Positions 1 through 64,000 of a stretch of 64,000 nucleotides of DNA are shown in pieces (position 1 is the stretch's first letter; every line of letters starts with the position of its first letter). The DNA comes from Comamonadaceae bacterium. Lineage in GTDB: Bacteria; Pseudomonadota; Gammaproteobacteria; Burkholderiales; Burkholderiaceae_C. A program made the position numbers and the translations under genes. A model generated the notes under the pieces. That model was not told the origin of the DNA, searched no databases, and worked only from the letters and a program-made list of their open reading frames with translations. The stretch spans positions 1 through 64,000 of the forward strand of contig CANGDZ010000003.1 of the NCBI GenBank assembly GCA_947452785.1, given 5' to 3'.

Positions 1-151
1 CTTGTCAGCGGATATGCATCGGGGCCAGCGGGCGAGTCTGGGAAATCAGACGGACCACGCAATCAAGGCCGGATATAAGAGAGCAGCCGACTTCTTCGCA
101 ACACAACACAAATTTCTCTTGCTACCCGGGAGGCATCCATATAAGACACTC

Positions 152-1129
152 ATGAAAACAAATCTTCTTCGAGCAGGCTTGGCGCTGTGTATGGCCATGG
201 CCGGGCTGCAAGCCACGGCCCAGGACTTTCCGTCGCGCCCGATCACCATGGTCATGCCCTACGCCCCCGGTGGGCCGGGCGACACCATCACCCGCTTGTT
301 TGCCGGTGCCATGCAAAAACAACTGGGTCAGCAAATTGTGGTGGACAACACGGCCGGCGCCTCCGGCTCCATCGGAACCGCCAAAGTGGCTCGCTCCAAG
401 GCGGATGGCTACACCTTGCTGATGATCCACGTCAGCCACGCCACCAACACGGCCATGTACAAAAACCTGCCCTACCACCCGGTGGACGATTTTGAGCCGA
501 TTGGTCGCGCCACCATCGGACCCATGCTGATCGTGGCACGCAATGATTTTCCAGCCAAAGATCTGAAAGACTGGTTGGCGTATGTCAAAGCCAATGCCCC
601 CAAAATCAGCTTGGCCCATGCGGGCGTGGGCTCGGCCTCCCACCTGTGCGGTTTGATGATGATGAACGCGCTGAATGTGAAATTCAATGAAATTCCCTAC
701 AAGGGGACCGGCCCCGCACTGACCGATTTGATGGGCGGGCAAGTCGATCTGATGTGCGACCAAACCTCCGGCACCGTGCCCTCGGTCAAGGCCGACAAGA
801 TCAAAGCCTACGCCGCTGTAGGTAAATCCCGACTCAGCGGTTTGCCCGATCTGCCGGCGATCTCAGAAGCGGGTGTGCAGGGTTTTGACATCACCATTTC
901 GTTCGGCCTGTACGCCCCCAAAGGCACGCCTAAACCGGTCATGGACCAATTGACCACCGCGCTGCAAAAGTCGGTGACCGACCCCGATGTACGCCAACGG
1001 CTGGAGGCCATGGGCGTGTCCGCAGTACCCCCTGACATGGCGCGCCCCGAAGCTTTGCGCGCGCATTTGAAATACGAAATGGACAGCCTGAACAGCCTGC
1101 TCACCAAGGCCGGAGTGAAAGCCAATTGA
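152..1129 (+). CDS. TctC/Bug-family periplasmic substrate-binding protein
   Basis: Predicted periplasmic receptor of the tripartite tricarboxylate transporter (TctC, or Bug) family, which binds small carboxylates. The mature part opens with FPSRPITMVMPYAPGGPGD, the family's characteristic first strand and ligand loop, and contains the usual DGYTLL and IPYKGTGPALTDLMGG segments. The ORF track starts at base 2, but the ATG at 152 gives a normal signal peptide (MKTNLLRAGL to ATAQ) and a family-typical length of 325 residues. The stop overlaps the start of the MFS gene, so the two are probably co-translated. No TctA/TctB membrane genes are nearby. Ligand unknown. Confidence 0.9.
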   Translation: MKTNLLRAGLALCMAMAGLQATAQDFPSRPITMVMPYAPGGPGDTITRLFAGAMQKQLGQQIVVDNTAGASGSIGTAKVARSKADGYTLLMIHVSHATNTAMYKNLPYHPVDDFEPIGRATIGPMLIVARNDFPAKDLKDWLAYVKANAPKISLAHAGVGSASHLCGLMMMNALNVKFNEIPYKGTGPALTDLMGGQVDLMCDQTSGTVPSVKADKIKAYAAVGKSRLSGLPDLPAISEAGVQGFDITISFGLYAPKGTPKPVMDQLTTALQKSVTDPDVRQRLEAMGVSAVPPDMARPEALRAHLKYEMDSLNSLLTKAGVKAN

Positions 1130-2319
1130 GCAATTGGCTCACGTTGGTGGTGACCTTGGTGATTCAGGCCATGGTCTCCATGGCTTTGTTGACCTTGCCG
1201 GTGATGGCGCCCGTGGTCGCTCACGATATGCAGGTCTCGCCCGCATTGGTGGGCTTATATGTGTCCATGACCTATGCGGGGGCCATGGTGGCCAGCCTGA
1301 TGGGCGGCGCCATGGTCAACCGGCTGGGGGCAATCCGCGTCAGCCAATGGGGGCTGCTGTTGTGCGCGGCCGGCTTGTTGCTGTGCGCTGTGCCCTGGTT
1401 TCCAGCCATGGGCCTGGGTGCGGTGTTGATCGGTTTGGGCTATGGCCCCATCACCCCGGCCAGCTCGCACATTTTGGCGCGCACCACGCCCAAGCACCAG
1501 ATGTCGCTGGTTTTCTCGCTCAAACAAACCGGCGTGCCTTTGGGCAGCCTGCTGGCCGGCGCGATTGTGCCGTCGATGTTGTTGGCGCTCAGCTGGCACA
1601 GCAGCTTGGCCGCAGTGGCGGCGGTTTGCGTGTTGTGCGCGGCTCTGTCACAACCTTTGCGCGCCGGACTGGACCAGGACCGCCAACCGGATTTGCAGAT
1701 TCGCTGGGGCAGTTGGGTCACGCCCATCCGCATGGTCTTGGCACACCGCACCTTGACCACCATGGCCGCTTGCTCCTTCATGTTTTCTATGGTGCAGCTG
1801 TCCTTGACGACTTACTTGGTCACTTTTTTGCATGATGATTTGACCTATGGTCTGGTGGCTGCCGGGCTGGCTTTATCGGCCACGCAATTGGGCGGCATGG
1901 GTGGACGCATTGCATGGGGCTATGTGGCCGACCGCTGGTTGGGCGCTCAGCGCATGCTGTTGTTGCTGGCCAGTTTGATGACGGTGGGCGCCTTGGCCTC
2001 GGCCACCTTGACGGTGGAGACCCCGCACGCCATGGTGATCGCCATCTTAGTGACCTTTGGCGCTTCGGCCATTGGCTGGAATGGTGTGTACCTGGCCGAA
2101 GTGGCGCGGCGCGCGCCCGAGGGCATGGCCAGCGTCGCCACCGGCGGCACGCTGGCGTTCACATTTTTAGGGGTGGTGATTGGGCCCCCGATCTTTGGCG
2201 CACTGTCCACTTTATTTGGCACCTACCGCGCCGGATTTTTGGGCCTGATGGTGGTGGCCTGCATGTGTGGGTTGTTGCTGTATGGGAGTCAGCGCAAAAT
2301 CCGGGTTGTTGCCGTTTAG
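1126..2319 (+). CDS. MFS transporter
   Basis: Major facilitator superfamily permease of 397 residues with about 12 hydrophobic segments. The loop after TM2 reads GGAMVNRLGAIR, a version of the MFS motif A. The start is a TTG overlapping the stop of the upstream TctC gene (ATTGA). An in-frame ATG at 1171 would remove half of TM1, so TTG is preferred. The coupling suggests that receptor and permease respond to the same compound, although TctC receptors normally work with TctAB, so a direct partnership is only inferred. Substrate not identifiable. Confidence 0.85.
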   Translation: MSNWLTLVVTLVIQAMVSMALLTLPVMAPVVAHDMQVSPALVGLYVSMTYAGAMVASLMGGAMVNRLGAIRVSQWGLLLCAAGLLLCAVPWFPAMGLGAVLIGLGYGPITPASSHILARTTPKHQMSLVFSLKQTGVPLGSLLAGAIVPSMLLALSWHSSLAAVAAVCVLCAALSQPLRAGLDQDRQPDLQIRWGSWVTPIRMVLAHRTLTTMAACSFMFSMVQLSLTTYLVTFLHDDLTYGLVAAGLALSATQLGGMGGRIAWGYVADRWLGAQRMLLLLASLMTVGALASATLTVETPHAMVIAILVTFGASAIGWNGVYLAEVARRAPEGMASVATGGTLAFTFLGVVIGPPIFGALSTLFGTYRAGFLGLMVVACMCGLLLYGSQRKIRVVAV

Positions 2320-2332
2320 ACCCAGGACTGCC

Positions 2333-2893
2333 ATGCCGTTTCACCCCCTCACCACACGCAGCAATTGGCAAAGCCCTTTGGGCCTCATCCTGTTGTCGGC
2401 CAGTCCCTTGGGGTTGTCTGGCGTTTTTTTTGAAGACCAGCGTCATCTGCCTGACGTACATGCCTGGCCAGAGGACCCGAACAACCCTTTCATGCGGGCT
2501 GCCATCGTTTTGCTCAAAGACTATTTCAACGGCCAAGCCCACGCGCTGGATGCGCCGTTGTCGCTGCCGCTGGACTTGCAATGTGGCACCACTTTTCAAC
2601 AAGCGGTGTGGCAAGCCTTGTTGCGCATTCCGGCCGGACAGACGCAAACCTACGGCCAATTGGCGCAGCAGGTGAAGCGACCCAGTGCGGTGCGCGCTGT
2701 GGGTGCGGCGGTAGGCCGCAACCCGATCAGCCTGCTTGTGCCCTGTCACCGCATCCTCGGCGCGGCAGGCCAACTCACCGGCTATGCCGGCGGTTTGTGG
2801 CGCAAAGAAGCTTTACTGAAAATGGAACAGGCCTTGCCAGGGGCTTTAGCGACACCCGACGCCGTGCACAACACCTTGCCTCTTTTTGATTGA
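2333..2893 (+). CDS. ogt: Methylated-DNA--protein-cysteine methyltransferase
   Basis: Repairs O6-alkylguanine in DNA by irreversible transfer of the alkyl group to its own cysteine. The C-terminal domain has the family signature: FQQAVWQALLRIPAGQTQTYGQLA (here part of a longer block), then VGRNPISLLVPCHRILG, with acceptor Cys about residue 138 and the downstream GYAGGLWRKEALL. The N-terminal half is the short Ogt-like domain. The ATG at 2333 is chosen over the track start at 2267, which lies inside the MFS gene. Length 186 aa is slightly long for Ogt. It overlaps or abuts the EamA gene that follows. Confidence 0.9.
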   Translation: MPFHPLTTRSNWQSPLGLILLSASPLGLSGVFFEDQRHLPDVHAWPEDPNNPFMRAAIVLLKDYFNGQAHALDAPLSLPLDLQCGTTFQQAVWQALLRIPAGQTQTYGQLAQQVKRPSAVRAVGAAVGRNPISLLVPCHRILGAAGQLTGYAGGLWRKEALLKMEQALPGALATPDAVHNTLPLFD

Positions 2894-2897
2894 CCCC

Positions 2898-3830
2898 ATG
2901 ACCTCTCAAGCCAAGCTGCTGGCCTCGTCGATCACCAACCCACGATACAAAATCGACTTTTTGTTGCTGGCCATGATTTGGGGAGGCTCTTTCCTGTTCA
3001 TGCGTACCGCCGCCGTGGAGTTTGGCGCCGTCCTCACGGCTGCGCTGCGGGTCAGCATTGCGGCCTTGTTTTTATTACCTCTTCTTTATTTTCGGGGTCA
3101 GAGCCAGGCGCTGTGGGCAAACTGGAAACCGGTGTTCTTTGTGGGTGTTTTCAACTCGGCTGTGCCGTTTGCCTTGTATGCCTTTGCGGTGCAACACATC
3201 ACAACCGGCCTGTCTTCCATCATGAACGCCACCGTGCCGCTTTTTGGCGCCCTGGTGGCTTGGGTCTGGCTGGGCGACAAACTGAGCCTGTCGCGCATCT
3301 TGGGTTTGTGCATCGGCTTTATGGGCGTGTTGCTGCTGGCAGGTGGAGAGGCCGATTTCAAACCCAACGCCTCGGGCATTGCGCCCTTGTGGGCGGTGGG
3401 TGCCTGTTTGCTGGCCACGCTGAGTTATGCACTGTCGGCCAATTTTGCCAAACGCTACATTGCCCATGTGCCGCCGCTGGCCACCGCCACGGGTAGCCAG
3501 TGCGGCGCCAGTTTGGCGTTAGCAGTGCCAGCCCTGTTCGCGCTGCCCGCAGAAATGCCCCGTGCGCATGCTTGGGGCGCGTTGGTCATCGTGGGCGTGT
3601 TGTGCACCGGCATTGCGTACATCTTGTATTTCCGACTGATTGAGAAGACCGGTCCGGCCAAGGCCCTGACCGTCACTTTCTTGGTGCCGGTGTTTGCCAT
3701 CGGCTATGGCGTGCTGCTCTTGCATGAGCATTTGACGTTTTGGATGCTGATGTGTGGCGCCGTCATTTTGTTAGGCACCGGCCTGTCCAGCGGCTTGCTG
3801 CACATACCCCAAAGGAAACTCATTCCATGA
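2898..3830 (+). CDS. EamA-family (DMT) transporter
   Basis: Drug/metabolite transporter superfamily inner-membrane protein of 310 residues with ten predicted helices in two EamA repeats. The first repeat opens with LLLAMIWGGSFLFMR, typical of RhaT/YdcZ-like exporters, and the second contains GIAYILYFRLIEKTGPAKA. The ATG at 2898 is preferred; a TTG at 2886 would overlap the ogt stop. The last codons overlap the lipocalin start (ATGA). Probably an efflux permease for a small metabolite, not identifiable from sequence. Confidence 0.85.
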   Translation: MTSQAKLLASSITNPRYKIDFLLLAMIWGGSFLFMRTAAVEFGAVLTAALRVSIAALFLLPLLYFRGQSQALWANWKPVFFVGVFNSAVPFALYAFAVQHITTGLSSIMNATVPLFGALVAWVWLGDKLSLSRILGLCIGFMGVLLLAGGEADFKPNASGIAPLWAVGACLLATLSYALSANFAKRYIAHVPPLATATGSQCGASLALAVPALFALPAEMPRAHAWGALVIVGVLCTGIAYILYFRLIEKTGPAKALTVTFLVPVFAIGYGVLLLHEHLTFWMLMCGAVILLGTGLSSGLLHIPQRKLIP

Positions 3831-4387
3831 CTTCGTCCATTGCCCTGTTGTGGAGGATCTTGCGCAGATTCTGGGTCACGGGCGCTGTGGGCTTGGCTGC
3901 GCTGCTGAGCGCTTGCAGCACATCGCCACCAGAAGGCTTGAATGCGGTGACGCCGTTTGATGTGCAGCGCTATCAAGGTACGTGGTACGAGATCGCACGC
4001 CTGGACCACTCGTTTGAGCGCAATATGACGGACGTCAGCGCCCGCTACACCGTTCAAGCCGATGGTTCGGTGCAGGTGGTGAATCGGGGCTTCAACACCG
4101 TCAAAAACGAATGGAAAGAAGCCGTGGGCAAAGCCCTGTTCACCGGCGACACCGATCGCGGTTCGCTCAAGGTCTCGTTCTTCGGGCCGTTTTACGGTGG
4201 CTACCACGTGGTGGCATTGGACCCACAGTACCGCTGGTCCATGGTGGTCGGCCCGGACCGCGATTACCTGTGGATTTTGGCGCGTGACAAACAGCTGGAT
4301 CCTGCGCTCAAAGCCCAGCTACTGAGCCAGGCCCAGGCTTTTCGCTTGCCCACTGAGCAACTGATTTGGGTGACGCACACGCGCTGA
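3827..4387 (+). CDS. blc: Outer-membrane lipocalin (Blc-like lipoprotein)
   Basis: Bacterial lipocalin, a lipid-binding eight-stranded barrel anchored by a lipid. The leader ends in LLSAC, a lipobox. The mature part has the lipocalin motif RYQGTWYEIARLDHSFER, then strands DVSARYTVQADGSVQVVNRGF and a YHVVALDPQYRWSMVVGPDR block matching the E. coli Blc pattern. The track begins at 3740, inside the preceding gene; ATG 3827 has AAAGGA upstream and a 4-base ATGA overlap with EamA. Length 186 aa is normal. Roles in stress or lysophospholipid handling are known for the family, not shown here. Confidence 0.9.
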   Translation: MTSSIALLWRILRRFWVTGAVGLAALLSACSTSPPEGLNAVTPFDVQRYQGTWYEIARLDHSFERNMTDVSARYTVQADGSVQVVNRGFNTVKNEWKEAVGKALFTGDTDRGSLKVSFFGPFYGGYHVVALDPQYRWSMVVGPDRDYLWILARDKQLDPALKAQLLSQAQAFRLPTEQLIWVTHTR

Positions 4388-4515
4388 ACCATCCAAGCGC
4401 TTCGGTTGACACCTCCTCGCCCGTTACAACCCGACACCGAATATCTGCGTCTGATGCGCCAACACGCGCACTCGCCGCTGAGAATCAAGCCCTTTAAAAT
4501 TTACGGGGAGTTCTT

Positions 4516-5253
4516 ATGCGCGTGCAACACCACCTTGGCGCCTTGGCGCTGTTCATGGTCATGGGCTGCGCTTCGGTTCACGCCCAAGCCAGCCCCGTCA
4601 ACCCGATACTCCCCTTTAACCCCAGCCCTTCCGCACATCTGAGCGCATCAGCCACCGCCCAGGTGCTGCAAGACTGGCTGGTAATTCGCCTTGCGGTGCA
4701 GAAAGAAGGCGCTGATGCGGCGCTGATACAACGGCAACTCAAAACCACCTTGGCAGCCGCTTTGACACAGGCCCAAAGCGAGGCCAAGCCAATGTCAATG
4801 GAGGTCAGCACGGGCCAGCTCAATGTGTCGCCGCGCTACAACCGTGAGGGCAAAACCAGCGGCTGGGTGGGTACAGCCGAGTTGATGGTGCAAGGGCGCG
4901 ACATCGACCGCGTCACCGCCATGGCCGGGCGCCTGAATGGCTTGAGCGTGAGCCAGGTGGAATGGCAAATCAGCCCCGAATTGCTGGCGCAAACAGAAGC
5001 CACGGTGCAAGGCCAAGCGGTGGCGCAATGGCGCGCCAAGGCCAGCGCCCTGACCCAGCAACTGGGCCTCCCCCGTTACACCATCAGTGATTTGACGTTG
5101 AGCACGCAGGGCAATGGCCAAGGCATTACCCCTCGTGCCATGCCCATGATGATGATGGACCCCGGCCCCGATGCACGCAGCGCACCGCTGCCTCTGCAAG
5201 CGGGCCAGTCGCAGGTCACGGTGGTGGTGTCCGGGCAAATCCTGTTGCAATAA
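4516..5253 (+). CDS. SIMPL-domain (DUF541) exported protein
   Basis: Secreted or periplasmic protein of 245 residues with signal peptide MRVQHHLGALALFMVMGCASVHAQ. The mature part matches the SIMPL/DUF541 layout: an opening strand (LSASATAQVLQDWLVIRLAV), a central WVGTAELMVQGRDIDRV segment and a closing QVTVVVSGQILLQ strand. The molecular role of the family is poorly defined. The start follows a clear GGGGAG ribosome-binding site. Monocistronic, about 130 bp after the lipocalin gene, with an AT-rich TTTAAAAT stretch just upstream that could be a -10. Confidence 0.85.
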   Translation: MRVQHHLGALALFMVMGCASVHAQASPVNPILPFNPSPSAHLSASATAQVLQDWLVIRLAVQKEGADAALIQRQLKTTLAAALTQAQSEAKPMSMEVSTGQLNVSPRYNREGKTSGWVGTAELMVQGRDIDRVTAMAGRLNGLSVSQVEWQISPELLAQTEATVQGQAVAQWRAKASALTQQLGLPRYTISDLTLSTQGNGQGITPRAMPMMMMDPGPDARSAPLPLQAGQSQVTVVVSGQILLQ

Positions 5254-5363
5254 GGTGCCGCTACGCACCACGGGAACACTGGGGACAGGTCGCCATTGAA
5301 TAGAGCGCTGGTCAATTGAATAATCGGGAATAATCGCCAGCTTCACCACGCTGGAACGATCCC

Positions 5364-6383
5364 ATGCCGAATTTTGTTTCTGGCGCCCGCCGCCAATCCC
5401 TGAGCAAGCTGGCCTGCGCCGGCTTGTGGGCCGCTTTGTTTTTCCACTTTTCAGCGCAAGCTCAAACCGCAGCGACTGTCCCCGCTGTTGCCAGTGGCGT
5501 CCCTATCAAACTGATCGTGCCTTTCACCCCGGGCACCGGCATTGACCTGATTGCCCGTACCCTCGGCCCCAAGCTGTCACTCAAACTCAATCGCCCGGTG
5601 GTGGTGGAAAACCGCGTGGGCGCTTCGGGCAACATAGGCACCGAAGCCGTGGTGCGCGCTGCGCCCGACGGCAACACCTGGCTGGTGAGCGTGAACACCT
5701 TGGTGATGAACCGCAGCCTGTACCCCACGCTGGGCTTTGACCCGGTGAAAGACCTGATGCCAGTGACGCTGAGCAGTTGGGGCCAGTTGCTGTTGGTGAC
5801 GCACCCCAAGTCGGGTTTCAGCACCGCGGGCGAATTGGTCAAGACCGCCAAAGCACTGCCCGGGCACATCAACTACGCCTCACCCGGTGTGGGCACGCCT
5901 CACCATTTGTCGATGGAGTTGTTCAAAAACACTGCCCAGGTCTTTTTGACGCACATTCCTTACCGGGGCACAGGCCCGGCTGTGACCGATTTGCTGGGCG
6001 GTCAGGTCGACGCCATGTTCTTACCGATTCATGTGGCGTTGCCGCACATCCGCTCAGGCCGCCTGGTGGCATTGGGCATTGGCAGTGACAAGCGGCATGC
6101 CTTGCTGCCTGATGTGCCCACGCTGGCCGAAGCCAAAGCGGGTCAGGTGAACGTGGACATGTGGTACGGCGTGTTTGCGCCCAAAGGCACGCCAGCCGAC
6201 ACCGTGGCCCTGTTCAACCGCGAAATCAACTTGATTTTGAAAAACGAAGACACCCAGAAAGCCTTTCAAACCCAAGGCATGGACCCTGCAGGCACCAGCC
6301 CGCAAGAGTTTGGCCGCGTGGTCGAGCGCGACGCGAACCGCTGGGCCCAATTGATCAAAACCCAAAATATCAAGGCAGATTGA
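5364..6383 (+). CDS. TctC/Bug-family periplasmic substrate-binding protein
   Basis: Second orphan TctC receptor, 339 residues. The signal peptide runs to about residue 33 (FHFSAQAQ) and is followed by PIKLIVPFTPGTGIDLIAR, VVVENRVGASGNIGTE and HIPYRGTGPAVTDLLGGQVD, the regular ligand-pocket elements. The gene is two bases upstream of an FAD monooxygenase, suggesting that the bound carboxylate is, or is precursor of, the monooxygenase substrate. No TctAB subunits adjacent. Confidence 0.9.
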   Translation: MPNFVSGARRQSLSKLACAGLWAALFFHFSAQAQTAATVPAVASGVPIKLIVPFTPGTGIDLIARTLGPKLSLKLNRPVVVENRVGASGNIGTEAVVRAAPDGNTWLVSVNTLVMNRSLYPTLGFDPVKDLMPVTLSSWGQLLLVTHPKSGFSTAGELVKTAKALPGHINYASPGVGTPHHLSMELFKNTAQVFLTHIPYRGTGPAVTDLLGGQVDAMFLPIHVALPHIRSGRLVALGIGSDKRHALLPDVPTLAEAKAGQVNVDMWYGVFAPKGTPADTVALFNREINLILKNEDTQKAFQTQGMDPAGTSPQEFGRVVERDANRWAQLIKTQNIKAD

Positions 6384-6385
6384 CC

Positions 6386-7603
6386 ATGACCATTTCCATC
6401 ATTGGCGGCGGCATAGCCGGACTGAGTTTGGCGTTAGGCTTGCACCAAAAAGGCATCGCCTGCGAAGTGTATGAAAGCGTGGCCGAGGTCAAAGAAATCG
6501 GCGTGGGCATCACCCTGCTGCCGCATGCCATGAAAGAGTTGGCGGCCTTAGGCGTGCAAGCCGAGTTGGAAGCGGTGGGCATTGAGAATCTGGAGAGCGT
6601 GTTCTACACCCGCCATGGCCAGTATGTGTACCGCGAAGCCCGTGGACGCCACGCCGGTTATACGCTGCCCGAAATCGGCATTCACCGCGGCAAGTTGCAT
6701 CGCATTTTGTTTGAAGCGGTGTTGCAACGCCTGGGCGGCGACCATGTGCATACTGGCCACCGCTGCACCGGCTTCAGCCAAGACGCCGAGGGCGTCACTT
6801 TGCAATTTACCTTGAGCGACGGCAGCAGTCGCAGCGTGCACAGCGACAGTGCGGTGGCGTGCGACGGCGTGAACTCGGCGGTGCGCAAGCAGATGCACCC
6901 GCAAGACAAAGTCTGCTTTGCCGGCATCAACACCTGGCGCGGCGTGACGGTGCACAAGCCCATCTTGACGGGCAAAAGCTATTTGCGCATTGGCACCGTA
7001 GAAGCGGGCAAGATGGTGATCTACCCCATCGTCGACAACGTGGACGGCCAAGGCAACCAACTCATCAACTGGGTGGCCGAATTACAGCGCCCCGATGCGG
7101 CGATGAACGACTGGAACAAAGCCGGCGACCCGGCAGTCTGTGCGGCCATTTTCAAAGACTGGAAGTTTCCTTTCCTGGATGTGCCTAATTTGATTTTGCA
7201 AGCCGAGTCTGTCTTTGAATACCCCATGGTCGACAAAGACGCACTGCCGTTTTGGACTCAAGGACGCATGACCTTGATGGGCGACGCCGCCCACCCCATG
7301 TACCCGCGCGGCTCCAACGGATCAGCGCAAGCGCTGATCGATGCTCGCACCTTGGTCGACTGCCTGACGCAACAGCCTGACGCACCAGCGGCCTTTCAAG
7401 CCTACGAAGCCTTGCGACTGGCACCCACCGCCAAGGTGGTGCAAACCAACCGCACCGTGCCGCCGGATTTCATCATCATGAAGGCCGACGAGTTGAGTCA
7501 CGGCCAGCCTTTCAACGACATCGATGATCTGATCAGCCAAGACGAATTGCGCGCGATCTCTGACCACTACAAAACTGTAGCGGGTTTCGCACTCAAGGCT
7601 TGA
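6386..7603 (+). CDS. FAD-dependent monooxygenase (class A flavoprotein)
   Basis: Group A flavin monooxygenase of 405 residues. The N-terminal Rossmann motif is SIIGGGIAGLSLALGL, the DG motif is VACDGVNSAVRK and the second FAD motif is LMGDAAHPMYPRGSNGSAQALIDARTL. The track start (6161) lies in the TctC gene; ATG 6386 directly precedes the dinucleotide-binding fold. It forms a two-gene unit with the TctC receptor and ends 17 bp from the convergent AtuA pair. Such enzymes hydroxylate aromatic or enolic substrates; the actual substrate cannot be read from sequence. Confidence 0.87.
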   Translation: MTISIIGGGIAGLSLALGLHQKGIACEVYESVAEVKEIGVGITLLPHAMKELAALGVQAELEAVGIENLESVFYTRHGQYVYREARGRHAGYTLPEIGIHRGKLHRILFEAVLQRLGGDHVHTGHRCTGFSQDAEGVTLQFTLSDGSSRSVHSDSAVACDGVNSAVRKQMHPQDKVCFAGINTWRGVTVHKPILTGKSYLRIGTVEAGKMVIYPIVDNVDGQGNQLINWVAELQRPDAAMNDWNKAGDPAVCAAIFKDWKFPFLDVPNLILQAESVFEYPMVDKDALPFWTQGRMTLMGDAAHPMYPRGSNGSAQALIDARTLVDCLTQQPDAPAAFQAYEALRLAPTAKVVQTNRTVPPDFIIMKADELSHGQPFNDIDDLISQDELRAISDHYKTVAGFALKA

Positions 7604-7620
7604 GTTTGAAAGCGCTGGCC

Positions 7621-8004
7621 TCAAGCGGGGCCGGCCAACCAAGGCGCCCAGGCGCGCGGCACCTCCACGGTCAAGCTCATCAGCCAGTAACTGAGCGACT
7701 TGCCGTGGCTGTCTAAATTGAGGGCGCTGTTCACACCGCCATCGAGCACATCATCCAGCACAAAATTCATGGCGTGCAACAGCGGCAACTCATAGCGCTG
7801 CACACGCGTGGGTTTGCGCGTGGCAAATAGGGTGGCCACGCGTTCTTCAGTGACCTGCGCCAGCAGCACCGGCCAAAATTCTTTGCGCCAAGCAATCACG
7901 CTGATGTTGGAACGGTTGCCTTTGTCACCGGTGCGGCCATGGGCCAAGCGGTCGAGAGGCACGGTCATGTTGTCGGAAATTGCGCCAGTGCTTGCCAAGT
8001 TCAT
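7621..8004 (-). CDS. AtuA-like small protein (C-terminal domain family)
   Basis: Small protein of 127 residues resembling the C-terminal ferredoxin-like part found with AtuA/DUF1446 proteins. It opens with a VPLDRLAHGRTGDKGNRSNISVIAWR block, in which the A-x-G-R-x-G-D-K-G-N run is the recognisable signature. The start overlaps the end of the upstream AtuA gene by four bases, so the two are translationally coupled and probably form one functional unit. Function inferred only from the partner. Confidence 0.75.
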   Translation of the reverse strand: MNLASTGAISDNMTVPLDRLAHGRTGDKGNRSNISVIAWRKEFWPVLLAQVTEERVATLFATRKPTRVQRYELPLLHAMNFVLDDVLDGGVNSALNLDSHGKSLSYWLMSLTVEVPRAWAPWLAGPA

Positions 8005-9383
8005 GCGTCATCTCCCGCAGTCAGAGGCTGGGCCATTTCAAATCGACTCGGAATGCCCTCTCGTGGCAACAAGCAAGACACCAAGCCCAGACGCGGGCGT
8101 AGCGCGGTGCGCACCCCACCGCCCCCTGCAGGGCCGCAGGTGTACAAGGCGGTGACTTCGCGCAGCAATTGCTCGGCCATTTTTTTGTCTGCATGCGAAG
8201 TGGCCATGCGCAAGCGTACATCGGTGCCGCCCTGATCAGGCAAAGCGGCCAGGGCCGCACCGGCGTCATCGGCCCACAAACTGGCCACGCCAATCAAGTC
8301 CACCCGTAACGCCAAATGCGGCAGCCGCTCGCGCACCACCGCTGCAGCCAAACGGGCTCGCGCTTCTGCACGGGCGCCGGCATAAGAAATTTCAGCTTCG
8401 GCTAACCAGCCGTTTTCGTGGCACAGGTTGACCTTCAGATGCGCAGGTCGGGGGTGGCCTTGCACGCCTGACAGCTGCACGCGGTCAGGGCCCAGCTGAG
8501 TGACTTGCGCGGCCGTGATGTCGGCCACCACGTCAGGTGTGATGTAGGCGGCCGGGTTGTCAATTTCGTACAGCAATTGCTCTTTGACGGTGTGCAGGTC
8601 GATACGCCCGCCAGTACCTGCAGGCTTGCTCAAGGTGCAACGGCCATCGGCTTCGATCTGCGCAATCGGAAAGCCCACATGCGCCAGATCGGGCAGGTCT
8701 TTGAAGCCCGGATCGGCGTAATAACCACCGGTTACTTGTGCGCCGCATTCGAGCAAATGGCCGGCCATGGTGGCACCGGCCAAAGCATGCCAATCGTCAT
8801 GGGCCCAACCAAAGTGCGCCAGTGCCGGGCCGAGCGTCAACGCTGGGTCTGCGACGCGGCCACAAACCACAATCTGCGCGCCCTGGTTCAAGGCATCGGC
8901 AATGGCCTGCGCGCCCAAGTAGGCGTTGGCACTGACCAAGGGGCTGGGCAAACTGCGGGCACGCGTTTGCACTTCAGGGTGTTCGCGCACATCGTCACCC
9001 AACACCACGGCGATGCGGGGCGCGGCCACCTCCAAGTCCTGCGCCAATTGCAAAATAGCCTGCGCGGCAGCTCGCGGATTCGCTGCACCAAAGTTGCTGA
9101 CGATGCGAATGCCATGGGCCAGACACGTGGCCAGCACCGGGCGCAGCAAGTCGAGCAGCATGGGCTCGTAACCCGCCTGTGGGTCGGCACGGCGTGCCAG
9201 TTGCGCCAGCGCCAGGGTGCGTTCGGCCAAGGTTTCAAAAATCAAAACCGCATGGCCGCCCTGGCTTTGCAGACCGGCCACCAGGTCTTGCACCACGGGG
9301 CCAGCGGCATCGGTGCGGTCGCCCGAAAAGCCCGCACCACACCCAATGCGCAAGGGCTGAGTCGGATTGAGAAAATCAAGCAT
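8001..9383 (-). CDS. AtuA/DUF1446 family protein
   Basis: Protein of 460 residues of the AtuA family, named from acyclic terpene utilisation in Pseudomonas. It begins with PLRIGCGAGFSGDRTDAAG and contains IRIVSNFGAANPRAAA and IVVCGRVADPALTLGPALAHFGW, typical family blocks. The biochemical reaction of AtuA is not established; it is often found in branched acyl-CoA and carboxylate catabolic clusters. It overlaps the RlmN-like gene end by 8 bp and continues into the small AtuA-C gene. Convergent with the FAD monooxygenase. Confidence 0.8.
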   Translation of the reverse strand: MLDFLNPTQPLRIGCGAGFSGDRTDAAGPVVQDLVAGLQSQGGHAVLIFETLAERTLALAQLARRADPQAGYEPMLLDLLRPVLATCLAHGIRIVSNFGAANPRAAAQAILQLAQDLEVAAPRIAVVLGDDVREHPEVQTRARSLPSPLVSANAYLGAQAIADALNQGAQIVVCGRVADPALTLGPALAHFGWAHDDWHALAGATMAGHLLECGAQVTGGYYADPGFKDLPDLAHVGFPIAQIEADGRCTLSKPAGTGGRIDLHTVKEQLLYEIDNPAAYITPDVVADITAAQVTQLGPDRVQLSGVQGHPRPAHLKVNLCHENGWLAEAEISYAGARAEARARLAAAVVRERLPHLALRVDLIGVASLWADDAGAALAALPDQGGTDVRLRMATSHADKKMAEQLLREVTALYTCGPAGGGGVRTALRPRLGLVSCLLPREGIPSRFEMAQPLTAGDDA

Positions 9384-10404
9384 GGCTCACTTTCACGGGA
9401 AAACAGGTAACCATGGCGCGGGCACGCAGTTGACCGCAACCGCCCTCCACATCTTGGCCTGCGGACTGGCGCAGCTTGGTCAAAATGCCGCGCTGGTGCA
9501 AGCTGCGTGCGATTTGCGCGGCGCGCTCCCAGCTCGGGCGCTTGAAGGGCAGATCGTCCACCGCGTTGTAGGGGATCATGTTCATCAGCGCGTATTTGCC
9601 GTGCAGCAAACGCACAATGCCGTCGATCTCTTCTTCGGTGTCGTTGATGCCTTCGAGCAAAGTCCATTGGTATTGGATCGGGTAGCCGGTGGTGCGGGCA
9701 TAGACCTCGGCCATCTCCACCAAATCTTGCGGGCTGATGCGCGGCGCCTTGGGCAGCAACTGGGTGCGCAGCTCGGCGCGGGTGGTGTGCAACGACAACG
9801 CCATGGCAGGTTGCACAGGGCCTTGCGGCAACAGGTCAAAAGCCCGTTCATCGCCCACGGTTGAGAACACCAAATTCTTGTGACCGATATTGCCCTGCGT
9901 GCCCAGCAGTTCAATGGCCTGCATCACATTGTCTAAATTGTGCGAGGGCTCACCCATGCCCATGAAGACGACTTTTTTAACGGGGCGCAGCGAACGCGCC
10001 AAAGCCACCTGGGCTACGATCTCCGCGCCTGTGACGTGGCGAATCAAGCCTTCTTTGCCGGTCATGCAAAACACACAACCCACCGCACAGCCCACCTGAC
10101 TGGAAACGCACAGGCCGTCGCGCGGCAAGAGCACGCTTTCCACCGTTTGACCGTCTTGCAGTCGGATCAGCAAGCGGGAGGACCCGTCTTCGGCCGGATG
10201 CTGAGACTGCAAACTCGCCAATGCGGCCAGCTCGGCGCTGAGTGCGGGTAAGGCGTGACGCAAAGTGGTTGGCATGAAACTGTCCAGCGCGCGGCGGCCA
10301 CTGTCTTGCGGCAGCGCTTGGCTCCACAGGCGCAGCACCCGGGCCTCGTGCTTGGGGTTGGCGCCTAAAGCTCTTAAACGCGCACGCAAAGTATCCAGTC
10401 GCAT
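9376..10404 (-). CDS. RlmN/Cfr-family radical SAM RNA methyltransferase paralogue
   Basis: Radical SAM protein of 342 residues. The cluster motif CAVGCVFC (CxxxCxxC) is preceded by LCVSSQVG, and a C-terminal GGCGQLR supplies the second catalytic cysteine, so both of the RlmN methyl-transfer cysteines appear present. The GMGEPSHNLDNVMQAI motif and SLHTTRAELRTQLLP are family blocks. It differs from usual RlmN by a short N-terminal helix domain and by CMTGKEG where the family normally has CSTGxxG. The family methylates adenine C2 or C8 in 23S rRNA or tRNA. Whether this is the housekeeping RlmN or an extra copy needs the rest of the genome. It sits 9 bp after slyX. Confidence 0.8.
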   Translation of the reverse strand: MRLDTLRARLRALGANPKHEARVLRLWSQALPQDSGRRALDSFMPTTLRHALPALSAELAALASLQSQHPAEDGSSRLLIRLQDGQTVESVLLPRDGLCVSSQVGCAVGCVFCMTGKEGLIRHVTGAEIVAQVALARSLRPVKKVVFMGMGEPSHNLDNVMQAIELLGTQGNIGHKNLVFSTVGDERAFDLLPQGPVQPAMALSLHTTRAELRTQLLPKAPRISPQDLVEMAEVYARTTGYPIQYQWTLLEGINDTEEEIDGIVRLLHGKYALMNMIPYNAVDDLPFKRPSWERAAQIARSLHQRGILTKLRQSAGQDVEGGCGQLRARAMVTCFPVKVSHA

Positions 10405-10413
10405 GGCGCCGCC

Positions 10414-10632
10414 TCAGTAATGCGGCGGCAATTCGTCGCGCAAATTGCGCTCGCCCGAGGGGCCACCTTCAGGCATTTGACGGCGCAGTTGGCCGACCTC
10501 GGCCAGCAAGGCATCGATCTGGCGTTGTTGTTCGTAAACCTGTTGGTTCAATTGTTCGAGAAGATCTTCGGCGTAGCTGGATTTGATTTCCAGCGCCATC
10601 AGGCGCTCGTCGGTGTGGGATTCTTGAGACAT
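10414..10632 (-). CDS. slyX: SlyX family protein
   Basis: Short coiled-coil protein of 72 residues, the length of E. coli SlyX. It contains ERLMALEIKSSYAEDLLEQL and YEQQRQIDALLAEVGQLRRQM, two heptad-rich helices, and ends in the typical LPPHY. The start at 10632 (MSQESH) is preferred because AGGG lies seven bases upstream; the track start at 10686 adds 18 residues without family resemblance. Function of SlyX is unknown. Confidence 0.85.
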   Translation of the reverse strand: MSQESHTDERLMALEIKSSYAEDLLEQLNQQVYEQQRQIDALLAEVGQLRRQMPEGGPSGERNLRDELPPHY

Positions 10633-10713
10633 GGCCCTATTGGACATGATTTTGCAGCCATGCGGCCAGCATCGACTCACAATCATCTCATCATGCGAGT
10701 ACGCCCAAAACGG

Positions 10714-11898
10714 TCAGTACGATCTGGGCAGTCCTATCACGTGCTCTGCGATATAGGCCAGAATCAAATTGGTTGAAATCGGCGCGGTACGCTGCACCCG
10801 GGCTTCTCGCCATTTGCGCTCCACGTCATATTCTCGGGCATATGCAAAGCCACCATGGGTTTGCACACAAGCCTCTCCAGCCTCCCACGCCGCTTCTGCG
10901 CTGAGCAACTTGGACAAATTGGCCTCTTCACCACAAGGGTGACCAGCTTCAAACAGAGCAGCCGCCTTGCGCAGCATCAGTTCGGCAGCTTGGGATGCCG
11001 CATAGGCTTTGGCGATCGGAAACTGAATGCCTTGATTCATGCCAATGGGTCGGTCAAAAACCACGCGTTCATTGGCGTATTGGGCAGCTTTTCGGATGAA
11101 CCATTTGGCATCGCCGATCGATTCGTGTGAAACCAAAATTCGTTCAGCATTCATGCCGTCCAAGATATAGCGAAACCCTTTGCCTTCTTCGCCAATCAAG
11201 TTTTCTGCAGGTACGCGCAAACCATCGTAAAAAACCTCTGTGGTGTTGTGATTGATCATGGCCTTGATCGGCCGGATGGTCATGCCATGACCTATCGCGT
11301 CGCGCATATCGACCAAGAAAACTGAAAGACCTTCTGTTTTTTTGGCGACCCGCTCCAAAGGGGTGGTGCGCACCAACAACAGCATCAAATCAGAAAACAA
11401 CGCACGCGACGTCCAGATTTTTTGCCCATGAATCACATAGTGATCGCCATCTCGGATGGCACGCGTTTTGAGTTTGGTGGTATCGGTACCGGTCGTGGGT
11501 TCTGTCACACCAAACGCTTGTAATCGCAACTCACCTCTGGCAATGGCCGGCAGGTACTTTTCTTTTTGGGCAGCGCTGCCATGCCGCAGCAAGGTGCCCA
11601 TGGTGTACATCTGGGCATGCACTGCGGCCGCATTGGCACCACTGGCATGTATTTCTTCCAACACTACGCCCGCCGCACGCAAGGGCAATTGCGCACCGCC
11701 GTAGGCCTCAGGAATCAACGCGGCCAAATAACCCGCCTGCGTCAGCGCTTGGACAAAGGCCTGCGGATAGGCCTCTTGTTCGTCCAATGCCCGCCAATAA
11801 GAGCCTGGGAATGCCGCGCAAATTTTGCGGACACTTTCGCGAATTTCTGGAAAGTCGTCGCCCAAGGCGATGCTGATTTCTGGCAATTTCATAGTCAC
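10714..11898 (-). CDS. Acyl-CoA dehydrogenase (branched-chain type, paralogue 1)
   Basis: FAD-dependent acyl-CoA dehydrogenase of 394 residues. It shows LQAFGVTEPTTGTDTTKLKT and HGQKIWTSRA in the middle beta domain and CVQTHGGFAYAREYDVERKWREA near the C-terminus. The usual catalytic Glu of the IYEGTSE motif is missing (APISTN instead), while a Glu is present in NAERILV, the position used by isovaleryl-CoA dehydrogenase. A paralogue lies at 17733. It is the second gene of a TctC-ACAD unit driven from the first shared operator. Start GTG 11898 with GGGA eight bases upstream; ATG 11892 is an alternative. Confidence 0.88.
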   Translation of the reverse strand: MTMKLPEISIALGDDFPEIRESVRKICAAFPGSYWRALDEQEAYPQAFVQALTQAGYLAALIPEAYGGAQLPLRAAGVVLEEIHASGANAAAVHAQMYTMGTLLRHGSAAQKEKYLPAIARGELRLQAFGVTEPTTGTDTTKLKTRAIRDGDHYVIHGQKIWTSRALFSDLMLLLVRTTPLERVAKKTEGLSVFLVDMRDAIGHGMTIRPIKAMINHNTTEVFYDGLRVPAENLIGEEGKGFRYILDGMNAERILVSHESIGDAKWFIRKAAQYANERVVFDRPIGMNQGIQFPIAKAYAASQAAELMLRKAAALFEAGHPCGEEANLSKLLSAEAAWEAGEACVQTHGGFAYAREYDVERKWREARVQRTAPISTNLILAYIAEHVIGLPRSY

Positions 11899-11909
11899 AA
11901 TGGCATTCC

Positions 11910-12881
11910 CTATTCCGGCTTGATGCCAGCTTGCTGGATTAATTTTCCCCGCTGCTCTAATTCCTTGCGCACCTGCTCGGCAAATTCTTCAGAGGTATTA
12001 GCTACAACCATCAAGCCCATCCCATCCAATTTGATCGCAACTTCGGGATCGCGAAGCGTCTTGACCAATTCACCATGCAAACGCTTGCTCACAGCCACAG
12101 GCAACTTCGCTGGCGCAAAAAAACCGAGCCAGGAATTCATCTCAAAGCCTGGCAAAGTTTCTGCAAAAGTGGGCACCTGGGGCAAGCCAGGGTAACGGTT
12201 GGTTTGCGTGAATCCAATCGCCTTGAGTTTGCCGCTTTTGATGTGCGGCAGCACAGTGATCAAACTGGAAAAAACCATCGGAATTTGTCCGCCCAGCAGG
12301 TCCGTGATGGCCGGCCCCCCTCCGCGATAAGCCACATGGACCAGGGGAACCCCGATGAACTGTTTGAGCAATTCACCAGCGAGATGGTGTGGGGATCCTG
12401 CACCCGAACTCCCGTATGACAGCTGATCAGGATGCTGTTTCAAATAAGCAATCAGTTCGGCTAAGTTTTTGGCAGGAATTGCGGGATGGACGACCAAGAC
12501 GATGGGGTTGGCCACAGCCTGGGTCAAAGCCGTAAAGTCTTTGACAGGATGGAAGGTCGGCGATGCCGTCAAAAATACGTTTGCCGTATGCGTTGCATCG
12601 GTACCCACCATCAGGGTGTAACCATCGGGCAAGGATTTGGCGACAAAGTCTGAACCAATATTGCCACTGGCACCGCCTTTATTGTCAACGACCACCGGTT
12701 GCCCCATGCTGACAGACAGTTTTTGTGCCACGATCCGGCCCAGACTGTCGGTGGATGCGCCCGGTGGATAGGGCACAACCATGCGCAATGGTTTCGAGGG
12801 AAATTCTGATTGCGCCATGACTTGGGGCGCCAGCAGCATCAGGCCCCAAGCCAAACCCAACTTGAGAAAGTGACTGATCAT
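11910..12881 (-). CDS. TctC/Bug-family periplasmic substrate-binding protein
   Basis: Orphan TctC receptor, 323 residues, first gene of the leftward unit of the catabolic island. The signal peptide MISHFLKLGLAWGLMLLAPQVMAQ is followed by KPLRMVVPYPPGASTDSLGR and VDNKGGASGNIGSDFVA. The start at 12881 is supported by CAGGAG seven bases upstream; the track start at 12953 adds 24 residues that overlap the promoter. The acyl-CoA dehydrogenase follows after 11 bp, tying uptake or sensing of an acid to its oxidation. Confidence 0.9.
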   Translation of the reverse strand: MISHFLKLGLAWGLMLLAPQVMAQSEFPSKPLRMVVPYPPGASTDSLGRIVAQKLSVSMGQPVVVDNKGGASGNIGSDFVAKSLPDGYTLMVGTDATHTANVFLTASPTFHPVKDFTALTQAVANPIVLVVHPAIPAKNLAELIAYLKQHPDQLSYGSSGAGSPHHLAGELLKQFIGVPLVHVAYRGGGPAITDLLGGQIPMVFSSLITVLPHIKSGKLKAIGFTQTNRYPGLPQVPTFAETLPGFEMNSWLGFFAPAKLPVAVSKRLHGELVKTLRDPEVAIKLDGMGLMVVANTSEEFAEQVRKELEQRGKLIQQAGIKPE

Positions 12882-12956
12882 GAGGAATCTCCTGTAATTC
12901 AATTCATGCGGGGGTTCTTTCGTCCCCAAGACGGCCCCACCACCGCACGCCATTCA

Positions 12957-12975
12957 ATGTACGGACAATATAATG
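12957..12975. promoter_or_regulatory. Shared operator box A in divergent promoter
   Basis: ATGTACGGACAATATAATG lies between the divergent TctC (start 12881) and SDR (start 13019) genes. Read on the minus strand it is CATTATATTGTCCGTACAT, placed 16 bases after a perfect TTGACA (12994-12989), so it covers the -10 (TATATT) and start point of the TctC-ACAD unit. On the plus strand it contains a perfect TATAAT (12969-12974) for the SDR. The same 19-mer occurs in box C. Likely bound by the GntR protein at 21990 (inference). Confidence 0.75.
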
Positions 12976-13018
12976 ACCTGACTCACCTTGTCAATGATTC
13001 ACAGTCACGAAGGCTCAG

Positions 13019-13792
13019 ATGGAAAATGTCAACTTGCAAAGCCCCATGGCCGGGCGTACTGCCATCATCACCGGTTCTGGCCGCAACATTGGTCGCGCCA
13101 TCGCCCTATCGCTCGCGCACCAAGGTGCCAATGTGGTGGTGAATGGGCACAGTGATCGCGCGGCAGTAGACAGCGTCGTTAAGGACATCCAAGCAGCGGG
13201 TGGTCAAGCCATGGGGGTGATGGCCGATGTCTCGGAAGACAGTCAGGTCAGCAATTTAGTGCAACGCACAGTGGACCGCTTTGGCAGCGCCGACATGATC
13301 ATTTCCAACGTGGCCATTCGGCGTAAACAGCATTTCTTGGACATTTCACCGAAAGACTGGCAAGACGTCATACAAACCAATTTAACCCCCGCTTTTTACT
13401 TGGCAAGACACGCCATACCCCACATGCTGGAAAAAAAATGGGGCCGCTTGGTTTTGATTTCTGGTTTTGATGGTTTTTGGGGTCAAGTCCCCGAGAGAGC
13501 CCACAACATTGCAGCGAAATCAGGACTGCATGGTTTGGCCATGGCCTTGGCCCGGGAATTTGGTGCCCATGGCATCACGGCCAATACCGTGGCGCCAGGT
13601 GCCATTGACACGGTTCGCGACTGGACGCAATACACGCACCAGGAACGACAAAAAATTGAATCCGAAATTCCGCTCGGTCGCTACGGCAAACCCGACGAAG
13701 TAGCTGCCGCATGCGACCTCTTGTGCTCAGAACGGGGGGCTTTTATTTCAGGACAAGTCATTCATGTGAATGGTGGTCACTACATGTATTGA
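13019..13792 (+). CDS. SDR-family protein lacking the catalytic tyrosine
   Basis: Short-chain dehydrogenase/reductase fold of 257 residues. The cofactor motif is TGSGRNIGRA (TGxxxxIG) and the C-terminal part has NTVAPGAIDTVRDW and ISGQVIHVNGG, all regular. The active site is not: where the family has YxxxK, alignment through AHNIAAKSG gives Asn in place of Tyr, and the NNAG strand reads SNVA. It may be a degenerate enzyme or use another chemistry. Start ATG 13019 follows GAAGG. It is transcribed alone from box A, convergent with the acyl-CoA ligase. Confidence 0.82.
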   Translation: MENVNLQSPMAGRTAIITGSGRNIGRAIALSLAHQGANVVVNGHSDRAAVDSVVKDIQAAGGQAMGVMADVSEDSQVSNLVQRTVDRFGSADMIISNVAIRRKQHFLDISPKDWQDVIQTNLTPAFYLARHAIPHMLEKKWGRLVLISGFDGFWGQVPERAHNIAAKSGLHGLAMALAREFGAHGITANTVAPGAIDTVRDWTQYTHQERQKIESEIPLGRYGKPDEVAAACDLLCSERGAFISGQVIHVNGGHYMY

Positions 13793-13824
13793 CCCTGCAC
13801 ACAAAGCATCAAGGACGGCGGAAA

Positions 13825-15354
13825 TCAATTCAATTGCAGGCTAGGGTAAGCACCATCGATCAAAGTGAACTGCGCCAGCACCGCTTGACTCACTTTTTTT
13901 CGGCTCACCTTACCCTGCGCATTGCGCGCCAATAGGGGCACGGCCACATACAAACGCGGTTGCTTGTATTTGGACAAGGCCGCCACCCGTTGCCGGGCTT
14001 CGTCTTCCCATCCCGACCACACATCTTGCGCCACGGTGATGATCACTTCGCCCCAATAATCGGACTCCAGTGATGTGACGCACAGCGCACCATACAAAGC
14101 GCCCCCCGTTTGAGCGGCCTCAATCTCGTCGGGATTGACCCGGTAGCCGCCGGTTTTGATCACATCGGCAACGCGTCCGGTCAAGACCAAACGCCCGACT
14201 TCGTCGATAAAACCCAAATCGCCAGTGGCATGCCAGCCTTTTGCATCGTGGCCCATGACACCTTCTGGAAAGATCAAGCCAGCGCATTGCTGCGGCGCCC
14301 TTAAAAGGACCTCACCCTGCTCACACTCTTCATCTTCAGTGGCCGCCTCGATCCGCAACTCCACACCCGGCACCGGCCAGCCCACGCAGGCGCCGGTGGG
14401 TCTTGTGGGCTGCGCAAAATACGCATGCGTTTGCTCTGGGGTCATGACCGTGATGGGATTCACACACTCCGACTTGCCATAGGTGATGCGCACCACCGGG
14501 CCAAACATGTCGCAAGTGGCTTTGTATAAAGTCGCTGTCATTGCCTGCGTGCCCGTGAAAATACAGCGCAAGCCGGTAAAGCGTCGGCCAGCAAAGGCCT
14601 GCGTGATTTTGGCCAGTACCGTCGGCGGTGCAAAAATAGCTTGCAAGTCGCCACGGGTCAACAGGGGTTCTAATTTCTCGGTATCGACGCCGTCGTGCAG
14701 CAACACATGCCCACCCAGGTCACACCATGCAAAAGTGAGCAACGATGCACCATGCACAAATGGCGTCATCAACAACAAGGTGGCTCCCGCATCTGGCACA
14801 AAAGGCATGGCCGCTTTGAGCATTTGCTCCCCCACCCAGCGCGCACCATGGGTATAGATCACCCCCTTGGGTTTACCAGTGGTGCCCGATGTGAACAAGA
14901 TCCGGCCCCTGTCCGATGCAGGCACAACAGGCAGTGGACCGCTCAGTGCCATCTCCTGCGCGGGCCAAAGGTCCTCCACCAGCAAAGGCTGCATGCCGCA
15001 GGCGCGCACCTGCTCTGCCCGCTCAGCGCGGGTGATGACGGCTTGCACCTGGGCCAGACCACAACACCACTGCAGTTCGGGCTCCGTCAATGACCAGGAC
15101 AAGGGCGTTTCGGCGCCGCCCATCAAGCGGATGGCGTATGCGCAGCGAACCGCATCCAGTGAATTGGGCAACCACACGCCGATCGATTGACCCGATGCGA
15201 AACCCCGCGCCAAGAGTGCGTCCGCACATTGATGCGCCTGCTGGCTCAGTTGCGCGTAGCTGAGACTGCGCCCCTGGCCATCGGTCACGGCAGTCGCGCT
15301 GCCCATGCGGGCTGCCAACACCCTGAGTTGGTCAGACCAGGCGATCGTGTGCAT
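13825..15354 (-). CDS. AMP-dependent acyl-CoA synthetase/ligase
   Basis: ANL-superfamily ligase of 509 residues that would activate a carboxylic acid to its CoA thioester through an acyl-adenylate. The P-loop is FTSGTTGKPKGVIYTH, followed by ITYGKSECVNP, the ATP motif ATGDLGFIDE, hinge KTGGYRVNPDEIEAA and the C-terminal lysine region GKVSRKKV. The start at 15354 avoids 21 residues that overlap the TctC end. Last gene of the seven-gene leftward operon starting at 21902. Substrate unknown; it provides an activation route in addition to the two CoA-transferases. Confidence 0.87.
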   Translation of the reverse strand: MHTIAWSDQLRVLAARMGSATAVTDGQGRSLSYAQLSQQAHQCADALLARGFASGQSIGVWLPNSLDAVRCAYAIRLMGGAETPLSWSLTEPELQWCCGLAQVQAVITRAERAEQVRACGMQPLLVEDLWPAQEMALSGPLPVVPASDRGRILFTSGTTGKPKGVIYTHGARWVGEQMLKAAMPFVPDAGATLLLMTPFVHGASLLTFAWCDLGGHVLLHDGVDTEKLEPLLTRGDLQAIFAPPTVLAKITQAFAGRRFTGLRCIFTGTQAMTATLYKATCDMFGPVVRITYGKSECVNPITVMTPEQTHAYFAQPTRPTGACVGWPVPGVELRIEAATEDEECEQGEVLLRAPQQCAGLIFPEGVMGHDAKGWHATGDLGFIDEVGRLVLTGRVADVIKTGGYRVNPDEIEAAQTGGALYGALCVTSLESDYWGEVIITVAQDVWSGWEDEARQRVAALSKYKQPRLYVAVPLLARNAQGKVSRKKVSQAVLAQFTLIDGAYPSLQLN

Positions 15355-15374
15355 CAAGGGTGGTTCTGCTCGCG

Positions 15375-16337
15375 TCAATCGGCTTTGGCGCCAGAGGCTT
15401 TGACAGCGGCAGCCCAATTGGTCAATTCAAACTTGATGTGCTCGACGGCCTGTTCCGGCGTGGTTTCGAAAGTCTCCGCACCCAGTGTCATCAGGCGCTC
15501 TTTGATGGCGGGCTTTTGCAAAGCCAACACCAACTCCGCATTCAGTTTGGTAATGATGGGCTTGGGGGTTTGAATGGGCGCTAATAGGGCAGCCCATGTT
15601 TGGGCCGCAAAACCAGGCACGCCGGCTTCGGCCACAGTGGGCACATCAGGCATAGACACCGAGCGTTTTTTGCTGCCCACCGCAATGACTTTGAGTTTGC
15701 CGCTCTTGATGTGTGGAATAACGGGTGGGCCTGACTCAAACATCATGTTGATTTCGCCGCCGATCAAGGCGGTCAAGGCCGCCGCAGCACCTTTGTAGGG
15801 CACATGGGTAATTTGCATGCCAGTTTGGCTTTTGAGCATTTCCATGGTCAGGTGATTGGTCAAGCCACTGCCGCCAGAACCATAGTTGGTCTTACCCGGG
15901 TTTTGCTTGACATAGGCAATCAGCTCTTTCAGATTGTTGACCGGAAAGTCTTTGTTGATCACCAAAAACTGCGGCACGATCACCGCCGTCCCGATCGGCT
16001 GAAAATCCCGCAAGGTGTCATAGCTCAGTTTGGAATACAAGGCAGGATTGATGGTCAAGGGACCACTCGATGCCATCAGCAGGGTATAGCCATCGGCCGG
16101 CGCCACTTTGGCCGTCTCCATGCCCACAATCGCAGCCGCTCCGCCCTTGTTGTCCACATAAAAGCTTTGTCCCATCGTCTCAGTGAATTCCTGCGACAGG
16201 ATGCGGGCAATCACATCGGTGGCCTGCCCCACAGGAAAGGGCACGATGACCTTGACTGGTTTAGTGGGATAGGTCGATTGCGCCATTGCAGCGAAAGCCG
16301 ACAAGCCCAAGACCCATGCAATGAGGTATTTTTTCAT
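15375..16337 (-). CDS. TctC/Bug-family periplasmic substrate-binding protein
   Basis: Orphan TctC receptor, 320 residues, in the middle of the seven-gene operon. The signal peptide is MKKYLIAWVLGLSAFAAMAQ, and the pocket elements are VKVIVPFPVGQATDVIAR, VDNKGGAAAIVGMETA and HVPYKGAAAALTALIGGEI. Compared with its paralogues in this window the first loop has VGQATD rather than PGG-type, suggesting a different ligand fit. AAGGA precedes ATG 16337, preferred to 16361. It sits 20 bp before the ligase and 36 bp after the MmgE/PrpD gene. Confidence 0.9.
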   Translation of the reverse strand: MKKYLIAWVLGLSAFAAMAQSTYPTKPVKVIVPFPVGQATDVIARILSQEFTETMGQSFYVDNKGGAAAIVGMETAKVAPADGYTLLMASSGPLTINPALYSKLSYDTLRDFQPIGTAVIVPQFLVINKDFPVNNLKELIAYVKQNPGKTNYGSGGSGLTNHLTMEMLKSQTGMQITHVPYKGAAAALTALIGGEINMMFESGPPVIPHIKSGKLKVIAVGSKKRSVSMPDVPTVAEAGVPGFAAQTWAALLAPIQTPKPIITKLNAELVLALQKPAIKERLMTLGAETFETTPEQAVEHIKFELTNWAAAVKASGAKAD

Positions 16338-16373
16338 CTTGTTTCCTTGATGTGATTTCAAAAAATGGTTCTG

Positions 16374-17714
16374 TCAAAAGCGCAAATGCGATTGCGCAGT
16401 CAGCTCATTGAGCTTCTTTAACAACGCGCCGCCATCAATGGGCGCGGATTGAACGCAATCCAAAAACTTGGTCTGTAAGTCCAAGCCCTGCAAAGGCAAC
16501 ATGGCGTTACCGCGTGCAAAGCGGATGTCGCCAGAGTCGAGGACCGCGCCGTTGTGCAGGTGAATCTGCACACGGTCGTGCATGGAAAAAACTGGCTCAA
16601 TCGTGCACTGCGTATCTACCGTGCTGATCTTCACTTTGGACATGGCCTCTTTGACCGCAGGCTCCTGCACAAAGGCATCACTCAGTTCATTCAATCCGAC
16701 TTTGCCGCGTACCAAGGACGCAGCAACAGCAAACTCCATGCTGAATTTGGCTTCCAATCCGGTGTGCGGTTGGTGATTGCGCAACATCGAGGCCTGCGCA
16801 ACGCCAATGTGGGTTTGCACATGTGACACCTCTTTCAGATCAAAACCATGACTTGCAGATAAATCCAAGACACCGTCAATCACCCGGTGCGTGGCATAAC
16901 AGGTCGGGTATTTTTTGATGGACAACCCCGACTCTAGAATGCGAAATCGCTGACCCAAGTCCGCAGCAGCCGAGCTTCGGTCTACGGCCCCATGAGGTGA
17001 CAAGGCCGACAAGAAACCGGCCACGTGTTCCAGCGCATCGGGCGCAGCAGTCAGTCCTTTTTGCACCCACCGCACCGCTTCGATGGCGCACGCTGCGGCA
17101 CGTCCTGCGTGCAGGGGTTTGGTCATGGTGCCGAAATTGGCCACCAGGCCACTGGCCATGCTGGCCGCCAAGGCGATCACATGCTGGCATTGCTTCGCAT
17201 TCAGGCCATACAGATGCGCCACTGCAGCACTGGCACCGACGGTGCCCAACACCGCTGTAGGGTGCCAGCCTTTCAAATGATAGGCGTCTTTTTCACGAAC
17301 AAACAGTTCAGCCCACACCTCGTAGCCAATCAGATACGCACGCAAAGCCTGATCACCCGTGGCATTCACATGTTGACCAGCCGCCAACACGGCCGGCACC
17401 AGTACCGTGCTAGGGTGCCCGCCCAAGGCCACATCGTCAAAATCCAGTGCATGGCCTGCGGTGGCGTTGATCAAGGCGGCATCGCTGGCACTGGCCATGG
17501 CCGAGCCCATCAGCACCGCAGCCTCTTGAACGGATGATTGCTTGTCAGCCACAAAGGATTGCGCCATTCGCACCACCGGTTCGTCCCGACCGGCCAGCAT
17601 GGTGCCTAGGGTGTCGATGAAGCCCGATTGCACAATCTCGACCGCTCGGTCGGGCAAGGGCGCGAAATTCGGTTGGCTGGCGAACTGGGCCAAGGAAGCA
17701 GTTAAACCGGTCAT
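16374..17714 (-). CDS. MmgE/PrpD family protein
   Basis: Protein of 446 residues of the MmgE/PrpD fold, which includes 2-methylcitrate dehydratase and cis-aconitate decarboxylase. Recognisable blocks are GFIDTLGTMLAGRDEP, ALDFDDVALGGHPSTVLVPAVLA, GWHPTAVLGTVGASAAVAHLYGL and IKKYPTCYATHRVIDGV. The HP motif in ALGGHPS and the KxYP motif are typical. Members act on branched di- and tricarboxylates, which fits the TctC receptors around it, but the exact reaction is not predictable. 18 bp after the acyl-CoA dehydrogenase gene. Confidence 0.87.
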   Translation of the reverse strand: MTGLTASLAQFASQPNFAPLPDRAVEIVQSGFIDTLGTMLAGRDEPVVRMAQSFVADKQSSVQEAAVLMGSAMASASDAALINATAGHALDFDDVALGGHPSTVLVPAVLAAGQHVNATGDQALRAYLIGYEVWAELFVREKDAYHLKGWHPTAVLGTVGASAAVAHLYGLNAKQCQHVIALAASMASGLVANFGTMTKPLHAGRAAACAIEAVRWVQKGLTAAPDALEHVAGFLSALSPHGAVDRSSAAADLGQRFRILESGLSIKKYPTCYATHRVIDGVLDLSASHGFDLKEVSHVQTHIGVAQASMLRNHQPHTGLEAKFSMEFAVAASLVRGKVGLNELSDAFVQEPAVKEAMSKVKISTVDTQCTIEPVFSMHDRVQIHLHNGAVLDSGDIRFARGNAMLPLQGLDLQTKFLDCVQSAPIDGGALLKKLNELTAQSHLRF

Positions 17715-17732
17715 AAAGACCCCTTTCAGGGA

Positions 17733-18920
17733 TTAGAAAGAACGTGGCAAGCCCAACACATGTTCGGCCACATACGACAACACCAGATTGGTGGAAATGG
17801 GTGCGATTTGCATCAAGCGGGTTTCACGCCATTTGCGCTCCACGTCGTATTCGCGGGCATATCCGAAGCCGCCATGGGTTTGTAAACAGGCTTCAGCGGC
17901 ATGCCAAGCCGCCTCGGAGGCCAGCAGCTTGGCCATATTGACTTCAGGCGCACAGACCTTCCCAGCAGCAAACAAGGCGCTGGCTTTGCGCAGCAACAAA
18001 TCGGCTGCTTCGGTTTCCGCATGGGCGCGCGCAATCGGAAACGCAATCGCTTGGTTCTGTCCAATGGGGCGGTCAAACACCACCCGCTCTTTGGCGTAGT
18101 TCACGGCTGTTTTGACAAACCAGCGCGCGTCGCCAATGGATTCCGATGACACCAATATACGCTCAGCGTTCATGCCGTCCAGGATGTACCTGAAGCCCTT
18201 ACCCTCTTCACCGATCAGGTTTTCAGCAGGCACTTTCATGCCATCAAAGAACACTTCGGTGGCGTGGTGGTTGATCATCGCCTTGATGGGCTTGATCTCC
18301 AGCCCGTGACCCAGGGCTTCACGAATGTCGACCAAAAACACCGACAAACCTTCGGTTTTTTTGCTCACTTGATCCAAGGGTGTGGTGCGGGCCAGCAGCA
18401 GCATCAAATCTGAATGCAAGGCGCGTGAAGTCCACACCTTTTGCCCATGGACCACATAGTGATCGCCGTTTTTCACAGCGCGGGTTTTGAGTTTGGTGGT
18501 GTCGGTGCCGGAGGTTGGCTCGGTGACGCCAAAGGCCTGCAAACGCAACTCGCCTGAGGCAATTTTCGGCAAGTACTGCGCCTTTTGAGCGGGCGAACCG
18601 TGACGCAACAAGGTCCCCATGATGTACATCTGCGCATGACAAGCACCGGCATTGCAGCCCGCAGCATGAATCTCTTCCAAAATCACCGCCGCAGCGCGCA
18701 ATGGCAAACCGGAACCGCCATACTCTTGCGGAATCAAAGCGGCCAGATATCCGGCTTGGGTGAGCGTTTGCACAAACTCGGTGGGGTAGGCAATGCGCTC
18801 TTCCAGGTCGCGCCAATAAGCCCCTGGAAAACCAGCGCATATTTTGCGAATGCTTTCCCGTATTTCAGGAAAATCTTGGCCCAAATCCATTTGGACATCC
18901 ACTGCAGCAACTTCGGTCAT
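17733..18920 (-). CDS. Acyl-CoA dehydrogenase (branched-chain type, paralogue 2)
   Basis: Close relative of the enzyme at 10714 over the whole length (395 residues), with LQAFGVTEPTSGTDTTKLKT, HGQKVWTSRALHSDLM and CLQTHGGFGYAREYDVERKW. It also lacks the canonical C-terminal Glu (APISTN) and has NAERILV, the isovaleryl-CoA-dehydrogenase position for the base. The two copies could be isozymes, or subunits of one mixed tetramer. Fourth gene of the operon from 21902, 27 bp after the HMG-CoA-lyase gene. Confidence 0.88.
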   Translation of the reverse strand: MTEVAAVDVQMDLGQDFPEIRESIRKICAGFPGAYWRDLEERIAYPTEFVQTLTQAGYLAALIPQEYGGSGLPLRAAAVILEEIHAAGCNAGACHAQMYIMGTLLRHGSPAQKAQYLPKIASGELRLQAFGVTEPTSGTDTTKLKTRAVKNGDHYVVHGQKVWTSRALHSDLMLLLARTTPLDQVSKKTEGLSVFLVDIREALGHGLEIKPIKAMINHHATEVFFDGMKVPAENLIGEEGKGFRYILDGMNAERILVSSESIGDARWFVKTAVNYAKERVVFDRPIGQNQAIAFPIARAHAETEAADLLLRKASALFAAGKVCAPEVNMAKLLASEAAWHAAEACLQTHGGFGYAREYDVERKWRETRLMQIAPISTNLVLSYVAEHVLGLPRSF

Positions 18921-18947
18921 GGGATCAATACCTGTTTCATCTGAAGA

Positions 18948-19904
18948 TCAAGCCAGCTCGGATTCAAGTTGGCGACGACCGGGTTGGTCAAAGTGCTTGG
19001 GCAACCCAGCGCGGGCCAGCGCACCATGCATTTCTATGTCGGGCAAGGCTTTGTGCACCATCTCGCGGATGGCCAGAAGTTGCGCCAGGTCGACCCCAGT
19101 CCTCAAACCCATGGACTCGAGCATGAAACACAAATCGTCCATGACGATGTTGCCTGTGGCACCGGGGGCGAAGGGGCAGCCTCCCATGCCGGCCAATGAG
19201 GCATCGAAGCGGCGCACACCGCACTCGAGCGCCGCGGTGACATTGGCCAAACCAATGCCTCGCGTATCGTGAAAATGTGCGGCCACCGGAATCGGGCCAA
19301 CCGCATCCATCACCGCCTTGAACACGGTGCGCACTTGTTGAGGATCGGCATAACCCACGGTATCGGGCACCACAATTTCTTGCGCACCCGCCTCGGCAAA
19401 CGCTACGGCGTACTTCACCACATCGGCCACCGGAACACGACCCTCATAGGAGCAGCCAAAAGCTGTGGCCAAGCCGCCCACCAGAATGGGGCGGCGCTGC
19501 ACGGGTTGCGCACGCACCAACTCGACAATGCGGCTGAAGTCAGCCAGGGACTCTTCGCGTTCACGGCGCACATTTTTCAGGTTGTGTGTCTTGCTGACCG
19601 ACATTACAAAATTGAGTTTCTGCGCACCCAGCTCAATGCCGCGTTCTGCGCCACGGTAATTGGGAATCAGCGCCGAGACCATCAAGCCCGGAATCTTCAG
19701 GGCCTCGACGGTCACGGCCTCAGCATCCACAAACTGCGGCACCACGCGGGCCGGCACATAGGACGTCACTTCGATCTCAGACACGCCGGCGGCAGCTTCA
19801 GCCCGGATCCAAGCCAGCTTGGTCTCGGTGGGCATGAAAACGGGGTGAATTTGTAGGCCGTCGCGCAGGCCCACTTCACGCACATACACATCAATTTCTT
19901 GCAT
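18948..19904 (-). CDS. Hydroxymethylglutaryl-CoA lyase family enzyme
   Basis: TIM-barrel aldolase of the HMGL-like family, 318 residues. It starts VYVREVGLRDGLQIHP, has HFHDTRGIGLANVTAAL with the metal-binding histidines, and ASLAGMGGCPFAPGATGN, the HMG-CoA lyase active-site cysteine loop. The reaction expected is cleavage of a 3-hydroxy-3-methylacyl-CoA such as HMG-CoA to acetoacetate and acetyl-CoA. The track ORF starts at 20210, but ATG 19904 with AGGAG six bases upstream is the natural start. Third gene of the operon, 28 bp after a crotonase. Confidence 0.88.
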   Translation of the reverse strand: MQEIDVYVREVGLRDGLQIHPVFMPTETKLAWIRAEAAAGVSEIEVTSYVPARVVPQFVDAEAVTVEALKIPGLMVSALIPNYRGAERGIELGAQKLNFVMSVSKTHNLKNVRREREESLADFSRIVELVRAQPVQRRPILVGGLATAFGCSYEGRVPVADVVKYAVAFAEAGAQEIVVPDTVGYADPQQVRTVFKAVMDAVGPIPVAAHFHDTRGIGLANVTAALECGVRRFDASLAGMGGCPFAPGATGNIVMDDLCFMLESMGLRTGVDLAQLLAIREMVHKALPDIEMHGALARAGLPKHFDQPGRRQLESELA

Positions 19905-19932
19905 TTCAATCTCCTGAATAGGTGGGGCGCAT

Positions 19933-20730
19933 TCAGCGCCCCTTGAAGACGGCTTTACGTTTTTCATTGAAGGCCAAAACACCTTCGTAACGGTCTTCTG
20001 TTTCGACGAGGTGGTTGTAGGCCTCCACCTCGAAACGAAACGCCGTGCGCAATTCCATTTGATGGCCATAGCGCACAGACTTTTTGATTTGCCGCACAGA
20101 CAAGGGCGCATTGCCCGCAATGGTCTGCGCGGTTTTGATGGCCATCGGCAAGACTTCTGCCGGCTCGGCAATGGCATTGAAGATGCCCCACTCCAGCGCT
20201 TTTTGCGCATTGATGGGCTGGCCCGTCATCAGCATTTCTTTGGCTTTGCGCTCGCCAATGGCGCGCGGTAAGTTTTGTGTCCCCCCCGCGCCCGGCATGA
20301 TGCCCAAGGTCACCTCGGTCAAAGCAAAGCGCGCAGCGGTAGAGGCATAGGCAAAGTCGCACGACAACACGGTTTCAAAGCCGCCCGCATAGGCGTGGCC
20401 GTTCACTGCTGCAATTACCGGGATGGGCAGATCGGTCAGCGCCCAATACATGCGTTCAAACAACTGATGCTGTTTGATCCATTGGGCTTTGGTCATGCCA
20501 TTTCGCTCTTTCAGGTCTCCGCCCGCGCAAAATATTTTCTCGCCTGCACCGGTCAACACAATGCAGCGCACCTCGCCTGGATCTTCCGTCAATCGGGTCC
20601 ACAAATCCAGAAAGTCGGCCCCCATCTGTGTGTTGAGCGCATTGCCCACATGCGGGCGATTGAGCGTGATCAACAGCACATGGGGGTCCACCATGTGGGT
20701 CAATAAAGTTTCGTAAGCAGGCCAGTTCAT
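19933..20730 (-). CDS. Enoyl-CoA hydratase/isomerase family protein (crotonase 1)
   Basis: Crotonase of 265 residues. The oxyanion-hole blocks are FCAGGDLKE and NGHAYAGGFETVLSCD, and TEVTLGIMPGAGGTQNLPR follows. Both glutamates used for hydration are present (GGFE and TEVTLG), so it is a plausible enoyl-CoA hydratase, unlike crotonase 2 at 24886. The start overlaps the CoA-transferase end by four bases. In context it would hydrate the product of the acyl-CoA dehydrogenases to feed the lyase (inference). Confidence 0.88.
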   Translation of the reverse strand: MNWPAYETLLTHMVDPHVLLITLNRPHVGNALNTQMGADFLDLWTRLTEDPGEVRCIVLTGAGEKIFCAGGDLKERNGMTKAQWIKQHQLFERMYWALTDLPIPVIAAVNGHAYAGGFETVLSCDFAYASTAARFALTEVTLGIMPGAGGTQNLPRAIGERKAKEMLMTGQPINAQKALEWGIFNAIAEPAEVLPMAIKTAQTIAGNAPLSVRQIKKSVRYGHQMELRTAFRFEVEAYNHLVETEDRYEGVLAFNEKRKAVFKGR

Positions 20731-21902
20731 ACCTTGGTTTCTCCTGTTTTGAAAATCAGGTGTTGATGCTCCCCCAGCTTGGGAGGGGCAGAGAGGGATT
20801 GGGGTCGTTGGCCATCAAAGCGCAAAGGCAAGCCAAAAAACCGCATGCCGGTTCCCGGAACCTCCTGAATCAATTTCAGGGCTTGCGTTTGGGGGTGCGC
20901 CACCATTTGCGCAATGTTCTGCACGGCTGAGCAGGGAATGCCCGCATCTTCAAAACAGGCCACCCAGGTTTGCGTGTCCTGCGTTAGCAAGAGCGCATCA
21001 AGCATGTTGTACAACGCAGCCTGATGCTGAACACGGCTGGGGTTATCGACAAACCGGGGGTCTTCCAACCACTCGGGGTGACCTAGCGCGTTGGCCAGTC
21101 GTTTGAAAAGACCATCGCTGCCTGCAGCGACCACAATTTCGCCATCTTGCGTGGCGTAAGCCTTGTAGGGCGCGATGCCCGTTGCACCCGACCCTTGCTT
21201 TTGCGCTACCTGACCGGATGCCAGGTATTGCGAAGCCAGGAGCGAGACCCAGGAGGTGGCGGTTTCAAACAAAGACACATCCACCAAACGACCGACACCC
21301 GTTTTTTGGCGCTCATACAAGGCGGTCAGGATACCGATCATGGCCCATAGGCCGGTCCCCATGTCAACAATCGAAGCGCCGACCCGTACGGCGGGTCGAC
21401 CCTCCTCGCCTGTGGTGCTCATGATGCCGCCAAAGGCCTGCATCAAAGGGTCGTAACCGGGTCGGTCTTTGAGCGGGCCCTCACTGCCAAATGCGCCCAG
21501 ATTGCAATAAATCAGACTGGGCTTGTCGGCACATAAGCGGGGGCCGTCGATGCCGAGTTTTTCCACTTGGCCCGGTCGCAGGTTTTGCAACACCACATCG
21601 GCTTCGACCTGAATGAAGGCCTTGACCGCCTCGACATGCGCGGGGTCCCGGAAATTGCACACCACAGACGCCTTGTTTCGGTTCAGGGCCTGAAAAAGTG
21701 CAGAAGCGCCCTCCCAAAATGGAGGACCCCATTGGCGTGCATCATCGCCTTCTTGCTTTTCAATTTTGACAACCCGGGCACCCAGTTCACTCAAGATGTG
21801 TGCGGCGAAGGGCGCCGCCACGCTATGACCCAATTCGACCACTACCAAGCCCTCAAAAGGTCGGACGGCTGGTGCTTCAAGGGGCGAACGCGGTAAAGTC
21901 AT
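20727..21902 (-). CDS. CaiB/BaiF family (family III) CoA-transferase 1
   Basis: Family III CoA-transferase of 391 residues, first gene of the seven-gene leftward operon. The N-terminus reads LVVVELGHSVAAPFAAHILSELGARVVKIEK, the normal opening, followed by NRNKASVVCNF, LGAFGSEGPLKDRPGYDPLMQAFGG and VDMGTGLWAMIGILTAL with the conserved Asp. These enzymes move CoA between carboxylates such as succinate, oxalate or itaconate. It lies directly behind operator box B. Substrate unknown. Confidence 0.9.
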   Translation of the reverse strand: MTLPRSPLEAPAVRPFEGLVVVELGHSVAAPFAAHILSELGARVVKIEKQEGDDARQWGPPFWEGASALFQALNRNKASVVCNFRDPAHVEAVKAFIQVEADVVLQNLRPGQVEKLGIDGPRLCADKPSLIYCNLGAFGSEGPLKDRPGYDPLMQAFGGIMSTTGEEGRPAVRVGASIVDMGTGLWAMIGILTALYERQKTGVGRLVDVSLFETATSWVSLLASQYLASGQVAQKQGSGATGIAPYKAYATQDGEIVVAAGSDGLFKRLANALGHPEWLEDPRFVDNPSRVQHQAALYNMLDALLLTQDTQTWVACFEDAGIPCSAVQNIAQMVAHPQTQALKLIQEVPGTGMRFFGLPLRFDGQRPQSLSAPPKLGEHQHLIFKTGETKV

Positions 21903-21928
21903 GGCAAGAAAGATTCACAGAAAACTAA

Positions 21929-21939
21929 ATGTACGGACA
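21929..21939. promoter_or_regulatory. Shared operator box B in divergent promoter
   Basis: ATGTACGGACA between the CoA-transferase operon (start 21902) and the gntR gene (start 21990). On the minus strand it is TGTCCGTACAT, beginning 22 bases after a perfect TTGACA (21967-21962), with CAGAAT as -10 at 17 bases spacing. It shares the 11-base core with boxes A and C but not the CATTATAT flank. The location suits autoregulation of gntR and control of the operon. Confidence 0.7.
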
Positions 21940-21989
21940 TTCTGATCCGACATAATCACTTTGTCAACTTTTGACTCTCTATTGATTTC

Positions 21990-22757
21990 ATGCAGAAAAA
22001 TATCGACTCCAAACCCCGCTATCTGGTTTTGCGCGAACAGCTGGAACAGGACATCGCCAAAGGGGTTTACCCGGTCGGCAGCGTCTTTCCCACCGAAGGG
22101 CAACTGGGCCTGAGCTACCAAGTGAGCCGACATACCGTACGGGAAGCCACTCGCACCTTGGTCGAGCGCGGCCTGATCGCCAAACGGGCAGGTTTCGGCA
22201 CCGTGGTCTGCGCCAAACAAGCTGCAGCGCCCTACATTGCGGCCCTGGGCACCGTGGATGAACTGTTTAAATACACCCAAGCCACACGCTTGGAACTACT
22301 TGATCAGAAATGGATGTCGGCGGACATGGCCATGGCCATGAACCTGGACTGCGAGCGGGATTCGCAATGGCTGGTGCTGAACACGCAAAGGCTCACGCTG
22401 GACAATGCCACCGCCATTTCGTTCACGCAAATTTACCTGCGGCCTGAATTTGCAGCCATTGCGAATCAGCTCCATGGGCAGCACAAGAGCATTTTCAAGA
22501 TGCTGGAAGAGGATCATCAGCAACACATCGGACAGATCCAGCAAGACATCGAAGCCAAGCTGATGCCTTTGAAAGCGGCCAAGCTCCTGGATGTTCCGAA
22601 AAACAGCCCCGCCTTGCACGTGCGCCGAGCCTACCTCGATGCGAAAGGCCGGCTGCTGGCGGTATCCTCCAACCTGTATGCCGCCAGTCGCTTTCGGCTC
22701 AAAACCTCCTGGTTGCTGCCCGCCACACCGCGCAAGAAAAAACCAAGCCAACGCTGA
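21990..22757 (+). CDS. GntR-family regulator (UTRA/HutC type), predicted island regulator
   Basis: Transcription regulator of 255 residues. The N-terminal winged helix has LREQLEQDIAKGVYPVGSVFPTEGQL, recognition region YQVSRHTVREATRTLVERGL and wing KRAGFGTVV. The C-terminal half resembles the UTRA effector domain (ISFTQIYLRPEF and ALHVRRAYLDAKGR). It is divergent from the seven-gene operon with box B between, and its stop is immediately adjacent to the end of the SDR gene. It is the only regulator in the island, so it is the best candidate to bind boxes A-C. The effector is probably a pathway acid or acyl-CoA (inference). Confidence 0.9.
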   Translation: MQKNIDSKPRYLVLREQLEQDIAKGVYPVGSVFPTEGQLGLSYQVSRHTVREATRTLVERGLIAKRAGFGTVVCAKQAAAPYIAALGTVDELFKYTQATRLELLDQKWMSADMAMAMNLDCERDSQWLVLNTQRLTLDNATAISFTQIYLRPEFAAIANQLHGQHKSIFKMLEEDHQQHIGQIQQDIEAKLMPLKAAKLLDVPKNSPALHVRRAYLDAKGRLLAVSSNLYAASRFRLKTSWLLPATPRKKKPSQR

Positions 22758-23531
22758 TCACTGGAGCATGTTGCGTTTGTGCACGATGTTGACCACGGAC
22801 TCACTGCCAAACTCCGGGTGATGCAAATAAGCCAACACTTGGCGGGCGGCTTCGCTGGGCGAGGTCAATGCGCCTGTGGCTTGCAATTGGATGTAACGCG
22901 CTTTGTCGGGAAACAGTTCCGCATGGCCATTGCGCAATTCCTTCTGCATATCGGTATCGATCACGCCGGGCGCCAAAGAAACGATGTGCGCTCCCGCCGA
23001 ACGCCTTGCTTCATCCAAGGCCACACAGCGGCTGAAATGGTCCATTCCCGCTTTGGCGGCTCCGTACAAAGCCGCTCCAGCCATCGCGCGCTGGCTCATG
23101 CCTGACGAAATATTCAAGACCTTTTGCACGCTAGGCCAACCCTCAGTCGCTTGCAAAAATGCAGCCGTCAACTGCAAAGGCGCAATCAGATCCACGGTGA
23201 TGGCCTGCGCGATGGTCGCAGACGCAATGGTCTGCAATGGCGCCATGGCCCCCAAAGTGCCGGCATTGTTGATCAAGGTGACGCTCGCCCATGACCCTTG
23301 TTTTTTCGATGCAAGCCAAGCAGCCAAGCGCTGCGCCACAGGCGCAGGATCGGCCAGATTTTCGCACCACTGCACCAGCGAAACGCCCGCATTTTCGGCC
23401 GCCTGAGCCAACTCGGGCGATGCGGTTCTGGACAGGCACAGCACCTGATGGGTGGGCTTCAATAATTGACGGGCCATTTCCAAGCCCATGCCTTTGGAAG
23501 CCCCGGTGATGATGTAAATGTGTTGACTCAT
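22758..23531 (-). CDS. SDR-family oxidoreductase
   Basis: Short-chain dehydrogenase of 257 residues with complete catalytic residues: TGASKGMGLEMA cofactor motif, INNAG, NISSG and YGAAKAG (YxxxK). Start chosen at 23531 (MSQHIYI) because the fold begins at once; ATG 23552 is also possible and no strong ribosome-binding site decides. The track start at 23639 runs through box C. It is transcribed leftward from box C, convergent with gntR. It likely oxidises or reduces a hydroxy or keto intermediate; cofactor and substrate are not clear. Confidence 0.85.
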   Translation of the reverse strand: MSQHIYIITGASKGMGLEMARQLLKPTHQVLCLSRTASPELAQAAENAGVSLVQWCENLADPAPVAQRLAAWLASKKQGSWASVTLINNAGTLGAMAPLQTIASATIAQAITVDLIAPLQLTAAFLQATEGWPSVQKVLNISSGMSQRAMAGAALYGAAKAGMDHFSRCVALDEARRSAGAHIVSLAPGVIDTDMQKELRNGHAELFPDKARYIQLQATGALTSPSEAARQVLAYLHHPEFGSESVVNIVHKRNMLQ

Positions 23532-23602
23532 GGCGTTGGTGTGGGTGGTCATGGCGTGGCTTTTTGTTTGTGGTGATTTACCCTTAGGTGAGCCCAAGGC
23601 GA

Positions 23603-23639
23603 TTGACATTCCAAATGGGACATTATATTGTCCGTACAT
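23603..23639. promoter_or_regulatory. Shared operator box C with overlapping promoter
   Basis: On the plus strand a perfect TTGACA (23603-23608) is followed by TATATT after 15 bases, or TATTGT after 17, and CATTATATTGTCCGTACAT spans 23621-23639, covering the -10 and start point for the CoA-transferase 2 operon. The 19-mer is identical to box A. It also contains an inverted GGACA-N6-TGTCC. On the minus strand TATAAT can serve the SDR gene. Confidence 0.75.
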
Positions 23640-23686
23640 ATGGAAGACCCTCTTCAGGACCCTTCTGGCATCAGGACAAAGTTTCT

Positions 23687-24883
23687 ATGAATCCCAAAAG
23701 CTCCGGCTCCCAGGCGTTGAAACGCTTCAAAGTATTGGACTTGACCCGCATCCGCTCAGGCCCAACCTGTGTGCGCACCTTGGCCGATTTTGGCGCTGAA
23801 GTCATTCGCATTGAATCGCCTGCAGGACTCGACCCCAATGAAGGCGCTTTGGGGGGGCGAGAAACGTATGACATGCTCAATTTGCATCGCAACAAACGCT
23901 CCATCACCCTGAATCTGAAAGAGCCCGAAGCCAAGGACATTTTTTACAAACTGGTGGCCCAGGCTGACGTGGTGGTCGAAAACTACCGCCCCGATGTGAA
24001 GTTCCGTTTGGGCATCGACTACGACACCTTGGCCGCCCTAAACCCTCGCATCATTCTGGCCAGCATTTCGGGTTTTGGCGAAGATGGCCCCTACCGCAAG
24101 CGGCCCGGTTTTGACCAAATTGCCCAAGGTATGGGCGGCATGATGTCGGTCACCGGTATGCCAGGACAAGGCCCTGTTCGCGCCGGCATCGCGATTGCCG
24201 ACTCGGGCGCTGGCGTTTTTGCCGCCACGGGCATTTTGATTGCGCTGCTGGAGCGAGAGAGTTCAGGCCATGGCCAATGGGTGCAGTCCAATCTGTTGCA
24301 ATCGATGATCAGCCTGTGCGATTTTCAGGCGGCTCGGTTTTTGATCGATGGCGAAATCCCGGAGCAAAGTGGCAATGACCACCCGTTTGCCACGCCGATG
24401 GGCACGTTCAAAGCCAGCGATGGCTATTTCAATATCGGCGCCTCAGGCACCAACCAGTACCGGGCCTTGTGCGATGTGCTGGGCCGCACAGATTTGCGTG
24501 ATGAGCCCCGGTACCAAAAAAATCCCGAACGCCTGAAAGACCGCGAATACCTGAACGCCGAACTGAACAAAGGCTTCGCCACCCAAACCACCGCGCACTG
24601 GGTGCAGGCCCTGAACGATGCCGGTGTGCCTTGCGGCCCCATCTACAACATGCAACAGGTCTTTGAAGACCCTCAAGTACAACACCTGAATGCGGCCGTT
24701 CCCTTGAAGCACCCCAGACGGGGAGACATCCGCGTACTGGCCCAGCCCTTCAAACTCTCTCGCACGCCCAGTTCAGTGCGCTTCACCCAGCGCGATCTGG
24801 GCGAGGACAATGAGGCGATTCTGAGTGAACTGGGTTATTCGCCCGAATCCATTGCGCAATTTAAAGTAAAGAAAGTGATCTGA
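23687..24883 (+). CDS. CaiB/BaiF family (family III) CoA-transferase 2
   Basis: Family III CoA-transferase of 398 residues, first gene of the rightward four-gene unit. Blocks are FKVLDLTRIRSGPTCVRTLADFGAEVIRIE, HRNKRSITLNLK, ISGFGEDGPYRKRPGFDQIAQGMGG and IADSGAGVFAATGILIALLER. It clearly differs from CoA-transferase 1, so the island can handle two acids or two steps. ATG 23687 has AGGA upstream; the longer track ORF begins in the promoter. The hydratase-like gene follows after 2 bp. Confidence 0.9.
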   Translation: MNPKSSGSQALKRFKVLDLTRIRSGPTCVRTLADFGAEVIRIESPAGLDPNEGALGGRETYDMLNLHRNKRSITLNLKEPEAKDIFYKLVAQADVVVENYRPDVKFRLGIDYDTLAALNPRIILASISGFGEDGPYRKRPGFDQIAQGMGGMMSVTGMPGQGPVRAGIAIADSGAGVFAATGILIALLERESSGHGQWVQSNLLQSMISLCDFQAARFLIDGEIPEQSGNDHPFATPMGTFKASDGYFNIGASGTNQYRALCDVLGRTDLRDEPRYQKNPERLKDREYLNAELNKGFATQTTAHWVQALNDAGVPCGPIYNMQQVFEDPQVQHLNAAVPLKHPRRGDIRVLAQPFKLSRTPSSVRFTQRDLGEDNEAILSELGYSPESIAQFKVKKVI

Positions 24884-24885
24884 CC

Positions 24886-25686
24886 ATGAGCAACACCCCT
24901 GAAACTGCAGGCCGATTGGACCACCATGTCGAAGGCCATGTGGGTTATGTGAGCTTCAACAATCCCGCCAAATTCAATGCCATGAACTACGACATGTGGT
25001 GCGCCCTGCCTGTGGCCATGCAGGCCTTGGTTGACGACCCTCAAGTGCGCTTGATCGTCTTGCAAGGCGCTGGAGAAAAAGCCTTTGTCTCGGGCGCCGA
25101 TATTTCGCAATTCAACACCCACCGCAATGGCGACGCCAGCACCCATTACAACGAAGCCACACAAGCCGGCTACGCCTCTGTACTGGACTGCCCTAAGCCA
25201 ACCTTGGCCAAAATTCGCGGCATTTGCATGGGGGGTGGTTTAGGCCTGGCCCTCAATTGCGATGTCCGCATGGCGGCAGCGGATGGCAAATTCCGCATGC
25301 CCGCTGGCCGCTTGGGCTTGGGTTACGCCTTTGATGGCGTCAAGCGATTCACGGAAGTGTTGGGCACCGCCAATACCGCCGATTTGTTTTTCAGTGCGCG
25401 CATTTTTGGCGCCGAAGAAGCTCTGCGCATCGGCTTGCTCAAACAGGTTGTTGCGCTGGATGAGTTTGATGCGGTGGTCAGCGCCTACGCGCAAATGGTG
25501 TGTGAAAACGCCCCTTTGACCTTGGCCGCCGCCAAGCGCTCCTTGCTGGAGTTGCGCAAGAACCCCCATGAACGCGATCTGCAAGGCGTCAACGCCATGG
25601 TGAACGCTTGCTTCGTCAGCGAAGACTACAAAGAAGGTCGTAAAGCCTTTGCAGAAAAACGCGTTCCTCAATTTCAAGGCCGTTAA
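24886..25686 (+). CDS. Crotonase-superfamily protein without canonical glutamates (crotonase 2)
   Basis: Crotonase fold, 266 residues. The oxyanion-hole segments FVSGADISQFN and IRGICMGGGLGLALNCD are present. The positions that carry the two hydration glutamates in enoyl-CoA hydratase are Leu (GGGLGLA) and Gly/Arg (PAGRLGLGYAFDG). This suggests a different reaction, for example isomerisation, hydrolysis or decarboxylation, or reliance on other residues. It is encoded 2 bp after CoA-transferase 2 and 11 bp before a TctC gene. Confidence 0.87.
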   Translation: MSNTPETAGRLDHHVEGHVGYVSFNNPAKFNAMNYDMWCALPVAMQALVDDPQVRLIVLQGAGEKAFVSGADISQFNTHRNGDASTHYNEATQAGYASVLDCPKPTLAKIRGICMGGGLGLALNCDVRMAAADGKFRMPAGRLGLGYAFDGVKRFTEVLGTANTADLFFSARIFGAEEALRIGLLKQVVALDEFDAVVSAYAQMVCENAPLTLAAAKRSLLELRKNPHERDLQGVNAMVNACFVSEDYKEGRKAFAEKRVPQFQGR

Positions 25687-25697
25687 GGAGTTACACC

Positions 25698-26660
25698 ATG
25701 CGATCACGTACAGGTTGGTTCATCGCCTTAGGGCTGGTGGTGGTCTGCGCGGCATCAGCCCAGACTTTTCCGAACAAACCGATCAAATTCGTGGTGGGCT
25801 ACCCCCCTGGGGGATCCGGCGACTTTGTCACGAGAACCATTGGCGAGGCCATTGCTATAGAGCTGGGACAAACAGCCGTGATCGACAACCGACCGGGCGC
25901 AGCGGGTAATCTGGCCAGTGATATTGTGAACAAATCACCGGCCGATGGCTACACCCTGCTGGTGGGCAGCAATCCCTATATCAACAAGGCGTTGTACAAA
26001 AAATTGCCGTATGACATCGAGAAAGATTTCCAACCTGTCACCCTGCTGGGCAACGGGCCCATGGTAATTGCGGTGAACAGCAGTTTGCCCGTGCACAACA
26101 TCAAAGAACTGATTGCCTACGCGAAAAAGAATCCCGACAAACTCAACTTTGGCTCCAGCGGCAATGGCTCGGCGCCTCACTTGGCGGGCATTTTGTTCAA
26201 CAGCGTAGCCGAGACGGACATGCTGCACATTCCTTTCAAAGGCGGCGCCCCGGCGGTGCAGTCTTTGATCGCAGGTGACACGCAGGTGATTTTCGGCACA
26301 TCGCCGGTGGTGCTGCCGCAAGTGCGCGGCGGTCGAGTTCGCCCTTTGGCCATCACCACGCAAGAACGCTCTGCCGCCATTCCGAACATCATGGGCATGA
26401 AAGAGGCGGGCTTGGCGGACTACAACATCAGTTTTTCATTTGGTCTTTACGCCCCCATCAAAACGCCACCAGACGAATTGAAAAAAATCTTTGATGCCGC
26501 CGTGAAAGTGCTCAAGCGCCAGGACATCCGCGAGAAATTAGCCACCCAAGGCATGGACCCTTTGCCCAACAACTCACCCAACGAGTTCCGTTTGCAAAAC
26601 CAGCGTGAAGCGCCCATGTGGAACAAACTGATTGAGGCCTCTGGCGCCAAGGTGGACTGA
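25698..26660 (+). CDS. TctC/Bug-family periplasmic substrate-binding protein
   Basis: Orphan TctC receptor, 320 residues, third of the island. A signal peptide MRSRTGWFIALGLVVVCAASAQ precedes FPNKPIKFVVGYPPGGSGDFVTR; later come IDNRPGAAGNLASD and HIPFKGGAPAVQSLIAGDTQ. AAGGAG lies upstream of the ATG. The quinone-oxidoreductase-type gene starts one base after its stop. Probably binds the acid whose CoA ester is formed by the preceding transferase (inference). Confidence 0.9.
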   Translation: MRSRTGWFIALGLVVVCAASAQTFPNKPIKFVVGYPPGGSGDFVTRTIGEAIAIELGQTAVIDNRPGAAGNLASDIVNKSPADGYTLLVGSNPYINKALYKKLPYDIEKDFQPVTLLGNGPMVIAVNSSLPVHNIKELIAYAKKNPDKLNFGSSGNGSAPHLAGILFNSVAETDMLHIPFKGGAPAVQSLIAGDTQVIFGTSPVVLPQVRGGRVRPLAITTQERSAAIPNIMGMKEAGLADYNISFSFGLYAPIKTPPDELKKIFDAAVKVLKRQDIREKLATQGMDPLPNNSPNEFRLQNQREAPMWNKLIEASGAKVD

Positions 26661-26661
26661 G

Positions 26662-27639
26662 ATGCAAGCCTACGCCATCAAAACCTTGAATGATCAAGCC
26701 GTGGTCGAAATCGTGGAACGCGCCGAGCCTGCATTGGGGCCGACACAAATGCGCATTCTGATGCATGCGGCCAGCTTGAACCGAGGTGAGTTCATCGTCG
26801 GCCACGGTTTGCATGGCAAGTCCGATGTGCCGCAAGCCGTGGGCCTGGAGGGTGCCGGAACGGTCTTGGAGATAGGCGCAGCAGTAACAGGTTTTGCGCT
26901 GGGCCAACGCGTCATGGGCCGATGCCCAGGCGCCTTTGCCCTGCGTGCCGTGATGGAACAACGTGAAGCCATGCCCGTACCCGATGGCATGAGCTGGGAA
27001 GAAGCCGCCGCAGTCCCCCTGACCTACCTGACGGCCTATGACGCCCTGTACGAGCAAGGTCAATTGCAAGCGGGTGAATGGGTGCTGATCAATGGTGTTA
27101 CCTCGGGTGTCGGCGTGGCCGCCTTGCAAATGGCCAAGGCGCGGGGTGCACAGGTGATCGGCACCTCCGGCTCGGCCGACAAATTGGCCAAGCTCCAAGA
27201 CCAGGGCTTGACCTTGGCGCTGCAGACACGTGATGCCGATTTTCATGCAGCGGTGATGCAAGCCACAGAAAATCAAGGGGTCAATTTGGTCGTCAACACC
27301 GTCGGGGGCTCCGTGTTTGCCGAAGACATCCGTTGCCTGGGGTTTGAAGGCCGCCTGGCCATGGTGGGCTATGTGGACGGCGAACTGAGTTCCCCCATCG
27401 ACCTGCAAGCGCTGCATGCCAAGCGCTTGCGTCTTTTTGGTGTGTCCAACAAATTGCGCAGCCCTTTGCAAAAAGCGGCAGCCATTCCCGGCTTTATGAA
27501 AGATGTTTGGCCTGCTTTGAATCGAGGAGAGTTTCGCCCCTTCATCGACCAGGTGTTTCAATTCTCACAATTGGCCCAAGCCAAAGACAGCATGCAAGCC
27601 AACAACCATGTGGGCAAAATCGTTTTGTCGATGGCATAA
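26662..27639 (+). CDS. Zinc-independent MDR-family oxidoreductase (quinone reductase-like)
   Basis: Medium-chain dehydrogenase/reductase of 325 residues. It has the GroES-like start (LMHAASLNRGEFIVGHGL), VGLEGAGTVLEIG, and the nucleotide-binding VLINGVTSGVGVAALQMAKARGAQVIG (here quoted in part: GVTSGVGVAA). No zinc-ligand cysteines are visible, as in quinone oxidoreductases and enoyl reductases of the family, which use NADPH. The start is ATG 26662; the track start overlaps the TctC gene. Last gene of the box C operon. It may reduce an unsaturated acyl or keto intermediate. Confidence 0.85.
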   Translation: MQAYAIKTLNDQAVVEIVERAEPALGPTQMRILMHAASLNRGEFIVGHGLHGKSDVPQAVGLEGAGTVLEIGAAVTGFALGQRVMGRCPGAFALRAVMEQREAMPVPDGMSWEEAAAVPLTYLTAYDALYEQGQLQAGEWVLINGVTSGVGVAALQMAKARGAQVIGTSGSADKLAKLQDQGLTLALQTRDADFHAAVMQATENQGVNLVVNTVGGSVFAEDIRCLGFEGRLAMVGYVDGELSSPIDLQALHAKRLRLFGVSNKLRSPLQKAAAIPGFMKDVWPALNRGEFRPFIDQVFQFSQLAQAKDSMQANNHVGKIVLSMA

Positions 27640-27715
27640 ACGCCTTCGCTTGAGCGAAATGGGGTACTCTGCTCATCACTGAGTTGCCCTCACGTCATTT
27701 GAAATCGGAGTTTCC

Positions 27716-29011
27716 ATGCCCCAAGCCACACATCCTTTTCGCCGCTTAGCTTGGCAACTTTTTGGGGCAGCACTGCTGGGCCTGAGCGCCAGCAGCTGGG
27801 CTGCACCCGACGCGACTGTCTGGGCTTCAGTGCAGCAACAAAAACAACCCCTGCTCGGCACCTTGCGCGATCTGGTGGCCATTGAATCAGGCAGTGGCGA
27901 TCGCGAAGGTTTGGACCGCATTTCACAACTCATCTTCGATCGACTTCAGGCCTTGGGTGGTCAGGTTCAGTTCATTGAGGCCCCGGCCAATGCGTATCGC
28001 ATGCAGGACACCCCGGCGCACATTGGCCGCATGGTCAAGGCCACTTTCAAAGGCGAGGGCAGCAAAAAAATCTTGCTGATCGCCCATATGGACACGGTCT
28101 ACCTCAAAGGCATGGGCGCCAAGCAGCCCTATCGCGTAGAGGGCAACAAAGCCTATGGGCTGGGCATCGGTGATGACAAGGCCGGCATCGCCGTGATCTT
28201 GCACACTTTGGCGACACTGCAAGCCATCAACTTCAAAGCGTATGGCCAGATCACCGTGTTGATCAATGGCGATGAAGAGATCAGCTCACCCGCTTCACGC
28301 CAGACCCTGACGCAGCTGGGCCAAGAGCATGACTTGACCCTGTCTCACGAGGGCTCACCTGTCAACTCCGATCAGCTGTCCTTGGCCACCGCGGGCATTG
28401 CCGCCGTCAATCTCAAAGTCACGGGCAAGGCATCCCATGCCGGCAGCGCCCCGGAGAGAGGTTTGAACGCAATTTACGAGCTTTCCCACCAAATTCTGCA
28501 AACGCGCAATTTTTCGGACCCCAGCAAGGGCGTGAAAATGAACTGGACCCTGATATCAGGGGGCACCAACCGCAATGTGATCCCCGCTGAGGCCACAGCG
28601 GCGGCCGATGTGCGGGTGGAACGCATTGAAGACTATGCCAATTTGGAATCGAAAATTGCCAGCACGATTCAAAACACCTTGATCGCCGGCACCCAGGTGG
28701 CCATGACCTTTGAGAAACGCCGTCCGCCTCTGGAGTTCAACCCGGCGCAGTTGGTCGTGGGACGCCACGCCCAAAAAATCTATGGCGAGATCGATCGTCC
28801 TTTGAAAATTTTGGACAGCGTGGCCGGCGGCGGCACCGACGCCGCCTTTGCGGCCTTGAACACCCAAAATCCAGTGCTTGAGCGTTTTGGTTTGTTGAGC
28901 TTTGGGGCTCACTCTAATGACGATGAATACATCTTGATCGACTCGATTGAACCTCGCCTCTACCTGGCGACACGCTTGATCATGGATTTTTCTCGCGGAC
29001 AAGTCCGGTAA
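27716..29011 (+). CDS. M20-family zinc peptidase (glutamate carboxypeptidase type)
   Basis: Exported dimetal hydrolase of 431 residues. The signal peptide runs to ASSWAAPD. Metal and catalytic motifs are LLIAHMDTVY, GIGDDKAG, INGDEEIS and, near the end, FGAHSNDDEYI; the dimerisation domain contains VTGKASHAGSAPERGLNA. This arrangement matches carboxypeptidase G2-like enzymes that remove C-terminal glutamate, although other amidase substrates are possible. It stands alone, 76 bp after the catabolic island, and converges on the DUF3579 gene. Confidence 0.88.
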   Translation: MPQATHPFRRLAWQLFGAALLGLSASSWAAPDATVWASVQQQKQPLLGTLRDLVAIESGSGDREGLDRISQLIFDRLQALGGQVQFIEAPANAYRMQDTPAHIGRMVKATFKGEGSKKILLIAHMDTVYLKGMGAKQPYRVEGNKAYGLGIGDDKAGIAVILHTLATLQAINFKAYGQITVLINGDEEISSPASRQTLTQLGQEHDLTLSHEGSPVNSDQLSLATAGIAAVNLKVTGKASHAGSAPERGLNAIYELSHQILQTRNFSDPSKGVKMNWTLISGGTNRNVIPAEATAAADVRVERIEDYANLESKIASTIQNTLIAGTQVAMTFEKRRPPLEFNPAQLVVGRHAQKIYGEIDRPLKILDSVAGGGTDAAFAALNTQNPVLERFGLLSFGAHSNDDEYILIDSIEPRLYLATRLIMDFSRGQVR

Positions 29012-29045
29012 ACACCACGGGCCCACCCACAGGCCCAGATGCACC

Positions 29046-29366
29046 TTAAGCCTTAAGGGGTGGGTCGGGTAGCAAGCACACTTCAGCCACCTGCAAGAGA
29101 TTGTCTTTGGCAAAGTTCATCACGAAATCCCAGGCCATGGGTTCGTAGTCGCGCAGGTCGCGGTTCACCACCACACATTTGACGCCGCCCATTGTGGTCG
29201 GAATGCACCAAGGGGAATAACTTAAATGGCTGCCGGGTTGCACGCCCCCGGGGCGAAACTGGCTCATGACTCCCGCCAATCTTTCTGCCCAGTCGCTAGG
29301 GCGAAATGTCTTGCCGTCCAGGGTCAGACCCTGAATAAAGACTTCTTTGGAGGAGGTGGGGACCAT
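29046..29366 (-). CDS. DUF3579 family protein
   Basis: Small cytosolic protein of 106 residues matching the DUF3579 pattern found in Betaproteobacteria: FIQGLTLDGKTFRPSDWAERLAGVMSQF, then GSHLSYSPWCIPTTMGGVKCVVVNRDL and EPMAWDFVMNFAKDN. Function unknown. A GGAGGAGGTGGGGACC run precedes the genes on the opposite side and does not decide the start; ATG 29366 gives the usual length. Its promoter region contains a TCTTATATAAGA palindrome 71 bp upstream. Confidence 0.8.
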   Translation of the reverse strand: MVPTSSKEVFIQGLTLDGKTFRPSDWAERLAGVMSQFRPGGVQPGSHLSYSPWCIPTTMGGVKCVVVNRDLRDYEPMAWDFVMNFAKDNLLQVAEVCLLPDPPLKA

Positions 29367-29436
29367 CGGGTAGAGGGGCTTTCAAAACGACGACAACGCC
29401 GGGGATCGCCCAATGCTGCAATGCACCATGATTGTA

Positions 29437-29448
29437 TCTTATATAAGA
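29437..29448. promoter_or_regulatory. TCTTATATAAGA palindrome, copy 1
   Basis: Perfect 12-base palindrome between the DUF3579 and argD genes, identical to the one in the mdh-gntR promoter region at 48584. Minus-strand TACAAT directly follows it and could be the -10 of the DUF3579 gene, so a bound protein would cover that promoter. Binding by the GntR protein at 48669 is an inference from the shared motif. Confidence 0.55.
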
Positions 29449-29567
29449 CCTGCGGCCTTGAAGGCCGGACTGAAAACCCGCGATGACAGGCGCCAAGACC
29501 GTGTCGCGGCTTTGTGACCCTGGGATGACCGAGCGCGCCCATATTGCCTCTAAAATCTACTTTCAGC

Positions 29568-29592
29568 GGCCCCGTTGGGGCCTGTTTTTTTT
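29568..29592 (+). terminator. Terminator-like hairpin in the argD leader
   Basis: GGCCCC-GTT-GGGGCC followed by TG and eight T residues, ending 15 bases before the argD ATG and just upstream of its GAGGAG. No plus-strand gene lies upstream for it to terminate. A TAAAAT at 29551 could be the -10, which would put the hairpin at the extreme 5' end of argD mRNA. Confidence 0.75.
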
Positions 29593-29607
29593 GAGGAGTC
29601 CATTCGC

Positions 29608-30810
29608 ATGTCCGCTTTCATTGAAGCCGCCTCTCCGCACACCATGAACACCTATGGGCGCTTGCCCATTGCGTTGACTCACGGTCAAGGCTGCCGAGTC
29701 TGGGACATCAATGGCAAAGAATATTTGGACGCGCTGGCCGGCATTGCCGTGAACACGCTGGGGCACAACCACCCCGAGCTGGTGCCGGCCTTGCAAGATC
29801 AGCTGCACAAAATCATTCACACCTGCAATTACTTTCACGTGCCCGATGCCGAACGACTGGCGGCCAAGTTGGTCGAATTGTCGGGCATGACCAATGTGTT
29901 TTTCTGCAACTCCGGCCTGGAAGCGAACGAAGCGGCCATCAAACTGGCGCGCAAATTTGGCCATGACAAGGGCATTACGAACCCCAAGATCGTGGTTTAC
30001 GAAAAAGCCTTTCATGGCCGCAGCATCGCCACCTTGAGCGCCACCGCCAACGTGAAGCTGCAGCAGGGCTTTGGCCCCATGCTCGAAGGCTTTGTTCGCG
30101 TGCCCCTGAATGATATCGAAGCGCTGAAAAACGCAACGGCCAACGACCCCGATGTGGTGGCGGTGTTCTTTGAAACCATCCAAGGCGAAGGCGGCATCAA
30201 CCCGATGCGCGCCGACTACCTGCGCGAGGTGCGCGCCTTGTGCGACCAGCAAGACTGGTTGCTGATGATCGACGAGGTGCAGTGCGGCATTGGCCGCACC
30301 GGCAAATGGTTTGCCCACCAATGGGCGGGCATCGTGCCTGACGTGATGCCGCTGGCCAAAGGCCTGGGCTCGGGCGTGCCGATTGGCGCGGTGGTGGCTG
30401 GCCCCAAAGCCGCGAACATCTTCCAGCCGGGCAACCACGGCACCACCTTTGGCGGCAACCCCTTGGCCATGCGCGCCGGGGTGGAAACGATTCGCATCAT
30501 GGAGCAAGACGGCTTGTTGGCCCACGCCGCCGAGCTGGGTGCACATTTTCACAAGCAGCTCACAGCAGCGCTCGGCGGCCACCCTGGCATCAAAGAGATT
30601 CGGGGTCAAGGTTTGATGATTGGCGTTGAATTTAACCAGCCTTGTGGCGTGTTACTGAAACGCGCCGCCGATGCCGGTTTGATCATCAACGTGACGGCCG
30701 ACACCGTGGTGCGTTTGTTGCCGCCACTGATCATGACCCAGGCTGAGGCCGACGAGGTGCTGGCCATTTTGCTGCCGCTGATCCACACTTTCTTAGCGGA
30801 GCCAGCATGA
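29608..30810 (+). CDS. argD: Acetylornithine aminotransferase
   Basis: PLP enzyme of 400 residues for the transamination of N-acetylornithine in arginine synthesis. It shows GIAVNTLGHNHPELVPAL, CNSGLEANEAAIKLAR, IDEVQCGIGRTGKWFA and the lysine segment MPLAKGLGSGVPIGA. The start at 29608 follows GAGGAG by nine bases; the track start at 29575 lies within the leader hairpin. It overlaps argF by four bases, so the two arginine genes form a coupled pair. The leader contains a terminator-like hairpin. Confidence 0.93.
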   Translation: MSAFIEAASPHTMNTYGRLPIALTHGQGCRVWDINGKEYLDALAGIAVNTLGHNHPELVPALQDQLHKIIHTCNYFHVPDAERLAAKLVELSGMTNVFFCNSGLEANEAAIKLARKFGHDKGITNPKIVVYEKAFHGRSIATLSATANVKLQQGFGPMLEGFVRVPLNDIEALKNATANDPDVVAVFFETIQGEGGINPMRADYLREVRALCDQQDWLLMIDEVQCGIGRTGKWFAHQWAGIVPDVMPLAKGLGSGVPIGAVVAGPKAANIFQPGNHGTTFGGNPLAMRAGVETIRIMEQDGLLAHAAELGAHFHKQLTAALGGHPGIKEIRGQGLMIGVEFNQPCGVLLKRAADAGLIINVTADTVVRLLPPLIMTQAEADEVLAILLPLIHTFLAEPA

Positions 30811-31745
30811 CCTCCGCTTCTCTTTTGCCCGTGCGGCATTACCTGCAGTTCAGTGAACTGAATGCGGACGAGTACGCGCATCTGTTCGCGCGTGCCGCCG
30901 AGATCAAACGCAAATTCAAGGCCTACGAAAAATACCATCCCCTGGCCGACCGTACGCTGGCGATGATTTTTGAAAAGGCCAGCACCCGCACCCGCGTGAG
31001 CTTTGAAGCCGGCATGTACCAGCTTGGCGGCTCGGTGGTGCACCTGACCACCGGCGACAGCCAGTTGGGCCGCGCCGAGCCGATCGAAGACAGTGCCCGC
31101 GTCATCAGCCGCATGACCGATCTGGTGATGATCCGCACCTACGGCCACGACAAGATCGAGAAATTTGCGCAGTACTCGCGCGTGCCGGTCATCAACGGCC
31201 TGACCAACGAGTTTCACCCCTGTCAAATTTTGGCCGACATCTTCACCTACATCGAACACCGCGGCGCCATTGCGGGCAAGGTTGTGGCCTGGGTGGGCGA
31301 CGGCAACAACATGGCCAACACCTGGCTGCAAGCGGCGGAGTTGCTCGGCTTCACGGTTCATCTGAGCACGCCCAGCGGTTATGAGGTGGACCAGGCCGTG
31401 GCCGGCTTGCGCAGCAGCGCCAGCTACAAGGTGTTCAAGGATCCGCTTGAAGCCTGCCGTGGCGCCGACTTGGTCACCACCGACGTGTGGACCAGCATGG
31501 GCTACGAAGCCGAAAACGAAGCGCGCAAAAAAGCCTTTGCCGATTGGTGCGTGGACACCGACATGATGCAAGTGGCCCAAGCCGATGCCTTGTTCATGCA
31601 CTGCCTGCCCGCACACCGGGGTGAAGAAGTCAGCGCCGACGTGATCGACGGACCGCAATCGGTGGTCTGGGACGAAGCCGAAAACCGCTTGCATGTACAA
31701 AAAGCGCTGATGGAATTCTTGCTGCTGGGCAAGGTCACCGTCTGA
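30807..31745 (+). CDS. argF: Ornithine carbamoyltransferase
   Basis: Joins carbamoyl phosphate and ornithine to citrulline. The 312-residue protein has the carbamoyl-phosphate motif STRTRVSFE, HPCQILAD, the ornithine motif WVGDGNNMANTW and HCLPAHRGEE, all at expected places. Length is normal for the anabolic enzyme. ATGA overlap with argD. The YkgJ gene follows after 11 bp. Confidence 0.94.
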   Translation: MTSASLLPVRHYLQFSELNADEYAHLFARAAEIKRKFKAYEKYHPLADRTLAMIFEKASTRTRVSFEAGMYQLGGSVVHLTTGDSQLGRAEPIEDSARVISRMTDLVMIRTYGHDKIEKFAQYSRVPVINGLTNEFHPCQILADIFTYIEHRGAIAGKVVAWVGDGNNMANTWLQAAELLGFTVHLSTPSGYEVDQAVAGLRSSASYKVFKDPLEACRGADLVTTDVWTSMGYEAENEARKKAFADWCVDTDMMQVAQADALFMHCLPAHRGEEVSADVIDGPQSVVWDEAENRLHVQKALMEFLLLGKVTV

Positions 31746-31756
31746 GTCACCGCGCC

Positions 31757-32062
31757 ATGTCCGCCTGCACCACTTGCGGCGCTTGTTGCGTGAGTTTCAG
31801 GGTGGACTTTTCGATCTTTGAGTACGAAGAAGAAGGCGGCTCGGTGCCGGCAGGACTGGCCTCTCCGATCACCCAATACACCTGCCGCATGCGCGGCACC
31901 GACCACAGCCCACCCCGCTGCGCCGCGCTTTATGGCAAAACCGGCGAACAAGCCCTGTGCGGCATCTACGAATGGCGCCCGTCGCCTTGCCGTGAATTTG
32001 CCGAAGGCAGTGAAGCTTGCGAACGCGCAAGGCAAAGACAAGGGCTGGCGCCCTGGGGCTGA
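31757..32062 (+). CDS. YkgJ-family cysteine cluster protein
   Basis: Small protein of 101 residues with the zinc- or iron-chelating cysteine pattern of the YkgJ family: CTTCGACCVSF at the start, TCRMRG and RCAALYG in the middle and LCGIYEWRPSPCREF at the end. Function unknown. It is 11 bp after argF and may share its transcript. Confidence 0.85.
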   Translation: MSACTTCGACCVSFRVDFSIFEYEEEGGSVPAGLASPITQYTCRMRGTDHSPPRCAALYGKTGEQALCGIYEWRPSPCREFAEGSEACERARQRQGLAPWG

Positions 32063-32127
32063 TTCAGTGGTACTGTTGAAGCCAACAAAACAAACTTAAA
32101 GGAATGCGAGGATTGGGCCACCAACTA

Positions 32128-32168
32128 TTGACAGTGTCAAATTAAGCTCCACAATAAGAGCTTAATTT
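32128..32168 (+). promoter_or_regulatory. Promoter and double palindrome of the Phd/RelE locus
   Basis: A perfect TTGACA (32128-32133) is followed at 16 bases by CACAAT. Two inverted repeats overlap it: TGACAGTGTCA (32129-32139) and AAATTAAGCTC-N8-GAGCTTAATTT (32139-32168, perfect 11-base arms). Toxin-antitoxin promoters are normally repressed by their own antitoxin at such repeats. The second repeat ends 10 bases before the antitoxin ATG. Confidence 0.8.
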
Positions 32169-32178
32169 GGAGCCGTAA

Positions 32179-32430
32179 ATGGAAGCAATCTACACTGATA
32201 TCACCATCAGCATGTCCGAGTTCAAGAAGAACCCGGCGGCAGTTTTGCGCGATGCCAAAAGCAAGCCCGTGGCCGTGTTGAATCACAACAAAGTCGCCTT
32301 TTACATGATTGAGCCGGCCCTCTTTGAAGCACTGCTCGAAGAGTTATCAGACCAAGACTTGCATCGCACCGTGCTCTCGCGCATGAACGAGCGTGCGCAG
32401 GGCATTGAAGTTGACATCGATGCCATCTGA
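32179..32430 (+). CDS. Phd/YefM-family antitoxin
   Basis: Antitoxin of 83 residues. The N-terminal part (DITISMSEFKKNPAAVLRDAKSKPVAVLNHNKVAFYMI) is the DNA-binding Phd/YefM fold, and the C-terminal helix would wrap the toxin. The reading frame is intact. It overlaps the RelE-type toxin frame by 11 bases and follows two palindromes expected for autoregulation. The partner toxin is interrupted by a stop codon, so the antitoxin is probably an orphan now. Confidence 0.88.
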   Translation: MEAIYTDITISMSEFKKNPAAVLRDAKSKPVAVLNHNKVAFYMIEPALFEALLEELSDQDLHRTVLSRMNERAQGIEVDIDAI

Positions 32431-32776
32431 AAAGCCTTCCAAGCCCAAGTACAGATTGCAATTTGTGCCCAGTGCGTAGGCCGAATGGCAAGCGTTGGAT
32501 GGCTCAGTTAAAGAGACGGTGCCCAAACTTCTGAAAAAATGCCTAGAAAATCCGCATGCTCCAGGCGCAGAGTTGCATGGCGCGTTGAAAGGTCACTACA
32601 AAATCAAACTCCGCAAGCAAGGCTATCGGCTGGTGTATGGGGTTCAGGACGATATTCTCATGGTGATGGTCATGGCCGTCGATAAGCGCGAGGACAGTGC
32701 CGTTTACCAAGCGCCCATGGCACGTATTTCTGAGTTGATTAGCGAACTGGCAAACGTCACGCCCAAACGCCATTGA
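32420..32776 (+). pseudogene. RelE/ParE-type toxin, interrupted by a nonsense codon
   Basis: From ATG 32420 the frame reads MPSEKPSKPKYRLQFVPSA, then TAG at 32477-32479, and continues in the same frame as AEWQALDGSVKETVPKLLKKC to the end. RelE family members have Trp at this place (SAWAEWQAL), so one TGG-to-TAG change explains the interruption. The rest is intact, including KLRKQGYRLVYGVQDDILMVMVMAVDKRE. The track shows only the part from a TTG at 32495; reinitiation there would drop the first strand. A short or read-through product cannot be excluded. Confidence 0.82.
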
Positions 32777-32816
32777 CAGCGCGACCTCCCCATGCCCTGC
32801 AAAACAGCCAGGTGCG

Positions 32817-33575
32817 TCAGTCGTGCTTGTGTGAGGCGCGCCAGCCTAAACGGGTGTCTAAGGCCTCGGCTTTGCGAACTACGGGGTCATAATCCATGTC
32901 GCCAAAATCGGCGGCATCGATATGCAAGTAATGGGCGGATTTCACCCCAACCTGTGGCCAGGTGGGTGGGGAAATCTGAGCCGACGCCACCAGCACCATC
33001 TGCACGCTTCCTCCGCCCTGTACTTGGCGGGTCAGGCGGCTGGGCAATTGGAGCGCTGGCAACCAATCGACCGTGAGGCGTTCTCGCCCCACGCCACCAC
33101 TCAAGCGCAAGCGGGTTTCCTGGCCTTGGCCTTGTTTGGAGACCAGTTTGAGTTGCGCCAACTCGGACGGATCCACAAAGCGGGACAGTGCTGCCCAATC
33201 CACTTTGACATTCAAAGTGGCGAGTTCGCCTGTGCTGTAGTCCACCACGCGCTCGTCGTCATGAAAAACACGCTCGAAACTGATGCGTTGTTGTGCATCG
33301 CGAAACCACACCTCATCCACCCCCCCTTTGAGCAGGGCAATGCGTTGGGCATCCCGGTAAAAGTACCAGGTATGGCTCTTGGTTTTTTCTATCGAATGTC
33401 CTGATGCACGGCCGCCGATGGTCACCGCGTAACGTGCCGCCAATGGCAGGGACTCAGAGTTCAAGGCCAATGCGGCATTCGCCTTTGGCGCAAGCTCATG
33501 GGCTTGGGCTGCAGTGGCGAGCGCCCAAGCCAAGACCACCGCCCAGATTGCGCCGTTGGAAAATACTTTCGACAT
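32817..33575 (-). CDS. Exported protein of unknown function
   Basis: Not recognised beyond being an exported protein, about 252 residues. A signal peptide (IWAVVLAWALATAAQA) is followed by mostly beta-rich sequence such as YAVTIGGRASGHSIEKTKSHTWYF and YSTGELATLNVKVDWAALS, without cysteines or known motifs. Start is either ATG 33575 or the TTG at 33587, which has AAGGA four bases upstream. It is 27 bp downstream of the alkaline phosphatase and may share its transcript. Confidence 0.7.
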   Translation of the reverse strand: MSKVFSNGAIWAVVLAWALATAAQAHELAPKANAALALNSESLPLAARYAVTIGGRASGHSIEKTKSHTWYFYRDAQRIALLKGGVDEVWFRDAQQRISFERVFHDDERVVDYSTGELATLNVKVDWAALSRFVDPSELAQLKLVSKQGQGQETRLRLSGGVGRERLTVDWLPALQLPSRLTRQVQGGGSVQMVLVASAQISPPTWPQVGVKSAHYLHIDAADFGDMDYDPVVRKAEALDTRLGWRASHKHD

Positions 33576-33602
33576 AGAACGAATCAATCAGTCCTTACGA
33601 AC

Positions 33603-35177
33603 TTATTTCAGTGCTTCCATCATCACATGGAAGATCCAGTTCTGCTCCATCGAGCCACGCACTAAATGGGCTTTGGGGCCACGCGCGTAAACAGGCACGT
33701 CTTCACCGGCATGGGTCTCTGAGGCCATGGGCACCATCGCTTCTTGCAAGAATTCCACGTTCGTGGTGTCCACATTCGTCAAGTCGGGACGACCACCTGC
33801 ACGGTAGCCTGGGCCGTTGGTGTAAGCCAAGGTGGTGTAGGGCTTGCCGTTGGCGTCCAAGCTGTTTTTCAGCGGGTTGCCGTCCTTGGCAGGCACTTCA
33901 CGCACCAAACCCAAGATGTTGTTGCCACGGCTGGGGTAGCCTGCGATGGTGAACGTGTGGCTATGGTCAGCGGTGACGATGATCAGGGTGTCGTCCAAAG
34001 TGCCTGCGGCCTTCAACACATCCAATGTGCGCTGGATCGCGTTGGAGAACTCGATGGTGTCGGTCAAAGCGCGGCTGGCGTTGCCTGCGTGGTGAGCGTG
34101 GTCAATGCGGCCACCTTCCACGTGCAAAAAGAACCCCTTGGGATCTTTCAACAAGACGCGCAAGGCTTTGTCAGTCATCTCGGTCAGAGAGGGTTCACCG
34201 GCGGGGTCATTGGCGCGGTCGGCTTCGTATTGCACATGCGAGGGCTCAAACAAACCGAGCAAATAGCTGTTGTTGGCGGGTTCAAACGCGTCAAACTGTG
34301 CTTTGTTCCAAGCGTAGGATGCGCGGCCATACGGGCTGCGCGAAGCCACCCACTCTTGCGTCAAATCTCGGCCATCCAAGCGACGGCCTTTGTCTTTGGC
34401 GTACTCCGGATCCATCACAGAATTGGGCAAAAAGTAGGTGCGACCGCCGCCCATGGCCACTTTTAGGCTTTGACGCAGGCGGGGAGACACCTCAATCATT
34501 TGACGGGCAATGTCTTTCACCGCATGGTCTGCACCGCGGCAGTTTGCGCCCGTGTTGATATCGGTCATGGGCAAATTGGAGTCAGCTTCCCAATCGCGCA
34601 TGGCGGTATGGGCATACAAGGCCGCAGGGGTGGCATGCGTGATGCGCGCGGTGGTGACGATGCCCGTGGATTTACCCAGGTCAGCGGCGTGTTCGAGCAC
34701 GGTACGAACTTTTTTGGCATCGATCACGGCGGCGTTGCACTCACCACGGGGCGTAGTGTGGTTGACCGACAACTGGCCTTCCCGCGCCTTGTATCCTGTG
34801 GCCATGGCCGTCATGGTCGGGGCAGAGTCAGAGGTTTGTTGGTCCCAAGAATAGGTCTTGGACAAGGCGGTGTAGGGGAAGCGATCGAAAGACAAGCGAT
34901 TTTCTTCACCGGGTTTGCTCTTCAACTGGCCTTCCAAGATGCGTGCGGCCGTGACGGTGCTCATGCCCATGCCATCACCCACAAACAAAATCACGTTCTT
35001 GGCACGGCGGTTGTTGTCGTGCAAGGCCTTTCCTTGCTCGATGAAGGATTGACCCGCATTGAACCAATCTGCAACGGCTTCTGGGCCCTGGACCACCGGC
35101 GTGGCTTGTGCCTGTGCCGTGACATTGACGAAAGTACCGATGGCGAGGGCAACAGCAGAGATCAGATAGCGATTCAT
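33603..35177 (-). CDS. Alkaline phosphatase (PhoA type)
   Basis: Periplasmic metal-dependent phosphomonoesterase of 524 residues. Signal peptide MNRYLISAVALAIGTFVNVTAQAQA; then ILFVGDGMGMSTVTAARIL with the first zinc Asp, TSDSAPTMTAMATG with the nucleophilic Ser, HVEGGRIDHAHHAG and IIVTADHSHT with zinc ligands, and SETHAGEDVPVYARGP. The start at 35177 replaces the track start at 35255 because it begins the signal peptide and has AGGA upstream. Phosphate control is expected from the family but I could not find a convincing Pho box. Confidence 0.9.
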   Translation of the reverse strand: MNRYLISAVALAIGTFVNVTAQAQATPVVQGPEAVADWFNAGQSFIEQGKALHDNNRRAKNVILFVGDGMGMSTVTAARILEGQLKSKPGEENRLSFDRFPYTALSKTYSWDQQTSDSAPTMTAMATGYKAREGQLSVNHTTPRGECNAAVIDAKKVRTVLEHAADLGKSTGIVTTARITHATPAALYAHTAMRDWEADSNLPMTDINTGANCRGADHAVKDIARQMIEVSPRLRQSLKVAMGGGRTYFLPNSVMDPEYAKDKGRRLDGRDLTQEWVASRSPYGRASYAWNKAQFDAFEPANNSYLLGLFEPSHVQYEADRANDPAGEPSLTEMTDKALRVLLKDPKGFFLHVEGGRIDHAHHAGNASRALTDTIEFSNAIQRTLDVLKAAGTLDDTLIIVTADHSHTFTIAGYPSRGNNILGLVREVPAKDGNPLKNSLDANGKPYTTLAYTNGPGYRAGGRPDLTNVDTTNVEFLQEAMVPMASETHAGEDVPVYARGPKAHLVRGSMEQNWIFHVMMEALK

Positions 35178-35262
35178 CTGGAAGTTCCTATAAAAGGATT
35201 GAATGAAGTCGTCGCACACACAGTGCAACAGGCAGGGTCGGTTAACGTAGTTCAATTGTCTT

Positions 35263-35283
35263 ACAACAATGTGTCAATGTTGT
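35263..35283. promoter_or_regulatory. Inverted repeat upstream of alkaline phosphatase
   Basis: ACAACA-N9-TGTTGT in the 224-base gap between the phosphatase start and the end of alkB. The minus strand also holds a TTGACA inside it. Could be a promoter or operator; no other structure is obvious in this gap. Confidence 0.35.
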
Positions 35284-35401
35284 GAAATGCAAACGCCTGT
35301 GCCGCACAGGAATTACCCAGTTCCGCTGCGGTCACTCCCGCGGTGAAGCCCCATCGGCGCCCAATCCACCGGGGTCAAACTCTGAACCGTGATTTCGCAG
35401 T

Positions 35402-36592
35402 TCAGGGACTGTTGCCCGTTGCTGATGCGGGTGCCTGATGCCAGCGCTTGAGCAGCCTTTGCCGTGCCGATGGCTGCATATTGATTTTGCTCAGATCGCC
35501 GGCGTAATGCGCCACCACAAGGGGGTCCATCAATGAAAACCACAGTCGCGGCAAGTAAGCGGCCGTGATCATCGCCGCATAGCCTGCGGGCAACTGGGGT
35601 GCTTGGGCAAAGTGCCGAAGGGCCTGATAGCGCCTTGTGGGGTGCGCATGGTGGTCGGAATGACGCTGCAAGTGATAAAGCACAATATTGCCGACAATGT
35701 GGTTGCTGTTCCAAGAGTGCTCAGGCTCGCAGCGCACATACCGGTCGGATGCGTCCTTTTGCCTCAAAAGTCCATAGTGCTCAATGTAATTCACCACCTC
35801 CAGCATGGAGGCACCGTACAGGCCCTGCAAGACCAAGAATCCCAGCACCGGCCATCCCAACCAGAAGGCCAATGCGCCGTAAAACACAAGGCTCAAAGTC
35901 CAAGCCTGAAGGTTGTCATTGTGGCCACTCCAGACGCTTTTACCCTGCCTGGCCAGGCGTGCGCGCTCGAGTTCCCAGGCGGACCGCAGACTGCCCCCAA
36001 CGGTGCGCGGCAAAAATGCCCAGAAGCTCTCACCCATGCGCGCACTGGCGGGGTCTTCGGGGGTGGCCACCCGTTGGTGGTGGCCGCGATTGTGTTCCAC
36101 AAAAAAATGTCCGTACAGGGTGGGGGCCAAGGCGATTTTGGCCAACCACCGGTCCAAGGGGGCTCTTTTGTGCCCCAACTCGTGGGCTGTGGCAATGCCA
36201 ATGCCATTGAAGGATCCCACCGACAAAACCAATGCGGCAAAGCCATACCAAGGCATAGACATCGTCATCGATAGCCATGCGCCGTAGACCGTTCCGGCGA
36301 TTTGGAACGGCACATAGGCCCAGACCAGTGCGCGGTAGAAGATGTCCTGCTCCAGTTGCACCACGGCTGACTCGGGCGGGTTACTAAAGTCCTCACCGAT
36401 GGCCATGTCAAGCAAGGGCATGAGCAAGTGGACAAAGGCGGGGGGAAACAAAAGACACCACCAATGGCCAGTCCAGGCAAATGCAAGCAGGGCGCCGGTA
36501 AAGACCACCGGTATGGAGGGACTCAATAGCCATAGCCAACGCTTGTCGTGCCATTTTTCCGTCAGAATTTTTTCTGCAACGACTGGGTGCAT
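35402..36592 (-). CDS. AlkB-type alkane 1-monooxygenase (membrane fatty-acid-desaturase superfamily)
   Basis: Integral-membrane diiron hydroxylase of 396 residues. The histidine boxes are AHELGHKRAPLDRW, EHNRGHHQRVATPEDP and LQRHSDHHAHPTRRYQ, with NYIEHYGL between, which is the AlkB rather than the desaturase arrangement. About six hydrophobic helices. Start 36592 has GAGGAG upstream. No rubredoxin or rubredoxin reductase gene is next to it, so its electron donor must be encoded elsewhere. Alkane or other terminal methyl hydroxylation is the family expectation. Confidence 0.88.
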   Translation of the reverse strand: MHPVVAEKILTEKWHDKRWLWLLSPSIPVVFTGALLAFAWTGHWWCLLFPPAFVHLLMPLLDMAIGEDFSNPPESAVVQLEQDIFYRALVWAYVPFQIAGTVYGAWLSMTMSMPWYGFAALVLSVGSFNGIGIATAHELGHKRAPLDRWLAKIALAPTLYGHFFVEHNRGHHQRVATPEDPASARMGESFWAFLPRTVGGSLRSAWELERARLARQGKSVWSGHNDNLQAWTLSLVFYGALAFWLGWPVLGFLVLQGLYGASMLEVVNYIEHYGLLRQKDASDRYVRCEPEHSWNSNHIVGNIVLYHLQRHSDHHAHPTRRYQALRHFAQAPQLPAGYAAMITAAYLPRLWFSLMDPLVVAHYAGDLSKINMQPSARQRLLKRWHQAPASATGNSP

Positions 36593-36708
36593 GTTGACGC
36601 TCCTCGTTCTCCGTAAGTTTGCCGGGCCAAGGCATCGAGCGTAGCAGGTCATCTGGTTTTGACGGCTGCTTGCTTTAATATCTCCCCAGACGCATTCGAG
36701 GATTGAAC

Positions 36709-37191
36709 ATGCAACTGAACATCAACGGCCAAAGCCGCAACTCCAGCGCAGACGCCAGCACGCCCCTGCTGTGGGTGCTGCGAGACGAAATGAATCTGAC
36801 GGGGACCAAATTCGGCTGCGGTGTAGCCGCTTGCGGCGCCTGCACGGTGCATGTGGACGGCCAAGCGGTGCGCTCTTGCGTGGTCCCTGCGTCGGCGGTG
36901 GCCGGGCAAAAAATCACCACCATCGAATCTTTGGGCAGCGCAGAAAACCTGCACCCCTTGCAAGCGGCCTGGATTGCCGAGCAGGTGCCGCAATGCGGCT
37001 ACTGCCAAAGCGGCATGCTGATGGCCGCCGCCGCCCTGCTCGCGCGCAACCCCAGCCCGAGCGATGCCGACATCGACGCGGCCATGACCAATCTGTGCCG
37101 CTGCGGTACGTACCAACGCGTGCGCGCGGCCATTCACCGTGCGGCAGCCAGCATGAAAAATCCGGCCACAAAGCAAGGCGGTACCGCATGA
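36709..37191 (+). CDS. 2Fe-2S subunit of an IorAB-type molybdenum oxidoreductase
   Basis: Ferredoxin-like subunit of 160 residues of the xanthine oxidase family. The first cluster is bound by [17 protein letters not shown] and the second by [21 protein letters not shown] and [14 protein letters not shown]. This matches isoquinoline 1-oxidoreductase and related aldehyde dehydrogenases that lack an FAD subunit. The start ATG 36709 follows GAGGA. It overlaps the large subunit by four bases. Confidence 0.9.
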
Positions 37192-39467
37192 AGCGCCGCA
37201 CCTGGTTACTCAGCGCCCTGGGCGCTACGGGCGCCTTGGTGGTTGGCTGGGGCGTGATGCCGGCGCGTTCGCGTCTGGGCTCGCCCGAGCTGATGCTCCA
37301 AACCGAAGGCGATGTGGCACTGAACGGCTGGATCAAGATCACCAAAGACGGCACCGTGGTGCTGGCCATGCCGCGCAGCGAAATGGGACAAGGCGTGCAC
37401 ACCGCGCTGGCCATGCTGGTGGCCGAAGAACTGGACCTGCCCCTGGCCCGCGTGCGCCTAGAACAAGCGGGCGCGGACAGCATTTACGGCAACGTCGCCA
37501 TGCTGCTGGGCACCTTGCCTTTTCATCCGCTGGACAGCGAAGGCGAGCACCCGAGCGTCAAAATCAAAATGGGCGAATGGATCGTGGGCAAGATCGCGCG
37601 CGAATTGGGCATCAACGCCACGGGCGGATCGTCCAGCATCGTCGACCTGTGGGAGCCCTTGCGCATGGCGGCCGCCACAGCACGTGCCAGCTTGGTGCAA
37701 GCAGCAGGGACCGCGTGGAAAGTGCCTGCTGGCGAAATCACCGTGACCGATGGCGTGATGAAACACGCCTCCGGCAAGGCCGCTCATTATGGCGAAATGA
37801 GCGCAGCGGCAGCGGGCACGACCCCTAACCCCGTCAACCCCAAATCGCCCCAAGACTGGAAGCTGATCGGCCAGCCCGCCGCACGCAGCGACATCCCGGC
37901 CAAGGTGATGGGCCAAGCCCAATTCGGCCTGGACGTGCGCTTGCCCGGCATGCTGTTCGCTGCCGTGCGCATGAGCCCCATGCTGGGCGGCGCTGCGTCG
38001 TCCATGGACACCAAAGCCGCTTTGGCTTTGCCAGGGATCGACAAGGTCGTTGCACTCGACGCCTGGGGCGGCGGCACCGCCGGTCTGGCCGTTGTGGCCC
38101 AAACTACTTGGCAAGCCCGTCAAGGCGCGCAAGCGGTGCAGGTGCAGTGGCAAGCGCCCAGCACCGGTGCGGGTTCTGGTGCTTTGGACACCACGCGCAT
38201 CCAAGCGGCTTTGCTCAACAGCTTGAACACCGAGAGCGGCTTTACCTTTTACGAGCAAGGCGTGCCCGTCCAGGCCGAGAAGGCGGCGGCCAGCCGCATC
38301 GACGCGCTGTACCAAGCGCCCTACTTGGCGCACGCCACGATGGAGCCGATGAACTGCACCGCGCAGGTGAAAGACGGACGCGTTGAAATTTGGGTGCCCA
38401 CTCAAGTGCCGCTCATGGCTCGCGCCATCGCCGCCAAAGTGGCGGGCGTGAAAGAAGACCAGGTCACAGTGCATGTGACCATGCTGGGCGGCGGTTTTGG
38501 CCGCCGGCTCGATGTCGACTTTGTCGGCCAGGCCGTGCAAGTGGCCATGGCCTGCGCCGGCGCACCAGTGCAACTGAGTTGGTCGCGCGAAGAAGACATG
38601 ACGCACGACTTTTACCGGCCCATGCATCTGGCCAAGTTCCAGGCTGCGCTGGACGCGCAAGGCGAGGTGACCAGCTTGCGCATCAAGTCCGCAGGCGACG
38701 CCATCTCGCCGCGCTGGATGGCGCGCGCTGTGCCCATGTTGTCGGGCCCGATCGACATGCCCGACAAAACCACGTCCGAAGGATTGTTCGATTTACCCTA
38801 CGGCTTTGCCAGCCAGCACATGAGCCATGTGGCCACGCAGTCGGGCGTGCCGGTGGGGTTTTGGCGTTCGGTGGGCCATTCACACAATGCTTTCTTTTCT
38901 GAAAGCTTCATGGACGAACTCGCAGTCGCCACGAAACAAGACCCCCTGGCCTTTCGCCTGGGCTTGCTCAAAGAAGCGCCGCGCTACGCGGCCGTGTTAC
39001 AAAAAGCGGCCGACCTGGCCGGCTGGGGCAAAGCTTTGCCCGCAGGCCATGCGCACGGCATCGCACTGCACCAGTCGTTTGGCTCCATCGTGGCGCAGGT
39101 GGCTGAGGTGTCGCTGGAGCAAAGCCACATTCGCGTGCACCGTGTGGTCTGCGTCATCGACTGCGGCACCGTAGTCAACCCTCAGACCGTAGCCCAGCAA
39201 ATGGAAAGCGGCGTGATCTTTGGTCTGAGCGCGGCCTTGTTTGGGCAGATCGACATCGTGGGCGGTGTGGTGCAGCAAAGCAATTTCCCCAACTACCCGA
39301 TGGTGACTTTGGCTCAGGCGCCAGTGGTGCAAACCCACATCATGACCAGCACCCGCGCCCCCGGCGGTGTGGGCGAACCGGCCGTGCCGCCGATTGCACC
39401 GGCCGTGGCCAACGCCTTGTTTACTTTGACGGGCAAACGGCAGCGGGCTTTGCCTTTAAAGGCTTGA
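37188..39467 (+). CDS. Molybdopterin-binding large subunit (IorB type)
   Basis: Large subunit of 759 residues of a periplasm-targeted molybdenum hydroxylase. The N-terminus [20 protein letters not shown] is a twin-arginine signal. Motifs include [51 protein letters not shown] and the catalytic glutamate loop [19 protein letters not shown]. The ATG at 37188 overlaps the small subunit; the track frame starting at 36771 is an artefact. No c-type cytochrome gene sits nearby, although such enzymes often pass electrons to one. Substrate may be an N-heterocycle or aldehyde. Confidence 0.9.
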
Positions 39468-39471
39468 GGCC

Positions 39472-40671
39472 TCAAGGCCCGTTGTAAAGCCAAGGCACAT
39501 CGAGCAGGCTTTCACCCAGCAAGCGCATGGACATGTCGCGCCCCCAGCGCAACAAGCCACGCGCGTGAAAAATTTGTCCGTTGCGTATCGCCCGTTGTTG
39601 CACGCGTGCGTTGCGCTGCCAGCGCTGCTGGGCATACTGCGCCAACTGGGCGGGCAGGTCCCCATCGTGCAAGGCCAAGCAACGACCTAAGGCATCGGCG
39701 TCTTCGATCGCCATGCCCGCACCCTGTGCCATATAGGGTCGCATGGGGTGGGCAGCATCGCCCAGCAAGGCCACGCGACCTTGGGCTTGCTCTGCAGCGT
39801 TGGCCATCGGTGGGCGGTCACACAGGGGCCACAAACGCCAAGCGGGTACCGCATCGATCAAGGACTGCAAATCGGGGGCCACCGGGCCCAGCGCACGCTT
39901 CAAATCCGCCGCATTGGCCGCATGGTCCCAGGACGACACATCTTCAGGTGCCTGGCCATGCACGATGGCCACCACATTGAGCAACTCGCCCCGGCGCACG
40001 GGGTACTGCACCACGTGCAAATGCGGCCCCATCCACACCGTCACATGGTGGCTGCGCAAGGCCACGGGCAAATCGGCCTGCACCAGCAAAGCTCGGTAAG
40101 CCAGATGCCCACTGAATCGGGCCGGTGCATCACCCAACAGCTGGGCTCGCACGCGACTCCACAGACCATCGGCCCCCACCAGCGCCTGAGCGTTCAAGGT
40201 CGAGCCATCGTCCAAGTGGACCTGCAAGCCATCAGTTTGAGGCGTGTAACCGGCGATGCCTTGATTCAAATTCAGGCTCACGCGGCCCTGGGCATGCAGT
40301 GCGTCCAGCAGCATCTGGTGCAAATCAGCCCGGTGGATGGTGGCGTAAGGCGCGCCATACTGGGCCACAGCTTGCGCCCCCCAGCGCAGCTGGCCGGTCA
40401 CTTCGCCCGACACCGCATGACGCACCTGCAATTGTTCGGGAAAAGCCGCCACTGCCTGCAGCGCAGAGTCCAGGCCCCAGGCTTGCAAAATGCGCGTGAC
40501 GTTCGGACCGATTTGAATCCCCGCCCCCACCTCGGTGAACGCGGGCGCACGCTCGAACAAGCGCACATCGGCCCCGGCTTCAACGCAACGCAAAGCGGCC
40601 GCTAAGCCGCCAATGCCGCCGCCTGCGATCAACACCTGTTGGAGCCCACTTTCGGCCATGTTTATTGTCAT
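39472..40671 (-). CDS. FAD-dependent aromatic hydroxylase (salicylate hydroxylase-like)
   Basis: Class A flavin monooxygenase of 399 residues. FAD motif VLIAGGGIGGLAAALRC, DG motif VGADGLWSRVRAQLL and LLGDAAHPMRPYMAQGAGMAIEDADAL are all present. The pattern is close to salicylate or 3-hydroxybenzoate hydroxylases that use NAD(P)H. It converges on iorB with a 4-base gap and is divergent from the U32 gene. Start is ATG 40671; ATG 40659 is also possible. Confidence 0.88.
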   Translation of the reverse strand: MTINMAESGLQQVLIAGGGIGGLAAALRCVEAGADVRLFERAPAFTEVGAGIQIGPNVTRILQAWGLDSALQAVAAFPEQLQVRHAVSGEVTGQLRWGAQAVAQYGAPYATIHRADLHQMLLDALHAQGRVSLNLNQGIAGYTPQTDGLQVHLDDGSTLNAQALVGADGLWSRVRAQLLGDAPARFSGHLAYRALLVQADLPVALRSHHVTVWMGPHLHVVQYPVRRGELLNVVAIVHGQAPEDVSSWDHAANAADLKRALGPVAPDLQSLIDAVPAWRLWPLCDRPPMANAAEQAQGRVALLGDAAHPMRPYMAQGAGMAIEDADALGRCLALHDGDLPAQLAQYAQQRWQRNARVQQRAIRNGQIFHARGLLRWGRDMSMRLLGESLLDVPWLYNGP

Positions 40672-40724
40672 GGGTCAATTGTGCCTTGGGCTTGTGCCGC
40701 TTTAAAAATTGGACAATCAAATGC

Positions 40725-42092
40725 ATGACCACGATCAAAGCACCCGAACTTTTATTGCCCGCCGGTTCGCTCGACAAAATGCGCGCCGCCTTCGACTTTG
40801 GCGCCGACGCCATTTACGCCGGCCAGCCGCGCTACAGCCTGCGGGCGCGCAACAACGAATTCAAGCTGGAGCAGATTGGCATCGGCATTGCCGAAGCGCA
40901 TGCCCGTGGCAAAAAGTTTTTCGTCACCAGTAACCTGCTGCCGCACAACGACAAGGTGCGCACTTACCTGCGCGACATCGAGCCCGTCATTGCCATGCAG
41001 CCTGACGCGCTGATCATGGCCGACCCGGGCCTGATCATGATGGTGCGCGAGAAATGGCCTGAGATGCCCATTCACTTGTCGGTGCAAGCCAATACCGTGA
41101 ACTGGGCTGCCGTCAAGTTTTGGCAAACCATGGGCGTGGCCCGCATCATCTTGTCACGCGAATTGAGCCTGGACGAGGTCGAGAAAATTCGCCAGGAATG
41201 CCCGGAGATGGAGCTGGAAGTGTTTGTGCACGGCGCGCTGTGCATCGCCTATTCGGGCCGCTGCCTGCTGTCTGGCTACTTCAACCGGCGCGACCCCAAT
41301 CAGGGCACCTGTACCAACGCCTGCCGCTGGAGTTACGGCACGCAAGAGGCCACAGACGAGACCGACACCGGTGAAGTCACCCCCATTCGACTGGACGGTG
41401 ACTTCAGCTTTGAGCAAGAGCAAGAAAGCGCCGAGAAAAACTTCTCCGCCTGCGGCGATGGCCAGCGCCATCCCGCGGCTGACAAGGTGTATCTGCTTGA
41501 AGAAGCCGGTCGTCCCGGCCAACTCATGCCCATCATGGAAGACGCGCATGGCACCTACATCATGAACAGCAAAGACCTGCGCGCCGTCGAGCTGATCGAG
41601 CGCCTGGTCAAAATTGGCGTGGACTCATTGAAGATAGAGGGCCGCACCAAAAGCCTGTACTACGTCAGCCGCACCGCGCAGGTGTACCGCCGCGCGATCG
41701 ACGATGCCGTGGCCGGTCGGCCCTTCAACCCCGAGCTGATCAGCGAACTGGACGGCCTGGCCTCGCGCGGTTACACCTCGGGCTTTTTGGAGCGCCGCCC
41801 CGCGCAGAACTACCAGAACTACGAAGTCGGCCACTCGGTGGGGCATCGCAGCCAGTTTGTGGGCGAGGTGCGTTCTGTGCAGGACGGCTGGGTGGAGGTG
41901 GAAACCAAAAACAAGTTTTCGGTGGGCGACACGATTGAAATCATCCACCCCAGCGGCAACCGCAAAGTGCCTTTGACGCAAATGAAAAACGCCAAAGGCG
42001 AAGCCATTGAAGTGGCACCCGGCAGCCCGCTCAGGGTGTGGATTCCCATGGACGGGCCCGCCGACGGGGCCTTGATTGCGCGGATGTTTTAA
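40725..42092 (+). CDS. U32 family protein (TrhP/YegQ-like tRNA hydroxylation)
   Basis: U32-family protein of 455 residues, close in length to E. coli YegQ/TrhP, which is needed for 5-hydroxyuridine at tRNA position 34. It begins ELLLPAGSLDKMRAAFDFGADAIYAG and carries the family signature EVFVHGALCIAYSGRCLLSG with its cysteines, GTCTNACRW, and DSLKIEGRTKSLYYVSR. The C-terminal domain ends with an RNA-binding-like barrel. ATG 40725 is preferred to the upstream start at 40665 inside the divergent promoter. Confidence 0.9.
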   Translation: MTTIKAPELLLPAGSLDKMRAAFDFGADAIYAGQPRYSLRARNNEFKLEQIGIGIAEAHARGKKFFVTSNLLPHNDKVRTYLRDIEPVIAMQPDALIMADPGLIMMVREKWPEMPIHLSVQANTVNWAAVKFWQTMGVARIILSRELSLDEVEKIRQECPEMELEVFVHGALCIAYSGRCLLSGYFNRRDPNQGTCTNACRWSYGTQEATDETDTGEVTPIRLDGDFSFEQEQESAEKNFSACGDGQRHPAADKVYLLEEAGRPGQLMPIMEDAHGTYIMNSKDLRAVELIERLVKIGVDSLKIEGRTKSLYYVSRTAQVYRRAIDDAVAGRPFNPELISELDGLASRGYTSGFLERRPAQNYQNYEVGHSVGHRSQFVGEVRSVQDGWVEVETKNKFSVGDTIEIIHPSGNRKVPLTQMKNAKGEAIEVAPGSPLRVWIPMDGPADGALIARMF

Positions 42093-42184
42093 GGCACCTT
42101 GGCCTGAGCTGAGCCCCGTATGAAGCCGCTTGTTGCACTAATGGATATTCATCATTTTTGTAAACAAGACTACACTGCAGAGCC

Positions 42185-42838
42185 ATGAACGCCGATCTAC
42201 TGACCCTTTACCCCGCCTTGGCGCAAGTTGTGCCGAGTCTGGACGCACTCGGGGCGTCCACAACGCCCTTCACGGTGAAGGCACATTCTGTGTTGTTTGA
42301 TGAGAACACGGCATGCCAGGGCTTTCCCTTGGTACTGGAGGGCGAAATCAAAGTGTCGCGTCATTCCAGCGATGGTCGCTCCCTGGAGTTGTACCGGGTG
42401 GTGCCGGGCGAGTTGTGCCTGGTGTCCAGTGCCAGTCTGTTTCGCAGCTCCCTGCTGTCCGCGCAAGGTATCTCCACAAGGGATACCCGTTTGATGTTGA
42501 TTTCGCCTGCCGTATTCCACCAGTGGCTGGCGGTTGAATCATTTCGCGATACGATTTTGGGGCTGTTCGCCGAGCGCATGGCGGATCTGACGAGCCTGAT
42601 TGATGCAGTCGCTTTTCAACGCCTGGACCAACGTTTGGCGGCCGCCCTGCTGGGGCGCGGTCCCCACCTGTCGTTGACGCACCAACAACTGGCCAACGAA
42701 TTGGGTACGGTGCGTGAAATGGTGTCGCGCTTGCTGCGCCGCTTTGAACGCGAGGGTTGGGTGGAATTGTCGCGCGAACGCATCCAGATTCACGACAGCA
42801 AAGCCTTGCGCGCATGGGCCGAGACGCCGACCAACTGA
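42185..42838 (+). CDS. Crp/Fnr-family transcription regulator
   Basis: Regulator of 217 residues with a cyclic-nucleotide-binding-like barrel (PLVLEGEIKVSRHSSDGRSLELYRVVPGELC) and a C-terminal helix-turn-helix (LTHQQLANELGTVREMVSRLLRRFE). The recognition helix has R-E-x-x-x-R, the residues E. coli CRP uses for TGTGA, rather than the FNR pattern. There is no four-cysteine iron-sulfur signature. A perfect TGTGA-N6-TCACA lies 28 bases after its stop. Effector not predictable. Confidence 0.9.
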   Translation: MNADLLTLYPALAQVVPSLDALGASTTPFTVKAHSVLFDENTACQGFPLVLEGEIKVSRHSSDGRSLELYRVVPGELCLVSSASLFRSSLLSAQGISTRDTRLMLISPAVFHQWLAVESFRDTILGLFAERMADLTSLIDAVAFQRLDQRLAAALLGRGPHLSLTHQQLANELGTVREMVSRLLRRFEREGWVELSRERIQIHDSKALRAWAETPTN

Positions 42839-42862
42839 GGGGCGTTTTTTCACCTGGGTACG

Positions 42863-42884
42863 GTCTGTGAGTGAGGTCACAGAC
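42863..42884 (+). promoter_or_regulatory. Perfect Crp-type operator
   Basis: GTCTGTGA-GTGAGG-TCACAGAC, eight-base perfect arms, with the consensus Crp core TGTGA-N6-TCACA at 42866-42881. Its centre (42873.5) is about 72 bases upstream of the DUF2892 ATG, so with a start point near 42915 it would sit at -41.5, the class II activator position. Confidence 0.75.
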
Positions 42885-42945
42885 ATTGAGAGCACCGACG
42901 AGTCCAATAGCGTCATCTTCCACTCTAGATGAAAAGGACTTTTCC

Positions 42946-43140
42946 ATGAAAACCAACGAAGGCACCATCGATCGCATCGTGCGCATTGCAGTCGGCATTT
43001 TGCTGCTGGCCCTCACCTACAACCACACCATCGGCGCATGGGGTTGGATCGGCGTTGTGCCATTGCTCACCGGCGCCATTGGTTGGTGCCCGCTGTACAC
43101 CTTGCTGGGCGTCAACACCTGCCCCGCCAAGTCGAACTGA
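42946..43140 (+). CDS. DUF2892 family membrane protein (YgaP-like)
   Basis: Small protein of 64 residues with two hydrophobic segments: MKTNEGTIDRIVRIAVGILLLAL and GWIGVVPLLTGAIGWCPLYTLLGVNTC. The GxxxWCPLY..G.NTC ending is the DUF2892 pattern. AAAAGGA precedes the ATG at 42946. Function unknown; fused versions occur on rhodanese proteins. It lies directly downstream of the Crp-type operator and the Crp/Fnr gene. Confidence 0.85.
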   Translation: MKTNEGTIDRIVRIAVGILLLALTYNHTIGAWGWIGVVPLLTGAIGWCPLYTLLGVNTCPAKSN

Positions 43141-43183
43141 ACTTCAGCGCCGGGCGGCACATCGTTGCCATAGCCCAAAAGAA

Positions 43184-43211
43184 AACCCCCTCGGCTTGCG
43201 CCTTGGGGGTT
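43184..43211. terminator. Bidirectional intrinsic terminator
   Basis: AACCCCC-TCGGCTTGCGCCTT-GGGGGTT, with a smaller GGC-TTGC-GCC inside the loop. T-rich on the plus side (TATTT) and A-rich before it (T-rich on the minus strand). It separates the convergent DUF2892 gene and acnB. Confidence 0.85.
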
Positions 43212-43242
43212 ATTTCATGCGCTGTGAAAACGCTTGAACCGG

Positions 43243-45834
43243 TTAAGCGGCAACGCCCTTGGCGTTTTCCACATACTCTTCAATCTGGTTGAAGTTCAGG
43301 TACTGGTAAATGGCGGCGCCGTCGGCATTCACCACACCCATGGCTTCGTGGTATTCGGCCACGGTTGGGAACTTGCCCATCTTGGACGTGATTGCTGCCA
43401 GTTCCGCTGAAGCCAAGTACACGTTGGTATTCTTGCCCAAGCGGTTCGGGAAGTTACGTGTTGAGGTGGACACCACGGTCGCGCCTTCGCGCACTTGCGC
43501 TTGGTTGCCCATGCACAAAGAGCAGCCTGGCATTTCGGTGCGTGCACCGGCAGTGCCGAACGCAGCGTAATGACCTTCTTTGATCAACTCACTCTCGTCC
43601 ATCTTCGTTGGGGGTGCCACCCACAACTTGACCGGAATGTCGCGTTGACCGCCGAGCAACTTGGCTGCGGCGCGGAAGTGACCGATGTTGGTCATGCACG
43701 AGCCGATGAAGGCTTCGTCGATGTGCGTGCCAGACACTTCTGACAAGAATTTGGCATCGTCCGGATCGTTCGGGCAGCAGACGATAGGCTCTTTGATGTC
43801 GGCCAGATCGATGTTGATGACATGCGCGTATTCGGCGTTCTTGTCGGCTTCAAGCAACTCAGGCGCTGCCAGCCAAGCTTCGACTTTTTCGATACGACGG
43901 GCCAAGGTGCGGGCATCAGCGTAACCGTCGGCGATCATGTTCTTCATCAACACCACGTTCGACTTCAGGTACTCCTGCACTGGCTCTTTGTTGAGCTTGA
44001 TCGAGCAGCCGGCAGCAGAGCGCTCGGCCGATGCGTCAGACAATTCAAACGCTTGCTCGACCTTGAGGTTGGGCAAGCCTTCGATTTCCAGGATGCGGCC
44101 CGAGAACTCGTTGATCTTGCCGGCCTTGGCCACGGTCAACAAACCTTGCTTGATGGCGTACAGCGGAATCGCATGCACCAAATCGCGCAGGGTCACGCCG
44201 GGTTGCATCTCGCCTTTGAAACGCACCAAGATCGATTCAGGCATGTCCAAAGGCATCACGCCTGTAGCGGCACCGAAAGCCACCAAGCCGGAGCCGGCGG
44301 GAAAAGAAATGCCGATCGGGAAACGGGTGTGGGAGTCGCCACCGGTGCCGACGGTGTCAGGCAACAACAAACGGTTCAACCAAGAGTGAATCACGCCGTC
44401 ACCTGGACGCAGGGCGACGCCGCCGCGGTTGCTGATGAAGGCGGGCAGTTCGCGGTGCGTCTTCACGTCCACCGACTTGGGATAAGCGGCGGTGTGGCAG
44501 AACGATTGCATGACCATGTCGGCCGAGAAGCCCAGGCAGGCCAAGTCTTTCAACTCGTCGCGGGTCATCGGGCCGGTGGTGTCTTGTGAACCCACGGTGG
44601 TCATCTTGGGTTCGCAGTAAGTGCCGGGGCGAACGCCTTGGCCTTCTGGCAAACCGACGGCGCGACCGACCATTTTTTGCGCCAGCGTGAAACCGGCTTG
44701 GGTGCTGATCGGGGCAGTTGGCAAACGGAACACGGTCGAAACAGGCAGACCCAAGAACTCGCGGGCTTTGGCGGTCAGGCTGCGGCCGATGATCAGGTTG
44801 ATACGGCCACCGGCACGCACTTCGTCAAACAGCACATCGCTCTTGAGTTGGAAGGTGGTGACGGTTTCGCCATTGCGCACGATCTTGCCTTCGTAGGGCA
44901 AGACGTCGACCACGTCACCCATGTTGAGGGCGGTCACGTCCACTTCGATCGGCAAAGCGCCCGAGTCTTCTTGGGTGTTGAAGAAAATGGGGGCAATCTT
45001 GCCGCCCAACGTCACGCCACCGAAACGTTTATTCGGCACAAACGGAATGTCTTCGCCAAAGCCCCAGATGATGCTGTTGGTGGCTGATTTGCGTGAGGAA
45101 CCTGTGCCGACCACGTCGCCGACATAAGATACCAAATTACCTTTTTTCTTCAGCTCTTCAATCATGGCCATGGGGCCGCGCTTGCCGTCATCTTCAGGCT
45201 TGAAAGGCGCGCCTTCACGGGTGTTCTTTAGCATCGCCAGGTAATGCAAGGGAATGTCAGGCCGGCTCCAGGCATCAGGCGCTGGCGACAGATCGTCGGT
45301 ATTGGTCTCGCCCGGCACCTTGAACACGGTGATGGTGATTTTTTTCTCGACTTCAGGACGTGTGGTGAACCACTCGGCATCGGCCCAGCTTTGCATCACT
45401 TCTTTGGCCTTGGCGTTACCCGCCTTGGCTTTTTCGGCGACGTCGTTGAAGAAGTCGAACATCAACAAGGTTTTCTTCAGCGCTTGCGCGGCCACAGCGG
45501 CCACTTCCGCGTCGTCGAGCAACTCGATCAAAGGGTGCACGTTGAAGCCGCCGACCATGGTGCCAAGCAATTCAGTCGCCTTGGATTTGGAAATCAATGC
45601 AACATGGAGTTCGCCATGGGCCACCGCAGCCAAGAATGACGCCTTGACTTTGGCGGCATCGTCCACGCCTGGCGGCACGCGGTGCGTGAGCAAGTCCATC
45701 AGAAAAGCGTCTTCACCGGCGGGTGGCGCTTTTAGCAACTCGATCAGCTCGGCCGTTTGCTTGGCATCGAGGGGTAGGGGTGGGATACCCAATGCGGCAC
45801 GTTCGGCGGCATGGTCACGGTAAGCTTTCAACAT
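43243..45834 (-). CDS. acnB: Aconitate hydratase B / 2-methylisocitrate dehydratase
   Basis: Bifunctional TCA-cycle and methylcitrate-cycle dehydratase of 863 residues, the normal AcnB size, with HEAT-like N-terminal domain ([22 protein letters not shown]). The Fe-S ligands are in [16 protein letters not shown] and [14 protein letters not shown], and [14 protein letters not shown] is the family segment in the third domain. It ends the leftward TCA group mdh - citE-like - exported protein - acnB and stops against a terminator shared with the DUF2892 gene. Confidence 0.95.
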
Positions 45835-45872
45835 GGTGTTCTCCTGTCTGTCAAAGTGAAATTAAAAAAGGG

Positions 45873-46340
45873 CTACCGACCCATGCCTGTCGTATCGATC
45901 AGGCTGGGCGGGGGGTTCTTGATCATCTCTTGGGCAAAAGCCAATTGATCCGGGTGTGCGCATTCATCGGCCAAACGGCGGCCTTTTTTTTGATCCATCA
46001 GCATCGATTTATTGGCCAGCTGCAACCACACCGCACCGGCTTTGGCGTCTTCCAAACGAATGGCACCGGTGGTGGTCGCCACCGCCTTCATGTGGTAATG
46101 AAAGCCTTTGCCATACACGTTGAAATGGCCGGGGGCCGCAGGATCATGCGCCAAGTGCACGGCGGCACCCAATTCACACGGCATTCGACCCACATGAACC
46201 CGCTGGGCAAGGATGAGCGACTCGGCTGAAACCACCTCTTCGGATTTAGGCATGGGCCGGTGAGGCGATGGGGCCGATTGCGCCCACACCACAGGTAGAC
46301 ACAGGGCCAAAAACAGCCCTCCCAAGATCCGTGTTGTCAT
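45873..46340 (-). CDS. Exported protein of unknown function
   Basis: Protein of 155 residues with signal peptide MTTRILGGLFLALCLPVVWAQ. The rest includes AQRVHVGRMPCELGAAVHL and HFNVYGKGFHYHMKAVATTTGAIRLED, not assigned to any family I know. GGAG eight bases upstream supports ATG 46340; the track start is nine codons longer. It lies 38 bp before acnB, inside the TCA operon, so a role linked to metabolism or simple co-transcription is possible. Confidence 0.8.
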   Translation of the reverse strand: MTTRILGGLFLALCLPVVWAQSAPSPHRPMPKSEEVVSAESLILAQRVHVGRMPCELGAAVHLAHDPAAPGHFNVYGKGFHYHMKAVATTTGAIRLEDAKAGAVWLQLANKSMLMDQKKGRRLADECAHPDQLAFAQEMIKNPPPSLIDTTGMGR

Positions 46341-46373
46341 GAGCTTCTCCATTGAAGATGAATCCATTGCCGT

Positions 46374-47399
46374 TCAATGCAATTGAAAATACGTTTTGAT
46401 CTCAGGTGGCAAGACACGGCCGGTGTGATGGGCACGTTCAATGATTTGCCAAAAATACCGGTAGCTGGCGCGGTCATGCAACTGACCTTGGTGGCTGATG
46501 GGCGCCCACTCCACAGCTTGTGCGGCCAACACAATCTCGCAAGCCAATTCAATTTCGGCCTCGTTGGGGGCCATGGCCTCCAAGATCGGGCGAATTTGCG
46601 CGGGGTGAATGCTCCACATGCGGGTGTAGCCAAACTCATGTGCGGCGCGTGCAGCAGCAGCACGCATGGCGGGCACGTCATTGAACTCGGTCACCACACA
46701 GTGCGAGGGAACTTTGCCGTGGGCATGACAGGCGCTGGCGATTTCGAGCTTGGCACGCACCACCAAGGGGTGGGTAAATTGCCCCTGTGCACCCATGCCA
46801 TGAGATGGAATTGCACCGCCATGGGCAGAGACGAAATCCATCAAACCAAAACCGAGCGACTGCACACGCGGATGCGCAGCAATCTCAAACGCACGGTGCA
46901 CGGCCGCAGGGGATTCAATCAACACATGCAAAGGCAGGTCATTGGCTCCGGCCTGAATCAGGGCCTGCTCGGCCAGCAGCACATCGGCCAACGACTCCAC
47001 TTTGGGCACCATGATATGCACCAAGCGAGAACCCGCTCGGCCTGCAATGGCGGCCATATCGGCTTGGAAACTGGGATGGTCTACCGGGTGGACGCGAACG
47101 GCTACGCGTGCATCGGAGGCTGCATTCAAGGCCAACTCGGTGACCAGCGCAGCATGTTCCACCTCGCCGCCCACGGGCGCGCCGTCTTCACAATCCAAGC
47201 TCACATCAAAAACGCAGGTGCCAAACTCTTGCGTCATCTCGGCTTGCAATTGCAGGCTTTTGCGCATCCGCACTTCGACTCCGCTGTAATGGTCACAGAC
47301 GGGCAACTGAAGGCCCGAAGCCTGCGCACCCAGCAGCACATCGCGCGGATGGAGCAAAGACGCCCCCACGCTAGGAATGGCGTGTAAGGCTTTGCTCAT
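46374..47399 (-). CDS. HpcH/HpaI aldolase, CitE-like beta subunit/malyl-CoA lyase-type protein
   Basis: TIM-barrel protein of 341 residues of the CitE/malyl-CoA lyase family. The metal and CoA elements are VFDVSLDCEDGAPVGGE, VRVHPVDHPSF, MVPKVESLADV and LIESPAAVHRAFEIAAHPRVQSLGFG. These enzymes cleave or hydrolyse (3S)-malyl-CoA, citramalyl-CoA or related thioesters. No citrate lyase alpha or gamma subunits are beside it, so it is a free-standing member. Positioned between mdh and acnB. Confidence 0.88.
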   Translation of the reverse strand: MSKALHAIPSVGASLLHPRDVLLGAQASGLQLPVCDHYSGVEVRMRKSLQLQAEMTQEFGTCVFDVSLDCEDGAPVGGEVEHAALVTELALNAASDARVAVRVHPVDHPSFQADMAAIAGRAGSRLVHIMVPKVESLADVLLAEQALIQAGANDLPLHVLIESPAAVHRAFEIAAHPRVQSLGFGLMDFVSAHGGAIPSHGMGAQGQFTHPLVVRAKLEIASACHAHGKVPSHCVVTEFNDVPAMRAAAARAAHEFGYTRMWSIHPAQIRPILEAMAPNEAEIELACEIVLAAQAVEWAPISHQGQLHDRASYRYFWQIIERAHHTGRVLPPEIKTYFQLH

Positions 47400-47426
47400 C
47401 TTGGCTCCTTGGTTCTCGCAGGGTGA

Positions 47427-48413
47427 TTAGACCAAGTGGGCCACGCCCGCTTGCTCATCGGTCAACTCTTTCAAAGTCTTGTCGATGCAGCCTTGGCTGA
47501 AGGCGTCGATTTCCAAGCCTTCAACGACTTTGTATTCACCGTTTTCGCAAGTCACAGGGAAACCAAACATCACGTCTTTGGGAATGCCGTACCAGCCTTG
47601 TGAAGGGATGCCCATGGTGACCCACTTGCCGTGCGTGCCCAAGGCCCAATCGCGCATGTGGTCGATGGCCGCGTTGGCGGCAGAAGCGGCCGATGACAAG
47701 CCACGCGCTTCAATGATGGCCGCGCCGCGCTTGCCCACAGTCGGCAAGAACACATTGGCGTTCCATTCTTGGTCATTGATCATGGTCTTGACGGATTCGC
47801 CGTTGATGGTGGCGAAGCGGTAGTCCGCGTACATGGTGGGCGAGTGGTTGCCCCACACACACAGTTTTTCGATGTCGGCCACAGCTTTGCCGGTCTTGGC
47901 AGCGATTTGCGAAGCGGCGCGGTTGTGGTCCAAACGCAGCATGGCTGTGAAGTTGCCTGGCTTCAAGTCAGGTGCAGCCTTCATAGCGATGTAGGCGTTG
48001 GTGTTGGCCGGGTTGCCAACCACCAGCACTTTGACGTCGCGTGAAGCAACAGCGTTCAAAGCCTTGCCTTGTGCCGTGAAGATCGCGCCGTTGATGGCGA
48101 GCAGCTCAGCGCGCTCCATGCCGGGGCCACGTGGACGTGAACCAACTAACAAAGCGTAGTCGACGTCTTTGAATGCAGTCATCGGGTCGCCATGGGCTTC
48201 CATACCGACCAACAAAGGAAAGGCACAGTCTTCGAGTTCCATCATCACGCCGCGCAGAGCTTTTTGCGGACCTTCGACAGGCACTTCCAGCAATTGCAAG
48301 ATGACCGGTTGGTCTTTGCCCAACATTTCGCCAGAGGCGATGCGGAACAGCAATGCGTATCCAATTTGGCCAGCAGCGCCAGTGACGGCAACGCGAACAG
48401 GTTTTTTGCTCAT
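47427..48413 (-). CDS. mdh: Malate dehydrogenase
   Basis: NAD-dependent malate dehydrogenase of 328 residues, of the long bacterial type with cytosolic-MDH-like motifs: [57 protein letters not shown], and the catalytic His in [18 protein letters not shown] 48413 opens with [12 protein letters not shown]; the track start adds 26 residues from the promoter region. A promoter TTGACG-18-TACACT is visible on the minus strand (48572 to about 48549). Divergent from gntR. Confidence 0.95.
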
Positions 48414-48583
48414 GGTGTGAACTCCAGAAGTGTTGTGAAAGAGGTATCGCAGCACCCCGTCCGGCACACTGCCAGCGAGGCTGTCCGGCAAGCCGGCCTA
48501 AAGCGCACAGGTCAAACCAGTGCGAACTGCAAACAGCTTTTAAGTGTACCCGCGAAAACCCTGATTCGTCAATCTGTCTTATG

Positions 48584-48595
48584 TCTTATATAAGA
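48584..48595. promoter_or_regulatory. TCTTATATAAGA palindrome, copy 2
   Basis: Perfect 12-base palindrome, inside a TGTCTTATGTCTTATATAAGATATGAT stretch between mdh and gntR. TATGAT directly after it can act as -10 for gntR, and the mdh -35 (TTGACG) is 12 bases away on the other strand, so one bound protein could control both directions. The identical 12-mer occurs at 29437. Confidence 0.7.
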
Positions 48596-48668
48596 TATGA
48601 TGAGCCACTTCCTGCTTCTCCATTTCGCATGTCGCTTCGCATGAGTTGCCGCAACCTCGGCCCCAACG

Positions 48669-49454
48669 ATGAACCACACCGCCTCCTCCGCTGAGCTCCA
48701 TTCCAGCCCGTCAGATGCATTGGCACCGACGCCTGCTTTCAGCCCGCTGTACCAGCAAATCAAAGGTCTGATTCTGCAAGGGCTGCAATCGGGCGAATGG
48801 AAACCGGGCGAAGTGATTCCCAGTGAAATCGAGTTGGCGGCACGCTTTCGAGTCAGCCAAGGCACGGTGCGCAAGGCCATTGACGAGTTGGCCGGCGACC
48901 ATTTACTGGTGCGCAGACAGGGCAAAGGCACTTTTGTGGCCACCCACGCCGAGCACCATGTGCAATACCGATTCCTGAAATTGCAACCCGACAACGGCGA
49001 CCTGAACAGCGAGGGACCGGCGCAGCGCGAAATCATCGATTGCAAGCGTCTGCGAGCCACCGCCGAAGTGGCCCGCGCCTTAGCGCTGCGTGCCGGCGAT
49101 GCGGTGCTGCAAGTGCGTCGCGTACTTTCGTTTTCAGGTATCCCCACGATTCTCGAAGACCTGTGGTTACCCGGCAGCCCTTTCAAGGGCTTGACCGCCG
49201 ACCTCTTGGCGGACTACCACGGTCCGATGTACGCCTTGTTTGAAACCGACTTTGGCGTGCGCATGGTACGGGCGGACGAGAAAATCCGTGCAGTGCTTCC
49301 CGATGAAACTCAATGCCGGCTGCTGCAGGTCACCTCAGGGACTCCCCTGATGAGCGTTGAGCGTGTGGCCTTCACCTACAACGACACCCCTATGGAACTG
49401 CGCCGGGGCCTGTACCGTACCGACACGCACCACTATCGCAACAAATTGAGCTGA
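48669..49454 (+). CDS. GntR-family regulator (UTRA/HutC type) of the TCA block
   Basis: Regulator of 261 residues. Winged helix: LYQQIKGLILQGLQSGEWKPGEVIPSEIELA, recognition FRVSQGTVRKAIDELAGDHLL, wing VRRQGKGTFVATH. The UTRA effector domain follows (VLQVRRVLSFSGIPTILEDLWLP and MSVERVAFTYNDTPMELRRG). It lies between mdh and sdhC, with a palindrome of its family's style in the promoter, so control of TCA genes by a dicarboxylate is plausible (inference). Confidence 0.9.
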   Translation: MNHTASSAELHSSPSDALAPTPAFSPLYQQIKGLILQGLQSGEWKPGEVIPSEIELAARFRVSQGTVRKAIDELAGDHLLVRRQGKGTFVATHAEHHVQYRFLKLQPDNGDLNSEGPAQREIIDCKRLRATAEVARALALRAGDAVLQVRRVLSFSGIPTILEDLWLPGSPFKGLTADLLADYHGPMYALFETDFGVRMVRADEKIRAVLPDETQCRLLQVTSGTPLMSVERVAFTYNDTPMELRRGLYRTDTHHYRNKLS

Positions 49455-49571
49455 TTTTGTTGGTTTTCTAAATTTGAGCTCTTTACTGAAATGCTCACGT
49501 CAGTTTGCTGCGTTGCAATAGAATCCGTTGAATTGTCTCTGGTTACAGCATCGTTACTCACAGGAAAAAAT

Positions 49572-50003
49572 ATGACTGAACTCGCACGCAAGCGGCCTGA
49601 ATTTCGCAATATCAACGCGCTGACCGACCTTCCCTCTTACAGCTTGCCCCCCGCTGGCTGGGTTTCCATCCTGCACCGCATCAGCGGACTTTTGATGTTC
49701 GCCTTGTTGCCTTTCATCATTTGGATGTTCGACAACTCCATCACCTCTGAATTTTCTTACGCCAAATTCACCGCCGTTTTCAACGTCGGTTGCAGCTTTG
49801 TGCCTGGCTGGATGATGAAGTTGGTGGCTCTGGCCTTGATCTGGGCTTATCTGCACCACTTTATTGCCGGCCTGCGTCACCTGTACATGGACGTGAACCA
49901 CGCCGTGAGCAAAGAGTTCGGCAAGTCGTCGGCCTTGGTCACTTTGACTTTGAGCCTGGGCCTGACCGCCGTGCTGGGCGCCAAGCTGTTTGGTCTGTAC
50001 TGA
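49572..50003 (+). CDS. sdhC: Succinate dehydrogenase cytochrome b556 subunit
   Basis: Membrane anchor of complex II, 143 residues, three hydrophobic helices. The N-terminus RPEFRNINALTDLPSYSLPPAGWVSILHRISG and the haem-binding HHFIAGLRHLYMD are characteristic. CAGGAAAAAAT precedes ATG 49572; the track start at 49491 is in the gap. First of five sdh genes. Confidence 0.94.
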   Translation: MTELARKRPEFRNINALTDLPSYSLPPAGWVSILHRISGLLMFALLPFIIWMFDNSITSEFSYAKFTAVFNVGCSFVPGWMMKLVALALIWAYLHHFIAGLRHLYMDVNHAVSKEFGKSSALVTLTLSLGLTAVLGAKLFGLY

Positions 50004-50025
50004 ATAACAAGAAGGAATTAAACCT

Positions 50026-50394
50026 ATGTCATCCGTCAATTATGGCTCCAAGCGCATCGTCACCGGTGCAGGTTATGGCTTTCGCGACTGGCTGGGCCAG
50101 CGGGTCACAGCGGCATTGATGGCCCTGTTCACAGTCATTTTGTTGGCACGCGTGATCTTCACCTCCGGCCCGATCGGCTACGAAGAATGGGCCGGTATTT
50201 TTGCTTCGCAATGGATGAAAGTGCTGACTTTCACCGTGATCTTGGCTTTGCTCTTTCACGTGTGGGTGGGCGTTCGCGATATCTGGATGGATTACATCAA
50301 GCCCGTCGGTGTCCGTCTGGTCTTGCACATTGCTTCCATGGTTTGGTTGCTCGGCTGTGCGGGCTGGGCCATTCAAGTGCTGTGGCGTCTTTGA
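50026..50394 (+). CDS. sdhD: Succinate dehydrogenase membrane anchor subunit
   Basis: Second anchor subunit of complex II, 122 residues and three helices. The segment KVLTFTVILALLFHVWVGVRDIWMDYIKPV contains the His and the D-Y pair that lie near the haem and quinone in this family. It starts 22 bp after sdhC with an AAGGAATT ribosome-binding region. Confidence 0.92.
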   Translation: MSSVNYGSKRIVTGAGYGFRDWLGQRVTAALMALFTVILLARVIFTSGPIGYEEWAGIFASQWMKVLTFTVILALLFHVWVGVRDIWMDYIKPVGVRLVLHIASMVWLLGCAGWAIQVLWRL

Positions 50395-50439
50395 TCACAT
50401 CGTCTATCGCATCGTTCCTGTTTCAAATTCATATTCACC

Positions 50440-52239
50440 ATGACATATTCCAAAGACAAGATCGCCAAACGTAAATTTGACGTGGTCATCATCGGCGCTG
50501 GCGGCTCCGGTATGCGCGCTTCCTTGCAACTGGCTCGCGCAGGCCTGAACGTGGCGGTGCTCTCCAAAGTGTTCCCCACCCGTTCACACACCGTGGCGGC
50601 GCAAGGCGGCATCGGCGCTTCGCTCGGCAACATGAACGAAGACAACTGGCACTACCACTTCTATGACACCGTCAAAGGCTCCGACTGGCTCGGCGACCAA
50701 GACGCAATTGAATTCATGTGCCGCGAAGCTCCTAAAGTCGTGTACGACTTGGAGCACATGGGCATGCCTTTCGACCGCAACCCGGACGGCACGATTTATC
50801 AGCGCCCCTTCGGCGGCCACACCGCCAACTACGGCGAAAAAGCCGTGGAACGCGCTTGCGCAGCCGCTGACCGCACAGGTCACGCCATGCTGCACACCTT
50901 GTACCAGCAAAACGTGGCCGCCAAGACCACCTTCTTTGTGGAATGGATGGCCCTCGACTTGATCCGCGACGCCGACGGCGACGTGGTCGGTGTGACCGCC
51001 CTGGAAATGGAAACCGGCGAGCTGTACACGCTGGAAGCCAAGACCACCATGTTGGCCACGGGCGGCGCGGGCCGAATTTTTGCAGCCTCGACCAACGCCT
51101 TCATCAACACCGGCGACGGCTTGGGCATGGCGGCGCGTGCAGGCCTGGCTTTGGAAGACATGGAGTTCTGGCAATTCCACCCCACTGGCGTGGCCGGTGC
51201 TGGCGTGCTGTTGACCGAAGGCTGCCGCGGCGAAGGCGCGATCTTGCGCAACAGCAACGGCGAGCGCTTCATGGAGCGTTATGCCCCCGCCTACAAAGAC
51301 TTGGCGCCCCGCGACTATGTGTCGCGCTGCATGGACCAAGAGATCAAAGAAGGTCGCGGCTGCGGTCCAAACAAGGACTACATCAACCTCGACATGACCC
51401 ACTTGGGCGCCGACACCATCATGAAGCGTTTGCCTTCGGTGTTCGAAATTGGCCATAACTTTGCCAACGTCGATATCACCAAAGAGCCGATCCCCGTGAT
51501 CCCCACCATCCACTACCAAATGGGCGGCATCCCGACCAACATCAATGGTCAAGTGGTGACGCAAGACGCCAACAACCACAGCGTGGTGGTGAACGGTTTG
51601 TACGCTGTGGGCGAATGCTCTTGCGTCTCGGTGCACGGCGCCAACCGTCTGGGTACCAACTCCTTGCTCGACTTGCTGGTATTTGGCCGCGCAGCGGGCA
51701 ATCACATCGTGGACTTCCACAGCAAAGTCAAAACCCACAAGCCGCTGCCTGAGAACGCAGCCGACCTGTCATTGGAGCGCCTGAACCGCCTGGAAACAGC
51801 AAGCGATGGCGAGTACGCACAAGATGTGGCCAACGACATCCGCGACGCGATGCAGCAGCACGCCAGCGTGTTCCGCACCCAAGCCATGATGGACGAAGGC
51901 GTAGAGGCCATCGCCAAGTTGCGTGAGCGCGTCAGCCAGATCGGTTTGAAGGACAAATCCAAGGTGTTTAACACCGCGCGCATCGAAGCACTGGAAGTCG
52001 AAAACCTGATCGAAGCCGCACAGGCCACCATCGTCTCAGCCGCTGCCCGAAAAGAAAGCCGCGGCGCACACACCGTAAACGACTACGGCGACACGCCCGA
52101 GCATCCGAACGGTCGTAACGACCAAGACTGGCACAAGCACACCTTGTGGCACAAAGAAGGCAATGCGCTGACTTACAAGCCCGTGCAAATGAAGCCACTG
52201 ACCGTTGAGAGCATCAAGCTCCAGACCCGTACTTTCTGA
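50440..52239 (+). CDS. sdhA: Succinate dehydrogenase flavoprotein subunit
   Basis: Catalytic FAD subunit of complex II, 599 residues. VVIIGAGGSGMRASLQL binds the dinucleotide, and RSHTVAAQGGIGASLGN contains the His that holds FAD covalently. The active-site stretches ILRNSNGERFMERYAP and VSVHGANRLGTNSLLDLLVFGRAAG are intact. FAD is loaded by SdhE, encoded two genes downstream. Normal length. Confidence 0.96.
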   Translation: MTYSKDKIAKRKFDVVIIGAGGSGMRASLQLARAGLNVAVLSKVFPTRSHTVAAQGGIGASLGNMNEDNWHYHFYDTVKGSDWLGDQDAIEFMCREAPKVVYDLEHMGMPFDRNPDGTIYQRPFGGHTANYGEKAVERACAAADRTGHAMLHTLYQQNVAAKTTFFVEWMALDLIRDADGDVVGVTALEMETGELYTLEAKTTMLATGGAGRIFAASTNAFINTGDGLGMAARAGLALEDMEFWQFHPTGVAGAGVLLTEGCRGEGAILRNSNGERFMERYAPAYKDLAPRDYVSRCMDQEIKEGRGCGPNKDYINLDMTHLGADTIMKRLPSVFEIGHNFANVDITKEPIPVIPTIHYQMGGIPTNINGQVVTQDANNHSVVVNGLYAVGECSCVSVHGANRLGTNSLLDLLVFGRAAGNHIVDFHSKVKTHKPLPENAADLSLERLNRLETASDGEYAQDVANDIRDAMQQHASVFRTQAMMDEGVEAIAKLRERVSQIGLKDKSKVFNTARIEALEVENLIEAAQATIVSAAARKESRGAHTVNDYGDTPEHPNGRNDQDWHKHTLWHKEGNALTYKPVQMKPLTVESIKLQTRTF

Positions 52240-52252
52240 TCAGGCCAACACC

Positions 52253-52957
52253 ATGACAAAACGCACGTTCCAAATCTACCGCTACAACCCCGACGTTGAC
52301 ACCAAGCCTTACATGCAGACCATCGAGGTCGAATTGGACGGTCATGAGCGCATGCTCTTGGACGCTTTGATGAAACTCAAAGCCGTGGACCCCACCATCT
52401 CGTTCCGCCGCTCATGCCGCGAAGGCGTGTGCGGTTCAGACGCCATGAACATCAACGGCAAAAACGGTCTGGCCTGTTTGACCAATATGAACACGCTCAA
52501 GGGCACCATCGTGCTCAAGCCCCTGCCCGGCCTGCCGGTGGTGCGCGACGTGATTGTGGACATGACCCAGTTCTTCAAGCAATACCACTCGATCAAGCCT
52601 TACTTGGTCAACGACAGCCAACCGCCTGAAAAAGAGCGCTTGCAGTCGCCAGAAGAGCGCGACGAGTTGAACGGCCTGTACGAGTGCATCTTGTGCGCCA
52701 GCTGCTCCACCAGCTGCCCTTCTTTCTGGTGGAATCCCGACAAGTTCGTCGGCCCCGCCGGCCTGCTGCAAGCCTACCGCTTCATTGCCGACAGCCGCGA
52801 CCAAGACACCGCCGGCCGTTTGGATAACTTGGAAGATCCGTACCGCCTGTTCCGCTGCCACACCATCATGAACTGTGTCGATGTCTGCCCCAAGGGTTTG
52901 AACCCCACAAAAGCCATCGGCAAGATCAAAGAAATGATGGTTCGTCGCGCTGTCTGA
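52253..52957 (+). CDS. sdhB: Succinate dehydrogenase iron-sulfur subunit
   Basis: Electron-transfer subunit of complex II, 234 residues. [2Fe-2S] ligands are in SCREGVCGSDAMNINGKNGLAC, the [4Fe-4S] in CILCASCSTSCPSFWW and the [3Fe-4S] in CHTIMNCVDVCPKGLNP. The ATG at 52253 is 13 bp after sdhA; the track adds 16 residues from the sdhA end. All ligands are present. Confidence 0.96.
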   Translation: MTKRTFQIYRYNPDVDTKPYMQTIEVELDGHERMLLDALMKLKAVDPTISFRRSCREGVCGSDAMNINGKNGLACLTNMNTLKGTIVLKPLPGLPVVRDVIVDMTQFFKQYHSIKPYLVNDSQPPEKERLQSPEERDELNGLYECILCASCSTSCPSFWWNPDKFVGPAGLLQAYRFIADSRDQDTAGRLDNLEDPYRLFRCHTIMNCVDVCPKGLNPTKAIGKIKEMMVRRAV

Positions 52958-52967
52958 GTTACTCACA

Positions 52968-53279
52968 GTGCTCGATTCACCCTACATCGTTGGCGACGCC
53001 CAACTCGACGGTCTGGATGCCCAGAGCCCGTTGAGCGAGCGCGCCCTGAGCAAGCTGCGCTGGCGCACCCGCCGCGGCCTGCTTGAAAACGATTTGTTCA
53101 TCGAGCGTTTTTTTTCACGGCATGAATCTGGCTTAACGGTTGGGAATGCGCGTGGCATGTATGTCTTGATGGATCTGGCCGATAACGATTTGATGGATTT
53201 GTTTCTCCAGCGCAAACCCTTGTCGCCCGAGATCGCCACACCTGAAGTGCGTGAAGTATTGGACATGCTGTTGGCCTGA
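52968..53279 (+). CDS. sdhE: FAD assembly factor SdhE
   Basis: Protein of 103 residues that promotes covalent flavinylation of SdhA. The core is LSKLRWRTRRGLLENDLFIERFF, containing the RGxxE motif, followed by a helix LMDLADNDLMDLFLQRKP. Slightly longer N-terminus than E. coli SdhE. Start GTG 52968, ten bases after sdhB. Placing sdhE after sdhB is common in this bacterial group. Confidence 0.9.
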   Translation: MLDSPYIVGDAQLDGLDAQSPLSERALSKLRWRTRRGLLENDLFIERFFSRHESGLTVGNARGMYVLMDLADNDLMDLFLQRKPLSPEIATPEVREVLDMLLA

Positions 53280-53322
53280 CGGGCTGGCCGCATTTTGAAA
53301 ACTATTTTTGAGGAAATTAATC

Positions 53323-54627
<1,305 letters not shown>

Positions 54628-54673
54628 GCTGCTCAGCCGTCTTGCAGGTGACTGGAAACAGTCACCCAGCCCG

Positions 54674-54710
54674 AAAAGCCCGCCAAGGTTCACCTTTTGC
54701 GGGCTTTTTT
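54674..54710 (+). terminator. Intrinsic terminator after gltA
   Basis: AAAAGCCCGC, a 15-base loop, GCGGGCTTTTTT. A ten-base stem with a T-tract, 46 bases after the gltA stop and 45 before the leuC ATG. It marks the end of the sdhCDABE-gltA transcript. Confidence 0.92.
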
Positions 54711-54755
54711 GCGTTCAAGAACGCATAAAATGCGGGGTTGCTTCGAAGGAAAACC

Positions 54756-56177
54756 ATGGCCCGCACGCTGTATGACAAGATTTGGGACGAGCATGTCGTC
54801 CACACCGAAGAAGACGGCACGGCCGTGCTGTACATCGACCGTCACCTCGTTCATGAAGTGACCAGCCCGCAAGCTTTTGAAGGCTTGCGCCAAGCCGGCC
54901 GCAAGGTCTGGCGCGTTAGCTCCATCGTAGCCACGGCCGATCACAACACACCTACCACCGGCTGGGAATTGGGCTACGATGGCATCACCGACCCGATCAG
55001 CAAAGAACAAATCACCACGCTGAACAGCAACATGGCCGAGTTCGGCTCTGCGGCGTTCTTTCCGTTCATGTCCAAGCGCCAAGGCATCGTGCATGTGATT
55101 GGCCCTGAAAACGGCGCCACCCTGCCCGGCATGACCGTGGTTTGCGGCGACTCCCACACCTCCACCCATGGCGCTTTTGGTGCATTGGCGCACGGTATTG
55201 GGACCAGCGAGGTGGAACACGTGATGGCCACCCAGACCCTGCTGGCCAAAAAAGCCAAGAACATGCTGATCAAAGTGGACGGTCAGGCGGCCAAGGGCGT
55301 GACGGCCAAAGACATCGTGCTGGCCATCATCGGCAAAATCGGCACCGCTGGCGGCACCGGTTACACCATTGAATTTGGCGGCGCCGCGATCCGCGCCCTC
55401 TCCATGGAAGGCCGCATGACCTTGTGCAACATGGCCATCGAAGGCGGTGCACGCGCCGGCTTGGTGGCGGTGGACGAAAAAACCATCGACTACGTCAAAG
55501 GTCGCTTGCTCTCGCCCACCGGTGTGGAGTGGGATCACGCCGTAGCCTATTGGAAAACCTTGCAGTCGGATGCCGGCGCGCATTTTGATGCGCTGGTGGA
55601 ACTCGACGCCAGTGCCATCCTGCCGCAAGTGACCTGGGGCACCTCGCCCGAAATGGTGCTGGGCATCGACGGCCTGGTGCCTGACCCTGACAAAGAAAAA
55701 GACGCCAATAAGCGCAGCGCCATCGAACGCGCCCTGACCTATATGGACCTGCAGCCTGGCAAGGCGCTGAACGACTTGTTTGTAGACAAGGTCTTCATCG
55801 GCTCTTGCACCAACAGCCGCATCGAAGACATGCGCGAAGCTGCCGCCGTGGTGAAAAAGCTCGGCCAAAAAGTGGCCAAGAACATCAAGCTTGCCATGGT
55901 CGTGCCGGGCTCGGGTTTGGTGAAAGAACAGGCCGAACGCGAAGGCCTGCATGAGATCTTCAAGGCCGCAGGCTTTGAGTGGCGCGAACCCGGTTGCTCC
56001 ATGTGCCTGGCCATGAACGCCGACCGCTTAGAACCCGGCGAACGTTGCGCGTCTACGAGCAACCGCAACTTTGAAGGCCGTCAAGGCGCCGGCGGCCGCA
56101 CACACTTGGTCAGCCCCGCAATGGCTGCCGCTGCGGCCATCCACGGCCACTTTGTCGACGTGCGCAAATTCGCCTGA
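54756..56177 (+). CDS. leuC: 3-isopropylmalate dehydratase large subunit
   Basis: Aconitase-family subunit of leucine biosynthesis, 473 residues. The Fe-S cluster cysteines are in [16 protein letters not shown] and [21 protein letters not shown], and [21 protein letters not shown] is the family signature. Start ATG 54756 follows GAAGGA, preferred to the track start 18 bases upstream. First of the leuCDB operon. No leader peptide with leucine codons is visible in the short gap after the gltA terminator. Confidence 0.96.
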
Positions 56178-56191
56178 TCGGATCACACACC

Positions 56192-56845
56192 ATGCAAAAA
56201 TTCAACGTACACAAAGGCCTCGTGGCCCCGATGGACCGCGAGAACGTAGACACCGACGCCATCATCCCCAAACAATTTCTCAAGTCGATTCGCAAAACCG
56301 GCTTTGGTCAAAATTTGTTTGACGAATGGCGTTACTTGGACCACGGCGAACCCGGCCAAGACCCGGCCAGCCGCAAGCCCAACCCCGACTTCGTGCTGAA
56401 CCAGCCGCGCTACCAGGGCGCCTCGGTGCTGCTGGCACGCAAAAACTTTGGTTGCGGTTCATCCCGTGAACACGCGCCTTGGGCGATTGACCAATATGGC
56501 TTTCGCTGCGTGATCGCACCCAGCTTTGCCGACATCTTTTTCAACAACTGCTTTAAAAACGGTCTGCTGCCCATCGTGCTGCCCGAAGCCACCGTGGCCA
56601 AGTTGTTTGATGAAGTCTTGGCCTTCCCCGGCTACCAACTTACCATCGACCTGGAACGCCAAGTCATCTTGCGCGCCCAAGGTGAAGAGATTCCTTTTGA
56701 CGTCCAAGCCTTTCGCAAGTACTGCCTGATCAATGGCTTTGACGACATTGGCCTGACCCTGCGCCATGCCGACAAAATCAAGGCCTACGAAGCTGAGCGC
56801 TTGGCCACCAAGCCCTGGCTGGCCCACACCGCCACCACGGCTTAA
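56192..56845 (+). CDS. leuD: 3-isopropylmalate dehydratase small subunit
   Basis: Small swivel-domain subunit, 217 residues. The substrate-binding segments [17 protein letters not shown] and [20 protein letters not shown] are intact. It follows leuC by 14 bp and would form the active dehydratase with LeuC. Typical length for the proteobacterial form. Confidence 0.96.
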
Positions 56846-56871
56846 ACATCCAACACCTTCTGGAACTTTCT

Positions 56872-57957
56872 ATGAAAATCGCAGTCCTCCCCGGTGATGG
56901 CATCGGCACCGAAATCGTCGCTGAAGCCGTCAAAGTCCTGAACGTTCTGGACTTGAAATTTGAAATGGAAACCGCCCTGGTGGGCGGTGCGGCTTATGAC
57001 GCGTTTGGCCACCCGCTGCCCGAAGCCACGCTCAAGCTGGCCATGCAGTCGGACGCCGTGCTGTTTGGTGCAGTGGGCGACTGGAAGTACGACACGCTGG
57101 ACCGCCCCCTGCGCCCCGAGCAAGCCATTTTGGGCTTGCGCAAAAACATGGGCCTGTTTGCCAACTTCCGCCCTGCCATTTGCTACGAGCAATTGGTGGA
57201 CGCCTCCAGTCTCAAGCCCGAGCTGATTTCGGGCTTGGATATTTTGATCATCCGCGAGTTGACCGGTGACATTTACTTTGGTCAGCCGCGTGGCCGACGC
57301 ATCGCCACCGACGGTCACTTTCCCGGTGCCGAAGAAGCCTTTGACACCATGCGCTACTCCAAGCCCGAGATCGAGCGCATCGCGCATGTGGCTTTCCAAG
57401 CCGCGCGCAAGCGCAAAGCCGCGGGCAAAGAAGGCCGCGTCACCAGCGTGGACAAAGCCAACGTGCTGGAGACCTTCCAGTTCTGGAAAGACGTGGTCAC
57501 CGAAGTCGGCAAAGAGTACCCGGACATTGCGCTGGACCACATGTACGTGGACAACGCCGCCATGCAACTGGTAAAAGAGCCCAAGCGTTTTGACGTGGTG
57601 GTGACGGGCAATATGTTTGGCGACATCCTGTCCGACGAAGCCTCCATGCTCACCGGCTCGATCGGCATGCTGCCTTCGGCCAGCCTGAACACGAAAAACC
57701 AGGGTCTGTACGAACCCAGCCATGGCAGCGCGCCAGACATCGCCGGCAAAGGCATTGCCAATCCGCTGGCCACTATTTTGTCGGCCGCCATGATGCTGCG
57801 ATTCAGCTTGAACCAAGAAGCCTCGGCCCAGCGCATTGAAGCTGCGGTGCAAGCCGTGCTGCAGCAGGGCCTGCGCACCAGCGACATTTACAGTGCAGGC
57901 ACAACCAAAGTCAGCACCGCGCAAATGGGTGACGCGGTGGTCAAAGCCTTGGGCTAA
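56872..57957 (+). CDS. leuB: 3-isopropylmalate dehydrogenase
   Basis: NAD- and metal-dependent beta-decarboxylating dehydrogenase, 361 residues. It begins [16 protein letters not shown] and contains the family signature [25 protein letters not shown] and the NAD-binding [18 protein letters not shown]. Gap of 26 bp after leuD. An imperfect terminator follows. Confidence 0.96.
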
Positions 57958-57978
57958 GCCGGCTGCTGCTACAAAACA

Positions 57979-58013
57979 AAGCTCATCCTATGGTCACATG
58001 GGATGGGCTTTTG
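57979..58013. terminator. Intrinsic terminator between leuB and the lipoprotein gene
   Basis: AAGCTCATCC ... GGATGGGCTT with one G-T pair, an inner ATG/CAT, and TTTTG after it; the minus strand also runs into T-rich sequence. It separates two convergent genes. Confidence 0.7.
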
Positions 58014-58033
58014 ACTTTAACCAAGTCAGCTTT

Positions 58034-58519
58034 TTAATCGGCCACAGCGGTGGGCACAGGCTGGCCATTCTCCAAATTGATGCCAAAGTAACAAGGGTTG
58101 TTATTGGGTAGACAGCGCCCGGTTTGCGATTGACTGTTGCCGCGAGCCTCGGCCGCTTGCAAACAACGCCGGCCTTGGCAATCGGCACCACTGCTGCAAG
58201 TCTTGTTGGCATCCGCATAAGGCTGCACGCAGGCCAGCGTACCCATCATGCACACGCGCTGCCAATTACCGCCGCTGGCCTGGCATTGCGCAGGCGTTCC
58301 CTTGGCGCAATAGCCGTCCGTCAACTTGAAATTGCTCTTGTCCCATGTGCCACCCCCGGCAGCGCAACGCGCTTCCTCGGTCGTGGGCAACTGAGCAAGG
58401 GGCGGTGTCACCTCGACTTTGGACACTGCACATGCCGTCAACGCCCCTGCCACAACGAGCAGCATGAGCACAATGCCCGGTGCAGAAATCAACCGTCGAA
58501 TCCATAAGCTGATATGCAT
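58034..58519 (-). CDS. Cysteine-rich lipoprotein of unknown function
   Basis: Protein of 161 residues with a lipobox (LVVAGALTAC) and, after it, ten cysteines. The repeat pattern C-x-A-x-G-G-x-W appears twice (RCAAGGGTW and QCQASGGNW), followed by TCSSGADCQGRRC and CLPNNNPCYFG. Disulfides are likely in the periplasm or at the cell surface. I do not recognise the family. GGGAG upstream supports ATG 58519. Confidence 0.8.
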   Translation of the reverse strand: MHISLWIRRLISAPGIVLMLLVVAGALTACAVSKVEVTPPLAQLPTTEEARCAAGGGTWDKSNFKLTDGYCAKGTPAQCQASGGNWQRVCMMGTLACVQPYADANKTCSSGADCQGRRCLQAAEARGNSQSQTGRCLPNNNPCYFGINLENGQPVPTAVAD

Positions 58520-58547
58520 TTTTTCTCCCAGAATTCCTACTGAAAAA

Positions 58548-58869
58548 TCAGGTGGCAAAGACTTCTTGCAAAGTCATCAGGATTTTTTGCTGCATCGTGC
58601 CAGAAACTGCGCCCAGTTTTTTGACAAATCGCGCCTTGTCTACCGTGCGCAGTTGATCCAGCAAAATGCGCCCTTTGGTTGCCTGGAAGGTCAATTGAGG
58701 ACGAAACGGCGCATCGAACCCTTTTGAAGTCATGGGCGCCACGATCACAGTGCGCAAGTGTTCGTTCATTTCCGAGGGGGAAACGACCACACAAGGGCGA
58801 ATTTTTTTGAATCTCACTGCCAATCGTCGGATCCAAGTTGATCAACCACACCTCGCCGCGCTTTACCAC
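58548..58869 (-). pseudogene. MazF/PemK-type toxin with a frameshift
   Basis: Two overlapping track ORFs join into one toxin: VVKRGEVWLINLDPTIGSEIQK in one frame and IRPCVVVSPSEMNEHLRTVIVAPMTSKG to the end in the next. The break is a run of seven A residues on the minus strand (CAAAAAAATTCG); six would keep the frame (EIQKIRPCVVV). The length from the GTG at 58869 is 322 bases, 3n+1. A sequencing error, a true pseudogene or a slippage-tolerant tract are the options. All core MazF blocks remain otherwise. Confidence 0.82.
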
Positions 58870-59111
58870 TGCCAATCCTCTTCATCGACCAAAGCGTGCT
58901 CACCCAACACCTGCTTGTCGTCCACCGCCGCCGCAATGGTCTGCGCCGCTGCCGCCCAGCCCTCACGCGCCCGGGGCCGTGGCTTGCTGAGAACGAGCGT
59001 GCCGTCCTTGACTTCAATGTCAGCCTCATCGTGCAAGCCGGCTTGCGCCAGCAAAGGTTTGGGAATAATGACACCCCGGGAATTCCCAAAGGGTCGAATG
59101 GTCACGTGCAT
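58863..59111 (-). CDS. MazE/AbrB-type antitoxin
   Basis: Antitoxin of 82 residues with the AbrB swapped-hairpin start MHVTIRPFGNSRGVIIPKPLLAQAGL, typical of MazE, and an acidic end HALVDEEDWQW that would bind the toxin. The start at 59111 replaces the track start at 59159. The last codons overlap the toxin start (GTGG/TAA), the usual coupled arrangement. Frame intact. Confidence 0.88.
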   Translation of the reverse strand: MHVTIRPFGNSRGVIIPKPLLAQAGLHDEADIEVKDGTLVLSKPRPRAREGWAAAAQTIAAAVDDKQVLGEHALVDEEDWQW

Positions 59112-59405
59112 AGACAGCCTCATTGAATGACATGGAATCACTCTACATTGGAATAACACTGGTCAAGAAAAATTGAGCCCCAGTCAAGGCTGAATATGTT
59201 CGAACGAACAGCATGTCCGAATCGACTTTGCAAATCGAGGTGCAAGTCAAACAACAGCAGCAGGCATAAAGAATACTTTTGAATTTAATTTACTATAACC
59301 TGAGGCAGTGCAGGAATAATTTTTCATAGCCATTCCGAAATCATTTTGGGCCTCGCGCCCCTCTGTCAGCCACTCCCAAGATGGCTTCCGTTACAATCAA
59401 TTCCC
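59112..59405. other. Gene-free stretch upstream of the asd leader
   Basis: About 290 bases between the mazE start and the asd leader ORF. AT-rich centre (TTTAATTTACTATAACC near 59285) and a TACAAT at 59392 that could be the -10 for asd. I see no gene, repeat or RNA fold of known type. Confidence 0.4.
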
Positions 59406-59507
59406 ATGTTTCACGCCCACTCGTTCTGTCTGAACTTTGCTGCTGCCCCTCGGTTGGTGGTCGGTGCGCGTGCATTCTCCCCAAAAACCACGACCATTAA
59501 GGGCTGA
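59406..59507 (+). CDS. Candidate leader peptide of asd (33 residues)
   Basis: Too short for the track. ATG 59406 starts a 33-codon ORF ending SPKTTTIKG and a TGA at 59505. Six codons in a row (Lys-Thr-Thr-Thr-Ile-Lys) encode amino acids derived from aspartate semialdehyde, the product of Asd, the classic sign of a transcription-attenuation leader. No Shine-Dalgarno is visible; with TACAAT at 59392-59397 as -10, the transcript would start at or just before the ATG. It may be fortuitous, but the following hairpins support it. Confidence 0.55.
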   Translation: MFHAHSFCLNFAAAPRLVVGARAFSPKTTTIKG

Positions 59508-59533
59508 ACGGCTCCGGTATCGTCGTGCGCCCT

Positions 59534-59580
59534 CCCGGCCAGACGAGCCGGGCAAACAGTCTGGTCTGACACTGTTTTTT
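59534..59580 (+). promoter_or_regulatory. Attenuator-like hairpins upstream of asd
   Basis: Three mutually exclusive helices: CCCGGC/GCCGGG (59534-59539 with 59547-59552); GGCCAGAC/GTCTGGTC (59537-59544 with 59559-59566, one G-U pair); and AAACAGT/ACTGTTT (59554-59560 with 59571-59577) followed by a T-tract. The last is a terminator 20 bases before the asd ATG; the second would block it. No plus-strand gene upstream needs a terminator here. Confidence 0.65.
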
Positions 59581-59599
59581 AATTTGAAAGGGCGTTGAA

Positions 59600-60730
59600 A
59601 TGAGCAAGTTAGTAGGTTTGGTCGGCTGGCGCGGCATGGTCGGCTCGGTGTTGATGGACCGCATGGCGCAAGAAAAAGACTTCGACTTGATCGAGCCTTT
59701 GTTCTTCTCAACTTCCAACGCGGGCGGCAAAGCCCCCGCGATGGCCAAGAATGAGACCACGCTGCAAGACGCTTTCAACATCGAGCAGCTCAAGCGCTGC
59801 GACATCATCATCACCGCCCAAGGCGGCGACTACACCAGCGAAGTCTTCCCCAAGCTGCGCGCGGCAGGCTGGAACGGTCACTGGATCGATGCGGCTTCGA
59901 CCCTGCGCATGGAAAAAGACGCGGTGATCATCCTTGATCCGGTCAACATGCCTGTTATCCAAAACGCCCTGGCCCACGGAGGCAATAACTGGGTGGGCGG
60001 CAACTGCACGGTGTCGTGCATGTTGATGGGCGTGGGTGCACTCTACAAGGCCGGTTTGGTCGAGTGGATGAGCACCCAGACATACCAAGCCGCTTCTGGC
60101 GGCGGCGCCCAGCACATGCGCGAGTTGCTGACCCAATACGGCACGCTGAACGCCGAAGTCAAAGCCTTGCTGGACGATCCCAAAAGCGCGATTTTGGAAA
60201 TCGACCGCATGGTGGTGGCCAAGCAACGCGCCCTGACTGCGGCCGAGACCGCAAACTTTGGCGTGCCTCTGGGCGGCTCGCTGATCCCTTGGATCGACAA
60301 AGATCTCGGCAATGGCATGTCCAAAGAAGAGTGGAAAGGCATGGCCGAGACCAACAAAATATTGGGCTTGGGCGAAGGCTTCAGCACCGCAGCGATTCCC
60401 GTCGACGGTTTTTGCGTGCGCGTGGGCGCCATGCGCTGCCACAGCCAGGCTTTGACCTTCAAGCTGAAAAAAGACGTGCCCGTGGCCGACATCGAAGCCA
60501 TGATCGCCGCCGACAACCCCTGGGTCAAAGTGGTGCCGAACACCCGCGAAGCCACCATCCAAGATCTGACCCCCGTGGCCGTCACCGGCACGATGACAAT
60601 CCCCGTGGGCCGTATTCGCAAATTGGCCATGGGGCCAGAGTATGTGGGCGCGTTCACCATTGGTGACCAACTGTTGTGGGGCGCGGCCGAGCCGCTGCGC
60701 CGCATGCTGCGCATTTTGTTGGACGCTTGA
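59600..60730 (+). CDS. asd: Aspartate-semialdehyde dehydrogenase
   Basis: Reduces aspartyl phosphate to aspartate semialdehyde, the common precursor of lysine, threonine, isoleucine and methionine. The 376-residue protein starts [19 protein letters not shown] and has the nucleophilic Cys in [14 protein letters not shown] and [16 protein letters not shown]. Length and motifs match the Gram-negative type. GAAAGGG precedes the ATG, directly after the attenuator-like terminator. The fimV-like gene follows. Confidence 0.95.
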
Positions 60731-60764
60731 TGGTTCAGACCACCACCGCTGTGAAGATGCTCTG

Positions 60765-61553
60765 ATGATGCGTTTATTCAAACCGTTCTCACCGACCTGC
60801 GGGGCCTGGGCTGCGGCCTTGGCGCTCTGCTGGGTCGCGCCCATGGCCACAGCGCAAAGCGCCCTTACTCCGGTGCAAACGACGTTGCAAGCGCCTGTAC
60901 AAACCTCGGGCAAAGCGGTCTCGGGGCGCGTCTCGGAACCGGTCAATGAGGCGGTGTCGAGCGCGGCTTCAACCGCAGCAAAGCCCGCAACCCCGGCCAC
61001 GGAGACAACCACCGAGACGCCCTCAGCGCCCTCTTCGCCCGCGCCGACCAGCGCAACCGTCGAAGCGCCTCAGGCTACGGATTGGGATCGCATGCTGGAG
61101 GTGGCAGAGCCCCTCATCACCAACCCTTTGATCGGGGCTGGTGCCCTGCTGGCCTTGATGTTGATATTGGCCGTACTGATGTACCGCCGCAACAAGCGCA
61201 ACGATGCCTTGGTCCTGTCTTCACCCCAGTGGGTGAACGACGAACCCGAAGTCAATGGGGACCCCTTACTGCCCACCCGGGGCCTGCAAGCCGAAATCAT
61301 GGCGCTCGATCTGGAGTTGGGTCCCTCTGTTGCGCCTACTCATGCAAGCGCCCATGCGTTTTCAGCGCCGCAGCAGTCCATGCCTGCCACGCCCAGCTCC
61401 GAAGACCTGAGCTTGAGCAAGCTGCAGTGGGCGCAACAACTGCTCGCTGCAGGCGAGTATGAACTGGCTCGGGTGTTGCTCACCTCGGTGGCCGAGACGC
61501 TGCACAGCCAGCTGCAACAGCGCGGCGACTCAACGCAAGGACCACGCCAGTGA
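60765..61553 (+). CDS. Short FimV-like membrane protein
   Basis: Protein of 262 residues in the place where FimV usually lies, between asd and truA. It has a signal-like N-terminus (LALCWVAPMATAQ), a Ala/Pro/Thr-rich linker, one membrane helix (LITNPLIGAGALLALMLILAVLMY), and a cytoplasmic tail with a FimV-like helix SLSKLQWAQQLLAAGEYELARVLL. The LysM domain and most of the repeats of full FimV (far longer) are missing. The start is ATG 60765 or 60768. It overlaps truA by four bases. Confidence 0.65.
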   Translation: MMRLFKPFSPTCGAWAAALALCWVAPMATAQSALTPVQTTLQAPVQTSGKAVSGRVSEPVNEAVSSAASTAAKPATPATETTTETPSAPSSPAPTSATVEAPQATDWDRMLEVAEPLITNPLIGAGALLALMLILAVLMYRRNKRNDALVLSSPQWVNDEPEVNGDPLLPTRGLQAEIMALDLELGPSVAPTHASAHAFSAPQQSMPATPSSEDLSLSKLQWAQQLLAAGEYELARVLLTSVAETLHSQLQQRGDSTQGPRQ

Positions 61554-62332
61554 GGGTGGCCATGGGCGTTTGCTACAACGGCAGCGCTTACCAGGGCTGG
61601 CAAAGCCAAAGCTCGGGCCTGACGGTTCAAGACAAACTGGAAAAAGCGCTCGCCCAATTCACCACCCACAAAGTCTCGACCCTGTGCGCGGGCCGCACCG
61701 ATGCGGGCGTGCACGGCTTGATGCAGGTGATTCACTTTGACACCGAGCTGGTGCGCGACATTTCGTCTTGGGTACGCGGCACCAACCGCTACTTGCCGTT
61801 TGACATCGCCATTCAATGGGCGCGTGAAATGCCGCCCACCTTTCATTGCCGCGGCAGCGCCGTGGCGCGGCGCTATGCCTACATCGTGCTGGAGTCGCCG
61901 GTTCGGCCCAGCCTGGAGTCGGGCCGGGTCGGTTGGGTGTACCGCCCACTCAACCTGCAAGCCATGCAAGAAGCGGCTGCGCACCTGATTGGTGAACACG
62001 ATTTCACCTCGTTTCGCGCCAGCAGCTGCCAAGCGCTGTCGCCCGTCAAACGCCTGACCCAGATCGACATTCACCAGCATGGCCCCTACTGGCGCCTGGA
62101 GTTTGAAGGCTCGGCCTTCTTGCACCACATGATTCGCAACATCATGGGCTGCCTAGTCACGATTGGCCAAGGCTTTGAGAGCCCCGACTGGATGCGCGAG
62201 GTGCTGCACGCGCGCAGCCGCAAGGCCGCAGCCCCGACGTTTTCGCCCGACGGTTTGTATTTCAAAGGGCCTGTGTACGAGGCCCAATGGGGCTTGCCAG
62301 ACGCCACGCCCGCTTTCGATTGGCTGCCATGA
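61550..62332 (+). CDS. truA: tRNA pseudouridine synthase A
   Basis: Makes pseudouridine at positions 38-40 of the tRNA anticodon arm. The 260-residue protein opens GVCYNGSAYQGWQSQ and has the catalytic Asp in LCAGRTDAGVHGLMQV, with RYAYIVL and FLHHMIRNIMGCLVTIGQG. Start GTG 61550 overlaps the fimV-like stop; ATG 61562 is an alternative. The stop overlaps trpF. Confidence 0.95.
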   Translation: MRVAMGVCYNGSAYQGWQSQSSGLTVQDKLEKALAQFTTHKVSTLCAGRTDAGVHGLMQVIHFDTELVRDISSWVRGTNRYLPFDIAIQWAREMPPTFHCRGSAVARRYAYIVLESPVRPSLESGRVGWVYRPLNLQAMQEAAAHLIGEHDFTSFRASSCQALSPVKRLTQIDIHQHGPYWRLEFEGSAFLHHMIRNIMGCLVTIGQGFESPDWMREVLHARSRKAAAPTFSPDGLYFKGPVYEAQWGLPDATPAFDWLP

Positions 62333-63015
62333 ACACACTGCCTCAAATACTCCATCGCACTCGCATCAAAATGTGCGGCTTCACACGTGAGGCTGATGTC
62401 CTGGCCGCAGCTGCGCTGGGTGTCGACGCCATTGGGCTGAACCTCTACCCGCCCAGCCCCCGCAGCGTGAGCATCGAGCGCGCAGCCGAATTGGCCCGCC
62501 TGCTGCCCGCTTTTGCGCTCCCGGTACTTTTGTTTGTCAACGATACCGCCGAGCGCATTGATGCTGCATGCGCTGCAGTGCCTGGCGCTTGGCTACAGTT
62601 TCACGGGGACGAATCGCCCGAGTTTTGCGCAACCATGACGCAGCGCACAGGTCGCCCACACCTGAAAGCGGCCCGAATCCCCTTGTCAGAGGCTCCCAAT
62701 TTCAACTTGTTAGAATTTGCAACTAATCACCACGCTGCACAAGCCCTCTTGCTCGACGCCCATGTCGACGGATACGGCGGTAGCGGAAAAACTTTCAATT
62801 GGTCACACCTGCCACCAAACGTCAATGCTCACCTCGTTTTGTCTGGTGGACTCACACCTGCAAACGTGGGCGATGGCATGCGCGCGCTGCGCACGCACGG
62901 CCTGTCACTGGCCGTTGACGTGAGCTCGGGTATCGAAGCAGGCAAGGGTCTGAAAGATGCCGAAAAAATGCAGCAGTTTGTCGCCGCCGTGCGCGCCGCC
63001 GACAACGCCTCCTGA
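62329..63015 (+). CDS. trpF: Phosphoribosylanthranilate isomerase
   Basis: TIM-barrel isomerase of tryptophan biosynthesis, 228 residues. Typical blocks are [25 protein letters not shown] with the catalytic Cys, [31 protein letters not shown] and [22 protein letters not shown] 62329 overlaps the truA stop; the longer track start is inside truA. trpB follows after 20 bp. Confidence 0.95.
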
Positions 63016-63035
63016 AACTTTTTTTCAAGGTCACC

Positions 63036-64000
63036 ATGTACGAATACCAACAGCCCGATGCCAAAGGGCATTTCGGCATTTATGGCGGCAGTTTTGTCAG
63101 CGAGACGCTGACGCACGCCATCAACGAGCTCAAAGCCGCTTACGCCAAATACCAGCACGACCCGGAATTCATCGCCGAGTTCAAGTCCGAGCTGGCCCAC
63201 TTTGTCGGGCGCCCCTCGCCCATCTACCACGCAGCGCGCATGAGCCGTGAAATGGGCGGCGCGCAGATCTTCCTGAAGCGCGAAGACCTGAATCACACCG
63301 GCGCACACAAGATCAACAACACCATTGGTCAGGCCATGCTCGCCAAACGCATGGGCAAGCCACGCGTGATTGCCGAAACCGGCGCCGGTCAGCACGGTGT
63401 GGCCACGGCCACCATCTGCGCCCGTTACGGCCTGGAGTGCGTGGTCTACATGGGCGCTGAAGATGTGAAACGCCAAAGCCCCAACGTGTACCGCATGAAG
63501 CTCTTGGGCGCGACCGTCATCCCCGTCGAGTCGGGCAGCAAAACCCTGAAAGATGCGCTCAACGAAGCCATGCGCGACTGGGTGGCCAACGTGGACAACA
63601 CCTTCTACATCATCGGCACGGTGGCGGGCCCGCACCCCTACCCCATGATGGTGCGCGACTTCCAAAGCGTGATTGGCGAAGAGTGCCTGACGCAAATGCC
63701 CGAGATGTTCAAAAGCCTGAAAATGGCCGAAGAACAACCGGACGCCGTGGTGGCCTGCGTTGGCGGCGGCAGCAACGCCATGGGCATCTTCTACCCCTAC
63801 ATCGGCCACGAGCACACCCGCCTGATTGGCGTGGAAGCTGCAGGTGAAGGCCTGGGCACGCACAAACACTCGGCCTCTTTGCAACTGGGCAGCCCCGGCG
63901 TGTTGCATGGCAATCGCACTTATATTTTGCAAGACGACAACGGCCAAATCACCGAAACGCACAGCATCAGCGCGGGCCTGGACTACCCGGGCGTGGGCCC
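63036..64000 (+). CDS. trpB: Tryptophan synthase beta chain (partial, cut by window end)
   Basis: The track misses this gene because the frame has no stop in the window. From ATG 63036 it reads [25 protein letters not shown] and remains open for 321 codons. The PLP lysine is in [23 protein letters not shown], and [36 protein letters not shown] and [17 protein letters not shown] are present. About 80 percent of the usual length is inside. trpA is expected next (inference). Confidence 0.95.

Follow-up and report, generated by a model that had tools for sequence, protein, structure and literature searches.

An island of acyl-CoA genes in a Comamonadaceae bacterium, lying within the window (the whole 64,000-nucleotide stretch of DNA analysed here), carries one short box at three divergent promoter regions, which raises the question of what reads this box and to what effect. 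The original prediction linked it to a GntR/UTRA regulator encoded at the middle promoter. The sequence comparisons described here make it highly probable that the box is the operator of this regulator, a HutC-type repressor that would block the three promoters until released by a metabolite.

Organization of the island and its promoters

The genes of the island are arranged as follows:

10714..11898, minus strand: acd1, acyl-CoA dehydrogenase
11910..12881, minus strand: tctC1, Bug/TctC-type solute-binding protein (likely start 12881; mechanical ORF start 12953)
13019..13792, plus strand: sdr1, short-chain dehydrogenase, divergent from box A
13825..21902, minus strand: operon B, encoding caiB1, ech1, HMGL-like lyase, acd2, mmgE, tctC2 and AMP-dependent acyl-CoA ligase
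21990..22757, plus strand: gntR, HutC-type regulator with GntR (PF00392) and UTRA (PF07702) domains
22758..23554, minus strand: sdr2, short-chain dehydrogenase, divergent from box C (start likely near 23554)
23690..27639, plus strand: operon C, encoding caiB2, ech2, tctC3 and zinc-type quinone oxidoreductase/ADH

Six transcription units are counted, rather than the five proposed originally, and they are served by three divergent intergenic regions. Box A lies between tctC1-acd1 and sdr1, box B between operon B (caiB1 to the ligase) and gntR, and box C between sdr2 and caiB2-ech2-tctC3-ADH. As had been predicted, a single regulator gene, gntR, is seen in the island, at the middle promoter. A second GntR/UTRA-like regulator, only distantly related to that of the island, is encoded elsewhere in the window (48741-49439). 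Near the island, an ORF at 8001-9383 without an NCBIfam match at 1e-20 resembles a DUF1446/AtuA-type protein; its counterpart in another genome (G008, locus L058) is grouped with rlmN, slyX and m20.

The regulated genes look like those for uptake (Bug/TctC), CoA activation (type III CoA-transferases and the AMP ligase) and later catabolic steps, the last resembling a route in which a branched organic acid is dehydrogenated, hydrated and cleaved by an HMG-CoA-lyase-like reaction. In family searches, the type III CoA-transferases are nearest to succinate-HMG/glutarate transferases and YfdE. The combination of CoA-transferases with an acyl-CoA dehydrogenase, a hydratase and an HMG-CoA-lyase-like enzyme suggests, as a guess, that the pathway substrate is a branched dicarboxylic acid. 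The enzyme set would fit 3-methylglutarate/HMG or methylsuccinate-type acids, which stay a guess given that the nearest relatives of the MmgE/PrpD protein in such searches are iminodisuccinate epimerase and cis-aconitate decarboxylases.

The box and promoter at each of the three regions are:

12957..12967, minus strand: operator box A, TGTCCGTACAT, immediately 3' to the -10 hexamer (TATATT) that serves tctC1-acd1
12967..12994, minus strand: promoter A, TTGACA-16-TATATT, with 11/12 consensus bases, the top site of the scan
21929..21939, minus strand: operator box B, TGTCCGTACAT, between the divergent caiB1 and gntR
21939..21967, minus strand: promoter B, TTGACA-17-CAGAAT, from the sigma-70 scan
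23629..23639, plus strand: operator box C, TGTCCGTACAT, before caiB2
23603..23631, plus strand: promoter C, TTGACA-17-TATTGT, from the sigma-70 scan (alternative TTGACA-15-TATATT)

The coordinates and strands of all three boxes agree exactly with those first reported. When positions 10000-28500 were scanned for sigma-70-like promoters, the three best sites were promoters A, B and C, the total of promoter-like sites in this interval being not above chance. The box begins 21 bases past a perfect TTGACA at A, 22 at B and 20 at C, within the 20-22 bases predicted, a position over the -10/start region. Its first T doubles as the final base of the -10 hexamer at A (TATATT) and B (CAGAAT). Boxes A and C do share 19 identical bases, CATTATATTGTCCGTACAT, which are made up of the -10 plus the operator.

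The genome-wide search proposed along with the prediction was carried out, and in the 3,496,414 bases of the genome the only exact copies of TGTCCGTACAT are these three. No copy arose in 60 dinucleotide shuffles of the window. Single-mismatch matches elsewhere in the genome number 25 beyond the three exact copies, which is the chance level indicated by a reversed control pattern (28); one of them, on contig C100, overlaps the start of a lon-like protease gene. One near match in the window, at 36107-36118, falls within an alkB-like coding region and was for that reason discarded as an operator candidate. Extra sites in two other genomes, one within a coding frame (G463:C31) and one at G459:C105, had no recognised acyl-CoA neighbours and are probably chance matches.

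Conservation of the box in orthologous islands

Eight orthologous islands were compared, that of the window included (the others being L009-L014 and L055, with L056 and L013 being one contig), and their GntR proteins are 76-99% identical. When column conservation was computed without the near-identical copy L009, the columns of boxes A, B and C were conserved at 100%, 100% and 96% and the flanks at 55-63%, values that are not fully independent because all islands come from one related group (Comamonadaceae MAGs). Boxes B and C are present in 8/8 islands, and box A accompanies the A unit in every case where that unit was located. Box B is invariant in the eight islands and box A in six genomes. 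The sole change in the 10-base core is a T to G at position 7 of box C, found in three islands, and since it turns the core into the perfect palindrome TGTCCGGACA, it points to an operator with dyad symmetry.

Two of the six genomes with an invariant box A have a relocated A unit. Neither G460 nor G463 has this unit in the island: G460 carries it on a different contig (L147), and G463 on the same contig at a distance of about 44 kb (L148); both retain CATTATATTGTCCGTACATT. In a further island (L055) the caiB1 operon was not found beside gntR and box B still stands before gntR, an arrangement that favours gntR autoregulation. Related islands thus bear out the expectation that an operator would be kept: the box persists at the three promoters and follows the A unit when it moves.

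These comparisons also bear on whether the 19 bases common to A and C, -10 included, merely record a recent duplication of promoter DNA, with no selection for an operator. The greater variability of C in other islands would be in keeping with such an event, but the identity ends at the -10 plus operator and does not extend into the surrounding DNA, which is unrelated; in six genomes the same 19-20 bases of A are kept while its flanks drift, and some islands keep the C operator although their C -10 differs from that of A. A box drifting at the rate of its flanks would favour duplication, and the opposite is observed, leaving this explanation scarcely credible.

The regulator and the sites beside its relatives

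The island GntR protein matches the N-terminal GntR winged helix PF00392 at 52 bits (cut-off 27) and the C-terminal UTRA effector domain PF07702 at 69.1 bits (cut-off 23.8). Its top NCBIfam matches are the PhnF and HutC models, with scores (96 bits for TIGR02325 and 84.7 bits for TIGR02018) so far under the curated cut-offs (156.8 and 220, respectively) that it is neither PhnF nor HutC proper. The best PDB match is NagR/YvoA of Bacillus subtilis, with which it shares the two-domain layout, the GT-N4-AC operator spacing and the wing glycine (Gly69 of NagR, Gly68 here). G-4 and G-5 are read in the NagR-DNA structure by Arg48 and Arg38, respectively (PMC4333415). Arg48 aligns with Arg47 of the island protein, at the start of the recognition helix, and G-4 is invariant in the operators; Arg38 aligns with Gly37, and the island operator has T at -5. 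Unlike the dre sites of NagR/YvoA, the island operator therefore lacks G-5, just as the protein lacks the corresponding arginine. On this alignment, box and protein would fit the NagR-DNA contacts, with the G-4 reader kept and the G-5 reader lost. The two systems differ further in the operator centre (TA for NagR, CG in the island) and in their targets, which are N-acetylglucosamine genes for NagR and acyl-CoA catabolism for the island GntR.

According to the main text of PMC4494728, operators of the HutC subfamily have GT and AC four bases apart, and this spacing is found in the island as GT-CCGT-AC and GT-CCGG-AC. As in the HutC regulons described there, one palindromic site occupies a divergent intergenic region adjoining the regulator gene. 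Unlike them, the island core GT-NCGN-AC falls outside the consensus GTMTAKAC, its central TA being CG in all orthologues and distant variants; since that text presents GTMTAKAC as a consensus with exceptions, a central TA is no strict mark of membership. The main text of the same paper makes no mention of Comamonadaceae. Our literature search found no paper describing this operator and none joining TGTTCGAACA with GntR; publications containing TGTCCGTACA or TGTCCGGACA concern, by title, primers, p53 sites and the like, with no visible bearing on bacterial GntR operators.

Does the operator follow the protein family beyond the island? In 37 loci of distant GntR/UTRA relatives in other contexts (at most 45% identity, about 29-44%), WTGTNCGNACAW was found in 16, whereas dinucleotide shuffles predict 0.26 and no match to any of four rearranged control patterns was seen; the other 21 have no such box within the stretch searched. 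For many of these sites the distance to the downstream gntR is 36-130 bases. In L067, L072, L075, L076, L081, L084 and L085, gntR is immediately preceded by a tandem pair of ATGTTCGAACAW-type palindromes with a spacing of about 25 bases, which suggests cooperative binding by two dimers; other distant loci carry TTGTCCGTACAA or TTGTCCGGACAA. A neighbouring GntR clade (L018-L020 and L059; 36-44% identity), three members of which reside in a similar tctC-caiB-ech-HMGL-acd-mmgE/sdr island, carries the operator CGGACGTCCG instead, overlapped by GTCCGGAC in 3/4, indicating that the operator changes with the protein. Loci L052-L054 of this clade have CGGACGTCCG too, there in a parallel island with tctC on one side and sdr on the other.

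Conservation, the site retained by the moved A unit and the variants in distant clades strongly support the predicted reading of the shared box by GntR; binding itself we infer from them. We consider it somewhat better than an even chance that an undescribed, broad Burkholderiales clade of GntR/UTRA repressors reads GT-NCGN-AC and controls many different catabolic islands of the Bug/CoA-transferase type, with outer bases and targets, unlinked monooxygenase genes among them, diverging from one clade to the next.

Sites beyond the island and the proposed mechanism

A fourth putative operator, TTGTCCGTACAA, was found on another contig of the window's genome (G000:C91:11326-11337, equivalent to L045:3027-3038). 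A conserved TGTAAGAT immediately precedes it, and the start codon of a luciferase-like monooxygenase gene, divergently arranged with a TctC gene, follows after about 35 bases; the nearest solved structure to the monooxygenase, a distant match, is 3,6-diketocamphane 1,6-monooxygenase. The site is kept in four other island-bearing genomes (G458, G459, G460 and G015), but has degenerated in G463 and is missing from G461. It is therefore present in 5/7 genomes with the island gntR versus 0/7 relatives that lack this regulator, in all seven of which the same monooxygenase gene has no box. No other close relative of the island GntR was found in the window's genome, which makes this protein the likely reader of the fourth site, and it probably controls the unlinked monooxygenase gene as well. 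The supposition that the regulon is self-contained is thus not supported, although the island is still its core. Box variants also precede similar AMP-ligase genes with acyl-CoA or transport genes alongside in G459 and G462 (L145:3211 and L149:3471; TTGTCCGGACAT and, on the opposite strand, TTGTCCGTACAA), and this ligase, not seen in the window's genome, is a possible fifth member.

These distributions weigh against the box being bound by a different factor, encoded elsewhere, whose site is near gntR by coincidence. Ten-base palindromic sites are used by other regulators too, and GntR binding is something we infer; yet variants of the box stand beside distant GntR genes of the same clade in unrelated gene contexts, and the monooxygenase site occurs only in genomes with the island gntR. 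We regard a different factor as very improbable.

Assignment of the box to GntR leaves the sign of regulation, for which the position over the start region suggests repression. In the mechanism that we propose, a GntR dimer would, in the absence of inducer, occupy TGTCCGTACA, overlapping the downstream edge of each -10 and the start region at the three strong TTGACA promoters; because of this position it would block RNA polymerase at the tctC1-acd1, caiB1 and caiB2 operons, and gntR itself would probably be limited as well. GntR would then be released by a pathway metabolite acting as ligand of the UTRA domain. The claim that the box promoters govern all units of the island is better supported for the tctC1-acd1, caiB1 and caiB2 sides; regulation of sdr1, gntR and sdr2, which face away from the strong promoters, is possible and less well supported.

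An island GntR acting at the same box as an activator or dual regulator is unlikely. Conservation of a binding site does not by itself reveal the sign of regulation, and at A a conserved ATTATA reads TATAAT on the reverse strand, so the box could there fall between the -35 and -10 of a divergent sdr1 promoter and act differently. Set against this, the box occupies the usual position for repression, at the -10/start of all three strong promoters, as does the fourth site just after TGTAAGAT, and the best-studied relatives, NagR and DasR, are repressors (PMC4333415, PMC4918961).

The repressor model, taken with the comparative sequence data, describes a real, conserved regulon of a well-known kind, with one regulator and at least four putative operators; it departs from the ordinary only modestly, in that operators centred on CG would form a class belonging to one clade of HutC-type regulators. 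Four operators and one regulator give a precise regulon for an organic-acid pathway, to which the inducer, once identified, would point, while the related operators would extend the DNA-reading rules of HutC-type regulators to CG-centred sites.
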